Positions 1-40,140 of a stretch of 40,140 nucleotides of DNA are shown one piece after another; the stretch's first letter is position 1, and every line of letters starts with the position of its first letter. The notes below the pieces were generated by a model that saw only the letters and a program-made list of their open reading frames with translations, ran no database searches and was not told where the DNA came from. Source of the stretch: Bacteroidales bacterium (GTDB lineage: Bacteria > Bacteroidota > Bacteroidia > Bacteroidales > Paludibacteraceae); contig JAAYUQ010000044.1 of assembly GCA_012517575.1 (NCBI GenBank), forward strand, positions 1-40,140, given 5' to 3'. The translations under genes were made by a program, and so were the position numbers.

Positions 1-217
1 AAATGTGTTGTTTGGAAATTACTATTCGATTTATGAATTTCTAATTTGCACACATTATCAGATTAACAGTAACGACAAAGATTTACCTCGTTATTTTAAA
101 TTGCACCTTGATGATGGGTTACAACGTATATACGATGATGTGAAAGATAATCCTAATTTAGTGGGTTATGATTATTTATTCGACAAAATACAAAGTGGAT
201 TAAGTGAGCTATGTTAA
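1..217 (+). CDS. C-terminal part of an unrecognised protein, cut by the window edge
   Basis: The frame is open from the left edge to a TAA at 215-217, so only about the last 71 residues are visible and the true start is outside the window. The visible part is soluble, with no signal peptide or membrane segment, and carries aromatic and acidic residues (ending ...DKIQSGLSELC). I do not recognise the family. The stop overlaps the ATG of the next gene at 211 by 7 bases, which implies translational coupling and makes this the upstream member of the same operon as the sigma-like, helicase and SMC-like genes. Its identity would be the best single clue to what system the operon encodes, so the upstream sequence matters. 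Confidence 0.6.
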   Translation, partial: NVLFGNYYSIYEFLICTHYQINSNDKDLPRYFKLHLDDGLQRIYDDVKDNPNLVGYDYLFDKIQSGLSELC

Positions 218-2403
218 GAGAGGAGCTGCGAAATATTACAATTAAAGATTTGTTGGAAGATAATAAAATATCTGTCCGCACAAGCAATTGTTGTTTTAAT
301 GCTAATCTTGAAACACTTTTTGATATAGTTGAATATCACGAAAGCGGACAGAATTTCTTAAATATCAGAAATGCCGGAAAAAGAACTTGTTCTGAATTAG
401 AAGATTTATGTAAAGAATATATTCCGCAAATTGAAATATCTGTTAATACAAATGGCTTCTCTGAGAATAAGGATGAGAATAAGGACAAGAATAAGGATGA
501 AAATAAGGATGAAAATCGAAGACAAGCCGAAGTCGAAAATTTAATCAAAGAGGATGTTATTAGTGCAATTAATAATAAACAAATAGATGGCAATGATATT
601 CTTTCTTATTTGAGTGTAAACAAAAAGAAAATACTTGAGCAAAAATTCTTAAGCTTGATTGAGTATTATTCAATTCGTACAAAAAATAGATTAAAAATAA
701 TTGGATCTGATGAGTTTGTAACTAATTATTTATTTGTCGAAGATAATATTTTATTAAATATTGCTGGTTTAGGGCGCAAGTGCTTAGAGGAAGCTGTTGA
801 TTTGAAAAATAAAATAAAAGAGGAACTCCTATATTTAATTAATTTACCCGAAGAGGATATATCAAGACTAAATTTGGTTCGTCAAAAAGGAGATATTATT
901 TTAGATAGCTTTGTTACTGAATTTTATAAGACTAATAATCATTTGCCAATGTTTTGGATTCTGGAACAACAACTTACTAAAAACAAAAATCGTAGCATTG
1001 AAATTCTTATTGACACATTCCCTGTTTTTCAAAATTACCATTCCAGGACATTTGAAGATATTGCAGCCAAATACGATATAACAAGAGAAAGAGTTAGGCA
1101 AATACGGAACGACACATTTCATAGTACATTCGAAATAACCAATGAAGTAATTGAGTATAAGAAAAATAATGATTTAATTAAATACGTCGAATTGTTGCAA
1201 AATAAAGATGATTGGAAATATATTTTAGAATTTTTGCAGGGAATAGAGGTTATAAACCAAGAATCATTGGAGATTCAAGAAATATTGAAAAAAGAGCAAT
1301 GCAATCTATCGGCTATGTTTGTATTGCAAATCATTGCATATATTTTTAGGGACAAATACTTGCTTTTAGGCGGATTGAGCATATCAAATCAAAGTAAAAA
1401 TAACACATTTCTAATCTGTAAAGAATTCGCAGACATTTTCAATTTTGAAAAATTTATTGAAGAATTTTCAAGCCATATTGCTGAAAATGAAACAGAATAT
1501 GATTTAAATATTGAAGATTTTTTATCTAATAGTACGTGTTGGGTTCACGGGATTGACCTATATAAATTTGACAATATAGTTCGCATTGTGAAAGATATTA
1601 TATTAAATGAATTCCACTTATATTCTAATCTTGACGGTTTAATTACGATTCCTTCAAGGAAAGAAAGAAACCCGGGTGATGTGGTTTATGATATACTGAA
1701 AGTAAAAGGCGAACCAATGCACCTTCACGATATTTTTATTGAGTTTAAAAAAATTATGCCAGAACACAAATATACACAAGAAGATAATCCAGATAGATTA
1801 CGCCCCTACTTACAAAAGCATGAATCCATATCATACAGAAACAGAAGGAGTATTTACACGCTAAAAGAGTGGGAACACATACGGACAGGAACAATACGTG
1901 ATGCTATTATAAATTTTTTGGTAGATAAAGATTTGCCACAATCAGCAGATGATATTACAGAGTATGTTTTACTGCATTTCCCAGAAACAAACATTGTAAG
2001 TGTGCGAACAAGTATGTTTAATGATACACAAAAACGATTTTCGTTTTTTGGTAATGGACTATTTGGATTAGCGAGCAAAGAATATCCTGCCGAATATGAA
2101 GAAATAAAACAGCAGGAAGAACAAAGAAAATCGTTTGAACAACGACTTTATGATTTAGAAAAGTTTCTTTCCGAGAACGACCATTACCCTTTTTCTTCTT
2201 CCGATAACGAAGAAGAAAACTCTTTATATCGTTGGTGGCGAATAATAAATAGAGACTTAAAATTGTCCGAAAACCAAAAGGCAGAAATAGATAGAATAAA
2301 AAATCAATATGCAGATTTCGATACAGAGAAATCAGTTTACGACTGGTTTTGTCATTTCAAAGATTTTAAACTTTTTGTGCTTGAAAATCACCGTTTACCT
2401 TAA
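211..2403 (+). CDS. Sigma-70 region-4/RNAP alpha-CTD-like multi-HTH protein with C-terminal HA repeats, ended by an in-frame stop
   Basis: A 730-residue protein. Residues about 20-70 and 150-210 each resemble the RNA polymerase alpha C-terminal domain (SVRTSNC...FLNIRNAGKRT and YSIRTKNRL...LLNIAGLGRK). They flank a charged ENKD repeat. Residues about 280-304 form a sigma-70 region-4-like helix-turn-helix (TFEDIAAKYDITRERVRQIR). Residues about 487-555 and 560-625 look like winged-helix (HARE-HTH-like) modules. From about 642 onward the W-rich pattern of the helicase-associated (HA) domain begins. The role is inferred to be DNA binding or recruitment for the downstream helicase and ATPase; it lacks core-binding sigma regions, so it is unlikely to be a working sigma factor. 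The TAA at 2401-2403 interrupts an HA repeat, and homologous-looking frame continues to 2538. It overlaps the upstream gene by 7 bases. Confidence 0.8.
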   Translation: MLREELRNITIKDLLEDNKISVRTSNCCFNANLETLFDIVEYHESGQNFLNIRNAGKRTCSELEDLCKEYIPQIEISVNTNGFSENKDENKDKNKDENKDENRRQAEVENLIKEDVISAINNKQIDGNDILSYLSVNKKKILEQKFLSLIEYYSIRTKNRLKIIGSDEFVTNYLFVEDNILLNIAGLGRKCLEEAVDLKNKIKEELLYLINLPEEDISRLNLVRQKGDIILDSFVTEFYKTNNHLPMFWILEQQLTKNKNRSIEILIDTFPVFQNYHSRTFEDIAAKYDITRERVRQIRNDTFHSTFEITNEVIEYKKNNDLIKYVELLQNKDDWKYILEFLQGIEVINQESLEIQEILKKEQCNLSAMFVLQIIAYIFRDKYLLLGGLSISNQSKNNTFLICKEFADIFNFEKFIEEFSSHIAENETEYDLNIEDFLSNSTCWVHGIDLYKFDNIVRIVKDIILNEFHLYSNLDGLITIPSRKERNPGDVVYDILKVKGEPMHLHDIFIEFKKIMPEHKYTQEDNPDRLRPYLQKHESISYRNRRSIYTLKEWEHIRTGTIRDAIINFLVDKDLPQSADDITEYVLLHFPETNIVSVRTSMFNDTQKRFSFFGNGLFGLASKEYPAEYEEIKQQEEQRKSFEQRLYDLEKFLSENDHYPFSSSDNEEENSLYRWWRIINRDLKLSENQKAEIDRIKNQYADFDTEKSVYDWFCHFKDFKLFVLENHRLP
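463..519 (+). repeat. 12-bp tandem repeat inside the sigma-like gene (four full units plus a partial)
   Basis: Four consecutive 12-base units of the form RARAATAAGGAY lie at 463-474, 475-486, 487-498 and 499-510, followed by a partial unit. They encode ENKD/KNKD tetrapeptides that make a charged linker between the two alpha-CTD-like modules. Copy-number change would lengthen or shorten the linker without shifting the frame. Confidence 0.85.
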
Positions 2404-2538
2404 TCAAACGGTCCAGAAAAATTTTTGTATGGTTGGTTCCGTAGAACAAAAGACGATTTCTTAAACGACCGTTTAAATGAGAAACAAAGGACAAAATATG
2501 CAGAATTTTTTAAAGAGATAAAGTATGTTGAAAGATAA
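2404..2538 (+). pseudogene. Severed 3' end of the sigma-like gene (final HA repeat), in frame after a TAA
   Basis: The frame of the preceding gene continues without another stop for 44 codons after the TAA at 2401-2403. It encodes a typical HA-repeat stretch (NGPEKFLYGWFRRTKDD...NEKQRTKYAEFFKEI) and ends at TAA 2536-2538. The upstream part stops in mid-repeat at ENHRLP, where HA repeats normally run on to a W-[FY]-R motif. The continuation overlaps the helicase ATG at 2525 by 14 bases, matching the tight coupling elsewhere in the operon. A TCA-to-TAA or AAA-to-TAA change would explain it. It could be a real nonsense mutation, a sequencing error or stop-codon readthrough. Confidence 0.7.
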
Positions 2539-4693
2539 AGATTTTAAATACAGATATTCCACAGGGAGAAAAGATTTGCCGATTGATTTTTTTGAGTTGG
2601 CATTATCTAATAGTACTAAACTTGATATAGGGTTGGGTTATTTTAGTAGTGCTTCTTTGAATATCCTTTCTGTCGGCTTTGCTCGTTTTATCTGTAATGG
2701 AGGAAATATGCGTTTGTATATCAATCAATATCTTACCGAGGATGATTACAAACTACTACAGAACAATGAAACTGTTGACTTTGAAGAACGCATATTGCAA
2801 TCTTTTTTCTTATTGAAAACTACCTTATCGAAAAGGGACGAACATTTTTTCAAATGTTTGTCATATCTTATTCAGAATAAAAGAATTGATATTAAGATAG
2901 TTATACCAAAGGATGGCGGTTTAGCTCACGAAAAATTTGGTATTTTTACAGATGATAACAACGATAAAGTGTCTTTTACCGGCTCAATGAATTTAACAGC
3001 TGCGGCATTGGTAAAAAACATTGAAACAATTGAATGTACTTGCTCATGGAAAGGTGAAGACAACAAGGAGCGTATAGAAATAAGCGAACAAGATTTTGCG
3101 GAAATTTGGACAGGGGCAAACAACAATGTGTTAATTTTTCCTGCAAAGAAATTCTGCCAAGAGATAGTAAAAACTTTTCCCAAAGAAGATTTGGACGATT
3201 TGTTATTACAAGAGAAAGAGATAATTAGGAGACTCACAAACAAACAGATAAAAGAAATATCGACGGGAAAAAAACAAGCACAATCGCCTCATTTCCCCTA
3301 CAAATATTTTGACGGTGCAAGACCATATCAAATACAAGCGTATGAAGCGTGGGTTAAAAATGGCAAGCAGGGTATTTTTGCAATGGCAACAGGAACAGGT
3401 AAAACAATCACTTCGTTAAATTGCGCTTTGCAGGAGTATTATAAGGACAAATCGTATCAACTTTTGATTTTAGTTCCGACCATTGCTTTAGTTGAACAGT
3501 GGATTAATGAAATTGGCTTGTTTGACTTTAAAAATATTATCGAAATATATTCTGAAAATGCACAGTGGCGCAGACAAATTGTTTCACTAAAAAACAAAAT
3601 TCAACAAGGCAGTAACGAAAATTTTGTTATTGTTTCTACTTATCAATCATTTACAAACAATGATTTTCAACAAATTTTACCGAAACTACCCGATACAATG
3701 CTATTGATTGCAGATGAAGCACACAATATCGGATCCGAAAATGTTAGAGCGGCTTTTAGAAAAATGAAAATTAAAAAGCGCATTGCATTATCGGCAACCC
3801 CGAATAGGATATACGACGAAGAAGGAACAGCCGAATTGGAAAGTTTTTTTAATGATAAACCGCCTTATGTTTATAGTTTTCCAATGAGCCAAGCAATAAA
3901 AGAAGGTCGTTTGATGGAATACTGTTATTATCCAAAAATGGTTTATCTCAACGAGCTGGAAATGGATAAGTATGTGGAATATACTAAAAAATTAATGAAT
4001 CTGTTTGATAGCGAAACGGGTAAGTTCAGAAACGAAGACGAAGCAACAAAACTTTTAATGTTGCGGAAACAGGTATTGCATAAAGCAGAAGATAAAATGC
4101 GAGTATTGCGAGAAATTATTACAGAAATCGGACAGGACAAATTAAAATACTGTTTTGTTTATGTTCCCGAAGGCAATTCTGAAAACGAGGACGAAAGCAT
4201 ATTGCAAAGAATGCTATACACTATCAAAGAAACATTTCCTAAAACAACTTGCAATACATATACTGGAAATAACAACAAAAAAGAGCGTTCCGCTATTTTG
4301 AGTGGTTTTGAAAATGGCGACATAGATGTTTTACTTGCAATGAAATGTTTAGATGAGGGCGTTGATGTTCCGAGAGCCCAATATGGTATTTTTGCGTCAA
4401 GCACAGGTAATCCTCGACAATTTATTCAACGTCGAGGTCGTTTGCTACGTAAACACCCGGGCAAAACATTTGCTTACATATATGATATGATTGTAGTACC
4501 TGATTTTCAATCACCACAATATGCGAATGATTTTTTCGGAATGGAAAGGTCATTGGTAAGAGGCGAATTAGCACGAGTGGCATATTTTGCTGATTTGGCA
4601 GCTAACACTCATTCGGCGAAAGAGGTTTTGCAGGGTCTTGCAGACTATTATCAATTAAATTTATCAGAACTAATTTTAAGTATAAATCAATAA
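2525..4693 (+). CDS. PLD-family nuclease fused to a DEAH-box superfamily 2 helicase
   Basis: A 722-residue protein. The N-terminal third is a phospholipase-D-like nuclease half-site with H135, K137 and D143 (HEKFGIFTD) followed by SFTGSMN at about 150-156; having one HKD motif implies dimerisation. The helicase follows: Q-motif-like RPYQIQAYEAW at 266-276, Walker A ATGTGKT at 288-294, DEAH at 397-400, motif III ALSATPNR, and motif VI QRRGRLLRK near residue 640. This order is known from restriction-type and phage-defence helicases, in which the motor translocates on DNA and the PLD domain cuts. The start at 2525 overlaps the continued frame of the upstream gene; the next gene begins 11 bases after its stop. 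The domain calls are firm; the role in an anti-phage or anti-plasmid system is inferred from architecture and neighbours. Confidence 0.9.
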   Translation: MLKDKDFKYRYSTGRKDLPIDFFELALSNSTKLDIGLGYFSSASLNILSVGFARFICNGGNMRLYINQYLTEDDYKLLQNNETVDFEERILQSFFLLKTTLSKRDEHFFKCLSYLIQNKRIDIKIVIPKDGGLAHEKFGIFTDDNNDKVSFTGSMNLTAAALVKNIETIECTCSWKGEDNKERIEISEQDFAEIWTGANNNVLIFPAKKFCQEIVKTFPKEDLDDLLLQEKEIIRRLTNKQIKEISTGKKQAQSPHFPYKYFDGARPYQIQAYEAWVKNGKQGIFAMATGTGKTITSLNCALQEYYKDKSYQLLILVPTIALVEQWINEIGLFDFKNIIEIYSENAQWRRQIVSLKNKIQQGSNENFVIVSTYQSFTNNDFQQILPKLPDTMLLIADEAHNIGSENVRAAFRKMKIKKRIALSATPNRIYDEEGTAELESFFNDKPPYVYSFPMSQAIKEGRLMEYCYYPKMVYLNELEMDKYVEYTKKLMNLFDSETGKFRNEDEATKLLMLRKQVLHKAEDKMRVLREIITEIGQDKLKYCFVYVPEGNSENEDESILQRMLYTIKETFPKTTCNTYTGNNNKKERSAILSGFENGDIDVLLAMKCLDEGVDVPRAQYGIFASSTGNPRQFIQRRGRLLRKHPGKTFAYIYDMIVVPDFQSPQYANDFFGMERSLVRGELARVAYFADLAANTHSAKEVLQGLADYYQLNLSELILSINQ

Positions 4694-4704
4694 ATTTTTA
4701 AGAT

Positions 4705-4923
4705 ATGACGGCAGAAGATATTTTCAACGAGGTGATAAAATCGCCAGAATTAACAGACATTTTCAACATTCCACAAGAAGTTCTGAATAATCTGAATTAC
4801 AATGCGACTTCGGAATATCAGGTCATTGAAGTAATCAAAACAATTATTCGTGGGGAAGAAAACCATATGGATAGTAGCGCAATTTTTAGAAGTATTCAAA
4901 CTCAAATAATACACTTAGGGTAA
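4705..4923 (+). CDS. Small unrecognised acidic protein of the candidate defence operon
   Basis: A 72-residue soluble protein between the helicase gene (11 bases upstream) and the SMC-like gene (3 bases downstream). It is predicted mainly helical, with an acidic N-terminal half (MTAEDIFNEVIKSPELTDIF) and no cysteine pairs, signal or membrane segment. I recognise no family. Size and position suggest an adaptor between the helicase and the ATPase, like the small middle components seen in other SMC/ABC-type conflict systems, but there is no sequence match to support this. The tight spacing on both sides supports it as a real gene. Confidence 0.65.
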   Translation: MTAEDIFNEVIKSPELTDIFNIPQEVLNNLNYNATSEYQVIEVIKTIIRGEENHMDSSAIFRSIQTQIIHLG

Positions 4924-4926
4924 AAT

Positions 4927-7098
4927 ATGGCGACAATAATTAAATCCATTAGTTTCCAAAACTTCTACAACTATTACGGAAATTTTGAACAAAACACCTA
5001 CCGTTTTACGACAGGAATCAATATTGTTAATGCTGATAACAATATGGGGAAATCCAAATTCTACAACGGTATTCTCTGGATTTTGAATAATGCTGTTTAC
5101 GATTCAGACTTAAAAAGAATGATAAGCGACACTTCAATTCCCAGATTAGATGCTAATTATTTTAAGAAAATGGTTTCTGGAAAAGCAAAAGCCGAAGAAA
5201 CGGAGTTTGATATGGGAGTGAAAATTGAATTTGAAGAAAATAACACTCAATATTCTGTGTCAAAAATTTTGCATTGTAAAAAAAATATTTCCGATTGGGA
5301 TTTTATTGAAAGATTAGATGTTTCTGAAACCAACAATGGCAGAACAATTCCTATTTTGGATATTGAAGATAAGAAAAACAGAATACAAAAAATCATTCCT
5401 GTTGAGTTACGGAACTACGCCTTACTGCAAGGCGAATCACTGGAGAAATTAGTTGATTTATCCTCTCGCGCTGGTCTTTCCTCCACCATTGAAACTTTGG
5501 CAGGAATTTCAAATCTCATTGATATTTGTTTGACTTGTAGTGATTTGTCAAAGAAAGCAAAAAGACTTTTAAACTACAAAGAAACTGAAGTGAACAACAA
5601 TAATGATCGAATCAAAATTTTAATTGAGGAAAGAGAGCGACTTGAAAAGTTCAAAGAAAACTACTTGAATCAAATTGATATATATAAGGAAGAATTATCA
5701 AAAGCCCAGGCAAGAAAAGACGAGTTGGAAGCATTGCAGCTTAACTCGGCTAAACGAGAAAAATTTAGAGAAATTCAACGGCAGCTCCTAATGGAAATCA
5801 ACAATCTGAAAAACAATAAGAAAGAAGCGGAGAAAAACATTACTTCATTATTATTTGCTAACAATACACCTTGGTTGCTGATGGGCTTCCAAAACTCTAT
5901 AGAATTGTTTGGGCAGAAACGCGACAAACTGAATAAAGACCTTACTTTGCAAAGTGTAGCAAATGACCCGACAATTCTTTTGCCTGAAGGCTCTCCCGAT
6001 ATCCCGTCATTAAAAAGAATGTTAGAAACTGAAAAGTGTGAAGTTTGCGGACGTCCAGCTCCAAAAGGGTCTGAATTTTGGGAACATATCAAAATGGTTA
6101 TGGAACGTCCTCGGAATGTCGAAAATACAAATTCTAACAATTTTACCGCTTTTTACGGAGATATTCAGAAAACTGTCGGTTCATTTTTGTTGAATATCCC
6201 AGAAATACCACAAGAAATTGAAAAATATCGCGACAAAATCAATGACATTGACAATAAAATCAGAGAGAAACTGGAAGAATATAATATCGCAAAACAAGAA
6301 TTTATGAGTGCAGGTGGTAATGAGAATGAATCAAGCAATACTGACAAACAGAATATTGACGACCATTCATTAGCAGAACGCACAATTGAAGATAAAAAAC
6401 GCTTAATTGAACGTGCCAACGACCAAATTAAGCAATGGAATACCCGTTTGCAGCAGATTGAAAAAGAATTGGATTCTATCAATCAAAGTACAGAAATCAC
6501 ACAGTATCGTAATTTCAAAGATATGATGTGTTGCATTGAGTCAATGTTTTTAAACTCAAAAGAACGCATTTTTGATAGGATTTTGAGTTCGTTAGAAGTC
6601 AAAGCAAATCAAAAATACAGCGAACTTACAGCTGGCAATCAGGTTGCAGGTGGTCGCTTGAGTTTCAAAAAGCAAGAGGATAATACTGTCCAAGTTTCAA
6701 TAAGAAACATAAACGACAACGAACTTACAGGACTTGGCACAGGTTTTCAACGAATGAAGCAGTTATCAATCGTGATGGCGATTATTTCTTCGAGAATTGG
6801 TAATCAACACTTTGATTATCCGTTTATATCAGACGCTCCCTTTTCGGAATTCGGCGACAATTTTGTTTACAACTTCTTTAATATTGCACCGCAGGTATTT
6901 ACTCAAAGTATCATACTTATTAAAGATTTGTACGACCCCAAAGCTGATAATTATCTGAACGACAAAGGTAATAAAATTTTGGAGAAGATGAAAAACGGCG
7001 AAATAAATGGTACTTTTTATGTAAATGTGGTTGAAGAAAAAGCTGATGCAACTAATTTAGTTACAAAAAATAAATGTTATTATCCAGATAAATTTTAA
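4927..7098 (+). CDS. SMC/Rad50/DndD-like ATPase with a zinc hook
   Basis: A 723-residue protein. The N-terminal head has the SMC-type opening (SISFQNFYNYYGNF) and an atypical Walker A with A36 in place of the first glycine and K42-S43 (NADNNMGKSK). Residues about 210-290 and 430-520 are coiled coil around a CxxC zinc hook (CEVCGRPAP, C371 and C374). The C-terminal head has a divergent ABC signature (TGLGTGFQR, 601-609) and a Walker B strand ending ISDAPFSEFGD (D636). This layout matches Rad50, RecN and DndD-type ATPases that sense or hold DNA ends or foreign DNA. DndD itself would come with DndC/DndB, which are not seen here. It lies 3 bases after the 72-residue gene and 4 bases before the 166-residue gene. 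Confidence 0.85.
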   Translation: MATIIKSISFQNFYNYYGNFEQNTYRFTTGINIVNADNNMGKSKFYNGILWILNNAVYDSDLKRMISDTSIPRLDANYFKKMVSGKAKAEETEFDMGVKIEFEENNTQYSVSKILHCKKNISDWDFIERLDVSETNNGRTIPILDIEDKKNRIQKIIPVELRNYALLQGESLEKLVDLSSRAGLSSTIETLAGISNLIDICLTCSDLSKKAKRLLNYKETEVNNNNDRIKILIEERERLEKFKENYLNQIDIYKEELSKAQARKDELEALQLNSAKREKFREIQRQLLMEINNLKNNKKEAEKNITSLLFANNTPWLLMGFQNSIELFGQKRDKLNKDLTLQSVANDPTILLPEGSPDIPSLKRMLETEKCEVCGRPAPKGSEFWEHIKMVMERPRNVENTNSNNFTAFYGDIQKTVGSFLLNIPEIPQEIEKYRDKINDIDNKIREKLEEYNIAKQEFMSAGGNENESSNTDKQNIDDHSLAERTIEDKKRLIERANDQIKQWNTRLQQIEKELDSINQSTEITQYRNFKDMMCCIESMFLNSKERIFDRILSSLEVKANQKYSELTAGNQVAGGRLSFKKQEDNTVQVSIRNINDNELTGLGTGFQRMKQLSIVMAIISSRIGNQHFDYPFISDAPFSEFGDNFVYNFFNIAPQVFTQSIILIKDLYDPKADNYLNDKGNKILEKMKNGEINGTFYVNVVEEKADATNLVTKNKCYYPDKF

Positions 7099-7102
7099 CA
7101 CA

Positions 7103-7603
7103 ATGGATAGTTCAGTATTAAGAGATAAAATAGGGCAAAAAAGGCCCAGATACAAAGAGCGGTATCGTTCTTTGATTGAAAGTATTTCAGTTAAAGGCGA
7201 CACAAGTGGAAAAGGAGATTTTTCTGCATTTGGCCCTTTTTTCCAAACCTATATGTACGCATTTGTTATAGGTTACAAATTAGGAACACCAAAATTTATA
7301 GAAAAGGGTGAAAAAACAGCAGATTTTGCCTCCTTCGTCGATTGGAAGCCAACTTCTGTAAGGGATTTTATTTTGATGCTATTACTTAATGATACAGAAA
7401 AATACAGTGTCCCATATTCGTGGTTAGAATTGGAGAATGCTAACGAAGAAATGATTGAAAATTTTATATCCGAATTGTTTCGACAAATGGAAGGTTATGC
7501 AAACGCAGGTTTTGAGTATCTGCAAAATAAATGGGATAACGAAAAAATTGAGTTCCAAGACCCATTTGTGTTTGTTAATTTTTTATTGGGCTTGAAAGAT
7601 TAA
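7103..7603 (+). CDS. Unrecognised 166-residue protein closing the candidate defence operon
   Basis: It begins 4 bases after the SMC-like gene and is the last gene of the operon. The N-terminus is basic (RDKIGQKRPRYKERYR), the centre has an aromatic helix (FGPFFQTYMYAFVIGYKLG, about residues 46-64), and the C-terminal half is acidic and helical. There is no signal peptide; the central segment contains polar residues and is too short to be confidently membrane-spanning. I recognise no family. A DndE-like or middle-component-like partner of the ATPase is possible by position only. The stop TAA at 7601-7603 is followed at once by remnants of another gene, so the operon ends at an old recombination junction. 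Confidence 0.75.
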   Translation: MDSSVLRDKIGQKRPRYKERYRSLIESISVKGDTSGKGDFSAFGPFFQTYMYAFVIGYKLGTPKFIEKGEKTADFASFVDWKPTSVRDFILMLLLNDTEKYSVPYSWLELENANEEMIENFISELFRQMEGYANAGFEYLQNKWDNEKIEFQDPFVFVNFLLGLKD

Positions 7604-7607
7604 ATTT

Positions 7608-7731
7608 ATGCCCGAATCTCAAAACATAGAATATAAAAGCAGCTAGCACAATGATTACTTGAAAAGGATATGCGGTGAAAGAAAACGGACGTATTACCAA
7701 TAGCGAATATCTAAAATTGAATGAAATTTAG
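7608..7731 (+). pseudogene. Shredded AlbA_2-type (Schlafen-like ATP-binding regulator) gene remnant
   Basis: ATG at 7608 opens MPESQNIEYKSS, then TAG where the family normally has W, then HNDYLKRICG. This matches the usual start of AlbA_2 proteins (...ESQNIEWKSSWHDDYLKWICGF). From 7675, in another frame, VKENGRITNSEYLKLNEI resembles the helix-turn-helix region near the C-terminus of the same family, ending at TAG 7729-7731. About 400 codons between the two pieces are gone. The remnant marks a deletion between the defence operon and the WYL gene. The assignment is from memory of the family motifs, not a search. Confidence 0.6.
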
Positions 7732-7753
7732 GCGATCCTCAAACAAAACAACC

Positions 7754-8665
7754 ATGGATCAACCCAAACTCGAACGCTTGCTCCGGCTGATGAAGATGCT
7801 CACAGCCAATAACTCATTGACTGTCGATGAAATTGCCGACAAATTAGGCATTTCGTCCCGTTCCGTTTACCGCTATATCGACACCTTTCGCGAGGCCGGG
7901 TTCGTCATTAAAAAATCCAACAACTGCCCCAAACTCGACAAATCCTCCCCCTATTTCAAAGACATTAGCCGGCTCATTCACTTTACCGAAGAAGAAGCCT
8001 ATATCCTCAAGTCAGCTATCGAAAGCATTGACGAGAACAACCTGCTCAAGCAAAACCTCAAAAAGAAGCTCTACACCGTTTACGACTACAACATTCTGGC
8101 CGAAACCATTGTAAGCGGAAAGAACGGACGTAATGTCGCTCAATTGGTACAAGCCATTGAAAATAAAAACGCCGTAATCCTAAAAAACTATTCCTCTGCC
8201 CACAGCAACGATATCCGCGATCGATACGTCGAACCTTATGCTTTCACCACCAATTACGTACAAATCTGGAGCTATTGCCCCGAAGAAAACAAAAATAAAC
8301 TCTTCAAAATATCGCGGATTGGCACAGTGGAAATATTACCCGAAACTTGGCAATACGAAGCAGATCACCATGCCGGCTATATCGACATATTCCGCATGAA
8401 CAGCGATCACACCACACCTGTCTCACTCAAACTCAATCTTCATGCAGCGAACCTTTTGGTGGAAGAATTTCCCCTTGCTTCGAAATACCTCACCCAACTT
8501 TCTGAAAATGAATGGATGCTCGTCACCGATGTTTGTTCCATGGATGGCGTCGGGCGTTTCGTGATGGGGCTCCTCGACGATATCGAAATTGTAGAATCAC
8601 CCGAACTCCAAAAATACATTGCCGACCACCTGAAAAATATTCAAAATAATTTCCCATTGTCATAA
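7754..8665 (+). CDS. WYL-domain transcriptional regulator (HTH_11 + WYL)
   Basis: From ATG 7754 this is a 303-residue protein. Residues about 1-60 form a DeoR/HTH_11 winged helix (ERLLRLMKMLTANNSLTVDE...ISSRSVYRYIDTF). Residues about 120-220 form the WYL ligand-sensing domain, and the rest is the WYL C-terminal extension. An upstream in-frame ATG at 7721 would add MKFRRSSNKTT, but it lies inside the AlbA_2 remnant, so 7754 is preferred. WYL regulators often control defence loci (BrxR and CapW are examples), but here the gene is separated from the operon by gene debris, so a regulatory link is only a possibility. Its base composition is visibly more GC-rich than the operon upstream. The stop codon lies inside a 17-bp core repeated twice downstream. 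Confidence 0.9.
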   Translation: MDQPKLERLLRLMKMLTANNSLTVDEIADKLGISSRSVYRYIDTFREAGFVIKKSNNCPKLDKSSPYFKDISRLIHFTEEEAYILKSAIESIDENNLLKQNLKKKLYTVYDYNILAETIVSGKNGRNVAQLVQAIENKNAVILKNYSSAHSNDIRDRYVEPYAFTTNYVQIWSYCPEENKNKLFKISRIGTVEILPETWQYEADHHAGYIDIFRMNSDHTTPVSLKLNLHAANLLVEEFPLASKYLTQLSENEWMLVTDVCSMDGVGRFVMGLLDDIEIVESPELQKYIADHLKNIQNNFPLS

Positions 8666-8671
8666 GTTGTC
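8655..8671 (+). repeat. Core repeat copy 1, spanning the WYL stop codon
   Basis: CATTGTCATAAGTTGTC; identical 17-bp cores occur at 8932-8948 and 9630-9646. This copy contains the last codons and the TAA of the WYL gene, so a recombination at the core would leave that gene intact. Confidence 0.85.
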
Positions 8672-8905
8672 TGTCTTTTGCACTGTCTTTCTTTCCGCCT
8701 TGGACAAAAAGCGTGAAGAAAATTGCCGGAGTGCAGCGGTTAAAAAGCGTCCTTGTTTGACGACCAACGGGAGGAGTTTGGACGCTTTGAGCGGAACGAA
8801 GTCAATTTTTAGCTTTTTATCCACAGCGGCGGCATTTTTTGTTTACTTTTTTTTGCTGAAGAAAAAAAGTAAAAGCCTGTCCGGCTTGAGGACAATAGAA
8901 AAAGA
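8672..8905. other. Intergenic segment after the WYL gene with a strong palindrome; no credible gene
   Basis: Together with its flanks (8666-9012) this is a 347-base stretch without a supported gene. An open frame from 8667 to 8942 exists, but its composition and sequence are not protein-like. It contains a perfect inverted repeat with 12-bp arms, TTTACTTTTTTT at 8842-8853 and its complement at 8862-8873, around an 8-base loop. Such A/T-stem palindromes are common in intergenic repeats of Bacteroidota. Function unknown. Confidence 0.5.
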
Positions 8906-8952
8906 TTGCTTTTATTTAGTACTTTTTTTCTCATTGTCATAAGTTGTCAAAA
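8906..8952 (+). repeat. 47-bp direct repeat, left copy (contains core copy 2)
   Basis: This copy and 9604-9650 differ at one base out of 47 (C at 8922 against T at 9620). The two flank a 651-bp segment that carries one secreted-protein gene and its terminator. The 3' part contains the 17-bp core shared with the end of the WYL gene. Confidence 0.9.
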
Positions 8953-9012
8953 CAAAACTGTTCCTTTGTGCTTTATTTATCTATCTAATAAATCATTTAA
9001 AAAAGTAACAGT

Positions 9013-9549
9013 ATGAAAAAACTAATCTATTCAGTTCTTGCTTTGTTTTTCTGTTTTTCCGCAAGTGCCCAGAATCAAACAAAGGAAAAAGAGTTAAGTA
9101 ATGCAGAAGTATTTTCAGCAAAAGCGGGAACGCTTATGCAAAAAGAATTTGTTGATATTGGGGTCTTAAAGAAATGTAAGATTATGGTTGTATATTTCAC
9201 CGACCTTATTTCAAACACGAAACAATCTGCTTTGAAATTCGAGTACGAATATGTTTCGAGCTATTCCACCGATACTAAAGCTGCTTTACTTGACCCTGAT
9301 GAAGTAGAGGGTTTAATGAAATCAATAAAGATAATGCAGGACAAAGTTTTCCCTACTACACCAACCAACTACACCGAAGTATATTATCGAAGTCGTGGCG
9401 GATTTGAAGGTGGCTGTTTCACAAGTAAAAATACTTGGTCAAGCTATCTTAAGCTTGAAAAATACGATAGCAAAAGTTATGTGTGGCTTAATATTGATGA
9501 TTTGGCTATCCTCTATGCTTATCTTGAACAGGCAAAAGCTAAACTGTAA
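9013..9549 (+). CDS. Secreted hypothetical protein
   Basis: A 178-residue protein with a clear signal peptide (MKKLIYSVLALFFCFSASAQ, cleavage after SAQ), so it is exported to the periplasm. The mature part has mixed alpha/beta character with many aromatic residues (FEYEYVSSY, TEVYYRSRGGFEGG); I recognise no named domain. It resembles small secreted Bacteroidota proteins of unknown function. It is the only gene in a segment bounded by 47-bp direct repeats and is followed by its own intrinsic terminator, so it looks like a self-contained cassette. Confidence 0.75.
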   Translation: MKKLIYSVLALFFCFSASAQNQTKEKELSNAEVFSAKAGTLMQKEFVDIGVLKKCKIMVVYFTDLISNTKQSALKFEYEYVSSYSTDTKAALLDPDEVEGLMKSIKIMQDKVFPTTPTNYTEVYYRSRGGFEGGCFTSKNTWSSYLKLEKYDSKSYVWLNIDDLAILYAYLEQAKAKL

Positions 9550-9570
9550 ATACATATAGATCTTACATTT

Positions 9571-9605
9571 CAATTTCCCGAAGTCATAGAACTTCGGGAA
9601 ATTTT
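9571..9605 (+). terminator. Intrinsic terminator after the secreted-protein gene
   Basis: AATTTCCCGAAGT and its complement ACTTCGGGAAATT form a 13-bp stem around a short loop, followed by TTTTG. It lies just before the right 47-bp repeat. Confidence 0.8.
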
Positions 9606-9650
9606 GCTTTTATTTAGTATTTTTTTTCTCATTGTCATAAGTTGTCAAAA
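9604..9650 (+). repeat. 47-bp direct repeat, right copy (contains core copy 3)
   Basis: 46 of 47 bases match 8906-8952. The core CATTGTCATAAGTTGTC is at 9630-9646. Recombination between the two 47-bp copies would excise the secreted-protein gene and leave one copy. Confidence 0.9.
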
Positions 9651-9691
9651 ACTCCCCGTTTCTTTATTCCTTCATTTTAATATCAAGCGTT

Positions 9692-10027
9692 ATGAAGACA
9701 AAAAAAAGACATTACCTTAATTTTGACATTGCAGGCTTCTCCTATTGGGAGGGATGCTTGGTTTTCAATGAATTGAAAATCGGCACAGAGCTTACACTCA
9801 TGAGGGAAGAAGACAACAAGTTCGACCCCTATGCCGTAGCCATTTACTACAGAGAATCCAAACTTGGATTTATTCCCCGCAACGCCAACCACGAAATCAG
9901 CAAATTTCTGGAACTCGGCCATACAGATTTGTTCGAAGTAAGAATCAATCGCATAACCGCCGATGCTCAACCCGAAAGTCAAGTAGGTGTGATTGTGTAT
10001 ATCAAGCCGGTGAAGGTTGAAGTATAG
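9692..10027 (+). CDS. Stand-alone HIRAN-domain protein
   Basis: A 111-residue protein that is almost entirely a HIRAN domain: the hydrophobic start DIAGFSYWEG, then LTLMREEDNKFDPYAVAIYY, then KLGFIPRNANHEISKFLELG. In eukaryotic HLTF the HIRAN domain binds 3' single-stranded DNA ends. Bacterial stand-alone versions are small, often near repair or mobile genes, and their role is uncertain. There is no signal peptide, so it is probably cytoplasmic. The gene begins just downstream of the 47-bp repeat and is 53 bases before the next gene, so the two may be co-transcribed. Confidence 0.85.
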   Translation: MKTKKRHYLNFDIAGFSYWEGCLVFNELKIGTELTLMREEDNKFDPYAVAIYYRESKLGFIPRNANHEISKFLELGHTDLFEVRINRITADAQPESQVGVIVYIKPVKVEV

Positions 10028-10080
10028 AATACCACCTAAAAGGGTTTCAGAACCTGTTAGATGTAAATGGAAAACTGAAA

Positions 10081-10836
10081 ATGAGCAAAGACCGAAACAT
10101 AAAATTATTTAGGGCTGCATTTTATGCGGATTTGGATGTGCTCCAAAAAATAATTGTAAATAAAACTGATCTACGAGTGGAAATTCCAATACCCAAGGGA
10201 GATTATAAAATGTTTTGGCATAAGTCATATGTTGAAATTGATGTTTTGGACATATTGAATTGGGCTGCATTCGGATTTTACGAATACACAGACGAGGAAA
10301 GAATATGTCGAAGGATGTATGATGCAAAGAATATTCAAATTTTGAATGATTGCATAAACCCTTCTGAATATTACAATAAAGTAATCAAATGTATTGTCTG
10401 GGTATGTGATAAGTTTAGTATAAACAATTTTCAGATTAAAGATTATTCCCGTTTCAGACTTCTAAGACATGCGCTTTTTGATGATGAAAATTGGTTGGAT
10501 GAAGATGAGATGAAAGAGGCTTTAGAAAAAGGATATAGGGAAATTGACCTGAATCTGATGAATGAGGCTGAAAAGGGCAATGGTATTTCCTGTTATAATT
10601 TAGTTCAAAAAGGGGCTGACTATAACATTGATCCTATTGACTATACGGATGAAAGCACTATTGTCGATATTTTAGATGGAGATATGTCTTTTCATATATT
10701 GAAAATGATTAGCTACTTGTCGGAAAGAGAAAAATGGGATGAATCAGATACTTATCATATGCTTTCAAGCTTATATCAGGTCGGCGTCAGCAATTATATT
10801 TTGGATATTGTAATGACCGATAAAGCACGATTTTAA
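10081..10836 (+). CDS. Unrecognised 251-residue cytoplasmic protein
   Basis: The protein is soluble, acidic and rich in tryptophan and tyrosine, with no signal peptide or transmembrane segment. Stretches such as LFRAAFYADLDVLQKII near the N-terminus and AEKGNGISCYNLVQKGADYN at about 162-181 look like weak ankyrin-type helix pairs, as seen in immunity or cytoplasmic scaffold proteins, but the repeats are too degenerate to call. It is AT-rich like the defence operon. Function unknown. It ends at a TAA followed directly by a hairpin and, 70 bases on, an intrinsic terminator. Confidence 0.65.
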   Translation: MSKDRNIKLFRAAFYADLDVLQKIIVNKTDLRVEIPIPKGDYKMFWHKSYVEIDVLDILNWAAFGFYEYTDEERICRRMYDAKNIQILNDCINPSEYYNKVIKCIVWVCDKFSINNFQIKDYSRFRLLRHALFDDENWLDEDEMKEALEKGYREIDLNLMNEAEKGNGISCYNLVQKGADYNIDPIDYTDESTIVDILDGDMSFHILKMISYLSEREKWDESDTYHMLSSLYQVGVSNYILDIVMTDKARF

Positions 10837-10863
10837 ATGTTTTTGGCTCACCTGCAAAAACAT
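10837..10863 (+). other. Hairpin directly after the stop of the 251-residue protein gene
   Basis: ATGTTTTTG at 10837-10845 pairs with CAAAAACAT at 10855-10863 across a 9-base loop. No T-run follows, so it may be a 3'-end stabiliser rather than a terminator. Confidence 0.5.
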
Positions 10864-10907
10864 GTGTTCGCAAAAAAAGAAAAGCATCTTTGTTAAAACA
10901 TTTGGGT

Positions 10908-10941
10908 TGCCTCTTGTCCATCAATCAGGAGGCATTTTTTT
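10908..10941 (+). terminator. Intrinsic terminator
   Basis: TGCCTC (10908-10913) pairs with GAGGCA (10929-10934) and is followed by seven T residues. It ends the HIRAN/251-residue transcription unit. The rest of 10837-11233 holds only this, the preceding hairpin and the promoter of the next gene. Confidence 0.7.
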
Positions 10942-11132
10942 ATTTTTCGCCCTGCCAGTTTTTCCGTAAAAATCATGTTTCTAATAAAGAAAAAACTCGT
11001 AATTTTGAAGAATGTTTATCTTAACGAGCTCAAGATGTAGTTGATTTGAAATAGATCTTGAAGTTCCCAACAAATTGTACAACACTGGCGCTTTTATTCA
11101 AAATTCAACAGCAGAATATTTCATCAATAAAA

Positions 11133-11164
11133 ATTGCACGAGATAAACAAAAACGATAATTTTG
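11133..11164 (+). promoter_or_regulatory. Bacteroidota promoter of the aldo/keto reductase gene
   Basis: ATTG at 11133-11136, a 20-base spacer, and TAATTTTG at 11157-11164 match the group's -33/-7 consensus (TTTG, TAnnTTTG). The gene starts 69 bases downstream. Confidence 0.65.
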
Positions 11165-11233
11165 TGTTGAATTAATAGCAATCGGTATTTTTCAAACCAG
11201 TATCGACAAAAACAATTAAAAACCAACCTCAAT

Positions 11234-12235
11234 ATGTCGCAATCATCTTATTCTCCCCATCCCGAACGCTATCAACATTCCGTCGGATACCGCTTTTGCG
11301 GAAAAAGTGGACTGAAGTTACCGCAAATTTCACTTGGCTTGTGGCACAATTTTGGAGATGTTGACAATACGGCCGAAGCCGAAAAAATGATTCAGTTTGC
11401 CTTTGACAACGGTATTACACATTTCGATTTGGCTAACAATTACGGAACACCTGCCGGCAGCGCCGAAACAAATTTTGGAAAAATACTGAAAAAAAACTTT
11501 GCTTCTCATCGCGATGAAATGGTTATCAGCACCAAAGCGGGACATGAGATGTGGCCGGGCCCATATGGTGATGGCGGTTCGCGAAAATATCTGATAAGCA
11601 GTCTTCATCAAAGTCTGAAAAGAATGAATCTGGATTACGTGGATATTTTCTACTCACACCGATACGATCCCAACACACCTCTTGAGGAAACTATGGGAGC
11701 TCTTTCCGATATGGTAAAACAGGGAAAAGCTCTTTATATTGGCCTTTCAAAATATCCTGAAGACAAGGCTCGAGAAGCATTTAGAATTTTACGTGAAAAA
11801 GGAACGCCCTGTCTGATTTATCAGGATCGATACAACATTTTCAGCCGCAACATTGAAAATTCACATTTCCCGCTATTGAAAGAACACGGAATTGGTTTTA
11901 TCGCTTTTTCTCCCCTGGCTCAGGGCATCCTCACCGAGAAATATTTACATGGAATTCCTGAACATTCCAGAGCTGCCCTTTCCTACGGCTTTTTACAAAA
12001 ATCGCAAATCACGCCCGAAGTGTTGGCCAAAGTAGAAGAACTAAACCGGATGGCTCAGCGCAGAGGTCAAACTATGGCACAAATGGCGCTGGCTTGGTGT
12101 TTAAGAACTCCCGACGTCAATTCTGTAATTATTGGTGCCAGTTCGGTAAATCAAATTCAAGAAAACATTGATGCATTGAAAAATATATCATTCACTGACG
12201 ACGAACTCTGGAGAATTGGTGAATTGGGAGCATAG
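11234..12235 (+). CDS. yghZ: Aldo/keto reductase, YghZ (L-glyceraldehyde 3-phosphate reductase) type
   Basis: A 333-residue TIM-barrel NADPH-dependent oxidoreductase. The catalytic tetrad is visible: D65 and Y70 (THFDLANNYG), K101 (ISTKAG) and H142 (DIFYSHR). The long matches to E. coli YghZ/Gpr (YRFCGKSGL, LGLWHNFG, MWPGPYGDGGSRKYL, SLKRMNLDYVDIFYSHR) place it in that subfamily, which reduces L-glyceraldehyde 3-phosphate and methylglyoxal. It is probably cytoplasmic and protective against reactive triose products. It is monocistronic or co-transcribed with the lipoprotein gene 45 bases downstream. It has its own TAnnTTTG promoter. Confidence 0.93.
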   Translation: MSQSSYSPHPERYQHSVGYRFCGKSGLKLPQISLGLWHNFGDVDNTAEAEKMIQFAFDNGITHFDLANNYGTPAGSAETNFGKILKKNFASHRDEMVISTKAGHEMWPGPYGDGGSRKYLISSLHQSLKRMNLDYVDIFYSHRYDPNTPLEETMGALSDMVKQGKALYIGLSKYPEDKAREAFRILREKGTPCLIYQDRYNIFSRNIENSHFPLLKEHGIGFIAFSPLAQGILTEKYLHGIPEHSRAALSYGFLQKSQITPEVLAKVEELNRMAQRRGQTMAQMALAWCLRTPDVNSVIIGASSVNQIQENIDALKNISFTDDELWRIGELGA

Positions 12236-12280
12236 TTCACAGACAATACACGTGTTTTATTCGGAAATCAAAACTGCAAA

Positions 12281-12730
12281 ATGAATTTTTTCAAGATATT
12301 CATTGTTTTTCTAATTATCACTGGAGTCTCCGCAGGCTGCGATAATACTTCCGAATCATCTATTCCCGATGCTCCGGTAAATTTGCAACTCAACATGCTC
12401 GTCGCACCCTACAATACGTTTAATACGCCCAATTCGTATATAATTTACGACAAACGCAAAAACGAAATCGACAGAATTGGCTACGGAGGAATTTTACTTT
12501 ATATAGATTACGAAGGGAAATATTGCGCTTTCGACTTGACCTGTCCTTATGAAGTAAGTCCAAATGTTCGCGTTTCACCAAATGATGAAGGAAAAGCGGT
12601 ATGCGATAAATGTGGAAGTGTTTTTGAACTGCTTTACGGTATAGGAGCACCTATTTCGGGACCCGCCAAAGAACCACTGAAACGCTATCGTGTTGTGCTG
12701 TCAAACAATTGGCTTTACGTTACAAACTAA
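12281..12730 (+). CDS. Rieske-like lipoprotein without the histidine ligands
   Basis: A 149-residue protein with a lipoprotein signal peptide (ITGVSAGC lipobox, Cys19), so it should be membrane-anchored. The C-terminal half has the outline of a Rieske domain: a CAFDLTCPYE segment where the CxH pair should be, then VCDKCGSVFEL in place of CxxHGSxF, then the late Rieske pattern GAPISGPAKEPLKRYRV. Both histidine ligands are absent and four cysteines (CxxxxxC and CxxC) remain, so a normal [2Fe-2S] Rieske cluster cannot form; a zinc or rubredoxin-like site is possible. Similar small lipoproteins occur in Bacteroidales. Function unknown. Confidence 0.75.
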   Translation: MNFFKIFIVFLIITGVSAGCDNTSESSIPDAPVNLQLNMLVAPYNTFNTPNSYIIYDKRKNEIDRIGYGGILLYIDYEGKYCAFDLTCPYEVSPNVRVSPNDEGKAVCDKCGSVFELLYGIGAPISGPAKEPLKRYRVVLSNNWLYVTN

Positions 12731-12747
12731 AAATCAGCCGTTTTTGA

Positions 12748-13845
12748 TTATTCCCAATTTTTTTGGCTGGAAAAAACACCTGAAAAAGCCGTAATCACAA
12801 CATAAAATGGATAAATCAGCGAAAGCAGAAAAGCATAAAACCAAACATTACGTAAACCGAAAAATTTTCTGACGGAATAAAGAAAAAAACTGTCAATCAA
12901 GTATTTTAAAACAAAAAAAACAAAAAAATACGTCCACATCGTAGGCGTTATCAAAGACAAAACAAAAAAACACAACAGACTAAAATTCGTCAAAAAAACC
13001 AATAAAGCAACTGCAATTATGTCTTTGTCGCGATAAGCAGAAAATTTGGAACTCCATCGCTTGCGTTGACGAAAAAATGTGCTCAGATTCTCAGCAACTT
13101 TTGTTTCTACCATCGCCAAAGTCGATTTTAAAAATCTGATTTCTCCTTTGCTATTTTTCACACTCTCCAACAAAAACATATCATCTCCCGAAAGCAATTC
13201 ATTATGAAGATCATTTACGTGAATCGAATAAATCTTTTTTGGAAAAGCAAGATTTGCTCCATTACACAAAATTGGTTTTCCAAAAGCTGCTGCTCCTGCT
13301 CCGGAAGCCGCCAAACTGGCAAATTCCAATTTCTGGAGCTGTTGAAAAATTTTTAAATTACTTTTCAGTTCAACAGGAGCGATGATTAAATCGGGATGAA
13401 AGTGCCAATAAAAATTGCAAATAGTTTCCACCCAATTTTTTCGAGGCTCACAGTCGGCATCGGTCGTAATGATCAGTTCTCCGGAGGCAATATCTACCGC
13501 TTCCTGCAATGCATGTTTCTTTCCTTTCAGCTCCGATTGAAAATATTTAACTTTCTGAAACCTTGAGCAAAATTCTTGCATGATTTTATAGGTTCCATCC
13601 GTCGAATGATCGTCAACCATAACAAGTTCATAATCTGAATGTGTCTGACACAAAAGAGCTGAAAGCAACTGAGGAATTTTTTCTTCTTCATTGTGACAGC
13701 ATACCACTATTGAAACAGAAATCTTTTTTTGTTCAAAATGATGTGAAGGCTCAAATTCAGGCAATTTTTCCCAACTCACAGTGAACGTAATCACCATAAT
13801 CAGATAAAATAAAAGGAGAACAGAAGCGATAAGGACAAAAATCAT
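12748..13845 (-). CDS. Family 2 glycosyltransferase, membrane-bound
   Basis: A 365-residue protein with an N-terminal transmembrane helix (about 3-22), a cytoplasmic GT-A domain and three C-terminal membrane helices (about 275-350). Motifs seen: IVVCCHNEEEKIPQLLSALL, VDDHSTDGT, the metal-binding TTDADCEP, GDDMFLLE and QRKRW (the QxxRW motif of processive GT2 enzymes). It probably adds sugars to a lipid-linked or surface polysaccharide; the substrate cannot be told. It converges with the Rieske-like gene (17 bases between stops). A TACTTTTG -7 element lies just upstream. Confidence 0.88.
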   Translation of the reverse strand: MIFVLIASVLLLFYLIMVITFTVSWEKLPEFEPSHHFEQKKISVSIVVCCHNEEEKIPQLLSALLCQTHSDYELVMVDDHSTDGTYKIMQEFCSRFQKVKYFQSELKGKKHALQEAVDIASGELIITTDADCEPRKNWVETICNFYWHFHPDLIIAPVELKSNLKIFQQLQKLEFASLAASGAGAAAFGKPILCNGANLAFPKKIYSIHVNDLHNELLSGDDMFLLESVKNSKGEIRFLKSTLAMVETKVAENLSTFFRQRKRWSSKFSAYRDKDIIAVALLVFLTNFSLLCFFVLSLITPTMWTYFFVFFVLKYLIDSFFLYSVRKFFGLRNVWFYAFLLSLIYPFYVVITAFSGVFSSQKNWE

Positions 13846-13863
13846 TTTTCAAAAAAGTTTTCT

Positions 13864-13893
13864 CAAAAGTACATTTTAATTCTCAATTTCAAT
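13864..13893 (-). promoter_or_regulatory. Promoter of the glycosyltransferase gene
   Basis: On the minus strand, ATTG (13893-13890), an 18-base spacer and TACTTTTG (13871-13864) fit the Bacteroidota consensus; the predicted leader is about 13 bases. The spacer is slightly short. Confidence 0.45.
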
Positions 13894-13939
13894 ACCTGAT
13901 AAAAAACAGAACAAAGCATCAATAAAGAATGTATGGAAA

Positions 13940-13976
13940 TAAAAAAGCTGCTTCCAAACCATGTCAAAAGCAGCTG
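13940..13976 (-). terminator. Intrinsic terminator of the Fur-family gene
   Basis: On the minus strand AGCTGCTT (13975-13968) pairs with AAGCAGCT (13953-13946) around a 14-base loop and is followed by TTTTTT. It isolates the regulator gene from the glycosyltransferase. Confidence 0.75.
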
Positions 13977-14040
13977 TAAATCTAATTGATTCTTCTAATC
14001 TGTAAAACTTCTCGAATTCAGATAACGCTAATTAAAATAT

Positions 14041-14460
14041 TTAATTTGATGAACAATTATTGCAAACGCCATAATAAAACACTTCAACAGAATCAGCCTT
14101 AAAGTTTTCATTTTTGGGCAATTGCAAAACTTCAGGATTAACATCAAAGACATCATAAACCTTTCCGCACTGTTGACAAATAAAATGAGCGTGTGGAGTT
14201 GTATCTACATCATAGCGGGCATTTTTTTCGTCAATGGTCAACATACGGGCAGCTCCCCTTTCTATGAAAATATTGAGCGTGTTGTAAACAGTTGTTTTTG
14301 AAAGTGTCGGCATTGAAGGACTTAAAGCCGAAAAAATTTCATCAACCGTTGGATGCGTTCTGTTGTTCAACAGATAATCCATGACAGCTGTCCGTTGAAC
14401 CGATGGTTTAATGGAATGCTGAATGAGATATTGTTGTGAATAGGCAATAGAATAATACAT
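14041..14460 (-). CDS. Fur/PerR-family metal- or peroxide-responsive repressor
   Basis: A 139-residue Fur-family protein from ATG 14460. An N-terminal winged helix (KPSVQRTAVMDYLLNNRTHPTV...SKTTVYNTLNIF) binds DNA. The dimerisation half has the HAHFICQQCGKVYDV motif and a C-terminal CNNC, giving the CxxC...CxxC structural zinc site. The lack of the long His-rich Fur tail and overall brevity favour PerR-like peroxide sensing, but Fur or Zur cannot be excluded. A TTG at 14490 would add 10 residues, but it lies upstream of the predicted -7 box, so it would not be transcribed. Flanked by terminators on both sides, so monocistronic. Confidence 0.9.
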   Translation of the reverse strand: MYYSIAYSQQYLIQHSIKPSVQRTAVMDYLLNNRTHPTVDEIFSALSPSMPTLSKTTVYNTLNIFIERGAARMLTIDEKNARYDVDTTPHAHFICQQCGKVYDVFDVNPEVLQLPKNENFKADSVEVFYYGVCNNCSSN

Positions 14461-14479
14461 GATAATTTTTTTTTTCCTG

Positions 14480-14511
14480 CAAAGATACAATATACCATTG
14501 ATAATGACAAG
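14480..14511 (-). promoter_or_regulatory. Promoter of the Fur-family gene
   Basis: On the minus strand CTTG (14511-14508), a 20-base spacer and TATCTTTG (14487-14480). The expected transcription start is about 14 bases before ATG 14460. A TGATAATGA half-site inside the spacer could be an autoregulatory Fur-type box, but there is no clear second half. Confidence 0.6.
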
Positions 14512-14564
14512 ATTTCAAACTTGAATTAAATTTAAATTTTTCTCGCCTATTCGACCTGCCGTTT

Positions 14565-14606
14565 AAAAAAATTAAAAGGTTATGACCGTTGTCGTGCCAT
14601 AACCTT
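14565..14606 (-). terminator. Intrinsic terminator of mdh
   Basis: On the minus strand AAGGTTATG (14606-14598) pairs with CATAACCTT (14584-14576) around a 13-base loop, followed by a T-rich run. Confidence 0.8.
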
Positions 14607-14628
14607 AAAAATAAAGAAAAAAACAAAA

Positions 14629-15570
14629 TTATATTACACCCAAATCCTTAAGCATGGCATTGGTTACGCGCACACTTTCTGCACTCTTTTTGAAAAGTTC
14701 CTTTTCCTCTGCGTTCAGGTGGTAGTCAAGAATTTGTTCTGCACCATTCTTTCCGATCAATACCGGCACACCCAGACAAATATCACTTTGTCCGTATTCT
14801 CCTTCGAGATAGATAGAGCAGGGAATTACTTTCTTTTCATCATGAATAATGGCTTCAACCAGATATGCTGCGGCAGCTCCCGGAGCGTACCAGGCAGAAG
14901 TTCCCAACATTTTGGTAATGGTTGCTCCACCCAGCATCGTATCAGAAACAATCTTATCCAATGTATCTTTATCGAGTAATTCGGTAACAGGGCGACATTT
15001 ATAAGAAGCATAACGCACCAAAGGAATCATGGAAGTATCGCCATGCGCACCGATAACAAGACCTTCTATTTCGTTGGGATTGGCATTCAATGCTTTGCTT
15101 AAATAACATTTGAAACGAGCTGTATCCAATGTTCCTCCCATTCCAATTACCTTATTGCGCGGAAGTCCTGCAATTTTACAGGTAAGATAAGCCATTGTAT
15201 CCATTGGATTGCTCACAATCACCAGAATGGCATTGGGAGAATAACGCAATACATTTTCTACAACGCCTTTTATGATACCGGCATTCACATCAATCAATTC
15301 TTCACGCGTCATGCCAGGTTTGCGTGGCACCCCCGAAGTAATAACAACAACATCTGAATCGGCTGTTTTTTCGTAATCATTGGTACAGCCGGTAATTTTT
15401 GTATTAAAATGAAGCAAGGTAGCAGTCTGAGTCATATCCAAGGCTTTGCCTTCTGCCACGCCTTCTTTTACATCCAGCATCACCACTTCGTCGGCTATTT
15501 GACGAAATGCGAGTACGTTTACACAAGTTGCGCCAACATTTCCGGCGCCCACAACAGTTACTTTTGACAT
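14629..15570 (-). CDS. mdh: Malate dehydrogenase
   Basis: A 313-residue NAD-dependent malate dehydrogenase of the LDH-like type, interconverting malate and oxaloacetate in the TCA or reductive succinate route. The Rossmann motif GAGNVGATC is at 8-16, MLDVKEG follows at about 31, the substrate loop is GVPRKPGMTREEL, and the active-site region is IGAHGDTSM with catalytic histidine in GAHGD. The length is normal and the protein looks complete. It has its own promoter and terminator. The promoter overlaps a perfect 22-bp palindrome, which hints at regulated expression. Confidence 0.95.
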   Translation of the reverse strand: MSKVTVVGAGNVGATCVNVLAFRQIADEVVMLDVKEGVAEGKALDMTQTATLLHFNTKITGCTNDYEKTADSDVVVITSGVPRKPGMTREELIDVNAGIIKGVVENVLRYSPNAILVIVSNPMDTMAYLTCKIAGLPRNKVIGMGGTLDTARFKCYLSKALNANPNEIEGLVIGAHGDTSMIPLVRYASYKCRPVTELLDKDTLDKIVSDTMLGGATITKMLGTSAWYAPGAAAAYLVEAIIHDEKKVIPCSIYLEGEYGQSDICLGVPVLIGKNGAEQILDYHLNAEEKELFKKSAESVRVTNAMLKDLGVI

Positions 15571-15608
15571 ATTTTTTTAGTTTGAATTAATAATCTTAGA
15601 AACGGCTG

Positions 15609-15650
15609 CAAAATTACAAATTAATATGATTAAAGAAAAATTTCTTTAAT
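15609..15650 (-). promoter_or_regulatory. mdh promoter with a 22-bp palindromic operator candidate
   Basis: TAATTTTG on the minus strand (15616-15609) is a -7 element. A perfect inverted repeat, ATTAAAGAAA (15629-15638) and TTTCTTTAAT (15641-15650) with AA between, covers the -33 region where no good TTTG box is seen. Confidence 0.5.
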
Positions 15651-15728
15651 TATTTTAGCATAAATATTTTTAAGTCGATAAATGACCTATTTTGCGGCAA
15701 AAAACCGGTAAAATTTCGCTAAATTTCA

Positions 15729-15759
15729 TTTGAAAATAAACAAAATAAACGTAATTTTG
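15729..15759 (+). promoter_or_regulatory. Consensus Bacteroidota promoter
   Basis: TTTG at 15729-15732, a 19-base spacer and TAATTTTG at 15752-15759: a full match to the -33/-7 consensus, giving a very short leader before the thioredoxin-like gene. Confidence 0.75.
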
Positions 15760-15774
15760 TAGAATGTTAATTTT

Positions 15775-16920
15775 ATGATTATGAAAAAATTTCTTTTCAC
15801 ACTTATCGTTGTTTTCAGTTTTTTATCTTGTCAAAACAAAAACTCCTTTACTGTGGAAGGGAAAATTACCTCAGCCAAAGGAGAAAAGCTTTACATAGAG
15901 CACATGGGTTTACTAAAAACAACTCCTGTTGATTCCATTGTTCTTGGTAAAAACGGAAAATTTCATTTTTCCGTAAAACGACCTGACTATCCTGATTTTT
16001 ACCGACTGCGGATAAACGATAAAATGATTATTTTTGCTGTTGATTCCACAGAAAAAATTGACATTCAGGCTGAAGCAAACGATTTTTCCTTCAATTACAA
16101 ACTTTCCGGTTCAGAGCCTTCGCTTAAAATCCAACAATTAAGAAAATCATTGATCAATATTCAAAATAAAGTCAACAAGCTTTCTTCCAACCTAAGCCCC
16201 GAAGCTAAGGAACAACTAATTGCCGAGATTGAGAAAGATGTTGAAAACCACAAAGCAGAAGCAAGGAAAATTATATTGGAAAACCCTAAATCGACTGCCT
16301 CTTATTACGCCTTGTACCAAAAAATCAATGATATCTATCTGTTTTCTCCTTACCTGAAAGAAGACAGACCTTATTTTGGCGCAGTAGCAACTTCCTACCA
16401 CAATTTCATGCCCGACTACAACAGAAGTCAAAACCTCTATGCCACGGTGATGGACGCCATAAAAAATGAAAGAAAGGCAGAAAGAAACCTGCTCATGAAA
16501 GAACTTATTGCAAAAGGAGGAACAGGATATATCAACATAAAACTGCCCGACAAAAACGGGAACACCCAAGAACTCTCTAAGTTGCAGGGAAAAGTTGTAC
16601 TGTTAGATTTTTCGTTGTATGAAGCCCCTGAAAATGTGGATTATACTTTTGCCTTACGCGATTTATACAACAAATATCACGATCGAGGTTTTGAAATTTT
16701 TCAGGTCTCACTTGATGAAAATCGCTTTCTCTGGGAAAAAGCCATTCAGAATATTCCCTGGATTTGCGTTCGGGACGAATTGGGAACCAACACACCTTAT
16801 GTACTTTCTTACAACATTTCGACTTTACCGACTTCTTTCCTAATGGACAGGCAAGGCAATATTATTGCTCGTGATTTGGATTTCAAACTACTGGATAAAC
16901 AAATAGCAAAACTTCTGTAA
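15775..16920 (+). CDS. DUF4369/thioredoxin-like lipoprotein lacking the CxxC active site
   Basis: A 381-residue protein with a lipoprotein signal (FSFLSCQNK lipobox). Residues about 24-110 look like a DUF4369 beta domain (FTVEGKITSAKGEKLYIEH), residues 120-240 are helical, and 250-381 form an AhpC/TlpA-type thioredoxin fold (LSKLQGKVVLLDFSLYEAPEN, cis-proline TLPTSFLMDRQGNI). The usual WCxxC after the first strand is replaced by SLYEAPEN, so it cannot act as a dithiol oxidoreductase; a binding or chaperone role is more likely. An alternative start is ATG 15781 (MKKF). It has its own consensus promoter. Confidence 0.85.
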   Translation: MIMKKFLFTLIVVFSFLSCQNKNSFTVEGKITSAKGEKLYIEHMGLLKTTPVDSIVLGKNGKFHFSVKRPDYPDFYRLRINDKMIIFAVDSTEKIDIQAEANDFSFNYKLSGSEPSLKIQQLRKSLINIQNKVNKLSSNLSPEAKEQLIAEIEKDVENHKAEARKIILENPKSTASYYALYQKINDIYLFSPYLKEDRPYFGAVATSYHNFMPDYNRSQNLYATVMDAIKNERKAERNLLMKELIAKGGTGYINIKLPDKNGNTQELSKLQGKVVLLDFSLYEAPENVDYTFALRDLYNKYHDRGFEIFQVSLDENRFLWEKAIQNIPWICVRDELGTNTPYVLSYNISTLPTSFLMDRQGNIIARDLDFKLLDKQIAKLL

Positions 16921-17008
16921 CTGTTTGCTGTAATCTAATTTTTATAGTGTTATTCCATTGTGCGTTTTCACGACTTCGTTCGGCTCACTTTCTCAACAAA
17001 AAAATTGA

Positions 17009-17953
17009 ATGAGAAATTTTATCATTGAAACTGCACTTTCTCTGGGGTTTGATGCTTGCGGAATAGCAAAAGCCGACGCACTTTCCGAAGATGCTGCTTA
17101 TTTGCAATCATGGCTGAAAGCAGGTTACCATGGGAACATGAAATATCTGGAAAGAAATTTCGACAAAAGAGTGAATCCAACATTACTGGTTCCGGGTTGT
17201 CAATCGATAATTGCAGTGCTTATGAATTATTATCCACCCGAAAAACAGCCTTCAGATGCCCCACGAATCGCCAAATATGCCTACAGCAAAACCGATTACC
17301 ATAAAGTGATAAAGACAAAGCTTAATGAGTTGGAGAATGCCATTGGTGAGAAGTTCGGCAAAGATTGTTTCAATAATGAAGTACAACATATATTTGTTGA
17401 TTCGGCGCCGCTGCTGGAGCGTAGATGGGCTGAAAAAGCCGGTTTAGGTTGGATTGGAAAAAACAAACAACTCATCCACCCGGGGTTGGGTTCTTATGTT
17501 TTTATTGGTATTTTGATGATGAATGCCGAAACAGAATACGATTCGCCAATTAAAAATCGCTGCGGGAATTGCAGAAAATGTATCGATTCCTGCCCCACCC
17601 AAGCTTTGTCGGAAGAAAGACTGGACGCAAATAGATGTATTTCCTATCTCAACATAGAATGCAAAACAACAATTCCTGAAGAATTTCAGACCAAATTATG
17701 TAATTATGCAGTCGGTTGCGATATTTGTGCCGATGTATGTCCATGGAATAGGAAATGGACACAAGCCAACCGGCATTCCGAATTGGAAACAGCTTCTACC
17801 ATAAAAAAATGGAACTCCAATCAATGGAAAAATCTTACTCAAGAAGACTTTGAATCAGCATTTTCTGAATCTGCCATAGGTTACGTTGGCTATGACAAGC
17901 TGAAAGAAAACATCGCAATATTGATGAAACCAAAAGGTAATAAAAAAGTATAG
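17009..17953 (+). CDS. queG: Epoxyqueuosine reductase
   Basis: A 314-residue cobalamin- and iron-sulphur-dependent enzyme that reduces epoxyqueuosine to queuosine in tRNA wobble modification. The N-terminus has the family pattern (LGFDACGIAKAD, WLKAGYHGNMKYLERN), the middle has VDSAPLLERRWAEKAGLGWIGKN, and two [4Fe-4S] motifs follow: CGNCRKCIDSCP and CDICADVCPWNRK. It is slightly short because the C-terminal HEAT-like extension of some homologues is missing, which is common in Bacteroidota. Its stop is separated by one base from the stop of the convergent Wzc gene, leaving no room for a terminator. Confidence 0.95.
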   Translation: MRNFIIETALSLGFDACGIAKADALSEDAAYLQSWLKAGYHGNMKYLERNFDKRVNPTLLVPGCQSIIAVLMNYYPPEKQPSDAPRIAKYAYSKTDYHKVIKTKLNELENAIGEKFGKDCFNNEVQHIFVDSAPLLERRWAEKAGLGWIGKNKQLIHPGLGSYVFIGILMMNAETEYDSPIKNRCGNCRKCIDSCPTQALSEERLDANRCISYLNIECKTTIPEEFQTKLCNYAVGCDICADVCPWNRKWTQANRHSELETASTIKKWNSNQWKNLTQEDFESAFSESAIGYVGYDKLKENIAILMKPKGNKKV

Positions 17954-17954
17954 T

Positions 17955-20342
17955 TTACTTGTTCTTTTTTAGTTTATTGAGCCTTTTTTCTAAGGCATTT
18001 TGAGCCGTTTCTCTGTATCTATACTTATATTTTTTTTCACTTTTATATCCATAACCATAATGAGAAACATCATTTGTTCCATTCAATACGGTAGCCATGT
18101 TTTTGAGCTTCTTGGATTCATAAATATGGTTAATAAAGTGCAAAGCTTCTTTTGGCGTATATTTAAGACGAGCGACACAAATTGTATTATCCACCAGCCG
18201 ATTGAGCTGGAAAGTATCGGATACAATTCCAATAGGAGCTGAATCGAGAATGATATAATCATATCGGGATTTCAATTCCCTGATCAGTTCGTCAAGCCGT
18301 TGATTCATTAATAATTCTGCTGGATTGGGTGGAACAGGCCCTGCTAATATAATATCGAGGTAAGGATGAACTTCTGAAGGTTGAATAATTTCATTCATCT
18401 GACAATTTGGATCAGCCAAAAATATGGTCAGTCCCTTATTGCTCTTTTTTATATTGAAATACACATCCAGCATGGGATTACGGATGTCAACTCCAATCAA
18501 GATAACCTTCTTTTTCATTAAGGCAAAAGACATGGCAAGGTTAGCCGCTATAAATGTTTTTCCTTCTCCGCTAGTGGTAGAAGTTACCAGAATTACAGGA
18601 GATTTGGTATCGGCAAACATAAACTGCAAATTGGAACGAACAAGCCTGAACATTTCGACAATGGGAGTAGTTCTGCCTTCTTTCACAACAATACTTTCTA
18701 CTTCTTTACTTAAGCCTATAGAACCAAGGAATGGCGCTTTAACATATTTCTGAAATTCTTTTCTGTCCTGAACCTTATCGTTAAGAAATTCCAAAAGATA
18801 CATAATCAATACCGGCAATCCAAGTCCTAAAATCAATGCCAGTAAAAAAACAATCATTCTTTTAGGAGAAACCGGTGACCCAGAGGTATAGGCAGCATCT
18901 ATAGTACGAGCTGATGGAGTAGTGCTTGCCAGATTCAAAGCATTTTCTTCCCGCTTCTGTAGCAAAAACACATAAAGCGATTCCTTGATCTGTTGCTGAC
19001 GTTTAATTTCCATAAATTGTCGCTCCTGAGTAGGAACACCCTTAATCTTTGAAGTAAATTCATTGTTTTGAGCCATTAAATCATTTTTGGAAATAACCAA
19101 TCCATCTTTTACGCTGGCAATGCTTTTAACAATGTTGCCACGAATAGCTCTGATCTGTTGCTCCATTTGAGAGATAACGGGATTTTGGTCATTGGAGCTT
19201 CTTAATATTCTCATCCTTTCCAATAACGCTGTATTGTACTCTTCAATCAGCCTTTGCAGGGCATCATCTTTAATACCTAAATTTGCAGGAATTAAATTAA
19301 ACTGATTTTTACTCTCGTTGATATAACTTTCAATATAATTTACCAAATTAAGTTGTGTTTCAATGTCAGCAAGTTTTTTCTCATATTCACTGGCCGTTTC
19401 CAGATAAAGTTGCGCTTCTGAGGAAATATCGGTTAAACCATGAGACTTTTTATAATTTTCTACATTTAATTCCACGTCGAGTAATTCGCTGCTGATAAGC
19501 CTTAAACGACTTTCAATAAAATCGGCCGTATTGGTCAATATCATATTTTTATCGAAAATGGCATCCAAATTATAGAGTTCAACCAATTTATCGAGCATGG
19601 CTTTGGCTTTTTGAGGCGTCGGAGAAACAGTGCTAATGCTAATGGCATTAGAATTTTTGTTTACAGTAGCCACACTAATTGAAGCTGCAATTTGATTGGT
19701 TAAGGCCGCAAGGGGATAAGCAATAATTTTTAACTTCTGACCACTTTTCAAAGGGCTATTTACAAAAAAATGAATTGAGCCGACAGGTGTAGAAAGAGGA
19801 GCAGAAAGATTTGAAACCCGATATTCTTCTTCAATAGTTTCTCCGTATTGAAATGAAATATCGTAACCTTTTAAAGTTGGAGACAAAACTAATATTACTT
19901 TATGCTTTAAAGTGTCATTGAAGTTTTTTGACACAAAAATATGAACCGGACTAACAGGATAAACTTCATCATATCTTAATCCATTTTTTAAATAATATTC
20001 CGTACCAAGATTCAAAGAATCAATTACTTGCCTAACCAGCGTTTTGGAAGAAAGCACTTGAATTTCATCTTCAACTTCTTTTGAAACGCCCAGCATACCG
20101 ATGCCGTTAAACATGTTTAGATTAGACAATTCCGGTGTTGAATTTTGGTTGCGAAGCAAAATTGTAGTCTGCACCTGATACTTATTATGAATAATTTTCA
20201 AATACAGAAAAGCTACTATGAAACAAAAAACAACAGATATTACAAACCAGTGCCAATTACGCAAATATTTCTTTATCAATTCCCTGATGTCAATAACATC
20301 ATTTTCAGGAGTATCGGTGCGCGGGTCAATCTTGTTTTCCAT
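17955..20342 (-). CDS. Wzc-like polysaccharide co-polymerase with tyrosine autokinase domain
   Basis: A 795-residue inner-membrane protein. The first membrane helix is at about 32-52, a long periplasmic Wzz domain with coiled coil follows, a second helix at about 505-528, then a cytoplasmic BY-kinase. Walker A TSGEGKT is near residue 587, Walker A' ILIGVDIRNPM near 613, and Walker B is DYIILDSAPIG. The C-terminal tail is a tyrosine cluster (YGYGYKSEKKYKYRYRE) of the type autophosphorylated to control chain length. It works with the Wza-like gene directly upstream. The rest of a capsule or exopolysaccharide locus is not adjacent, so this is an orphan pair in this window. Confidence 0.93.
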   Translation of the reverse strand: MENKIDPRTDTPENDVIDIRELIKKYLRNWHWFVISVVFCFIVAFLYLKIIHNKYQVQTTILLRNQNSTPELSNLNMFNGIGMLGVSKEVEDEIQVLSSKTLVRQVIDSLNLGTEYYLKNGLRYDEVYPVSPVHIFVSKNFNDTLKHKVILVLSPTLKGYDISFQYGETIEEEYRVSNLSAPLSTPVGSIHFFVNSPLKSGQKLKIIAYPLAALTNQIAASISVATVNKNSNAISISTVSPTPQKAKAMLDKLVELYNLDAIFDKNMILTNTADFIESRLRLISSELLDVELNVENYKKSHGLTDISSEAQLYLETASEYEKKLADIETQLNLVNYIESYINESKNQFNLIPANLGIKDDALQRLIEEYNTALLERMRILRSSNDQNPVISQMEQQIRAIRGNIVKSIASVKDGLVISKNDLMAQNNEFTSKIKGVPTQERQFMEIKRQQQIKESLYVFLLQKREENALNLASTTPSARTIDAAYTSGSPVSPKRMIVFLLALILGLGLPVLIMYLLEFLNDKVQDRKEFQKYVKAPFLGSIGLSKEVESIVVKEGRTTPIVEMFRLVRSNLQFMFADTKSPVILVTSTTSGEGKTFIAANLAMSFALMKKKVILIGVDIRNPMLDVYFNIKKSNKGLTIFLADPNCQMNEIIQPSEVHPYLDIILAGPVPPNPAELLMNQRLDELIRELKSRYDYIILDSAPIGIVSDTFQLNRLVDNTICVARLKYTPKEALHFINHIYESKKLKNMATVLNGTNDVSHYGYGYKSEKKYKYRYRETAQNALEKRLNKLKKNK

Positions 20343-20379
20343 TTAATTAAGAATGATACTAAAAGTTCTTCAATAAATT

Positions 20380-21159
20380 TTATCTGGTAACACTGTAAAT
20401 TACGGTAACCAAAGTGGCAAAAGTAGAAATCGTAGACAAATAAAGAGGAATATTTTGAGCAGAAATACTCCTTACTGCATTTGGCTCTACATAAATAATA
20501 TCATTTTGCTGCAAATAATAATAAGGAGAAGTGAACACCTGATCGGAATTAAGATTTAAACGAACAAACTCTAACTTTCCAAAATTTTCACGTATCAACA
20601 ACACATTTTCTCTCTTTCCGTAAACAGTCATGTCGCCAGCCAAGCCCAAAGCATCGAGTACCGTAACTCTTTCGTTATTAATAGAATATTGTCCCGGGCG
20701 AAGGACTTCTCCCAACACGGTAACTTTATAATTCAAAAATTGTATAGTAATAATTGCATTTTTCAAATAAGGTTTCAACAGTTCGTTGATATGAGAAATT
20801 GCTTCCGATTTTGTCAATCCCACCAACTTTATTTGTCCAATGATAGGAAAATTTATATAACCATTTATGTCAACCAAATAAGATTGTAAAACCGGGGAAG
20901 CATAAATTTGAGTAGATCCTGGATTGGAATATGAAACCAGCGGGAGATTGAAAGGAGCAACAGCTTCAGGATCCAGTCCCGAAACCGTAATGGAAAGCAT
21001 GTCGCCGGAACAAATACGAGCCTCATGACCTTTGGTGAAAGACTTGTTAATGGATTCAGCCGATTTTTCATCAAGTCCATAAAAATAAGCTATCTTTTTT
21101 TGAGAAGTGCACCCTGTAAAGAAAACTACTAATAAAAGGAGATAGGAAAAATTTCTCAT
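20380..21159 (-). CDS. Wza-like outer-membrane polysaccharide export lipoprotein
   Basis: A 259-residue lipoprotein (lipobox FFTGC, Cys17). A Poly_export domain spans about 45-135 (ARICSGDMLSITVSGLDPEAVAPFN..., YLVDINGYINFPIIGQI) and an SLBB domain about 140-225 (VTVLGEVLRPGQYSINNERVTVLDALGLAGDMT). A hydrophobic C-terminal stretch (residues about 237-256) could be the outer-membrane helix of the Wza barrel. It forms the export channel for polysaccharide handled by the Wzc-like protein 37 bases downstream. Confidence 0.92.
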   Translation of the reverse strand: MRNFSYLLLLVVFFTGCTSQKKIAYFYGLDEKSAESINKSFTKGHEARICSGDMLSITVSGLDPEAVAPFNLPLVSYSNPGSTQIYASPVLQSYLVDINGYINFPIIGQIKLVGLTKSEAISHINELLKPYLKNAIITIQFLNYKVTVLGEVLRPGQYSINNERVTVLDALGLAGDMTVYGKRENVLLIRENFGKLEFVRLNLNSDQVFTSPYYYLQQNDIIYVEPNAVRSISAQNIPLYLSTISTFATLVTVIYSVTR

Positions 21160-21299
21160 ATTCGGTCATTTTCTACATTTATACTCGAAATAAAAATTAC
21201 AACCAATCGAGTTAGAACTCAATTCAACTAAAAAAAGTTAACGCCTGAAAAATGAAATTATTTTATTATTTTATCATTTTGAAATAAACGGTTTTCAGA

Positions 21300-23165
21300 T
21301 TATAAACTGTCTTCAATCAGTCTGATCTTTTCTTCAATTAAACGGCTTTCTTCTTTCAAAGTATCAATTTTTCGTTCCAATTCAAGAATTACTTTACTTC
21401 CCTTTTGGGTAGTGGAGGTAAAATAACCCAAATTATTTTCATAAGTTGCTATTTCCGAATTAAGTCTTTCACGGGCATGAAGCAATTTATCCCTTTCATG
21501 AATGAGTTTGCTCTGTCCTTTGGTATTCATGTCTTTCAAATTATTTTTGAAAGTATCCAGCCTACGACTTACCCAATCGATATTGAGCTCCTCGTATTTC
21601 TTATCAACGGCTGCACGAAAATCCTTGTAAATTTTATCCTTTTCCTTGAAAGGAACATGACCAATAGTTGTCCATTCTTCAATAAGAGCTTTTAAAGAAG
21701 CAACCGTTTCGTTGGGATGATCCGATTTCTGTAACGAATTGATTTTGGCTATCAGGTTTTTCTTTTTTTCGAGGTTCGCAAGTTCTTCCTCATGCAGGGA
21801 ATGTACGTTTTTCTGTTTCTGATCAAAAAAATAGTCGCAAGCAGAAATAAAACGTTTCCAAAGTTCATCGGAATATTTTCTTGGTACCGGACCAATCGCT
21901 TTCCACTCCTTTTGCAATTGGATGAATTTTTCGGAAGTCTCTTTCCAATCAGTATTGTCTTTCAAAGATTCTGCTTTTTCGCAAAGTTCAACTTTTTTAC
22001 GATAATTTTCTGCATAACTGTTTCTCACCTGTTTGTAAAATTCAGCTTTAGCCGAAAAAAAAGCATCACAAGCATGTCGGTAACGTTCAAAAACTTTATG
22101 ATTGAGTTTTCGAGGTGCAAAACCTATGGTTCTCCATTCATCCTGCAAGGCCAAAACACTTTTTGTGGCTTCTTCCCATTCACTGAAGGTTTTTAATACG
22201 CTAAAGTCAATTGATTCTATTTTTTCACAAAGAGCAGTTTTTGCAACCAAATTATCATCCTCAATCTTCCGAATCGATTCAAAGTAAGTTTGATGCTTTT
22301 TATTAACGACGGTAGAAGCATTTTTAAAACGTTGCCAAATTTCTTCTCTTAACTCGCGTGAAACCGGACCGGTTTCATGCCATTCGTTATGAAGCTTTTG
22401 CAATTGTTGAAACGCTGTAACCACATCTGGTTCGTCCATTAATTTTTCGGCTGCTTCACAAATCTGCGTTTTAGCTTCCAAATTTTTCTTGAAATCATAC
22501 TCTCTGAGCTCATTGTTGATTTTAATTAAATCCCAAAAAGCTTCCTGATAGGCATTGTATTGTTTGAACAAATCCGACAAACTGGATGGAGGAACCTGAC
22601 CTATCGATTTCCATTCTTGTTGCAATGCTCTAAATTCATTAATATGTGTTGAAACATCATCCTTGGCATCGGCAAGAATTTTCATTTTCTCCAGAATTTG
22701 CTGTTTTTTTAACAAGTTTTCCTGCTTTTCTTTTTCTATCTTGGCCAGATGTTCAGTTTTCTTATCTCGAAATTCTTTTAGTAAAGATTTAAAAGTTTCT
22801 TCCAGTTCATCCGATTTTGGAACAAAATCTTCTTCTGCCCCTCCATTTTCGAGGAAAAGTTTTTTCTGATTTTCAACTTCTGCACGATGATTTCTATAAA
22901 ATGCCTGTTTGATGTTTTCCACATCATTTTTCACCTCCTCTACTTGCTTGTTCAGACAATTTTTCAAAGCTTCCATCAATTCTTCATTTGAAAATGCAGA
23001 ATAATTCGAAACAGTAGAAGTTGAAGTTGAAATTGAAGCTGAAGATTCGGTATTCTTATCTTCTACGGCTGAAGTTTCTTCGTCAACAGACAACTCGGCA
23101 GAAAAGTCCTGTAATTCTTTGTCGCTAATTGATTCAGAAAAGTCGGTTTTGTTGATTGAGTCCAT
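21300..23165 (-). CDS. DUF349-repeat protein
   Basis: A 621-residue soluble, strongly helical protein. After an acidic Ser-rich N-terminus (about 1-60) come five or so DUF349 repeats, recognised by W-[KR]-x-[IT]-G-x-[VA]-P signatures: WKSIGQVPPS, WHETGPVSRE, WRTIGFAPRK, WKAIGPVPRK and WTTIGHVPFK. The C-terminal 90 residues are a coiled coil. Large DUF349 proteins are universal in Bacteroidota and their molecular role is unclear. It has a candidate minus-strand TACTTTTG box upstream. Confidence 0.9.
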   Translation of the reverse strand: MDSINKTDFSESISDKELQDFSAELSVDEETSAVEDKNTESSASISTSTSTVSNYSAFSNEELMEALKNCLNKQVEEVKNDVENIKQAFYRNHRAEVENQKKLFLENGGAEEDFVPKSDELEETFKSLLKEFRDKKTEHLAKIEKEKQENLLKKQQILEKMKILADAKDDVSTHINEFRALQQEWKSIGQVPPSSLSDLFKQYNAYQEAFWDLIKINNELREYDFKKNLEAKTQICEAAEKLMDEPDVVTAFQQLQKLHNEWHETGPVSRELREEIWQRFKNASTVVNKKHQTYFESIRKIEDDNLVAKTALCEKIESIDFSVLKTFSEWEEATKSVLALQDEWRTIGFAPRKLNHKVFERYRHACDAFFSAKAEFYKQVRNSYAENYRKKVELCEKAESLKDNTDWKETSEKFIQLQKEWKAIGPVPRKYSDELWKRFISACDYFFDQKQKNVHSLHEEELANLEKKKNLIAKINSLQKSDHPNETVASLKALIEEWTTIGHVPFKEKDKIYKDFRAAVDKKYEELNIDWVSRRLDTFKNNLKDMNTKGQSKLIHERDKLLHARERLNSEIATYENNLGYFTSTTQKGSKVILELERKIDTLKEESRLIEEKIRLIEDSL

Positions 23166-23250
23166 TTAAAATAACGTTATTCATGAATTTCTCTCCCATT
23201 TTAATTGGGATGAGGGATGCTGGTTCTTTTTAAAAACACAATTATATTCA

Positions 23251-23258
23251 CAAAAGTA
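23251..23258 (-). promoter_or_regulatory. Probable -7 element of the DUF349 gene
   Basis: TACTTTTG on the minus strand, 86 bases before the start codon; no convincing -33 box was seen. Confidence 0.4.
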
Positions 23259-23333
23259 TAATAAATATTTAAAATATCGATGATGTACATTAAAAAAAAT
23301 TAAGTTTTCTCCATCAAAACAACTTCTTTGTTT

Positions 23334-24122
23334 TTACTCGTCTTTTTGTTCATTGCGAAACGATATGTAGGTATTTGCCTGCTGAGCGGGATTTATCTGA
23401 ATATCGTTAATGGACACATGCTTGGGGCGGGTAATAATAAATTCCACAGCATCAGCAATGTCCTCGGCATTCAAAGGCACAAGACCGGAATACACTGTTT
23501 TTGCTTTTTCGGCATCGCCATGATAACGTACCAGCGAAAATTCTGTTTCAGCCATGCCTGGAGAAATGGAACTCACCTTAATCCCATATTTTACCAAATC
23601 AATTCGCAAACCTTTAGTAATGGCATTTACCGCATGTTTGGTTGCACAATAAACACTTCCGCCTGGATAAACCTCAATTCCTGCAATTGAAGAAATATTA
23701 ATAATGTGGCCGCTTTTGCGCTCTACCATTCCCGGAACAATTAATTTTGTAATAAACAGCAAACCTTTGATGTTGGTATCCACCATTTGTTCAAAATCGG
23801 CCATATCGCTCTCTTCAAAAGAAGATGCTCCCGCTGCCAAACCGGCATTGTTGACCAATAAATCAATTTTTTGAAAATCTTCGGGTAACGACTGAATAGC
23901 TTGTTCACAAGCACTTTTGTCGCGGATGTCAAAACAAAGCGGAAAAACATCAATAGCATAATTTTCTTTTAGTTGTTGAGCAAGTTGTTGTAATCTTTCA
24001 CCTCGCCGACCGGTAATAACCAATCGATATCCCAATTTGCCCAAACGAAGAGCTATGGCACGTCCAAAACCGGATGTAGCGCCTGAAACAAATGCTATTT
24101 TCTTATGCTGAGAAGTTGTCAT
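23334..24122 (-). CDS. SDR-family oxidoreductase, YdfG type
   Basis: A 262-residue short-chain dehydrogenase. The cofactor motif is GATSGFGRAIA (about 15-25), NNAG at about 92, the catalytic serine is in INISSIAG, and YxxxK is YCATKHAVN. The RxGxR segment after the second strand (TGRRGERL) predicts NADP(H) preference. The whole sequence resembles YdfG-type 3-hydroxy acid (serine/allo-threonine) dehydrogenases. It is the last gene of an lptF-ribBA-SDR run, 30 bases after ribBA. Confidence 0.9.
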   Translation of the reverse strand: MTTSQHKKIAFVSGATSGFGRAIALRLGKLGYRLVITGRRGERLQQLAQQLKENYAIDVFPLCFDIRDKSACEQAIQSLPEDFQKIDLLVNNAGLAAGASSFEESDMADFEQMVDTNIKGLLFITKLIVPGMVERKSGHIINISSIAGIEVYPGGSVYCATKHAVNAITKGLRIDLVKYGIKVSSISPGMAETEFSLVRYHGDAEKAKTVYSGLVPLNAEDIADAVEFIITRPKHVSINDIQINPAQQANTYISFRNEQKDE

Positions 24123-24152
24123 ATAACCAGTTCTTAAAAAAATTAAATAAAT

Positions 24153-25394
24153 TTAAAGTATATCGGTATCTATTTCTTTATCTCCATTGACAAAGCGCAA
24201 AGTATGTCCCATTCTTTCCTTTTTTGTTTGCATATAAAAAGCATTGTAAGGATTTGGTTTAATTTCTATCGGCACATTTTCAACAATCGACAACCCGTAA
24301 GCTTCGAGTCCGATACGTTTAACGGGATTGTTGGTCATTAATCTTATTTTTGTTACACCCAGTTCCTTCAAAATTTGTGCACCGACGCCGTAATCACGTT
24401 CATCAGCATCAAAACCAAGATGTAAATTGGCTTCCACGGTATCCATGCCCTGTTCCTGTAACTTGTATGCTTTTATTTTATTCATCAGACCAATACCGCG
24501 TCCTTCCTGATTCATGTAAACAATAACTCCTTTGCCTTCTTTCTCTATCATCTCCATAGCTTTGTGCAACTGCTCGCCACATTCACAACGGAGCGAACCA
24601 AAAATATCTCCCGTTACACAGGAAGAATGAACTCTCACCAAAATGGGCTCATCTTTTTCCCATTCTCCTTTTATTAAGGCAACATGCTCTTTATTGTTGG
24701 AAATCTGACGAAATGGAATCAGTTTAAAATTACCGTAAGCAGTAGGCAAATTTACTTTTTCGCCTTTTTCTATTAAGGATTCAAACTTCAACCGATAAGC
24801 TATCAAATCCTTAATGGTCACAATTTTTAAATCGAAACGTTCTGCAATTTCCATCAATTGGGGCAAACGTGCCATTGTACCGTCTTCGTTCATAATTTCT
24901 ACCAAAGCTCCTGCCGGATAGAGTCCAGCCAAACGGGCAAGGTCAACGGCAGCTTCAGTATGACCGGCCCTGCGTAAAACGCCTTTCGATTTTGCCCTGA
25001 GTGGAAAAATGTGACCCGGTCGGCCAAAAGTGTCGGGAGTTGACGAAGGATCGGCAAGAGCGCGTAAAGTTGCGGCTCTGTCGGCTGCCGAAACGCCCGT
25101 AGTGCATCCCTCCAACTTATCGACACTCACCGTAAAAGGTGTTGAATGCATGGAAGTGTTGTTCTCTACTTGCATTTCAAGTTCCAATTCTTTACATCTT
25201 TCTTCGGTCAGCGGAGCACACACAACACCTCGACCATATGTAATCATGAAATTGACCATTTCCGGCGTTACCTTTTCGGCGGCACAAATAAAATCTCCTT
25301 CATTTTCACGATCTTCGTCATCAACCACAATCACGAATTTACCTTCGCGAATGTCTTCAATGGCTTCTTCTATAGTGTTTAATTTAATTTCCAT
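24153..25394 (-). CDS. ribBA: Bifunctional DHBP synthase / GTP cyclohydrolase II
   Basis: A 413-residue riboflavin-pathway enzyme. Residues 1-200 are RibB, forming 3,4-dihydroxy-2-butanone 4-phosphate from ribulose 5-phosphate ([33 protein letters not shown]). Residues 208-400 are RibA, opening GTP: the zinc cysteines are in [19 protein letters not shown], followed by NQEGRGIGL and [14 protein letters not shown]. Both active sites look intact. No FMN riboswitch fits in the 21-base gap after lptF, so expression probably follows the lptF promoter. Confidence 0.97.
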
Positions 25395-25415
25395 AATTAT
25401 AAAAATTTAAGCATA

Positions 25416-26894
25416 TCAATTTTTCATTTTCAGCCCAGAAAGTTTATCTGTTAAAACCTTAAATTTTTGAACCAGTCTATTCCAAATTTTTTCGTAATTT
25501 TCAGGATTAAACAAAGCCGAATCTGTTACTGCCTTGTAAGTCAGAAAAATACCAACAGGCAACAATACCGCTGAACTGAGCCACATTCCTTCAAAAGTTG
25601 ACCAAATTCCTTCTCTGGCCATTTTGTATCCGGTATTGTCTATGATATAGTAAATAATAAACATAACCACTGAAATAACTACCGGCATGCCAAACCCGCC
25701 TTTACGAATAATGGCGCCCAATGGTGCACCAATAAAGAAAAATATCAAACAGGCGAAAGACAAGGTGAATTTTCTGTGCCATTCTACTTGATGACGACGT
25801 ACATACATGATTTGTTCATTCAACATAACCTTATTAAATTCAATATTATCTTTCACTTGTTGAACTTCAGAAAGTGCAATATCAACGGCTCGGGTCTTAG
25901 ATTCCTTGTTTAAACCAAGAAAAAGAGAATCGGAGTTGAATTCATCGGTAGTTTTTTGAGGAATAATAGACGAAGAAGGATGATTGGCACTCCAACTGAG
26001 ATATGGATTCTGCATGATTTCTTTAGATTGCTGAACCTCCATCGAAGTTACAATTTTAGATACCGAATCGATGGAATGTGAAAGTTGAGAGATATTTTTA
26101 CTGATATGCTGATCGTGTAATAACGATTCATCAAAACGATTAAACTCAGCATCAAAGTCAACCAAAATTTCTTTCGTTCGAAAAGTTTCACGTCGGTACG
26201 GAATGCTGGAGGGAGAACTGCTAATGCGTTGATTTTTCAGATTTTCAAAACTTTCTCCATTGTAAAGCGAAAGCAACAGACTTTTTTTATCTTCCGACAA
26301 CTGAATCTCGCCGGAATCGGCCACCATAACAGTTGCATTTTCAAATCCTCCAGAAAAGTCGTAAATCATTAAATCTTTTAAAATTTTTCCGTCTTTTCCA
26401 CGAACATAAATATTATAACCATTGATACCGGTATAAAACTCACCTACAGGTATTTCCAACTCGGGTGATTTTTGTTTCAACGAAAAAATTAAAGTCCATA
26501 ACTTTGTTTGTGCCATCGGCAGGGCATAATTGGAGAAATAGAAAGCCGCAATACAAATGATGGAAATGAAGAAAATAAGCGGACGCATGATTTGAAAAAG
26601 TGAAATACCTGCTGCTTTCATGGCTGTCAGTTCGGAAGTTTCGCCAAAATTGCCAAAAGTCATAAGCGATGCCAACAAGATAGCCAACGGTAACGCCATA
26701 GGTACCAACGACATGACAGAATAGGAAAAAAATTCAAATAGCACCGACCATCCTATTCCTTTCCCTACCAAATCTTCAAAATGTTTCCATAAAAACTGCA
26801 TTAAAAGGATAAAAATGCAGATAAGAAAAGTTACAATAAAGAGGGAAATAAAATGTTTAAATACGTATATATCAATTTTTTTTACTTTGAACAT
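25416..26894 (-). CDS. LptF/LptG-family permease (YjgP/YjgQ)
   Basis: A 492-residue inner-membrane protein of the LPS transport ABC complex (LptB2FG), which extracts lipopolysaccharide to the periplasmic bridge. N-terminal helices lie at about 12-32, 55-75 and 95-118, a long periplasmic jellyroll region covers about 130-365, and three C-terminal helices cover about 385-470. The family start (DIYVFKHFISLFIVTFL) is clear. It is longer than E. coli LptF/G (about 360) because of an insertion at about 230-350, a common Bacteroidota feature. First gene of the lptF-ribBA-SDR unit. Confidence 0.9.
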   Translation of the reverse strand: MFKVKKIDIYVFKHFISLFIVTFLICIFILLMQFLWKHFEDLVGKGIGWSVLFEFFSYSVMSLVPMALPLAILLASLMTFGNFGETSELTAMKAAGISLFQIMRPLIFFISIICIAAFYFSNYALPMAQTKLWTLIFSLKQKSPELEIPVGEFYTGINGYNIYVRGKDGKILKDLMIYDFSGGFENATVMVADSGEIQLSEDKKSLLLSLYNGESFENLKNQRISSSPSSIPYRRETFRTKEILVDFDAEFNRFDESLLHDQHISKNISQLSHSIDSVSKIVTSMEVQQSKEIMQNPYLSWSANHPSSSIIPQKTTDEFNSDSLFLGLNKESKTRAVDIALSEVQQVKDNIEFNKVMLNEQIMYVRRHQVEWHRKFTLSFACLIFFFIGAPLGAIIRKGGFGMPVVISVVMFIIYYIIDNTGYKMAREGIWSTFEGMWLSSAVLLPVGIFLTYKAVTDSALFNPENYEKIWNRLVQKFKVLTDKLSGLKMKN

Positions 26895-26914
26895 GTTCTT
26901 TTTCTTAGAAGGAA

Positions 26915-26922
26915 CAAAATTA
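26915..26922 (-). promoter_or_regulatory. Probable -7 element of the lptF operon
   Basis: TAATTTTG on the minus strand, 20 bases before the lptF start; no clear -33 box. Confidence 0.45.
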
Positions 26923-26998
26923 CGCTAAAAAGTTTAATTCTGCATTATTCATAGCATGAAATATGCTTAAAAACAAAACTTATCAGCAAAAAAATGTA

Positions 26999-27029
26999 CA
27001 AAAAAACCATTTGTTGGACAAACAAATGG
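26999..27029 (-). terminator. Intrinsic terminator of the START-like gene
   Basis: On the minus strand CCATTTGTT (27029-27021) pairs with AACAAATGG (27015-27007) across 5 bases, followed by seven or more T residues. Confidence 0.8.
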
Positions 27030-27060
27030 CAAATTTTCAGATGAAAAAAATAGACAGTGA

Positions 27061-27444
27061 TTACATGCCTCCAATACGTTTTAATTCGTCAACCTGATAG
27101 TTCCACAGCAAAATGGCATCTTCCTTTTCATCTTCCCATGCGAAATCGGTAATAACTAACGTAACTTCACCCGTAAGCTCTTGCGTATCAATTCTAAATT
27201 CGAAATAAGCAGGAGTATTCAAATCGTCAAGCCATTGGAAACGGATACTTTTAAAAGGTTTCAGTTCCAAAATTCGGGCACTTTGTTGAAATTCTTCCCA
27301 TTTAAAAATATAGGTTGAATCGGATGAAAAAACTTCATCAGCAAACCATTCCGATAAACCCAGCGGCGAACCAATTTTATTCCACAAAAAATTTGGAGAC
27401 GCCGACTTGAGAGGATATTCCAATGTAAAAATTGATTTTTGCAT
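27061..27444 (-). CDS. START-like (SRPBCC fold) protein
   Basis: A 127-residue cytoplasmic protein of the Bacteroidota START-like family related to AHSA1/polyketide cyclase folds. It shows the helix-grip pattern: EYPLKSASPNFLWNKIGSPLGLSEWFADEV, a run of beta strands (FKSIRFQWLDD, YFEFRIDTQELTGEVTLVITDF) and a final helix ending ELKRIGG. It probably binds a hydrophobic ligand or partner protein; no specific function is known. A terminator separates it from lptF, so it is its own unit. Confidence 0.85.
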   Translation of the reverse strand: MQKSIFTLEYPLKSASPNFLWNKIGSPLGLSEWFADEVFSSDSTYIFKWEEFQQSARILELKPFKSIRFQWLDDLNTPAYFEFRIDTQELTGEVTLVITDFAWEDEKEDAILLWNYQVDELKRIGGM

Positions 27445-27581
27445 GATTCACTTCATTTTTTTGTCCTTATTCTGCTCCCAAATTCCTGAAAAAAACATGT
27501 ATCGTTTAACGACTGCAATTTAATAAATTAAAATGAGGAGTCAAAATTTATACCTGACAAATTTGGGAAAAAAACGTATAC

Positions 27582-28064
27582 TCATTTTTGCAATTGTAAT
27601 TTGTCGAAGCTCAAAGGCAACAAATCTTTCACGCAAGAGATAACATAAATTTCCTGGCTTCCGTAGAGAAGAATAGTAATATTTGTTTCATAACGCAACT
27701 CCGTTTCCAACAATACCTGCCTGCAAGCACCACAAGGAGTAACGGGCATTTTTAAAAATTCGCCATTGGTAAAAGCAGCTATAGCCAGCGTTTTCACAGG
27801 TATGTCGGGATATTGGGCGTTGGCATAGAAAACAGCGACTCTTTCAGCACACAAACCCGAAGGATAAGCTGAATTTTCCTGATTATTGGCGGTAATAATT
27901 TCACCATTTTCGAGTTCAAGAGCGGCTCCCACATAAAAACCGGAATAAGGCGCATAAGCATTTTGAACCTGTTCCTTTGCTTTATCTATCAACTGTTGCT
28001 GCAAAGAGGTCAATTCGTCAAAACGACAGACCGAATAAGTAACTTTTGTTGATTTTTTAAACAT
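27582..28064 (-). CDS. cdd: Cytidine deaminase
   Basis: A 160-residue homotetrameric-type enzyme that deaminates cytidine and deoxycytidine for pyrimidine salvage. The substrate loop is PYSGFYVGAALELENG, the catalytic CAE motif is in SGLCAERVAVF (Cys and Glu), and the other two zinc cysteines are in PCGACRQVL, giving the three-cysteine zinc site. It starts at ATG 28064, downstream of a minus-strand TACTTTTG box, and diverges from the glucosaminidase gene. Confidence 0.95.
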   Translation of the reverse strand: MFKKSTKVTYSVCRFDELTSLQQQLIDKAKEQVQNAYAPYSGFYVGAALELENGEIITANNQENSAYPSGLCAERVAVFYANAQYPDIPVKTLAIAAFTNGEFLKMPVTPCGACRQVLLETELRYETNITILLYGSQEIYVISCVKDLLPLSFDKLQLQK

Positions 28065-28119
28065 ATTATAATCAAATTAATAATCCTATCAGAAAAAATT
28101 TCCCTTTTGCAGGGGGGTA

Positions 28120-28127
28120 CAAAAGTA
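28120..28127 (-). promoter_or_regulatory. Probable -7 element of cdd
   Basis: TACTTTTG on the minus strand 55 bases before the start; the nearest TTTG upstream is only 14 bases away, so the -33 box is uncertain. Confidence 0.45.
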
Positions 28128-28170
28128 AAAAAATAATTAATCAAACACTCATTTTTGAGAAAATAAATTA

Positions 28171-28178
28171 TATTTTTG
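28171..28178 (+). promoter_or_regulatory. Probable -7 element of the glucosaminidase gene
   Basis: TATTTTTG, giving a leader of roughly 150 bases before ATG 28339 that contains a small AT palindrome near 28270-28290. Confidence 0.4.
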
Positions 28179-28338
28179 CAATAAAATAAACTTTATTACC
28201 GGTTTCTATCTTTCAAGCTGTAAACCACTAAAGTTTTAAAAAAATGTGTACAGAGAATTTTCCAGCTTGCAAATTTTTCAAATTTGTCCTAAGTTGAGCG
28301 ATCAATTTTTTTTAGAACCATTTCAGAAAAGAGTCCTT

Positions 28339-29283
28339 ATGTATTCAGTTGCAAAAAAATTTAGTCTTTCCATTGTTTTGCTTCTTTTTACCAATTTTGC
28401 TTTTGGTCAGCAACTCAATAAATATTACCTATCCTATATCGAAAAATACCATCAGTTGGCCATCAAACAACAAAAAAAACACGGTATTCCTGCGAGTATA
28501 ATTTTGGCTCAGGGCTTACTTGAATCTTCAGCGGGTCAAAGCCAACTTTCTCAACTTTCAAACAACCATTTCGGAATTAAATGCAATTCCGACTGGAACG
28601 GAGAAACCATTTCATGGGACGATGACGAAAGAAATGAATGTTTTAGAAAATACAGAAATGTTGCCGATTCATATGAAGACCATTCTTTGTTTTTGAAAAA
28701 CCGCCCGCGTTATGCTTCCCTTTTTCAATTGGACAAAACCGATTATCAAGGTTGGGCACATGGACTAAAAAAGGCTGGTTATGCCACCGATCCAACTTAT
28801 GCTTACAAGCTTATTTCCTTGATTGAAAACTACAACTTGAATCGATTCGACAAACAAATTTTTAATGAAAATTTTGCTGAAAGAATGGAAATTCAAATCA
28901 ATACTTCCATTCCACAGCATATTCAAAAAGTGAGTGATTATGTAACACACAAAAAGTTAAAAAACAATGGTGTTCCTTATGTAATGGCTGTTCCGTGCGA
29001 TACTTATGCCAACATCGCTCAAGAATTTAATATGAGTGAAGAGACCCTCAGAAATTACAACGAAGTCAGCGCCACCACGGCATTACAACCCGGAGAAAAA
29101 GTATATATTCGTCCAAAAAAGAATAAAGCTGCAAAAAATTATCCCGTTCATGTAGTACAAGAAGGAGAATCTATGCATGATATTGCACAATTTTACGGAA
29201 TAAAAACTGAAAAACTTTACAAAATGAACCAACTTCCTTTTACGGAAGGAGCACAAGTGGGACAGGTACTAAAATTGCGCTAA
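28339..29283 (+). CDS. Secreted GH73-type N-acetylglucosaminidase with two LysM domains
   Basis: A 314-residue peptidoglycan hydrolase. A signal peptide (MYSVAKKFSLSIVLLLFTNFAFG) is followed by a glucosaminidase (mannosyl-glycoprotein endo-beta-N-acetylglucosaminidase-like) domain at about 30-170: GIPASIILAQGLLESSAG with the likely catalytic Glu, then NNHFGIKC and FRKYRN. Two LysM modules follow at about 213-260 (divergent) and 268-314 (HVVQEGESMHDIAQFYGI). It cuts glycan chains during wall growth or division. An upstream GTG at 28246 would precede the signal peptide with 31 unrelated residues, so ATG 28339 is chosen. The DciA-like gene follows after 25 bases. Confidence 0.93.
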   Translation: MYSVAKKFSLSIVLLLFTNFAFGQQLNKYYLSYIEKYHQLAIKQQKKHGIPASIILAQGLLESSAGQSQLSQLSNNHFGIKCNSDWNGETISWDDDERNECFRKYRNVADSYEDHSLFLKNRPRYASLFQLDKTDYQGWAHGLKKAGYATDPTYAYKLISLIENYNLNRFDKQIFNENFAERMEIQINTSIPQHIQKVSDYVTHKKLKNNGVPYVMAVPCDTYANIAQEFNMSEETLRNYNEVSATTALQPGEKVYIRPKKNKAAKNYPVHVVQEGESMHDIAQFYGIKTEKLYKMNQLPFTEGAQVGQVLKLR

Positions 29284-29308
29284 AACCCAATTATTTTTTT
29301 TCAAAACC

Positions 29309-29599
29309 ATGCGGAGAAAAAACACGGAATTATTAAGAGAAATTATTCGGCAAATGTTAAAGGATCAACATTTGGAAAAACCGTTGTATGAAAAAAGAAT
29401 TATAGACGCATGGACTTCAGTGCTGGGACCACAGATAGAGAAATATACCAGCCACTTGGAAATCAAAAATGCAATATTATATGTGAGCATTAATTCTGCC
29501 GTATTGCGACACGACTTATTCCTCTCGAGAGAAGAAATAAAAAATGCCTTGAACAAAGAAGTGGGTCATGAAGTTATCAACGCTATCGTTTTTCGTTGA
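29309..29599 (+). CDS. DciA/DUF721-like protein
   Basis: A 96-residue basic protein matching the DUF721 core: MLKDQHLEKPLYEKRIIDAWTSVLGPQIEKYT, then a KH-like beta-alpha segment (LEIKNAILYVSINSAVLRHDLFLSREEI). In other bacteria DciA loads the replicative helicase; Bacteroidota carry this short form, usually next to recF or dnaA, here instead behind the glucosaminidase gene. Complete, cytoplasmic, probably co-transcribed with the upstream gene. Confidence 0.85.
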   Translation: MRRKNTELLREIIRQMLKDQHLEKPLYEKRIIDAWTSVLGPQIEKYTSHLEIKNAILYVSINSAVLRHDLFLSREEIKNALNKEVGHEVINAIVFR

Positions 29600-29695
29600 C
29601 TAAAAAATCCACGTATTTTATTAAATATCAATACATTAGTTTTATTTCCACAGAAGAAAACTTCAGAAAAGAAACATACAAGGAAAAAAAGTGTT

Positions 29696-29703
29696 ACTTT
29701 TGC
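29696..29703 (+). promoter_or_regulatory. Probable -7 element of the carboxyltransferase operon
   Basis: TACTTTTG, 61 bases before the start of the carboxyltransferase gene; no clear -33 box. Confidence 0.4.
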
Positions 29704-29764
29704 TCACTCATTGAAAGCCCATTAAAGGGTGAATTTTTATGTTTAATCACAATAATTTATTGTT

Positions 29765-31309
29765 ATGTCAACTAAGAAAAACATTATTGCATTGCGCCAA
29801 AAGAAAGCAATCGTAGAAAAAGGCGGCGGTGAAAAAGCTATTGAAAAACAATTGGCAATGGGTAAAATGACAGCCCGCGACCGCATCCGCGCTTTGTTGG
29901 ACGAAGGCTCGTTTCACGAATACGATTTGTTTGTGCAGCACGAAGAAAAAAATTTCGGAATGGACACAAAAGATTTGCCCGGTGATGGAGTCATTACAGG
30001 AACAGGAACCATCAATGGAAATCCTGTTTGTATTTACGCTCAAGATTTTACCGTGATGGGTGGTTCTTTGGGGATTCAACATGCCAGAAAAATAACCAAA
30101 ATCATGGATCACGCACTCAAAATGAAAATGCCTTGTATTGGAATAAACGATTCGGGAGGAGCTCGTATTCAGGAAGGGATTGGTGCATTGGCCGGCTATG
30201 GTGAGATTTTTTATCGCAATACTATGGCTTCAGGCGTAATTCCACAGATTTCCGTAATTCTTGGACCTTGCGCCGGTGGCGCAGTATATTCACCTGCATT
30301 GACCGATTTTGTTTTTGTGGTAGAAAATATCTCCAAAATGTTTATCACCGGCCCTAATGTAATTGAAACTGTACTGGGAGAAAAAATATCACAAGAAGAT
30401 TTGGGAGGCGCCAGGGTACATGCCGAAATTACAGGTAACGCTCACTTCTATGCGCTGAGTGAAAAAGAATGTTTGCAGCAGATCAAGGAACTCATTTCGT
30501 ACATTCCCCACAACAACGAAGAAAAAGCTGCCAAAGTGGAACCAAAAAAGCCAAAATTCAAAAAAAATATCGAAAATATCATTCCTTCCAATCCAAAACT
30601 TCCCTACGATGTCCGCGAAATAATCTATGCTTTGGTAGATGATTCAAAATTTTTTGAAGTTCAGGAACTTTTTGCTCCCAACATTGTAATAGGTTTTGCC
30701 CGAATGGATGGAGAAACGGTTGGTTTTGTTGCCAATCAGCCAATGTATTTGGCAGGTGTGCTGGATTGCGATGCATCCGATAAAGCAGCACGTTTTATTC
30801 GTTTCTGCGACGCATTCAATATACCGCTGGTTACATTGGAAGATATTCCAGGCTATTTACCCGGCGTAGATCAGGAACATGCAGGTGTCATTCGGCATGG
30901 CGCAAAAGTGCTTTATGCCTATTCAGAGGCAACCGTGCCAAAAATTACCGTTATTCTGAGAAAAGCTTACGGAGGTGGATACATTGCCATGAATTCCAGA
31001 CATTTGGGTGCTGATTTTACTTTTGCTTGGCCTGAAGCCGAAATCGCAGTGATGGGACCAGAAGGTGCCGCCAATATTATTTTCAAAAAAGAAATTATGG
31101 AAGCTGAAGATCCGGATGCCATGCGTCAACAGAAGGTTAAAGAATATATTGAAAAATTCGCAAATCCTTTTGTTGCTGCCGGTAAAGGTTACATTGATGC
31201 TGTAATTGAGCCACTCGAAACCCGCGAATTGTTACTTCATGCTCTCAGCGTTTCCAGAAAAAAATTCGATTTCCGTCCCGTCAAAAAACACGGAAATCCG
31301 CCACAATAA
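29765..31309 (+). CDS. mmdA: Acyl-CoA carboxyltransferase subunit (methylmalonyl-CoA decarboxylase alpha / propionyl-CoA carboxylase beta)
   Basis: A 514-residue crotonase-fold carboxyltransferase. The N-half has MTARDRIRALLDEGSFHEYD, the acyl-CoA oxyanion site SGGARIQEG and GPCAGGAVYSPALTDF; the C-half has the biotin-side motifs GYLPGVDQEHAGVIRHGAK and RKAYGGGYIAM. It moves CO2 between methylmalonyl-CoA (or propionyl-CoA) and the biotin on the carrier encoded next. In Bacteroidales it serves propionate formation from succinate. The membrane beta subunit (mmdB) and a biotin carboxylase are not next to it, so the direction of the reaction cannot be fixed from this window. Confidence 0.92.
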   Translation: MSTKKNIIALRQKKAIVEKGGGEKAIEKQLAMGKMTARDRIRALLDEGSFHEYDLFVQHEEKNFGMDTKDLPGDGVITGTGTINGNPVCIYAQDFTVMGGSLGIQHARKITKIMDHALKMKMPCIGINDSGGARIQEGIGALAGYGEIFYRNTMASGVIPQISVILGPCAGGAVYSPALTDFVFVVENISKMFITGPNVIETVLGEKISQEDLGGARVHAEITGNAHFYALSEKECLQQIKELISYIPHNNEEKAAKVEPKKPKFKKNIENIIPSNPKLPYDVREIIYALVDDSKFFEVQELFAPNIVIGFARMDGETVGFVANQPMYLAGVLDCDASDKAARFIRFCDAFNIPLVTLEDIPGYLPGVDQEHAGVIRHGAKVLYAYSEATVPKITVILRKAYGGGYIAMNSRHLGADFTFAWPEAEIAVMGPEGAANIIFKKEIMEAEDPDAMRQQKVKEYIEKFANPFVAAGKGYIDAVIEPLETRELLLHALSVSRKKFDFRPVKKHGNPPQ

Positions 31310-31419
31310 TCAGGAAAAGAATTTTTTCACTAATGACAGATAAAAAAAATGAAGTGAAAAGCCAAATATTTAGTTTGTAAGTTTCACATTATTTTTATTG
31401 AAAATTAAAATGAAAAATT

Positions 31420-31767
31420 ATGAAAAACAATAAACCTGTACAGGCAGAAAATCCAGATTTTGTAGATTTTGCAATTACAGCACGTAAATATAAAACGTTG
31501 CTCACAAAAAAATTTCTCAGTAGAAAAAAATGGGAAAATCCCAGTCCTTACGAAATTTTTTCATCTATTCCTGGCACGGTAGTAGATATTTATGTAAAGG
31601 AAGGTGATGTTGTTGAAGAAGGAGCACCATTGATGACACTGGAAGCTATGAAAATGCAAAATAAGATTGAAATGCCTTTCACGGCAAAAATAAAAAAAAT
31701 AAATGTTCAGAAAGGGGAACAAATACCAAAAGACTTTTTGATCTTCGAATTGGAACCCGTCGAATAA
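31420..31767 (+). CDS. Biotin carboxyl carrier protein of the acyl-CoA carboxylase/decarboxylase
   Basis: A 115-residue protein. The C-terminal 75 residues are a biotinyl domain (SSIPGTVVDIYVKEGDVVEEG) with the biotin attachment lysine in LEAMKMQNKI. The N-terminal 40 residues are short and basic, without the usual long Pro/Ala linker. Its start is 110 bases after the carboxyltransferase and it is ended by a strong terminator, so the two form a compact unit; the carrier shuttles CO2 to or from the missing partner subunit. Confidence 0.92.
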   Translation: MKNNKPVQAENPDFVDFAITARKYKTLLTKKFLSRKKWENPSPYEIFSSIPGTVVDIYVKEGDVVEEGAPLMTLEAMKMQNKIEMPFTAKIKKINVQKGEQIPKDFLIFELEPVE

Positions 31768-31807
31768 TGACCCAACACAAGCAAAAAAAATTGCTTTGTT
31801 AAATCTT

Positions 31808-31862
31808 GAAAAGTCTCTTCGTTGTAACGACAAAATGTCGAGAAAACGGAGAGACTTTTTTT
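31808..31862 (+). terminator. Intrinsic terminator after the biotin carrier gene
   Basis: GAAAAGTCTCTTCGTT (31808-31823) pairs with AACGGAGAGACTTTTT (31845-31860) with one G-T pair, followed by a T-run. It is a long, stable stem. Confidence 0.85.
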
Positions 31863-31944
31863 ATCCAATACGATATAACTGATTGAAAGCCAAATATAAA
31901 TGACGCAGTTGTCAACTACAGCATTTCAAAATATTCCGTCTCAT

Positions 31945-31987
31945 GGCAATTTCAAATTGCCTATCTTCATAAAATATTATACTTTTG
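31945..31987 (+). promoter_or_regulatory. Promoter with an overlapping perfect palindrome, upstream of the Nmad1-tpiA operon
   Basis: ATTG at 31956-31959, a 20-base spacer and TACTTTTG at 31980-31987 make a good Bacteroidota promoter. The -33 box sits in a perfect inverted repeat, GGCAATTT-C-AAATTGCC (31945-31961), as expected of a repressor or activator site. Confidence 0.65.
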
Positions 31988-32073
31988 TACTCTCAATAGA
32001 AGTATTTTATTTTTCCGACTGTTGATCAGTGAATACCCGGAATTTAAAACAATAGCACAACCAACTTTTACTC

Positions 32074-32640
32074 ATGAATCAAACCAACAAACAATTTGAC
32101 CAAATCGCTGCTATTTGCCGCAACATTTTCATTCAGAAACTGAAAGATTATGGTGCTTCATGGCGACTCTTGCGCCCGGCTTCGGTTACTGATCAACTAT
32201 ATATCAAAGCCAATCGCATCAGAAACATTCAAGTAAAAGGTTTTTCTAAAATTAATGAGGGCATTCGCTCAGAATTTATCGGTATTGTAAATTATGGCAT
32301 TATTGGTTTGATTCAGCTGGAAAAAGGTTTTGCCGAAAAACCCGACCTTTCAGTAGAAGAAGCTACTGCTTTATACGACAAATACATGCAACAGGCAAAA
32401 GAGTTGATGATGAACAAAAACCACGACTACGACGAAGCATGGAGAAACATGCGAATTGAATCGATAGTGGATCTGATATTGATGAAAATTGAAAGAACCA
32501 AACAAATTGAAGAGAACGAAGGGAAAACATTGATTTCTGAAGGTATTGACGCCAATTATCTTGATATGATTAATTACGCTATTTTCGCCTTAATCAAAAT
32601 GGAAGAGAACGAACGTCAACAAAAAAAGGAAATTGCTTAA
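32074..32640 (+). CDS. Nmad1 (DUF1599) protein with internal duplication
   Basis: A 188-residue all-helical cytoplasmic protein. Residues about 8-85 and 98-180 are two related copies (LKDYGASWRLLRPASVTDQLYIKANRIRNIQ...NYGIIGLIQLE against NHDYDEAWRNMRIESIVDLILMKIERTKQIE...NYAIFALIKMEE). The family (nucleotide-modification-associated domain 1) is found in phage and bacterial operons with modified-nucleotide enzymes; in Bacteroidota this two-copy form is a conserved chromosomal neighbour of the BT_3928-like and tpiA genes. Its chemistry is unknown. First gene of a three-gene operon. Confidence 0.85.
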   Translation: MNQTNKQFDQIAAICRNIFIQKLKDYGASWRLLRPASVTDQLYIKANRIRNIQVKGFSKINEGIRSEFIGIVNYGIIGLIQLEKGFAEKPDLSVEEATALYDKYMQQAKELMMNKNHDYDEAWRNMRIESIVDLILMKIERTKQIEENEGKTLISEGIDANYLDMINYAIFALIKMEENERQQKKEIA

Positions 32641-32668
32641 ATACAATTGAAATTATTCATTAAATCTC

Positions 32669-33832
32669 ATGTCATCAGATATTTATAAAAGCAAAAAAAT
32701 GGTTTTCCCTGCCGAACAAAAAGGGAAAAAAATTCTATTCATTCGAATATGTAGCATCCTTTTAGGAGTGCTTTTTGTATTTTCAGGCTTCGTGAAAGCC
32801 ATTGATCCGCTGGGAACTACTTATAAAATTGAAGATTATTTGAATGCTTTTGGAGAACCTTTTTCCCAATTCGTTTTTTTGGCTTTGCCTGCTGCAATTT
32901 TTCTTTCCACCTTAGAACTGGTAATGGGACTAAATCTTTTGCTCAGGATTTATGTACGATTCACCACATGGGTAGCTACTGCATTTCTTTTTTTGATGAC
33001 CTTGTTGACTTTTTATATTGCTCTAAAAAATCCTGTTACCGACTGCGGTTGTTTTGGTGACGCTATTGTTCTCACCAACTGGCAAACTTTTATTAAAAAT
33101 ATTTTATTTATTTCCCTTTCTATTTTTCTACTTATCAACCGAAAACATCTTTATCCGCTCGTTCTTCCTCCATTAGAAGCTGTTTTTACTGTTTTATTTG
33201 TTTTAATTGGGGTGGGAATTTCGATGTATTGTTTCTTCCATTTACCCTTGATAGATTTTCGTCCCTACAAAGTGGGTGTAAATATTTATGAAGCCATGCA
33301 AATTCCGGAAGGAGCAAAACCAGATATTTATGAGACTACCTTTATTTACGAAAAAGATGGCGAACAGAAAGAGTTTAATCTCGAAAACTATCCAAAAAAT
33401 GACAAAAGCTGGAAGTTTGTCGACCAGAAAACAAAATTGATTTCGAAAGGCTATCAACCTCCGATTCACGACTTCACCATCCTCAATAATGACAATGAAG
33501 ATATTTCGGATATTATTCTTTCTCAACCCGATACGACCTTTCTGCTCATCATGTACGACATCAACAAAACCTCGCTTGAAGGAGCAAAAAAAGCAGAAAG
33601 AATTTTTCAAAAAACTCAGCAATCCGGTCATTCGTTTTATGCCATTACGGCTTCAACCGATAACGATATTCAAAAATTTTCAGAACAAACAAAAATCTCA
33701 TTTCCTTTTTACAAAGCCGATCCTATTATGCTGAAAACCGTCATTCGCGCCAATCCTGGTTTGGTACTCATAAAGAATGGAACAATTTTGGGGAAATGGA
33801 ATTGGCGAGATTTTCCCGAAACCTTTTATTAA
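32669..33832 (+). CDS. BT_3928-type DoxX-like membrane protein with thioredoxin-like tail
   Basis: A 387-residue inner-membrane protein. About residues 25-180 hold four to five membrane helices of the DoxX/MauE type (RICSILLGVLFVFSGFVKAIDP, then DCGCFGDAI in a loop). A periplasmic region about 200-387 has a weak thioredoxin-like fold (SLEGAKKAERIFQKT...SFPFYKADPIMLKTVIRANPG) without a CxxC in the tail. The DCGCFG cysteines in the membrane domain are the same as in MauE/DoxX proteins that pass electrons to thioredoxin-like partners. It is 28 bases after the Nmad1 gene. Confidence 0.87.
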   Translation: MSSDIYKSKKMVFPAEQKGKKILFIRICSILLGVLFVFSGFVKAIDPLGTTYKIEDYLNAFGEPFSQFVFLALPAAIFLSTLELVMGLNLLLRIYVRFTTWVATAFLFLMTLLTFYIALKNPVTDCGCFGDAIVLTNWQTFIKNILFISLSIFLLINRKHLYPLVLPPLEAVFTVLFVLIGVGISMYCFFHLPLIDFRPYKVGVNIYEAMQIPEGAKPDIYETTFIYEKDGEQKEFNLENYPKNDKSWKFVDQKTKLISKGYQPPIHDFTILNNDNEDISDIILSQPDTTFLLIMYDINKTSLEGAKKAERIFQKTQQSGHSFYAITASTDNDIQKFSEQTKISFPFYKADPIMLKTVIRANPGLVLIKNGTILGKWNWRDFPETFY

Positions 33833-33916
33833 AAAAACGAAAAGAAGTAAAACTATACAAATACATCTTGATAAGAAACAAACTTAATTTTTCAAACTCA
33901 ATAAAAAACAGAAAAT

Positions 33917-34672
33917 ATGAGAAAAAACATTGTAGCCGGAAATTGGAAAATGAATAAAACCTTACCGGAAGGTTTGGCCTTGGCAACAGAATTAGACAAA
34001 ATGCTTTCGGGTTGCCAACCCAAGTGTGAAGTAATTATTGCCCCGCCGTTTATCCACTTGGCAAGCATAACGGCAACAATTGATACAAAAAAAATTGGCG
34101 TTTCCGCACAAAACTGTGCCGACAAGGAATCTGGAGCCTATACGGGTGAAGTTAGTGCAGCAATGGTGAAATCTACCGGTGCCAATTACGTTATTTTAGG
34201 TCATTCCGAACGCAGAACATATTACGGTGAAACTCCCGCCATTCTGAAAGAAAAAGTTAATCTGGCTTTAAAAAACGAACTTACACCCATTTTTTGTATA
34301 GGGGAAGTACTTGCCGAAAGAGAATCGGGAATTTATTTTGACGTAGTGAAATCTCAAATTGAAGGTTCATTGTTTCACCTTTCTGCGGAAGATTTTTCAA
34401 AAATCATCCTTGCTTACGAACCTGTTTGGGCGATTGGGACAGGAAAAACTGCCACACCTCAGCAGGCACAGGAAATGCACGCTTTCATACGCAAAACCAT
34501 TACCGAAAAATATGGAAAAAACATAGCTGAAAACACTTCCATTCTTTACGGTGGCAGCTGCAATCCCGCCAATGCAAAAGAATTGTTTGCCAATGAAGAT
34601 GTTGATGGCGGATTGATTGGCGGGGCTTCTTTGAAAGCTGCCGATTTCAAAGCCATTATTGATACATTTTAA
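33917..34672 (+). CDS. tpiA: Triosephosphate isomerase
   Basis: A 251-residue glycolytic enzyme interconverting dihydroxyacetone phosphate and glyceraldehyde 3-phosphate. Catalytic residues are visible: K11 (GNWKMN), H96 (LGHSERR) and E168 ([13 protein letters not shown]), with the phosphate-binding loop near the end ([16 protein letters not shown]). Full length and intact. Last gene of the Nmad1-BT_3928-tpiA operon; a terminator follows 40 bases later. Confidence 0.97.
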
Positions 34673-34707
34673 GCGCTTTAATTAACGTAACTTTTCAATG
34701 TTTCTAT

Positions 34708-34745
34708 AAAAAAATCCGTAAATTCTGTTTTACGGATTTTTTTAT
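34708..34745 (+). terminator. Intrinsic terminator after tpiA
   Basis: AAAATCCGTAAA (34711-34722) pairs with TTTACGGATTTT (34729-34740) around a 6-base loop, with T-run after. Nearly symmetrical, so it could act on both strands. Confidence 0.85.
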
Positions 34746-34752
34746 AACTTTG
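34745..34752 (+). promoter_or_regulatory. Possible -7 element of the Sua5/TsaC gene
   Basis: TAACTTTG matches TAnnTTTG, 44 bases before the start; the -33 region falls in the preceding terminator, so the promoter is uncertain. Confidence 0.35.
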
Positions 34753-34796
34753 GTAAATTTTTTCGGACAAATTCTTTTTAGTTTTTTTGACGGAAT

Positions 34797-35405
34797 ATGC
34801 TGATTAAAATTTACGAAGCCAATCCAAATCCCCATGAAATACATCGCGTAATTGAAACCTTACGCGACGGAGGAACTATCATATTTCCCACCGATACGGT
34901 TTATGCTTTCGGATGCAGTCTTTTCAACAAAGACGGCGTTGAATATATCTCCCGTATCAAGAAGAAAGATCTTCGCCGTTCTCAACTTTCATTTGTATGC
35001 GAATCTATCAGCCAAATAAGCGAATATACCAATCTTGATGACGATACTTTCAAACTGATAAAGAAAAATTTGCCCGGTCCGTTTACTTTTATTCTCAATG
35101 GCAACCATCGGCTTCCCAAACTTTTCAAAGATAAAAAAACGGTTGGCGTACGAATGCCTAAAAATAATATTGCCCTCACCATTGTACACGAATTGGGAAA
35201 CCCGCTAATGACCAGCTCGATTTTTTACCACAACAATTCATTGGAATATATTGTTGATCCTGAACTTATTGAAGAAAAATACGGCCATTTGGTCGATTTG
35301 GTAATCGATGGCGGCCCCGGAGGCTATATTCCTTCCACTATTGTCGACTGTACCGGTGACGAACCGGTAATTGTCAGACAAGGTGCCGGTGAACTGGTTT
35401 ATTGA
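34797..35405 (+). CDS. Threonylcarbamoyl-AMP synthase family protein (Sua5/YciO/YrdC)
   Basis: A 202-residue YrdC-fold protein. The RNA/ATP-binding segments are DGGTIIFPTDTVYAFGCSL, RIKKKDLRRSQLSF, LPGPFTFIL, VGVRMPKN, MTSSIF and STIVDCTGDEPVIVRQGAGEL. It makes threonylcarbamoyl-AMP from threonine, bicarbonate and ATP for the t6A37 tRNA modification, or is the YciO paralogue; the KKKDLRR.QLSF region is closer to YciO-like members than to TsaC. No Sua5 C-terminal domain. Monocistronic as far as visible. Confidence 0.87.
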   Translation: MLIKIYEANPNPHEIHRVIETLRDGGTIIFPTDTVYAFGCSLFNKDGVEYISRIKKKDLRRSQLSFVCESISQISEYTNLDDDTFKLIKKNLPGPFTFILNGNHRLPKLFKDKKTVGVRMPKNNIALTIVHELGNPLMTSSIFYHNNSLEYIVDPELIEEKYGHLVDLVIDGGPGGYIPSTIVDCTGDEPVIVRQGAGELVY

Positions 35406-35574
35406 AAATTTTCAGCCAAATAAATCAAAAATTGTCAAACTTTTATTGAAATTTCTACGGAAATTTTTCTACAGAGAAATCCACTAAACGCAGATTCAGT
35501 ATTAGAAAATTAGGTACAACAAATTGTAGATCAGCCTATAAAGTTCAAAGTTTAGCCTAATTGTTTATAATGAA

Positions 35575-35842
35575 TAAGTTAACGTGAGTTCGATAGATGA
35601 AAATGAATATTATACAAGCAATTATAAATAAGGTAATAAGGTTGATGAAAAAAAAGTATTCACCTGTTACGAAGGTTAGTTGTGTCAAATAAGGTCTTTA
35701 TATTCAGAAAACGAACCCCATTATTTTATAAAACCTTAGTAACGTTAATCAACAACAAGAATAAACCTTATTATCTTATTAATTATTAAATTTTTATATG
35801 ATTAAAACAGGTAAATCGTTATACCGAACTCACGTTAAGTTA
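35575..35842. mobile_element. MITE-like element with 11-bp terminal inverted repeats and a 7-bp target duplication
   Basis: The element proper is 35582-35835 (254 bp). It begins ACGTGAGTTCG and ends with the exact complement CGAACTCACGT. TAAGTTA flanks it on the left (35575-35581) and the right (35836-35842), as expected of a target site duplication. Inside, AATAAGGTAATAAGGTT near 35627 has a near-complement near 35764-35780, adding fold-back potential. It has no transposase, so it would need one from elsewhere in the genome. Confidence 0.75.
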
Positions 35843-35854
35843 CGTTCACTGAGT

Positions 35855-36006
35855 TGCAGAAATGATATTTAATATCTTTGAATGCATAATCTGGGATTAA
35901 ACCACATTGCAGGATATCCGTTTCATGATTATGAATAATAATCAAAAATTATATTTTTTCTGCAGAAATGGTATTTTATTTTTTGAATAAGTAATCTGGA
36001 ATCAAT
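35855..36006 (+). repeat. Two decayed direct repeats about 46 bp long
   Basis: 35855-35900 and 35961-36006 both begin TGCAGAAATG and share TTTGAAT and TAATCTGG in the same order, at an estimated three-quarters identity. Origin unknown. Confidence 0.4.
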
Positions 36007-36415
36007 TGACCCTTAATGTTGAATATATTTCCATTCTTCATTTAACTTGAAAAATACACAAAGTGCTTATTAGCAATTTCAGTTGCAAATGAATTCATTA
36101 AATATTTTCTTATTCTACTATATAATTTAGGTTCCATTTCTGAAAAATACACTTGACTGGCTTCCACATTGATTTGGAAAAAACAATAATTTTTCAGTTG
36201 CAATATTAATAATAATTAGGTAAATTTTTGCGTAACATCTATTTAATCAGTTGAGTACATATTTTATTCTGAAAAACGGATTTAGTATAGATTATCATTT
36301 AGTTATGAACTAATATTTGAAAAAATATTTAACTATTGTCATTAATTTAAAAGGTTTTTTCTTAATTTAATTTTCTTCGTGTCGAAAAAAAAAGATAGAA
36401 AAATTTTTCACGATA

Positions 36416-36447
36416 TGAACATTTGTTCAAAATAAGTAGTATATTTG
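36416..36447 (+). promoter_or_regulatory. Promoter with a GAAC-N4-GTTC palindrome ahead of the DUF134/ORP-like cluster
   Basis: TATATTTG at 36440-36447 is a full match to the -7 consensus. The -33 position is covered by a perfect palindrome, TGAACA-TT-TGTTCA (36416-36429). It would drive the broken DUF134 gene and the downstream cluster. Confidence 0.6.
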
Positions 36448-36489
36448 CAATGTTATTGTGTGATATATTTCCATTAAAAGTAAAAAAAT

Positions 36490-36736
36490 ATGCCTCGTCC
36501 CAAACAGTGTCGAAAATAGGTTCGCCGCCATTGATAATAGGATTTAAGCCATCGCAAAGGCTTTCGTGGAAGGTAAAATGATTGTAATCGAAGGAGGAAA
36601 TGTAGATTTTGGCCGGGAATGGTATCGTTGCAGAAAGTGCCACAAATTGATCGATGGTCTTGAAAATCATACCGCTTGCAGACATTGCAAAAGTTTTGGC
36701 GATGAGGAATTAATTCCCATTAGTAACGATCAATAA
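36490..36736 (+). pseudogene. Broken DUF134 regulator gene (frameshift plus internal deletion of the HTH)
   Basis: Three frames spell one DUF134 protein with its middle missing. ATG 36490 gives MPRPKQCRK, then TAG. One base back in frame, from 36516, comes IGSPPLIIGFKP. From 36551, in a third frame, comes IAKAFVEGKMIVIEGGNVDF and the zinc-ribbon-like tail WYRCRKCHKLI...HTACRHCKSFGDEE to TAA 36734-36736. Intact DUF134 proteins have about 50 residues between KP and the IAKAFVEGK segment, including the DNA-binding helix-turn-helix, and these are absent. ATG 36578 could still start a 52-residue piece with the cysteine pairs. DUF134 genes commonly accompany MTH1175/MinD clusters, which matches the genes downstream. 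Confidence 0.75.
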
Positions 36737-36743
36737 TTCCATT

Positions 36744-37580
36744 ATGAAAGCTGTTGTTTTATCCGATAATAGAAAAGGATTCCCCGATATTGAAACAGAG
36801 CACGGGTTATCAATTTATTTTGAAACCGGAAAGCACAGGATTTTACTCGATACGGGCGGATCGGATTTATTTCTGCAAAATGCTTCGAAATTGAATATCG
36901 ATCTGAAGGCAGTAGATTACGTATTTATTTCTCATGGGCACAATGACCACATGGGAGGATTACCGTATTTTCTGAAAATAAACACCCGTGCCAAAATAAT
37001 CGTTTCTCCGAATGTGATGCATCGTTCTTTTTATTCCAAAAGGAACGGATTTCATACCATTGGTTTGGATTTTGATTTTTCGCCTTATCAACATAGATTG
37101 ATACCGATCGAGAAGGAATGCCGGATCGACGATGAAATTAGTATTTTTGTGAATACTTCAACCCGATTTGAACAGCCTCTGGCCAACCAAACGCTGTTTT
37201 GTGAGGGTAAAAATCATGAAATCATCCCAGATGATTTTTCGCACGAATTGATATTTACCCTTACCAACAACGAAAGACTTTTTGTATTCACGGGATGTGC
37301 ACACAAAGGTTTATTGAATATACTTGAAACAGTAAAAGAAAAACTTGAATTCCCTATACAATGGGTGATGGGAGGATTTCATTTACTTGATTCAAAAAAC
37401 GGTGTCGATTACGAAACGGAAGAGAACATCGCTGAAATCGCCAATTATCTGAATGTGCATTATCCTTCATCCCTGTTCATTACGGGGCATTGTACCGGAG
37501 ATCGAGTTTTTGGTCAATTAAAAAATATGTTGGAAGACAGATTAACTCAATTTTTCAGTGGATACACTGTTCAATTTTAA
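36744..37580 (+). CDS. Metallo-beta-lactamase-fold protein of the DHPS-like type
   Basis: A 278-residue protein. The metal motif SHGHNDHMGG gives H64, H66, D68 and H69; the next conserved pieces are FTGCAHKGLLN (about 185) and GGFHLLD, ending with TGHCTGD near 247. It matches the archaeal/anaerobe family annotated as 7,8-dihydropterin-6-methyl-4-(beta-D-ribofuranosyl)aminobenzene-5'-phosphate synthase. In anaerobic bacteria such proteins sit in MTH1175/MinD clusters and their substrate is unproven. It starts 8 bases after the DUF134 remnant. Confidence 0.88.
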   Translation: MKAVVLSDNRKGFPDIETEHGLSIYFETGKHRILLDTGGSDLFLQNASKLNIDLKAVDYVFISHGHNDHMGGLPYFLKINTRAKIIVSPNVMHRSFYSKRNGFHTIGLDFDFSPYQHRLIPIEKECRIDDEISIFVNTSTRFEQPLANQTLFCEGKNHEIIPDDFSHELIFTLTNNERLFVFTGCAHKGLLNILETVKEKLEFPIQWVMGGFHLLDSKNGVDYETEENIAEIANYLNVHYPSSLFITGHCTGDRVFGQLKNMLEDRLTQFFSGYTVQF

Positions 37581-37591
37581 AAAGAAAGTTT

Positions 37592-37906
37592 ATGAAAATA
37601 GCTATTACGTCAGAAGGGAATTCCCTTAATTCAAACATGGATGCTCACTTTGGTAGATGTTCTTATTTTGTTTTTTATGATACTGAAACCGGTAAAACTG
37701 ATTTTATTGTCAATCCTGCCAAAGAAGCTGCTGAAGGAGCCGGCCCTGCAGCAGTTCAATTTATCGGATCAAAAAAAGTTGAAAAAGTGATTTCCGGCGA
37801 ATTTGGATTAAAAATAAGATCATTGCTGGAGAGCTTGAATATCGAAATGCAACGTGAACACGATAAAACCATTGCAGAAATTATTAAACAATTTAAAAAT
37901 CAATAA
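37592..37906 (+). CDS. MTH1175/NifX-like (dinitrogenase iron-molybdenum cofactor family) protein
   Basis: A 104-residue cytoplasmic protein that is one NifX/MTH1175 domain: MKIAITSEGNSLNSNMDAHFGRCSYF, VNPAKEAAEGAGPAAVQFI, VEKVISGEFGLKIRSLLE. This fold binds metal-sulphur clusters; the family includes the orange protein (ORP) of sulphate reducers. An earlier in-frame start at 37490 lies inside the upstream gene and gives unrelated residues, so ATG 37592 is chosen. Followed after 4 bases by the first DUF5320-like gene. Confidence 0.9.
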   Translation: MKIAITSEGNSLNSNMDAHFGRCSYFVFYDTETGKTDFIVNPAKEAAEGAGPAAVQFIGSKKVEKVISGEFGLKIRSLLESLNIEMQREHDKTIAEIIKQFKNQ

Positions 37907-37910
37907 TAAA

Positions 37911-38120
37911 ATGCCCAAATTAGATGGAACTGGTCCGGAGGGACAAGGTCCCGGAACCGGCCGAAAAATCGGAAAATGCAACATCTTGCCTGAAGATGAA
38001 AAAGTAAATTTGTTGGGAACAGGTATGGGGAAACGCCGAAATAGTGGTGGTGGAGAAGGACAAAAGAAACGCTTGAAAAGCGGGGATAAAATAATAACAA
38101 TATTAAAAAAAAGGAGGTAA
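37911..38120 (+). CDS. DUF5320-like glycine-rich small protein 1
   Basis: A 69-residue protein with the family start MPKLDGTGPEGQGPGTGRKIGKCN, a second glycine patch (LLGTGMGKRRNSGGGEG) and a basic tail ending KKRR. The family accompanies MTH1175 and MinD-type genes in anaerobes; its role is unknown. The last codons form a perfect Shine-Dalgarno for the next gene. Confidence 0.8.
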   Translation: MPKLDGTGPEGQGPGTGRKIGKCNILPEDEKVNLLGTGMGKRRNSGGGEGQKKRLKSGDKIITILKKRR

Positions 38121-38122
38121 TT

Positions 38123-38377
38123 ATGCCAAACTTAAACAGAAGAGGACCAAATGGAGAAGGTCCACGAACGGGAAGAGGATTAGGTCGTTGCAACCCTGAA
38201 AATAAGGGGAAAACCGATGAAGAAATTTTGTGCGATCGTACAGAAAACGACTCTAACCAGGAAATTTTTTATGGCCGCGGTCGGCAGCTCGGTTATGGGA
38301 TGGGGCGCGGATTAGGCAGAGGAAATGGTTTAGGATTAGGACGAGGACAAGGTCCTCACCTGGGCCGAAATCGATGA
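38123..38377 (+). CDS. DUF5320-like glycine/arginine-rich small protein 2
   Basis: An 84-residue protein beginning MPNLNRRGPNGEGPRTGRGLGRCNP, with a low-complexity tail of GRG/GLG repeats (YGRGRQLGYGMGRGLGRGNG). It is a diverged partner of the preceding protein, only 2 bases downstream. An AAGGAGG ribosome binding site at 38111-38117 lies within the end of the upstream gene; such strong sites are unusual in Bacteroidota and fit an origin in another phylum. Confidence 0.8.
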   Translation: MPNLNRRGPNGEGPRTGRGLGRCNPENKGKTDEEILCDRTENDSNQEIFYGRGRQLGYGMGRGLGRGNGLGLGRGQGPHLGRNR

Positions 38378-38385
38378 ATTTTGTA

Positions 38386-38415
38386 AAAGGTTGTATGACA
38401 AAACGTACAACCTTT
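38386..38415 (+). other. Hairpin in the ORP-like cluster
   Basis: AAAGGTTGTA (38386-38395) pairs with TACAACCTTT (38406-38415) around 10 bases. No T-run follows, so it is likely a messenger-stabilising or processing hairpin, or a weak attenuator, ahead of the second MTH1175 gene. Confidence 0.6.
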
Positions 38416-38465
38416 ATCAGAGTCGAATTAATTTTAATAAATAACTATACACCAATAATTTACAA

Positions 38466-38804
38466 ATGAAATACTTATTTGCTATTCCATTGGAAAATGG
38501 AATTTTATCGCAGCATTTCGGGCATTGCCAACAATTTGCTTTTGTTGAAGTCGATAATGGTTTAATCACAAAACAAACATTAATTACACCACCACCTCAT
38601 GAACCGGGATTACTCCCTGCTTGGCTTGCAGAAAAAGGGGTTACCGATATTATTGCTTCCGGAATAGGGCAAAAAGCAATCAATTTATTTCAACAACAAC
38701 ATATCAGGGTATATATGGGAGCTCAGCAAAAAAGTCCTGCCGAACTGGTTTCCGATTGGATTGAAAAATCGCTTACTACCGGTGTCAATGCCTGTGATCA
38801 CTAA
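38466..38804 (+). CDS. MTH1175/NifX-like protein 2
   Basis: A 112-residue single-domain MTH1175 protein: MKYLFAIPLENGILSQHFGHCQQFAF, EPGLLPAWLAEKGVTDIIASGIGQKAINLF, and the typical ending TTGVNACDH. The HFGHC and NACDH residues are those expected near a cluster-binding site. It differs from the first copy mainly in the end motif, suggesting different partners. Thirteen bases precede the DUF89 gene. Confidence 0.9.
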   Translation: MKYLFAIPLENGILSQHFGHCQQFAFVEVDNGLITKQTLITPPPHEPGLLPAWLAEKGVTDIIASGIGQKAINLFQQQHIRVYMGAQQKSPAELVSDWIEKSLTTGVNACDH

Positions 38805-38816
38805 AAAACGGAAATA

Positions 38817-39776
38817 ATGAGGTCTGATTATCGTTGTTATTTTTGCTTTGCTCGCCTTTTTGAAGAGTTGATCGAAAAGACGTCCCTCTCGGCCGAAGAA
38901 AAAAACCGTTTTGCCGGCGAATTGTTTGGATTATTCAATACGGAAGGAAACAGTTTTTCAGTTCCTTATTTGTCGCGAGAGGTGCACCTTCTTTTCAAAA
39001 AATACAGTGGCAACGACAATCCGTATAAATTGGTCAAACGTCAAAGCAACGATATGGTTTTAAGCAGGTACGACGATTTAAAAAAGACAGTCGCCTCATC
39101 GGCAGATCCTTTCGTCATGGCATTAAAATTGGCCATTGCGGGAAATATTATAGACTATGGCATTCCGCAACAGTTTGATTTAGATGAAACCATCAGGAAA
39201 GTACTGACTTCCGATTTTGCCATCGATCATTCAAAAGATTTAAAACAATCGTTGTCTGAAGCAAAATTGGTGTTGTATATTGGGGATAATGCAGGGGAAA
39301 TCGTATTTGACAAACTATTTATCGAAACCATTCACCATCCCGATGTGTGGTATGCTGTTCGAGGGGCTCCGATTATCAATGACGTAACACCGGAAGATGC
39401 GAATTATGTGCAAATGAATGACGTAGCTCACGTAATAGAAAACGGATACGATGCTCCTTCTACCATGCTGTCACATTGTTCGGAAGAGTTTAAAGACCTT
39501 TTTTCACGGGCCGATATTGTCATCTCGAAAGGACAGGGAAATTTGGAAAGTTTGCTTCATTATCCGACAAAAAAAATTTATTTTCTCTTAATGGTAAAGT
39601 GTCCTGTCATTGCGGATATTTTAGGCGTTAAAAAAGGAGAATTCGTTGTTACACAAAACAGATTCAAAAATGAAAATTGCCATAGCAAGTGGAAAGGGGG
39701 GCACAGGGAAAACGTTTGTCTCGACCAATCTTTTTTGGACGGCACAACATTCCGGAATGCCGACTACGCTGATTGA
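38817..39776 (+). CDS. ARMT1-like (DUF89) protein
   Basis: A protein of up to 319 residues. The N-terminus has a CYFC pair, the core has LYIGDNAGEIVFDKLFIE (about 155), the phosphate/metal-binding VRGAPIINDVTPEDA, then VISKGQGNLESLL (about 237) and the ending FLLMVKCPVIADILGV. These are the hallmarks of DUF89/ARMT1 metal-dependent phosphatases, short archaeal-type branch, whose substrates are not established. The real family end is near residue 283; the last 35 residues run in a different frame over the MinD gene, so the true C-terminus may be shorter or changed by a frameshift. Confidence 0.85.
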   Translation: MRSDYRCYFCFARLFEELIEKTSLSAEEKNRFAGELFGLFNTEGNSFSVPYLSREVHLLFKKYSGNDNPYKLVKRQSNDMVLSRYDDLKKTVASSADPFVMALKLAIAGNIIDYGIPQQFDLDETIRKVLTSDFAIDHSKDLKQSLSEAKLVLYIGDNAGEIVFDKLFIETIHHPDVWYAVRGAPIINDVTPEDANYVQMNDVAHVIENGYDAPSTMLSHCSEEFKDLFSRADIVISKGQGNLESLLHYPTKKIYFLLMVKCPVIADILGVKKGEFVVTQNRFKNENCHSKWKGGHRENVCLDQSFLDGTTFRNADYAD

Positions 39777-40140
39777 TTGCGATGCCGAAGAACCGAATGT
39801 AAGTGAATTTCTTAACGGAGAGGAACAATTGGTGGAGCATATATTCCAAAACGTTCCGCATATTAATGTGGAAGCATGTATTTTTTGCGGAAAATGTGCC
39901 GAATACTGCAACTATAATGCGATTCTGTTTTTGCAGGAAAATCGCTTCATAAAAGTATTGCCTGACCTATGCCACGATTGCGGAGCTTGTTCTTACGCCT
40001 GTGAATACGGAGCCATTATTGAACAAGAAAAAACAATAGGGACTGTAAAAATCAGTCTTGTCGGAAACTCTTCTCACATTATCGAAAGTCGTTTGGAGGT
40101 TGGAGAGCATTCACCTGTTTCCGTTATCAAAAAAGCCATA
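39670..40140 (+). CDS. MinD/ParA-family ATPase with inserted two-cluster ferredoxin, cut by the window end
   Basis: ATG 39670 opens a frame that stays open to the window edge (157 codons). The deviant Walker A GKGGTGKT is at residues 8-15, followed by LIDCDAEEPNVSEF. Two [4Fe-4S] motifs follow: C70-x2-C73-x2-C76-x3-C80 and C101-x2-C104-x2-C107-x3-C111. This is the MinD-type ATPase of anaerobe ORP-like clusters, related to Mrp/NBP35, expected to handle an iron-sulphur or metal-sulphur cluster with the MTH1175 proteins. It overlaps the DUF89 frame by 107 bases. The C-terminal part is outside the window. Confidence 0.92.
   Translation, partial: MKIAIASGKGGTGKTFVSTNLFWTAQHSGMPTTLIDCDAEEPNVSEFLNGEEQLVEHIFQNVPHINVEACIFCGKCAEYCNYNAILFLQENRFIKVLPDLCHDCGACSYACEYGAIIEQEKTIGTVKISLVGNSSHIIESRLEVGEHSPVSVIKKAI

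Follow-up and report, generated by a model that had tools for sequence, protein, structure and literature searches.

What does the gene set at the right-hand end of a 40,140-nucleotide stretch of Bacteroidales DNA (hereafter the window) do for its host, and how did it get there? Our analysis indicates that this Bacteroidota bacterium has recently acquired genes whose products probably build, carry or store iron-sulphur material. Families in the window were called by Pfam profile search, and the resulting features are collected in Table 1. An earlier note, made from the letters alone, had listed these families on one strand; this held for the MBL-fold, the two MTH1175-type, the two DUF5320, the DUF89 and the MinD-ferredoxin genes, but its DUF134 gene proved to be broken. 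The window contig stops within the first MinD-ferredoxin gene, and its final 141 bases are identical to the end of contig C72 (L071), which carries the remainder of this gene together with genes for a second MinD-ferredoxin ATPase, a radical SAM protein, Mrp and a CoA-disulphide reductase-rhodanese. The second MinD gene that the note had proposed to look for to the right of the window is thus present. The operon is ORP-like and contains both MrpORP halves as separate genes, in addition to DUF89 and two DUF5320 genes.

Table 1. Features at the right-hand end of the window
Feature	Position	Strand	Basis or remark
AT-rich stretch from native Sua5-like gene to transferred segment	35406..36389	.	GC 24.9%; pieces repeated elsewhere in genus-mates G001 and G002 (scored on 40 first-look candidates per genome)
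Putative transferred segment	36390..40140	+	DNA identity to Seramator thermalis (L012); extends onto contig C72
Predicted DUF134 operator, TGAACATTTGTTCA	36416..36429	.	Matches TGAAC-N4-GTTCA
TAnnTTTG box	36440..36447	+	Between predicted operator and broken DUF134 gene
Broken DUF134 gene	36490..36736	+	9 codons, then stop; helix-turn-helix absent, Cys-rich end remains
MBL-fold metallo-hydrolase	36744..37580	+	PF00753, E 2.5e-13; PDB 2p4z, E 1.7e-41
MTHa, ORP/MTH1175-type protein	37592..37906	+	PF02579, E 2.3e-17
DUF5320 type a (Lys-rich)	37911..38120	+	PF17253, E 1.1e-10
DUF5320 type b (Arg/Gly-rich)	38123..38377	+	PF17253, E 1.6e-8
MTHb, MTH1175-type; free-standing counterpart of MrpORP C-terminal half	38466..38804	+	PF02579, E 8e-18; NF041136, 119.5 bits, model positions 266-364
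DUF89/ARMT1-type phosphatase	38817..39776	+	PF01937, E 1.1e-60
MinD-ferredoxin ATPase 1, 5' part	39670..40140	+	CbiA, E 3.4e-10; Fer4, E 5.6e-11; remainder on contig C72

The cluster is not special to the genome of the window, as it is present in many Bacteroidales, and the repetition of its gene order in other genomes of this order places it beyond chance. The order MTHb-DUF89-MinD was found in 23 Bacteroidia family codes. Among 51 loci of the cluster clade of DUF89, MTHb immediately precedes DUF89 in 41, and DUF89 immediately precedes MinD in 37; loci with none of the partners number 3 of 51 in this clade and 10 of 21 in a second clade. These neighbourhood counts cover the DUF89 genomes with the exception of nine out of 76; loci L018, L029 and L117, whose DUF89 is short or split, were counted with the cluster clade though outside the tree, and L071, L030 and L019 do not enter the counts, being additional contigs from genomes already included. 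The DUF89 protein query matched 76 of 393 genomes of the order and the NF040824 model 4 of 395 genomes of the class, figures from different samples and queries. The window protein itself scores 182.3 bits with NF040824, under the equivalog cut-off of 440, and belongs to the wider PF01937 family (205.9 bits versus a cut-off of 25).

Homology ties the operon to MrpORP. One half of this fused protein is matched by MTHb and the other by Mrp, each encoded by a gene of its own. MTHb of the window contains SQHFGHC and CDH motifs, to be compared with CXHFGHC and the C-terminal CDH of the Di-Nase half; among 47 MTHb proteins, HFGHC occurs in 44, CxHFGHC in 32 and C[DNS]H near the end in 46. The Ser in SQHFGHC was considered as a mark of decay and rejected, since SxHFGHC is found in 6 of the 47. 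Mrp scores 270.9 bits versus ApbC and 260.3 versus MrpORP, both under the cut-off, and the genome of the window encodes another Mrp that is 55% identical. The cluster-binding CxxC is absent from the MrpORP position in Mrp of this genome and of Seramator thermalis, and likewise from 25 of 25 Mrp genes across the loci (one of which has no clear ENM anchor), which disfavours a simple split MrpORP.

One explanation, which we consider unlikely, is that the module serves mainly to store iron and sulphide, in the form of a thioferrate-like polymer held by MTHa, and that DUF5320 acts as a detached cationic tail. In the passages available from PMC5524996, IssA of Pyrococcus furiosus is described as an MTH1175-type domain followed by a cationic Gly-rich tail with a sole Cys and a tail pI of 10.7, an architecture resembling that of an MTH1175-type protein plus DUF5320. 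Indeed, G[RK]xxGxC is found in 61 of 61 DUF5320 rows, which were picked by a model or motif demanding part of the Gly/Arg pattern, though not the Cys; 51 of the 61 have a single Cys, and for 55 the pI is 9.5 or more. The MTH proteins themselves showed no Gly/Arg tails at these loci; only some MTHb proteins have His-rich ends. However, aromatic residues make up 14 of 70 positions in the IssA tail, whereas in DUF5320 type a they are few or absent; the resemblance is one of composition, and the ATPases, DUF89 and Mrp are left without explanation.

Still less probable is a true ORP complex, in which MTHa would bear a Mo-Cu sulphide cluster and the ATPases would serve cell division. A relation to ORP clusters in the wider sense, which the earlier note had proposed, is supported by the MrpORP homology of MTHb and Mrp, by a match of MTHa to PDB 2wfb, an entry under the name ORP (E 1.6e-7), and by the paired MinD-ferredoxin ATPases; the last two also speak for the narrower reading. 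Against a true ORP complex, the entries 1rdu and 1eo1 outscore 2wfb, and no fused MrpORP is encoded. No sigma-54 activator occurs among the listed open reading frames of the window, where the operon is unidirectional with DUF134 at its head; judged from the same list alone, no unassigned frame of at least 50 residues lies between the cluster genes as an Orp5 candidate. The link of ORP to cell division, which the note had given as known, is just a proposal in the sources as excerpted: 'putatively involved' in PMC6345978, also our source for the MrpORP and ORP comparison, and a 'tempting hypothesis' in PMC4672049.

The DNA comparison supports a recent acquisition of the cluster by transfer from another genus near Seramator/Proteiniphilum, since the window segment is 84.7% and then 92.3% identical to Seramator thermalis and contig C72 94.2% and 89.1%, while RpoB of the two organisms is just 78.8% identical. 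Transfer had already been suspected in the note; nothing here shows an origin outside Bacteroidota. In the genus-mates G001 and G002, different genes follow the Sua5-like gene, and the right flank of C72 had no match in the examined stretches of either. Distances in the DUF89 and RpoB trees are weakly correlated (r 0.12, with 60 of 999 permutations as high; 41 genomes, five second-clade genomes excluded). The combination that the note had named as a refutation, vertical inheritance across Bacteroidales together with no gene order in common with ORP clusters, is not what was found. A passenger in decay, or a chimeric assembly with its junction at 36.39 kb, is the least probable explanation of the cluster in this genome: DUF134 is broken, and a contig break within MinD1, where 141 bp overlap exactly, can arise from similar copies present in one sample, but the remaining genes are open, MinD1 continues on C72, the GC content of the left flank (36.4%) agrees with that of the right flank of C72 (36.8%; cluster 38.6-41.1%), and the MTHb motif is no sign of decay.

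An intact DUF134 in the window is ruled out by an early stop and the loss of the helix-turn-helix. The frame from 36490 reads MPRPKQCRK before the stop, about 165 nt encoding the helix-turn-helix are absent, and the Cys-rich C-terminal part persists in another frame (36566-36736); PF02001 does not match this remnant up to E 1. Seramator thermalis has an intact 137-residue DUF134 at the equivalent position, and the genome of the window contains a second, resident copy on contig C31, followed by a ZIP metal transporter gene. The whole PF02001 domain with its helix-turn-helix is present in both of these but not in the window gene. Comparison of DUF134 sequences revealed a VSRPTLTRIYE stretch in common and a near-identical recognition helix in the resident protein.

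The palindrome TGAAC-N4-GTTCA is a new result of the present analysis. Its core, GAAC-N4-GTTC, lies upstream of 20 of 42 Bacteroidales DUF134 genes, versus 0.06 in shuffles and 0.4 in random stretches, and the same half-sites at other spacings from 0 to 12 occur in none of the 42 regions; against the site, 10 of them depart from the palindrome by 2 or 3 mismatches. The full palindrome occurs 41 times in 1.11 Mb, versus a mean of 1.2, and also heads cluster genes without an adjoining DUF134. In the genome of the window, both extragenic copies precede DUF134, one the broken and one the resident gene; against the site, a reversed control pattern also occurs there, at 4 places. As a general DUF134 site the palindrome was rejected, as it was not found upstream of two Firmicutes DUF134 genes. 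The TAnnTTTG box is presumably a Bacteroidota -7 type promoter element. We predict from these sequences that DUF134 represses the module and that the resident copy is now in control. Since the palindrome lies upstream of MTHa, DUF5320, MBL and ZIP-like transporter genes and of a gene on the DUF89 side, a single metal-sulphur regulon comprising them is suggested.

Taken together, we lean towards an ORP-like metal-sulphur operon under DUF134, derived from the part of the family around Seramator/Proteiniphilum and now under the resident DUF134. MTHa would hold a metal-sulphide cluster or polymer, which may be bound or shielded by the two DUF5320 proteins, both of them small and cationic and with one Cys. 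MTHb and Mrp could jointly do, in altered form, the work of the two MrpORP domains; the two ferredoxin-bearing MinD ATPases would be an ATP-driven transfer unit, and DUF89 might clear an interfering phosphorylated compound. Rhodanese-reductases have a role in sulphur supply, and the one encoded here would provide reduced sulphur. We infer that DUF134 represses the operon via the palindrome beside the promoter and is released when the metal or Fe-S status changes, and that, as the incoming DUF134 decayed, the resident protein, with the same operator and a near-identical recognition helix, probably took over. A bolder generalization, which we hold to be doubtful, is that the DUF134 family consists of repressors that respond to metal or Fe-S, in Bacteroidales binding WTGAAC-N4-GTTCAW and controlling an iron-sulphide storage and cluster-assembly module with DUF5320 as the in-trans cationic tail of an ORP/IssA-type protein, and that on moves of the operon between genera the resident DUF134 assumes control while the newly arrived one is lost.

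For DUF134, DUF5320 and UPF0251, the literature matches PMC7565180 and PMC5886521 are not functional studies in the text retrieved. The unstudied DUF134, DUF5320, present DUF89 clade and free-standing Di-Nase proteins gain one testable common context, and DUF134 a concrete predicted DNA target; the window would present an operon that moved between genera, lost its own regulator and retained the operator.

Compared with known systems, the operon shares with IssA the pairing of an MTH1175-type domain with a cationic segment that is rich in Gly and has one Cys, but has these in separate genes and adds ATPases and DUF89. The window DUF89 is homologous across its domain to the DUF89 damage-control phosphatases (PDB 2g8l, E 1.2e-44; 2ffj, E 7.3e-29) and differs in sitting inside an ORP-like operon. 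Plasmid loci of Peptoclostridium acidaminophilum (DUF134-NifX-ATPase-ATPase-MrpORP and DUF5320-radical SAM-SDR-DUF134-MBL-Fur-DUF89) have families in common with the window and DUF134 at or near the head, but they are two separate loci with a fused MrpORP, and no TGAAC-N4-GTTCA-like site was found before their DUF134 genes. The ORP operons of Desulfovibrio vulgaris (Orp3, Orp4, Orp5, Orp8, Orp9) have in common with the window an ORP-type MTHa, two ferredoxin-bearing MinD ATPases and homologues of both MrpORP domains. There, MrpORP is a fusion of NTPase and Di-Nase in which the CxxC of the NTPase binds a transferable cluster, Orp5 is a small [2Fe-2S] protein, and two divergent operons are served by a sigma-54 activator; here, two genes encode the halves, Mrp has no CxxC, and DUF134 heads a single direction of genes, to which the cluster adds DUF89, two DUF5320 and MBL.

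The contig under study (C123) belongs to a 2.5-Mb draft of 160 contigs that is 89% complete. From position 36744 to its end, a single strand encodes an MBL-fold hydrolase; MTHa, of the ORP/MTH1175 type; a pair of DUF5320 proteins; MTHb, also MTH1175-type; a DUF89 phosphatase; and the 5' part of MinD1, a MinD-like ATPase bearing ferredoxin motifs whose gene is interrupted by the contig end. The last 141 bases are common to C72, another contig of the same genome, which continues with the rest of MinD1, a second such ATPase (MinD2), a radical SAM protein, Mrp, and a CoA-disulphide-reductase-rhodanese. A PF02579 search of the draft returned MTHa and MTHb and no further MTH proteins. The DUF134 gene heading the cluster is broken: its frame ends after MPRPKQCRK and, compared with the copy in Seramator thermalis (strain m5), it lacks about 165 nt that include the helix-turn-helix, with a Cys-rich remnant persisting. 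In S. thermalis the cluster genes are consecutive as in C123 and C72, but without the radical SAM gene; Proteiniphilum acetatigenes (L017) has that gene at the same position as C72, but lacks the MBL gene and the DUF134 head. A radical SAM gene also lies 5' of DUF89 on a Roseburia plasmid. DUF89 measures 319–320 aa here versus about 280–310 aa in most other loci, and its stop therefore seems to have been lost; it overlaps MinD1 by 107 nt (39670–39776), with a similar overlap in S. thermalis.

RpoB of this genome is 88.8% identical to that of its genus-mate G001 and 78.8% to that of S. thermalis, which in turn shares 86.7–87.9% with L013, L014, L015, and L017 (two of these carry Proteiniphilum in their titles); in the RpoB tree, G001 is the partner of our genome, and S. 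thermalis joins the Proteiniphilum group. In the DUF89 tree, the window groups with S. thermalis (100/99), followed by the Proteiniphilum group (100/98). A pairing of the window's DUF89 with that of G001 was rejected by this tree. The left flank (20001–36400) is collinear with a second genus-mate, G002, at 84–85% DNA identity, and matches G001 at 70–74% (in blocks above 800 nt that are grouped on contigs C35 and C91); its matches to S. thermalis, at 65–76%, are no longer than 1.2 kb. From 36390 onwards, the DNA is first 84.7% and further on 92.3% identical to that of S. thermalis; on C72 the values are 94.2% and 89.1%, and the match stops with the reductase gene. The GC content is 36.4% to the left, 38.6–41.1% in the cluster, and 36.8% to the right, the S. 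thermalis locus having 40.2–42.6%. MinD1 was found in 16 of 150 family genomes, and in neither G001 nor G002 at E 1e-30. The donor was most likely a relative of Seramator, with the caveat that the assembly could be chimeric; strain m5 as it stands is an unlikely donor, because it has no radical SAM gene at that place. Just 5' of the transferred segment, AT-rich 35574–35969 contains two pieces, of roughly 270 and 73 bp, with matches of 69–88% on many G001 and G002 contigs; these may be a repeat dispersed in the genus or belong to a mobile element.

With DUF89 as the query, matches came from 76 of 393 Bacteroidales genomes and from 8 of 61 near relatives. Neighbourhoods were compared for 77 loci (67 of the 76 matched genomes, G001, G201, G336, and seven named loci), of which 51 belong by the DUF89 tree to a cluster clade and 21 to a second clade, leaving five others; three cluster-clade loci, and L129 and L130 among the five, were placed although the tree lacks them. 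Within 6 kb on the same strand, cluster-clade loci carry MTH (44/51), DUF5320 (40/51), MinD-ferredoxin (38/51), DUF134 (34/51), and Mrp (19/51), counts that are lower bounds because some loci are cut by contig ends; three of the 51 have none of these neighbours. MTHb lies immediately 5' of DUF89 in 41 and MinD immediately 3' in 37, and the order MTHb-DUF89-MinD occurs in 23 family codes, of which one lies outside Bacteroidales. In the second clade, MBL immediately precedes DUF89 in 6 of 21 loci; cluster neighbours are wholly absent from 10 of the 21 and from all five others.

We searched 42 regions of up to 200 nt upstream of DUF134 genes for an operator. GAAC-N4-GTTC occurs in 20, a frequency unsurpassed by any other 4-base half-site and spacing, compared with means of 0.06 (maximum 1) in shuffles and 0.4 (maximum 3) in random stretches of the same loci; GAAC/GTTC at the other spacings from 0 to 12 gave zero cases in these regions. 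A further 12 regions contain the core with one mismatch and 10 with two or three. Read by eye, a TAnnTTTG box lies within 25 nt in 19 of the 20 exact-core regions and exactly 14 nt after the core start in 12 of those 19, a placement that would suit repression.

The extended TGAAC-N4-GTTCA occurs 41 times in 80 loci (1.11 Mb), against a mean of 1.2 for 660 rearranged half-sites and spacings including the true pattern, the next highest count being 11. By a script rule, 25 sites precede a DUF134 gene; the remaining 16 were assigned by reading the output by eye (table). Cluster genes are over-represented because the loci were chosen around DUF89. Where the operon head has no same-strand DUF134, an exact core lies no more than 250 nt from the called start in 4 of 7 cases.

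Features located on the cluster-related loci, with TGAAC-N4-GTTCA sites assigned by eye
Feature	Location	Remark
Radical SAM protein	L071 4363-5298 (contig C72)	between MinD2 and Mrp
DUF134-ZIP pairs	L242 4087-5279; L243 5518-6707	this genome and G002; same operator core upstream
Site at DUF134 with called start too far upstream	L096	one
Sites before MTHa	L015, L017, L083, L104	four
Sites before DUF5320	L019, L077, L100, L111, L123	five
Site before MBL	L018	one
Site before Gly-rich protein and DUF89	L113	one
Site before ZIP-like transporter	L017	one; family named by eye
Site before aminotransferase-like gene	L023	one
Sites inside genes	L025	two

The genome studied here has four copies of the pattern: two within genes, one 5' of the broken DUF134 (36416–36429), and one on contig C31, ending 44 bp 5' of an intact resident DUF134, after which comes a ZIP metal transporter gene (PF02535, E 3.7e-39). 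A reversed control pattern likewise occurs four times here (and not in S. thermalis), so the position of these sites is informative and their number is not. Of the five sites in S. thermalis, one lies 5' of its DUF134; G002 also has a DUF134-ZIP pair, preceded at about 50 bp by GAACATAAGTTC, and G001 has a site 5' of a DUF134-DUF89 pair. The resident and cluster-type DUF134 proteins share 61% identity, and both contain VSRPTLTRIYE.

Most likely, DUF134 keeps the promoter covered until there is a shift in metal or Fe-S status, a signal that would be sensed through its Cys-rich end. MTHa would be where the operon products build or store metal sulphide; DUF5320 would act as counter-ion, MTHb together with Mrp as carrier, and the MinD ATPase pair as transfer unit. 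Here, the resident DUF134 would be able to act at the cluster operator; its capacity to serve the same site would account for tolerance of the loss of the incoming DUF134. We infer this scheme as a whole, including the takeover by the resident protein.

The DUF5320 proteins are of two recurrent types, a Lys-rich type a of about 60 aa and an Arg-rich type b of about 75 aa. All 61 rows examined contain G[RK]xxGxC, with one Cys in 51, two in nine, and three in one; the pI ranges from 7.9 to 12.0 and is at least 9.5 in 55. The thioferrate-storing IssA of Pyrococcus furiosus is described as an MTH1175-type domain with a 70-residue unstructured tail that is cationic, rich in Gly and aromatics, and holds the protein's one Cys (PMC5524996). 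By analogy, DUF5320 may supply an IssA-like tail in trans, although the likeness is one of composition and aromatics are few or lacking in type a.

Against the PDB, MTHa matches 2wfb, the entry named ORP, with E 1.6e-7, and better 1rdu (9.5e-13) and 1eo1 (MTH1175; 5e-10); for MTHb, 2wfb is absent from the matches up to E 1. MTHb resembles the C-terminal half of the model for MrpORP, the fused NTPase and Di-Nase protein of the ORP complex (positions 266–364, 119.5 bits), and Mrp the N-terminal half (3–254, 260.3 bits; ApbC scores higher, 270.9); on the fused Peptoclostridium MrpORP, they align to 291–400 and 21–264, respectively. Many MTHb proteins (L031, L088, L091, L096, L097, and others) have a His-rich C-terminal extension beyond the C[DN]H motif, which looks as if suited to binding further metal. 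According to the account in PMC6345978, characterised MrpORP carries CXHFGHCE and CDH in its Di-Nase half, and its NTPase half passes Fe-S to the Orp3-Orp4-Orp8 complex, in which Orp3 and Orp4 have two ferredoxin motifs apiece. These matches, together with that literature, identify the Bacteroidales operon as composed of ORP-type parts with MrpORP divided. Simple equivalence of the divided genes with MrpORP is disfavoured, because the CxxC that MrpORP needs for transfer is absent from Mrp in this genome, in S. thermalis, and in 25 of 25 Mrp genes of the loci (one without a clear anchor). In L097, a single 595-aa ORF from 5818 onwards reaches 753 bits with the MinD model, roughly double the score of one MinD; this natural fusion points to joint action of MinD1 and MinD2 as a pair. 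Peptoclostridium, from another phylum, has the families of the Bacteroidales cluster differently distributed, over one locus reading DUF134-NifX-ATPase-ATPase-MrpORP and a second reading DUF5320-radical SAM-SDR-DUF134-MBL-Fur-DUF89.
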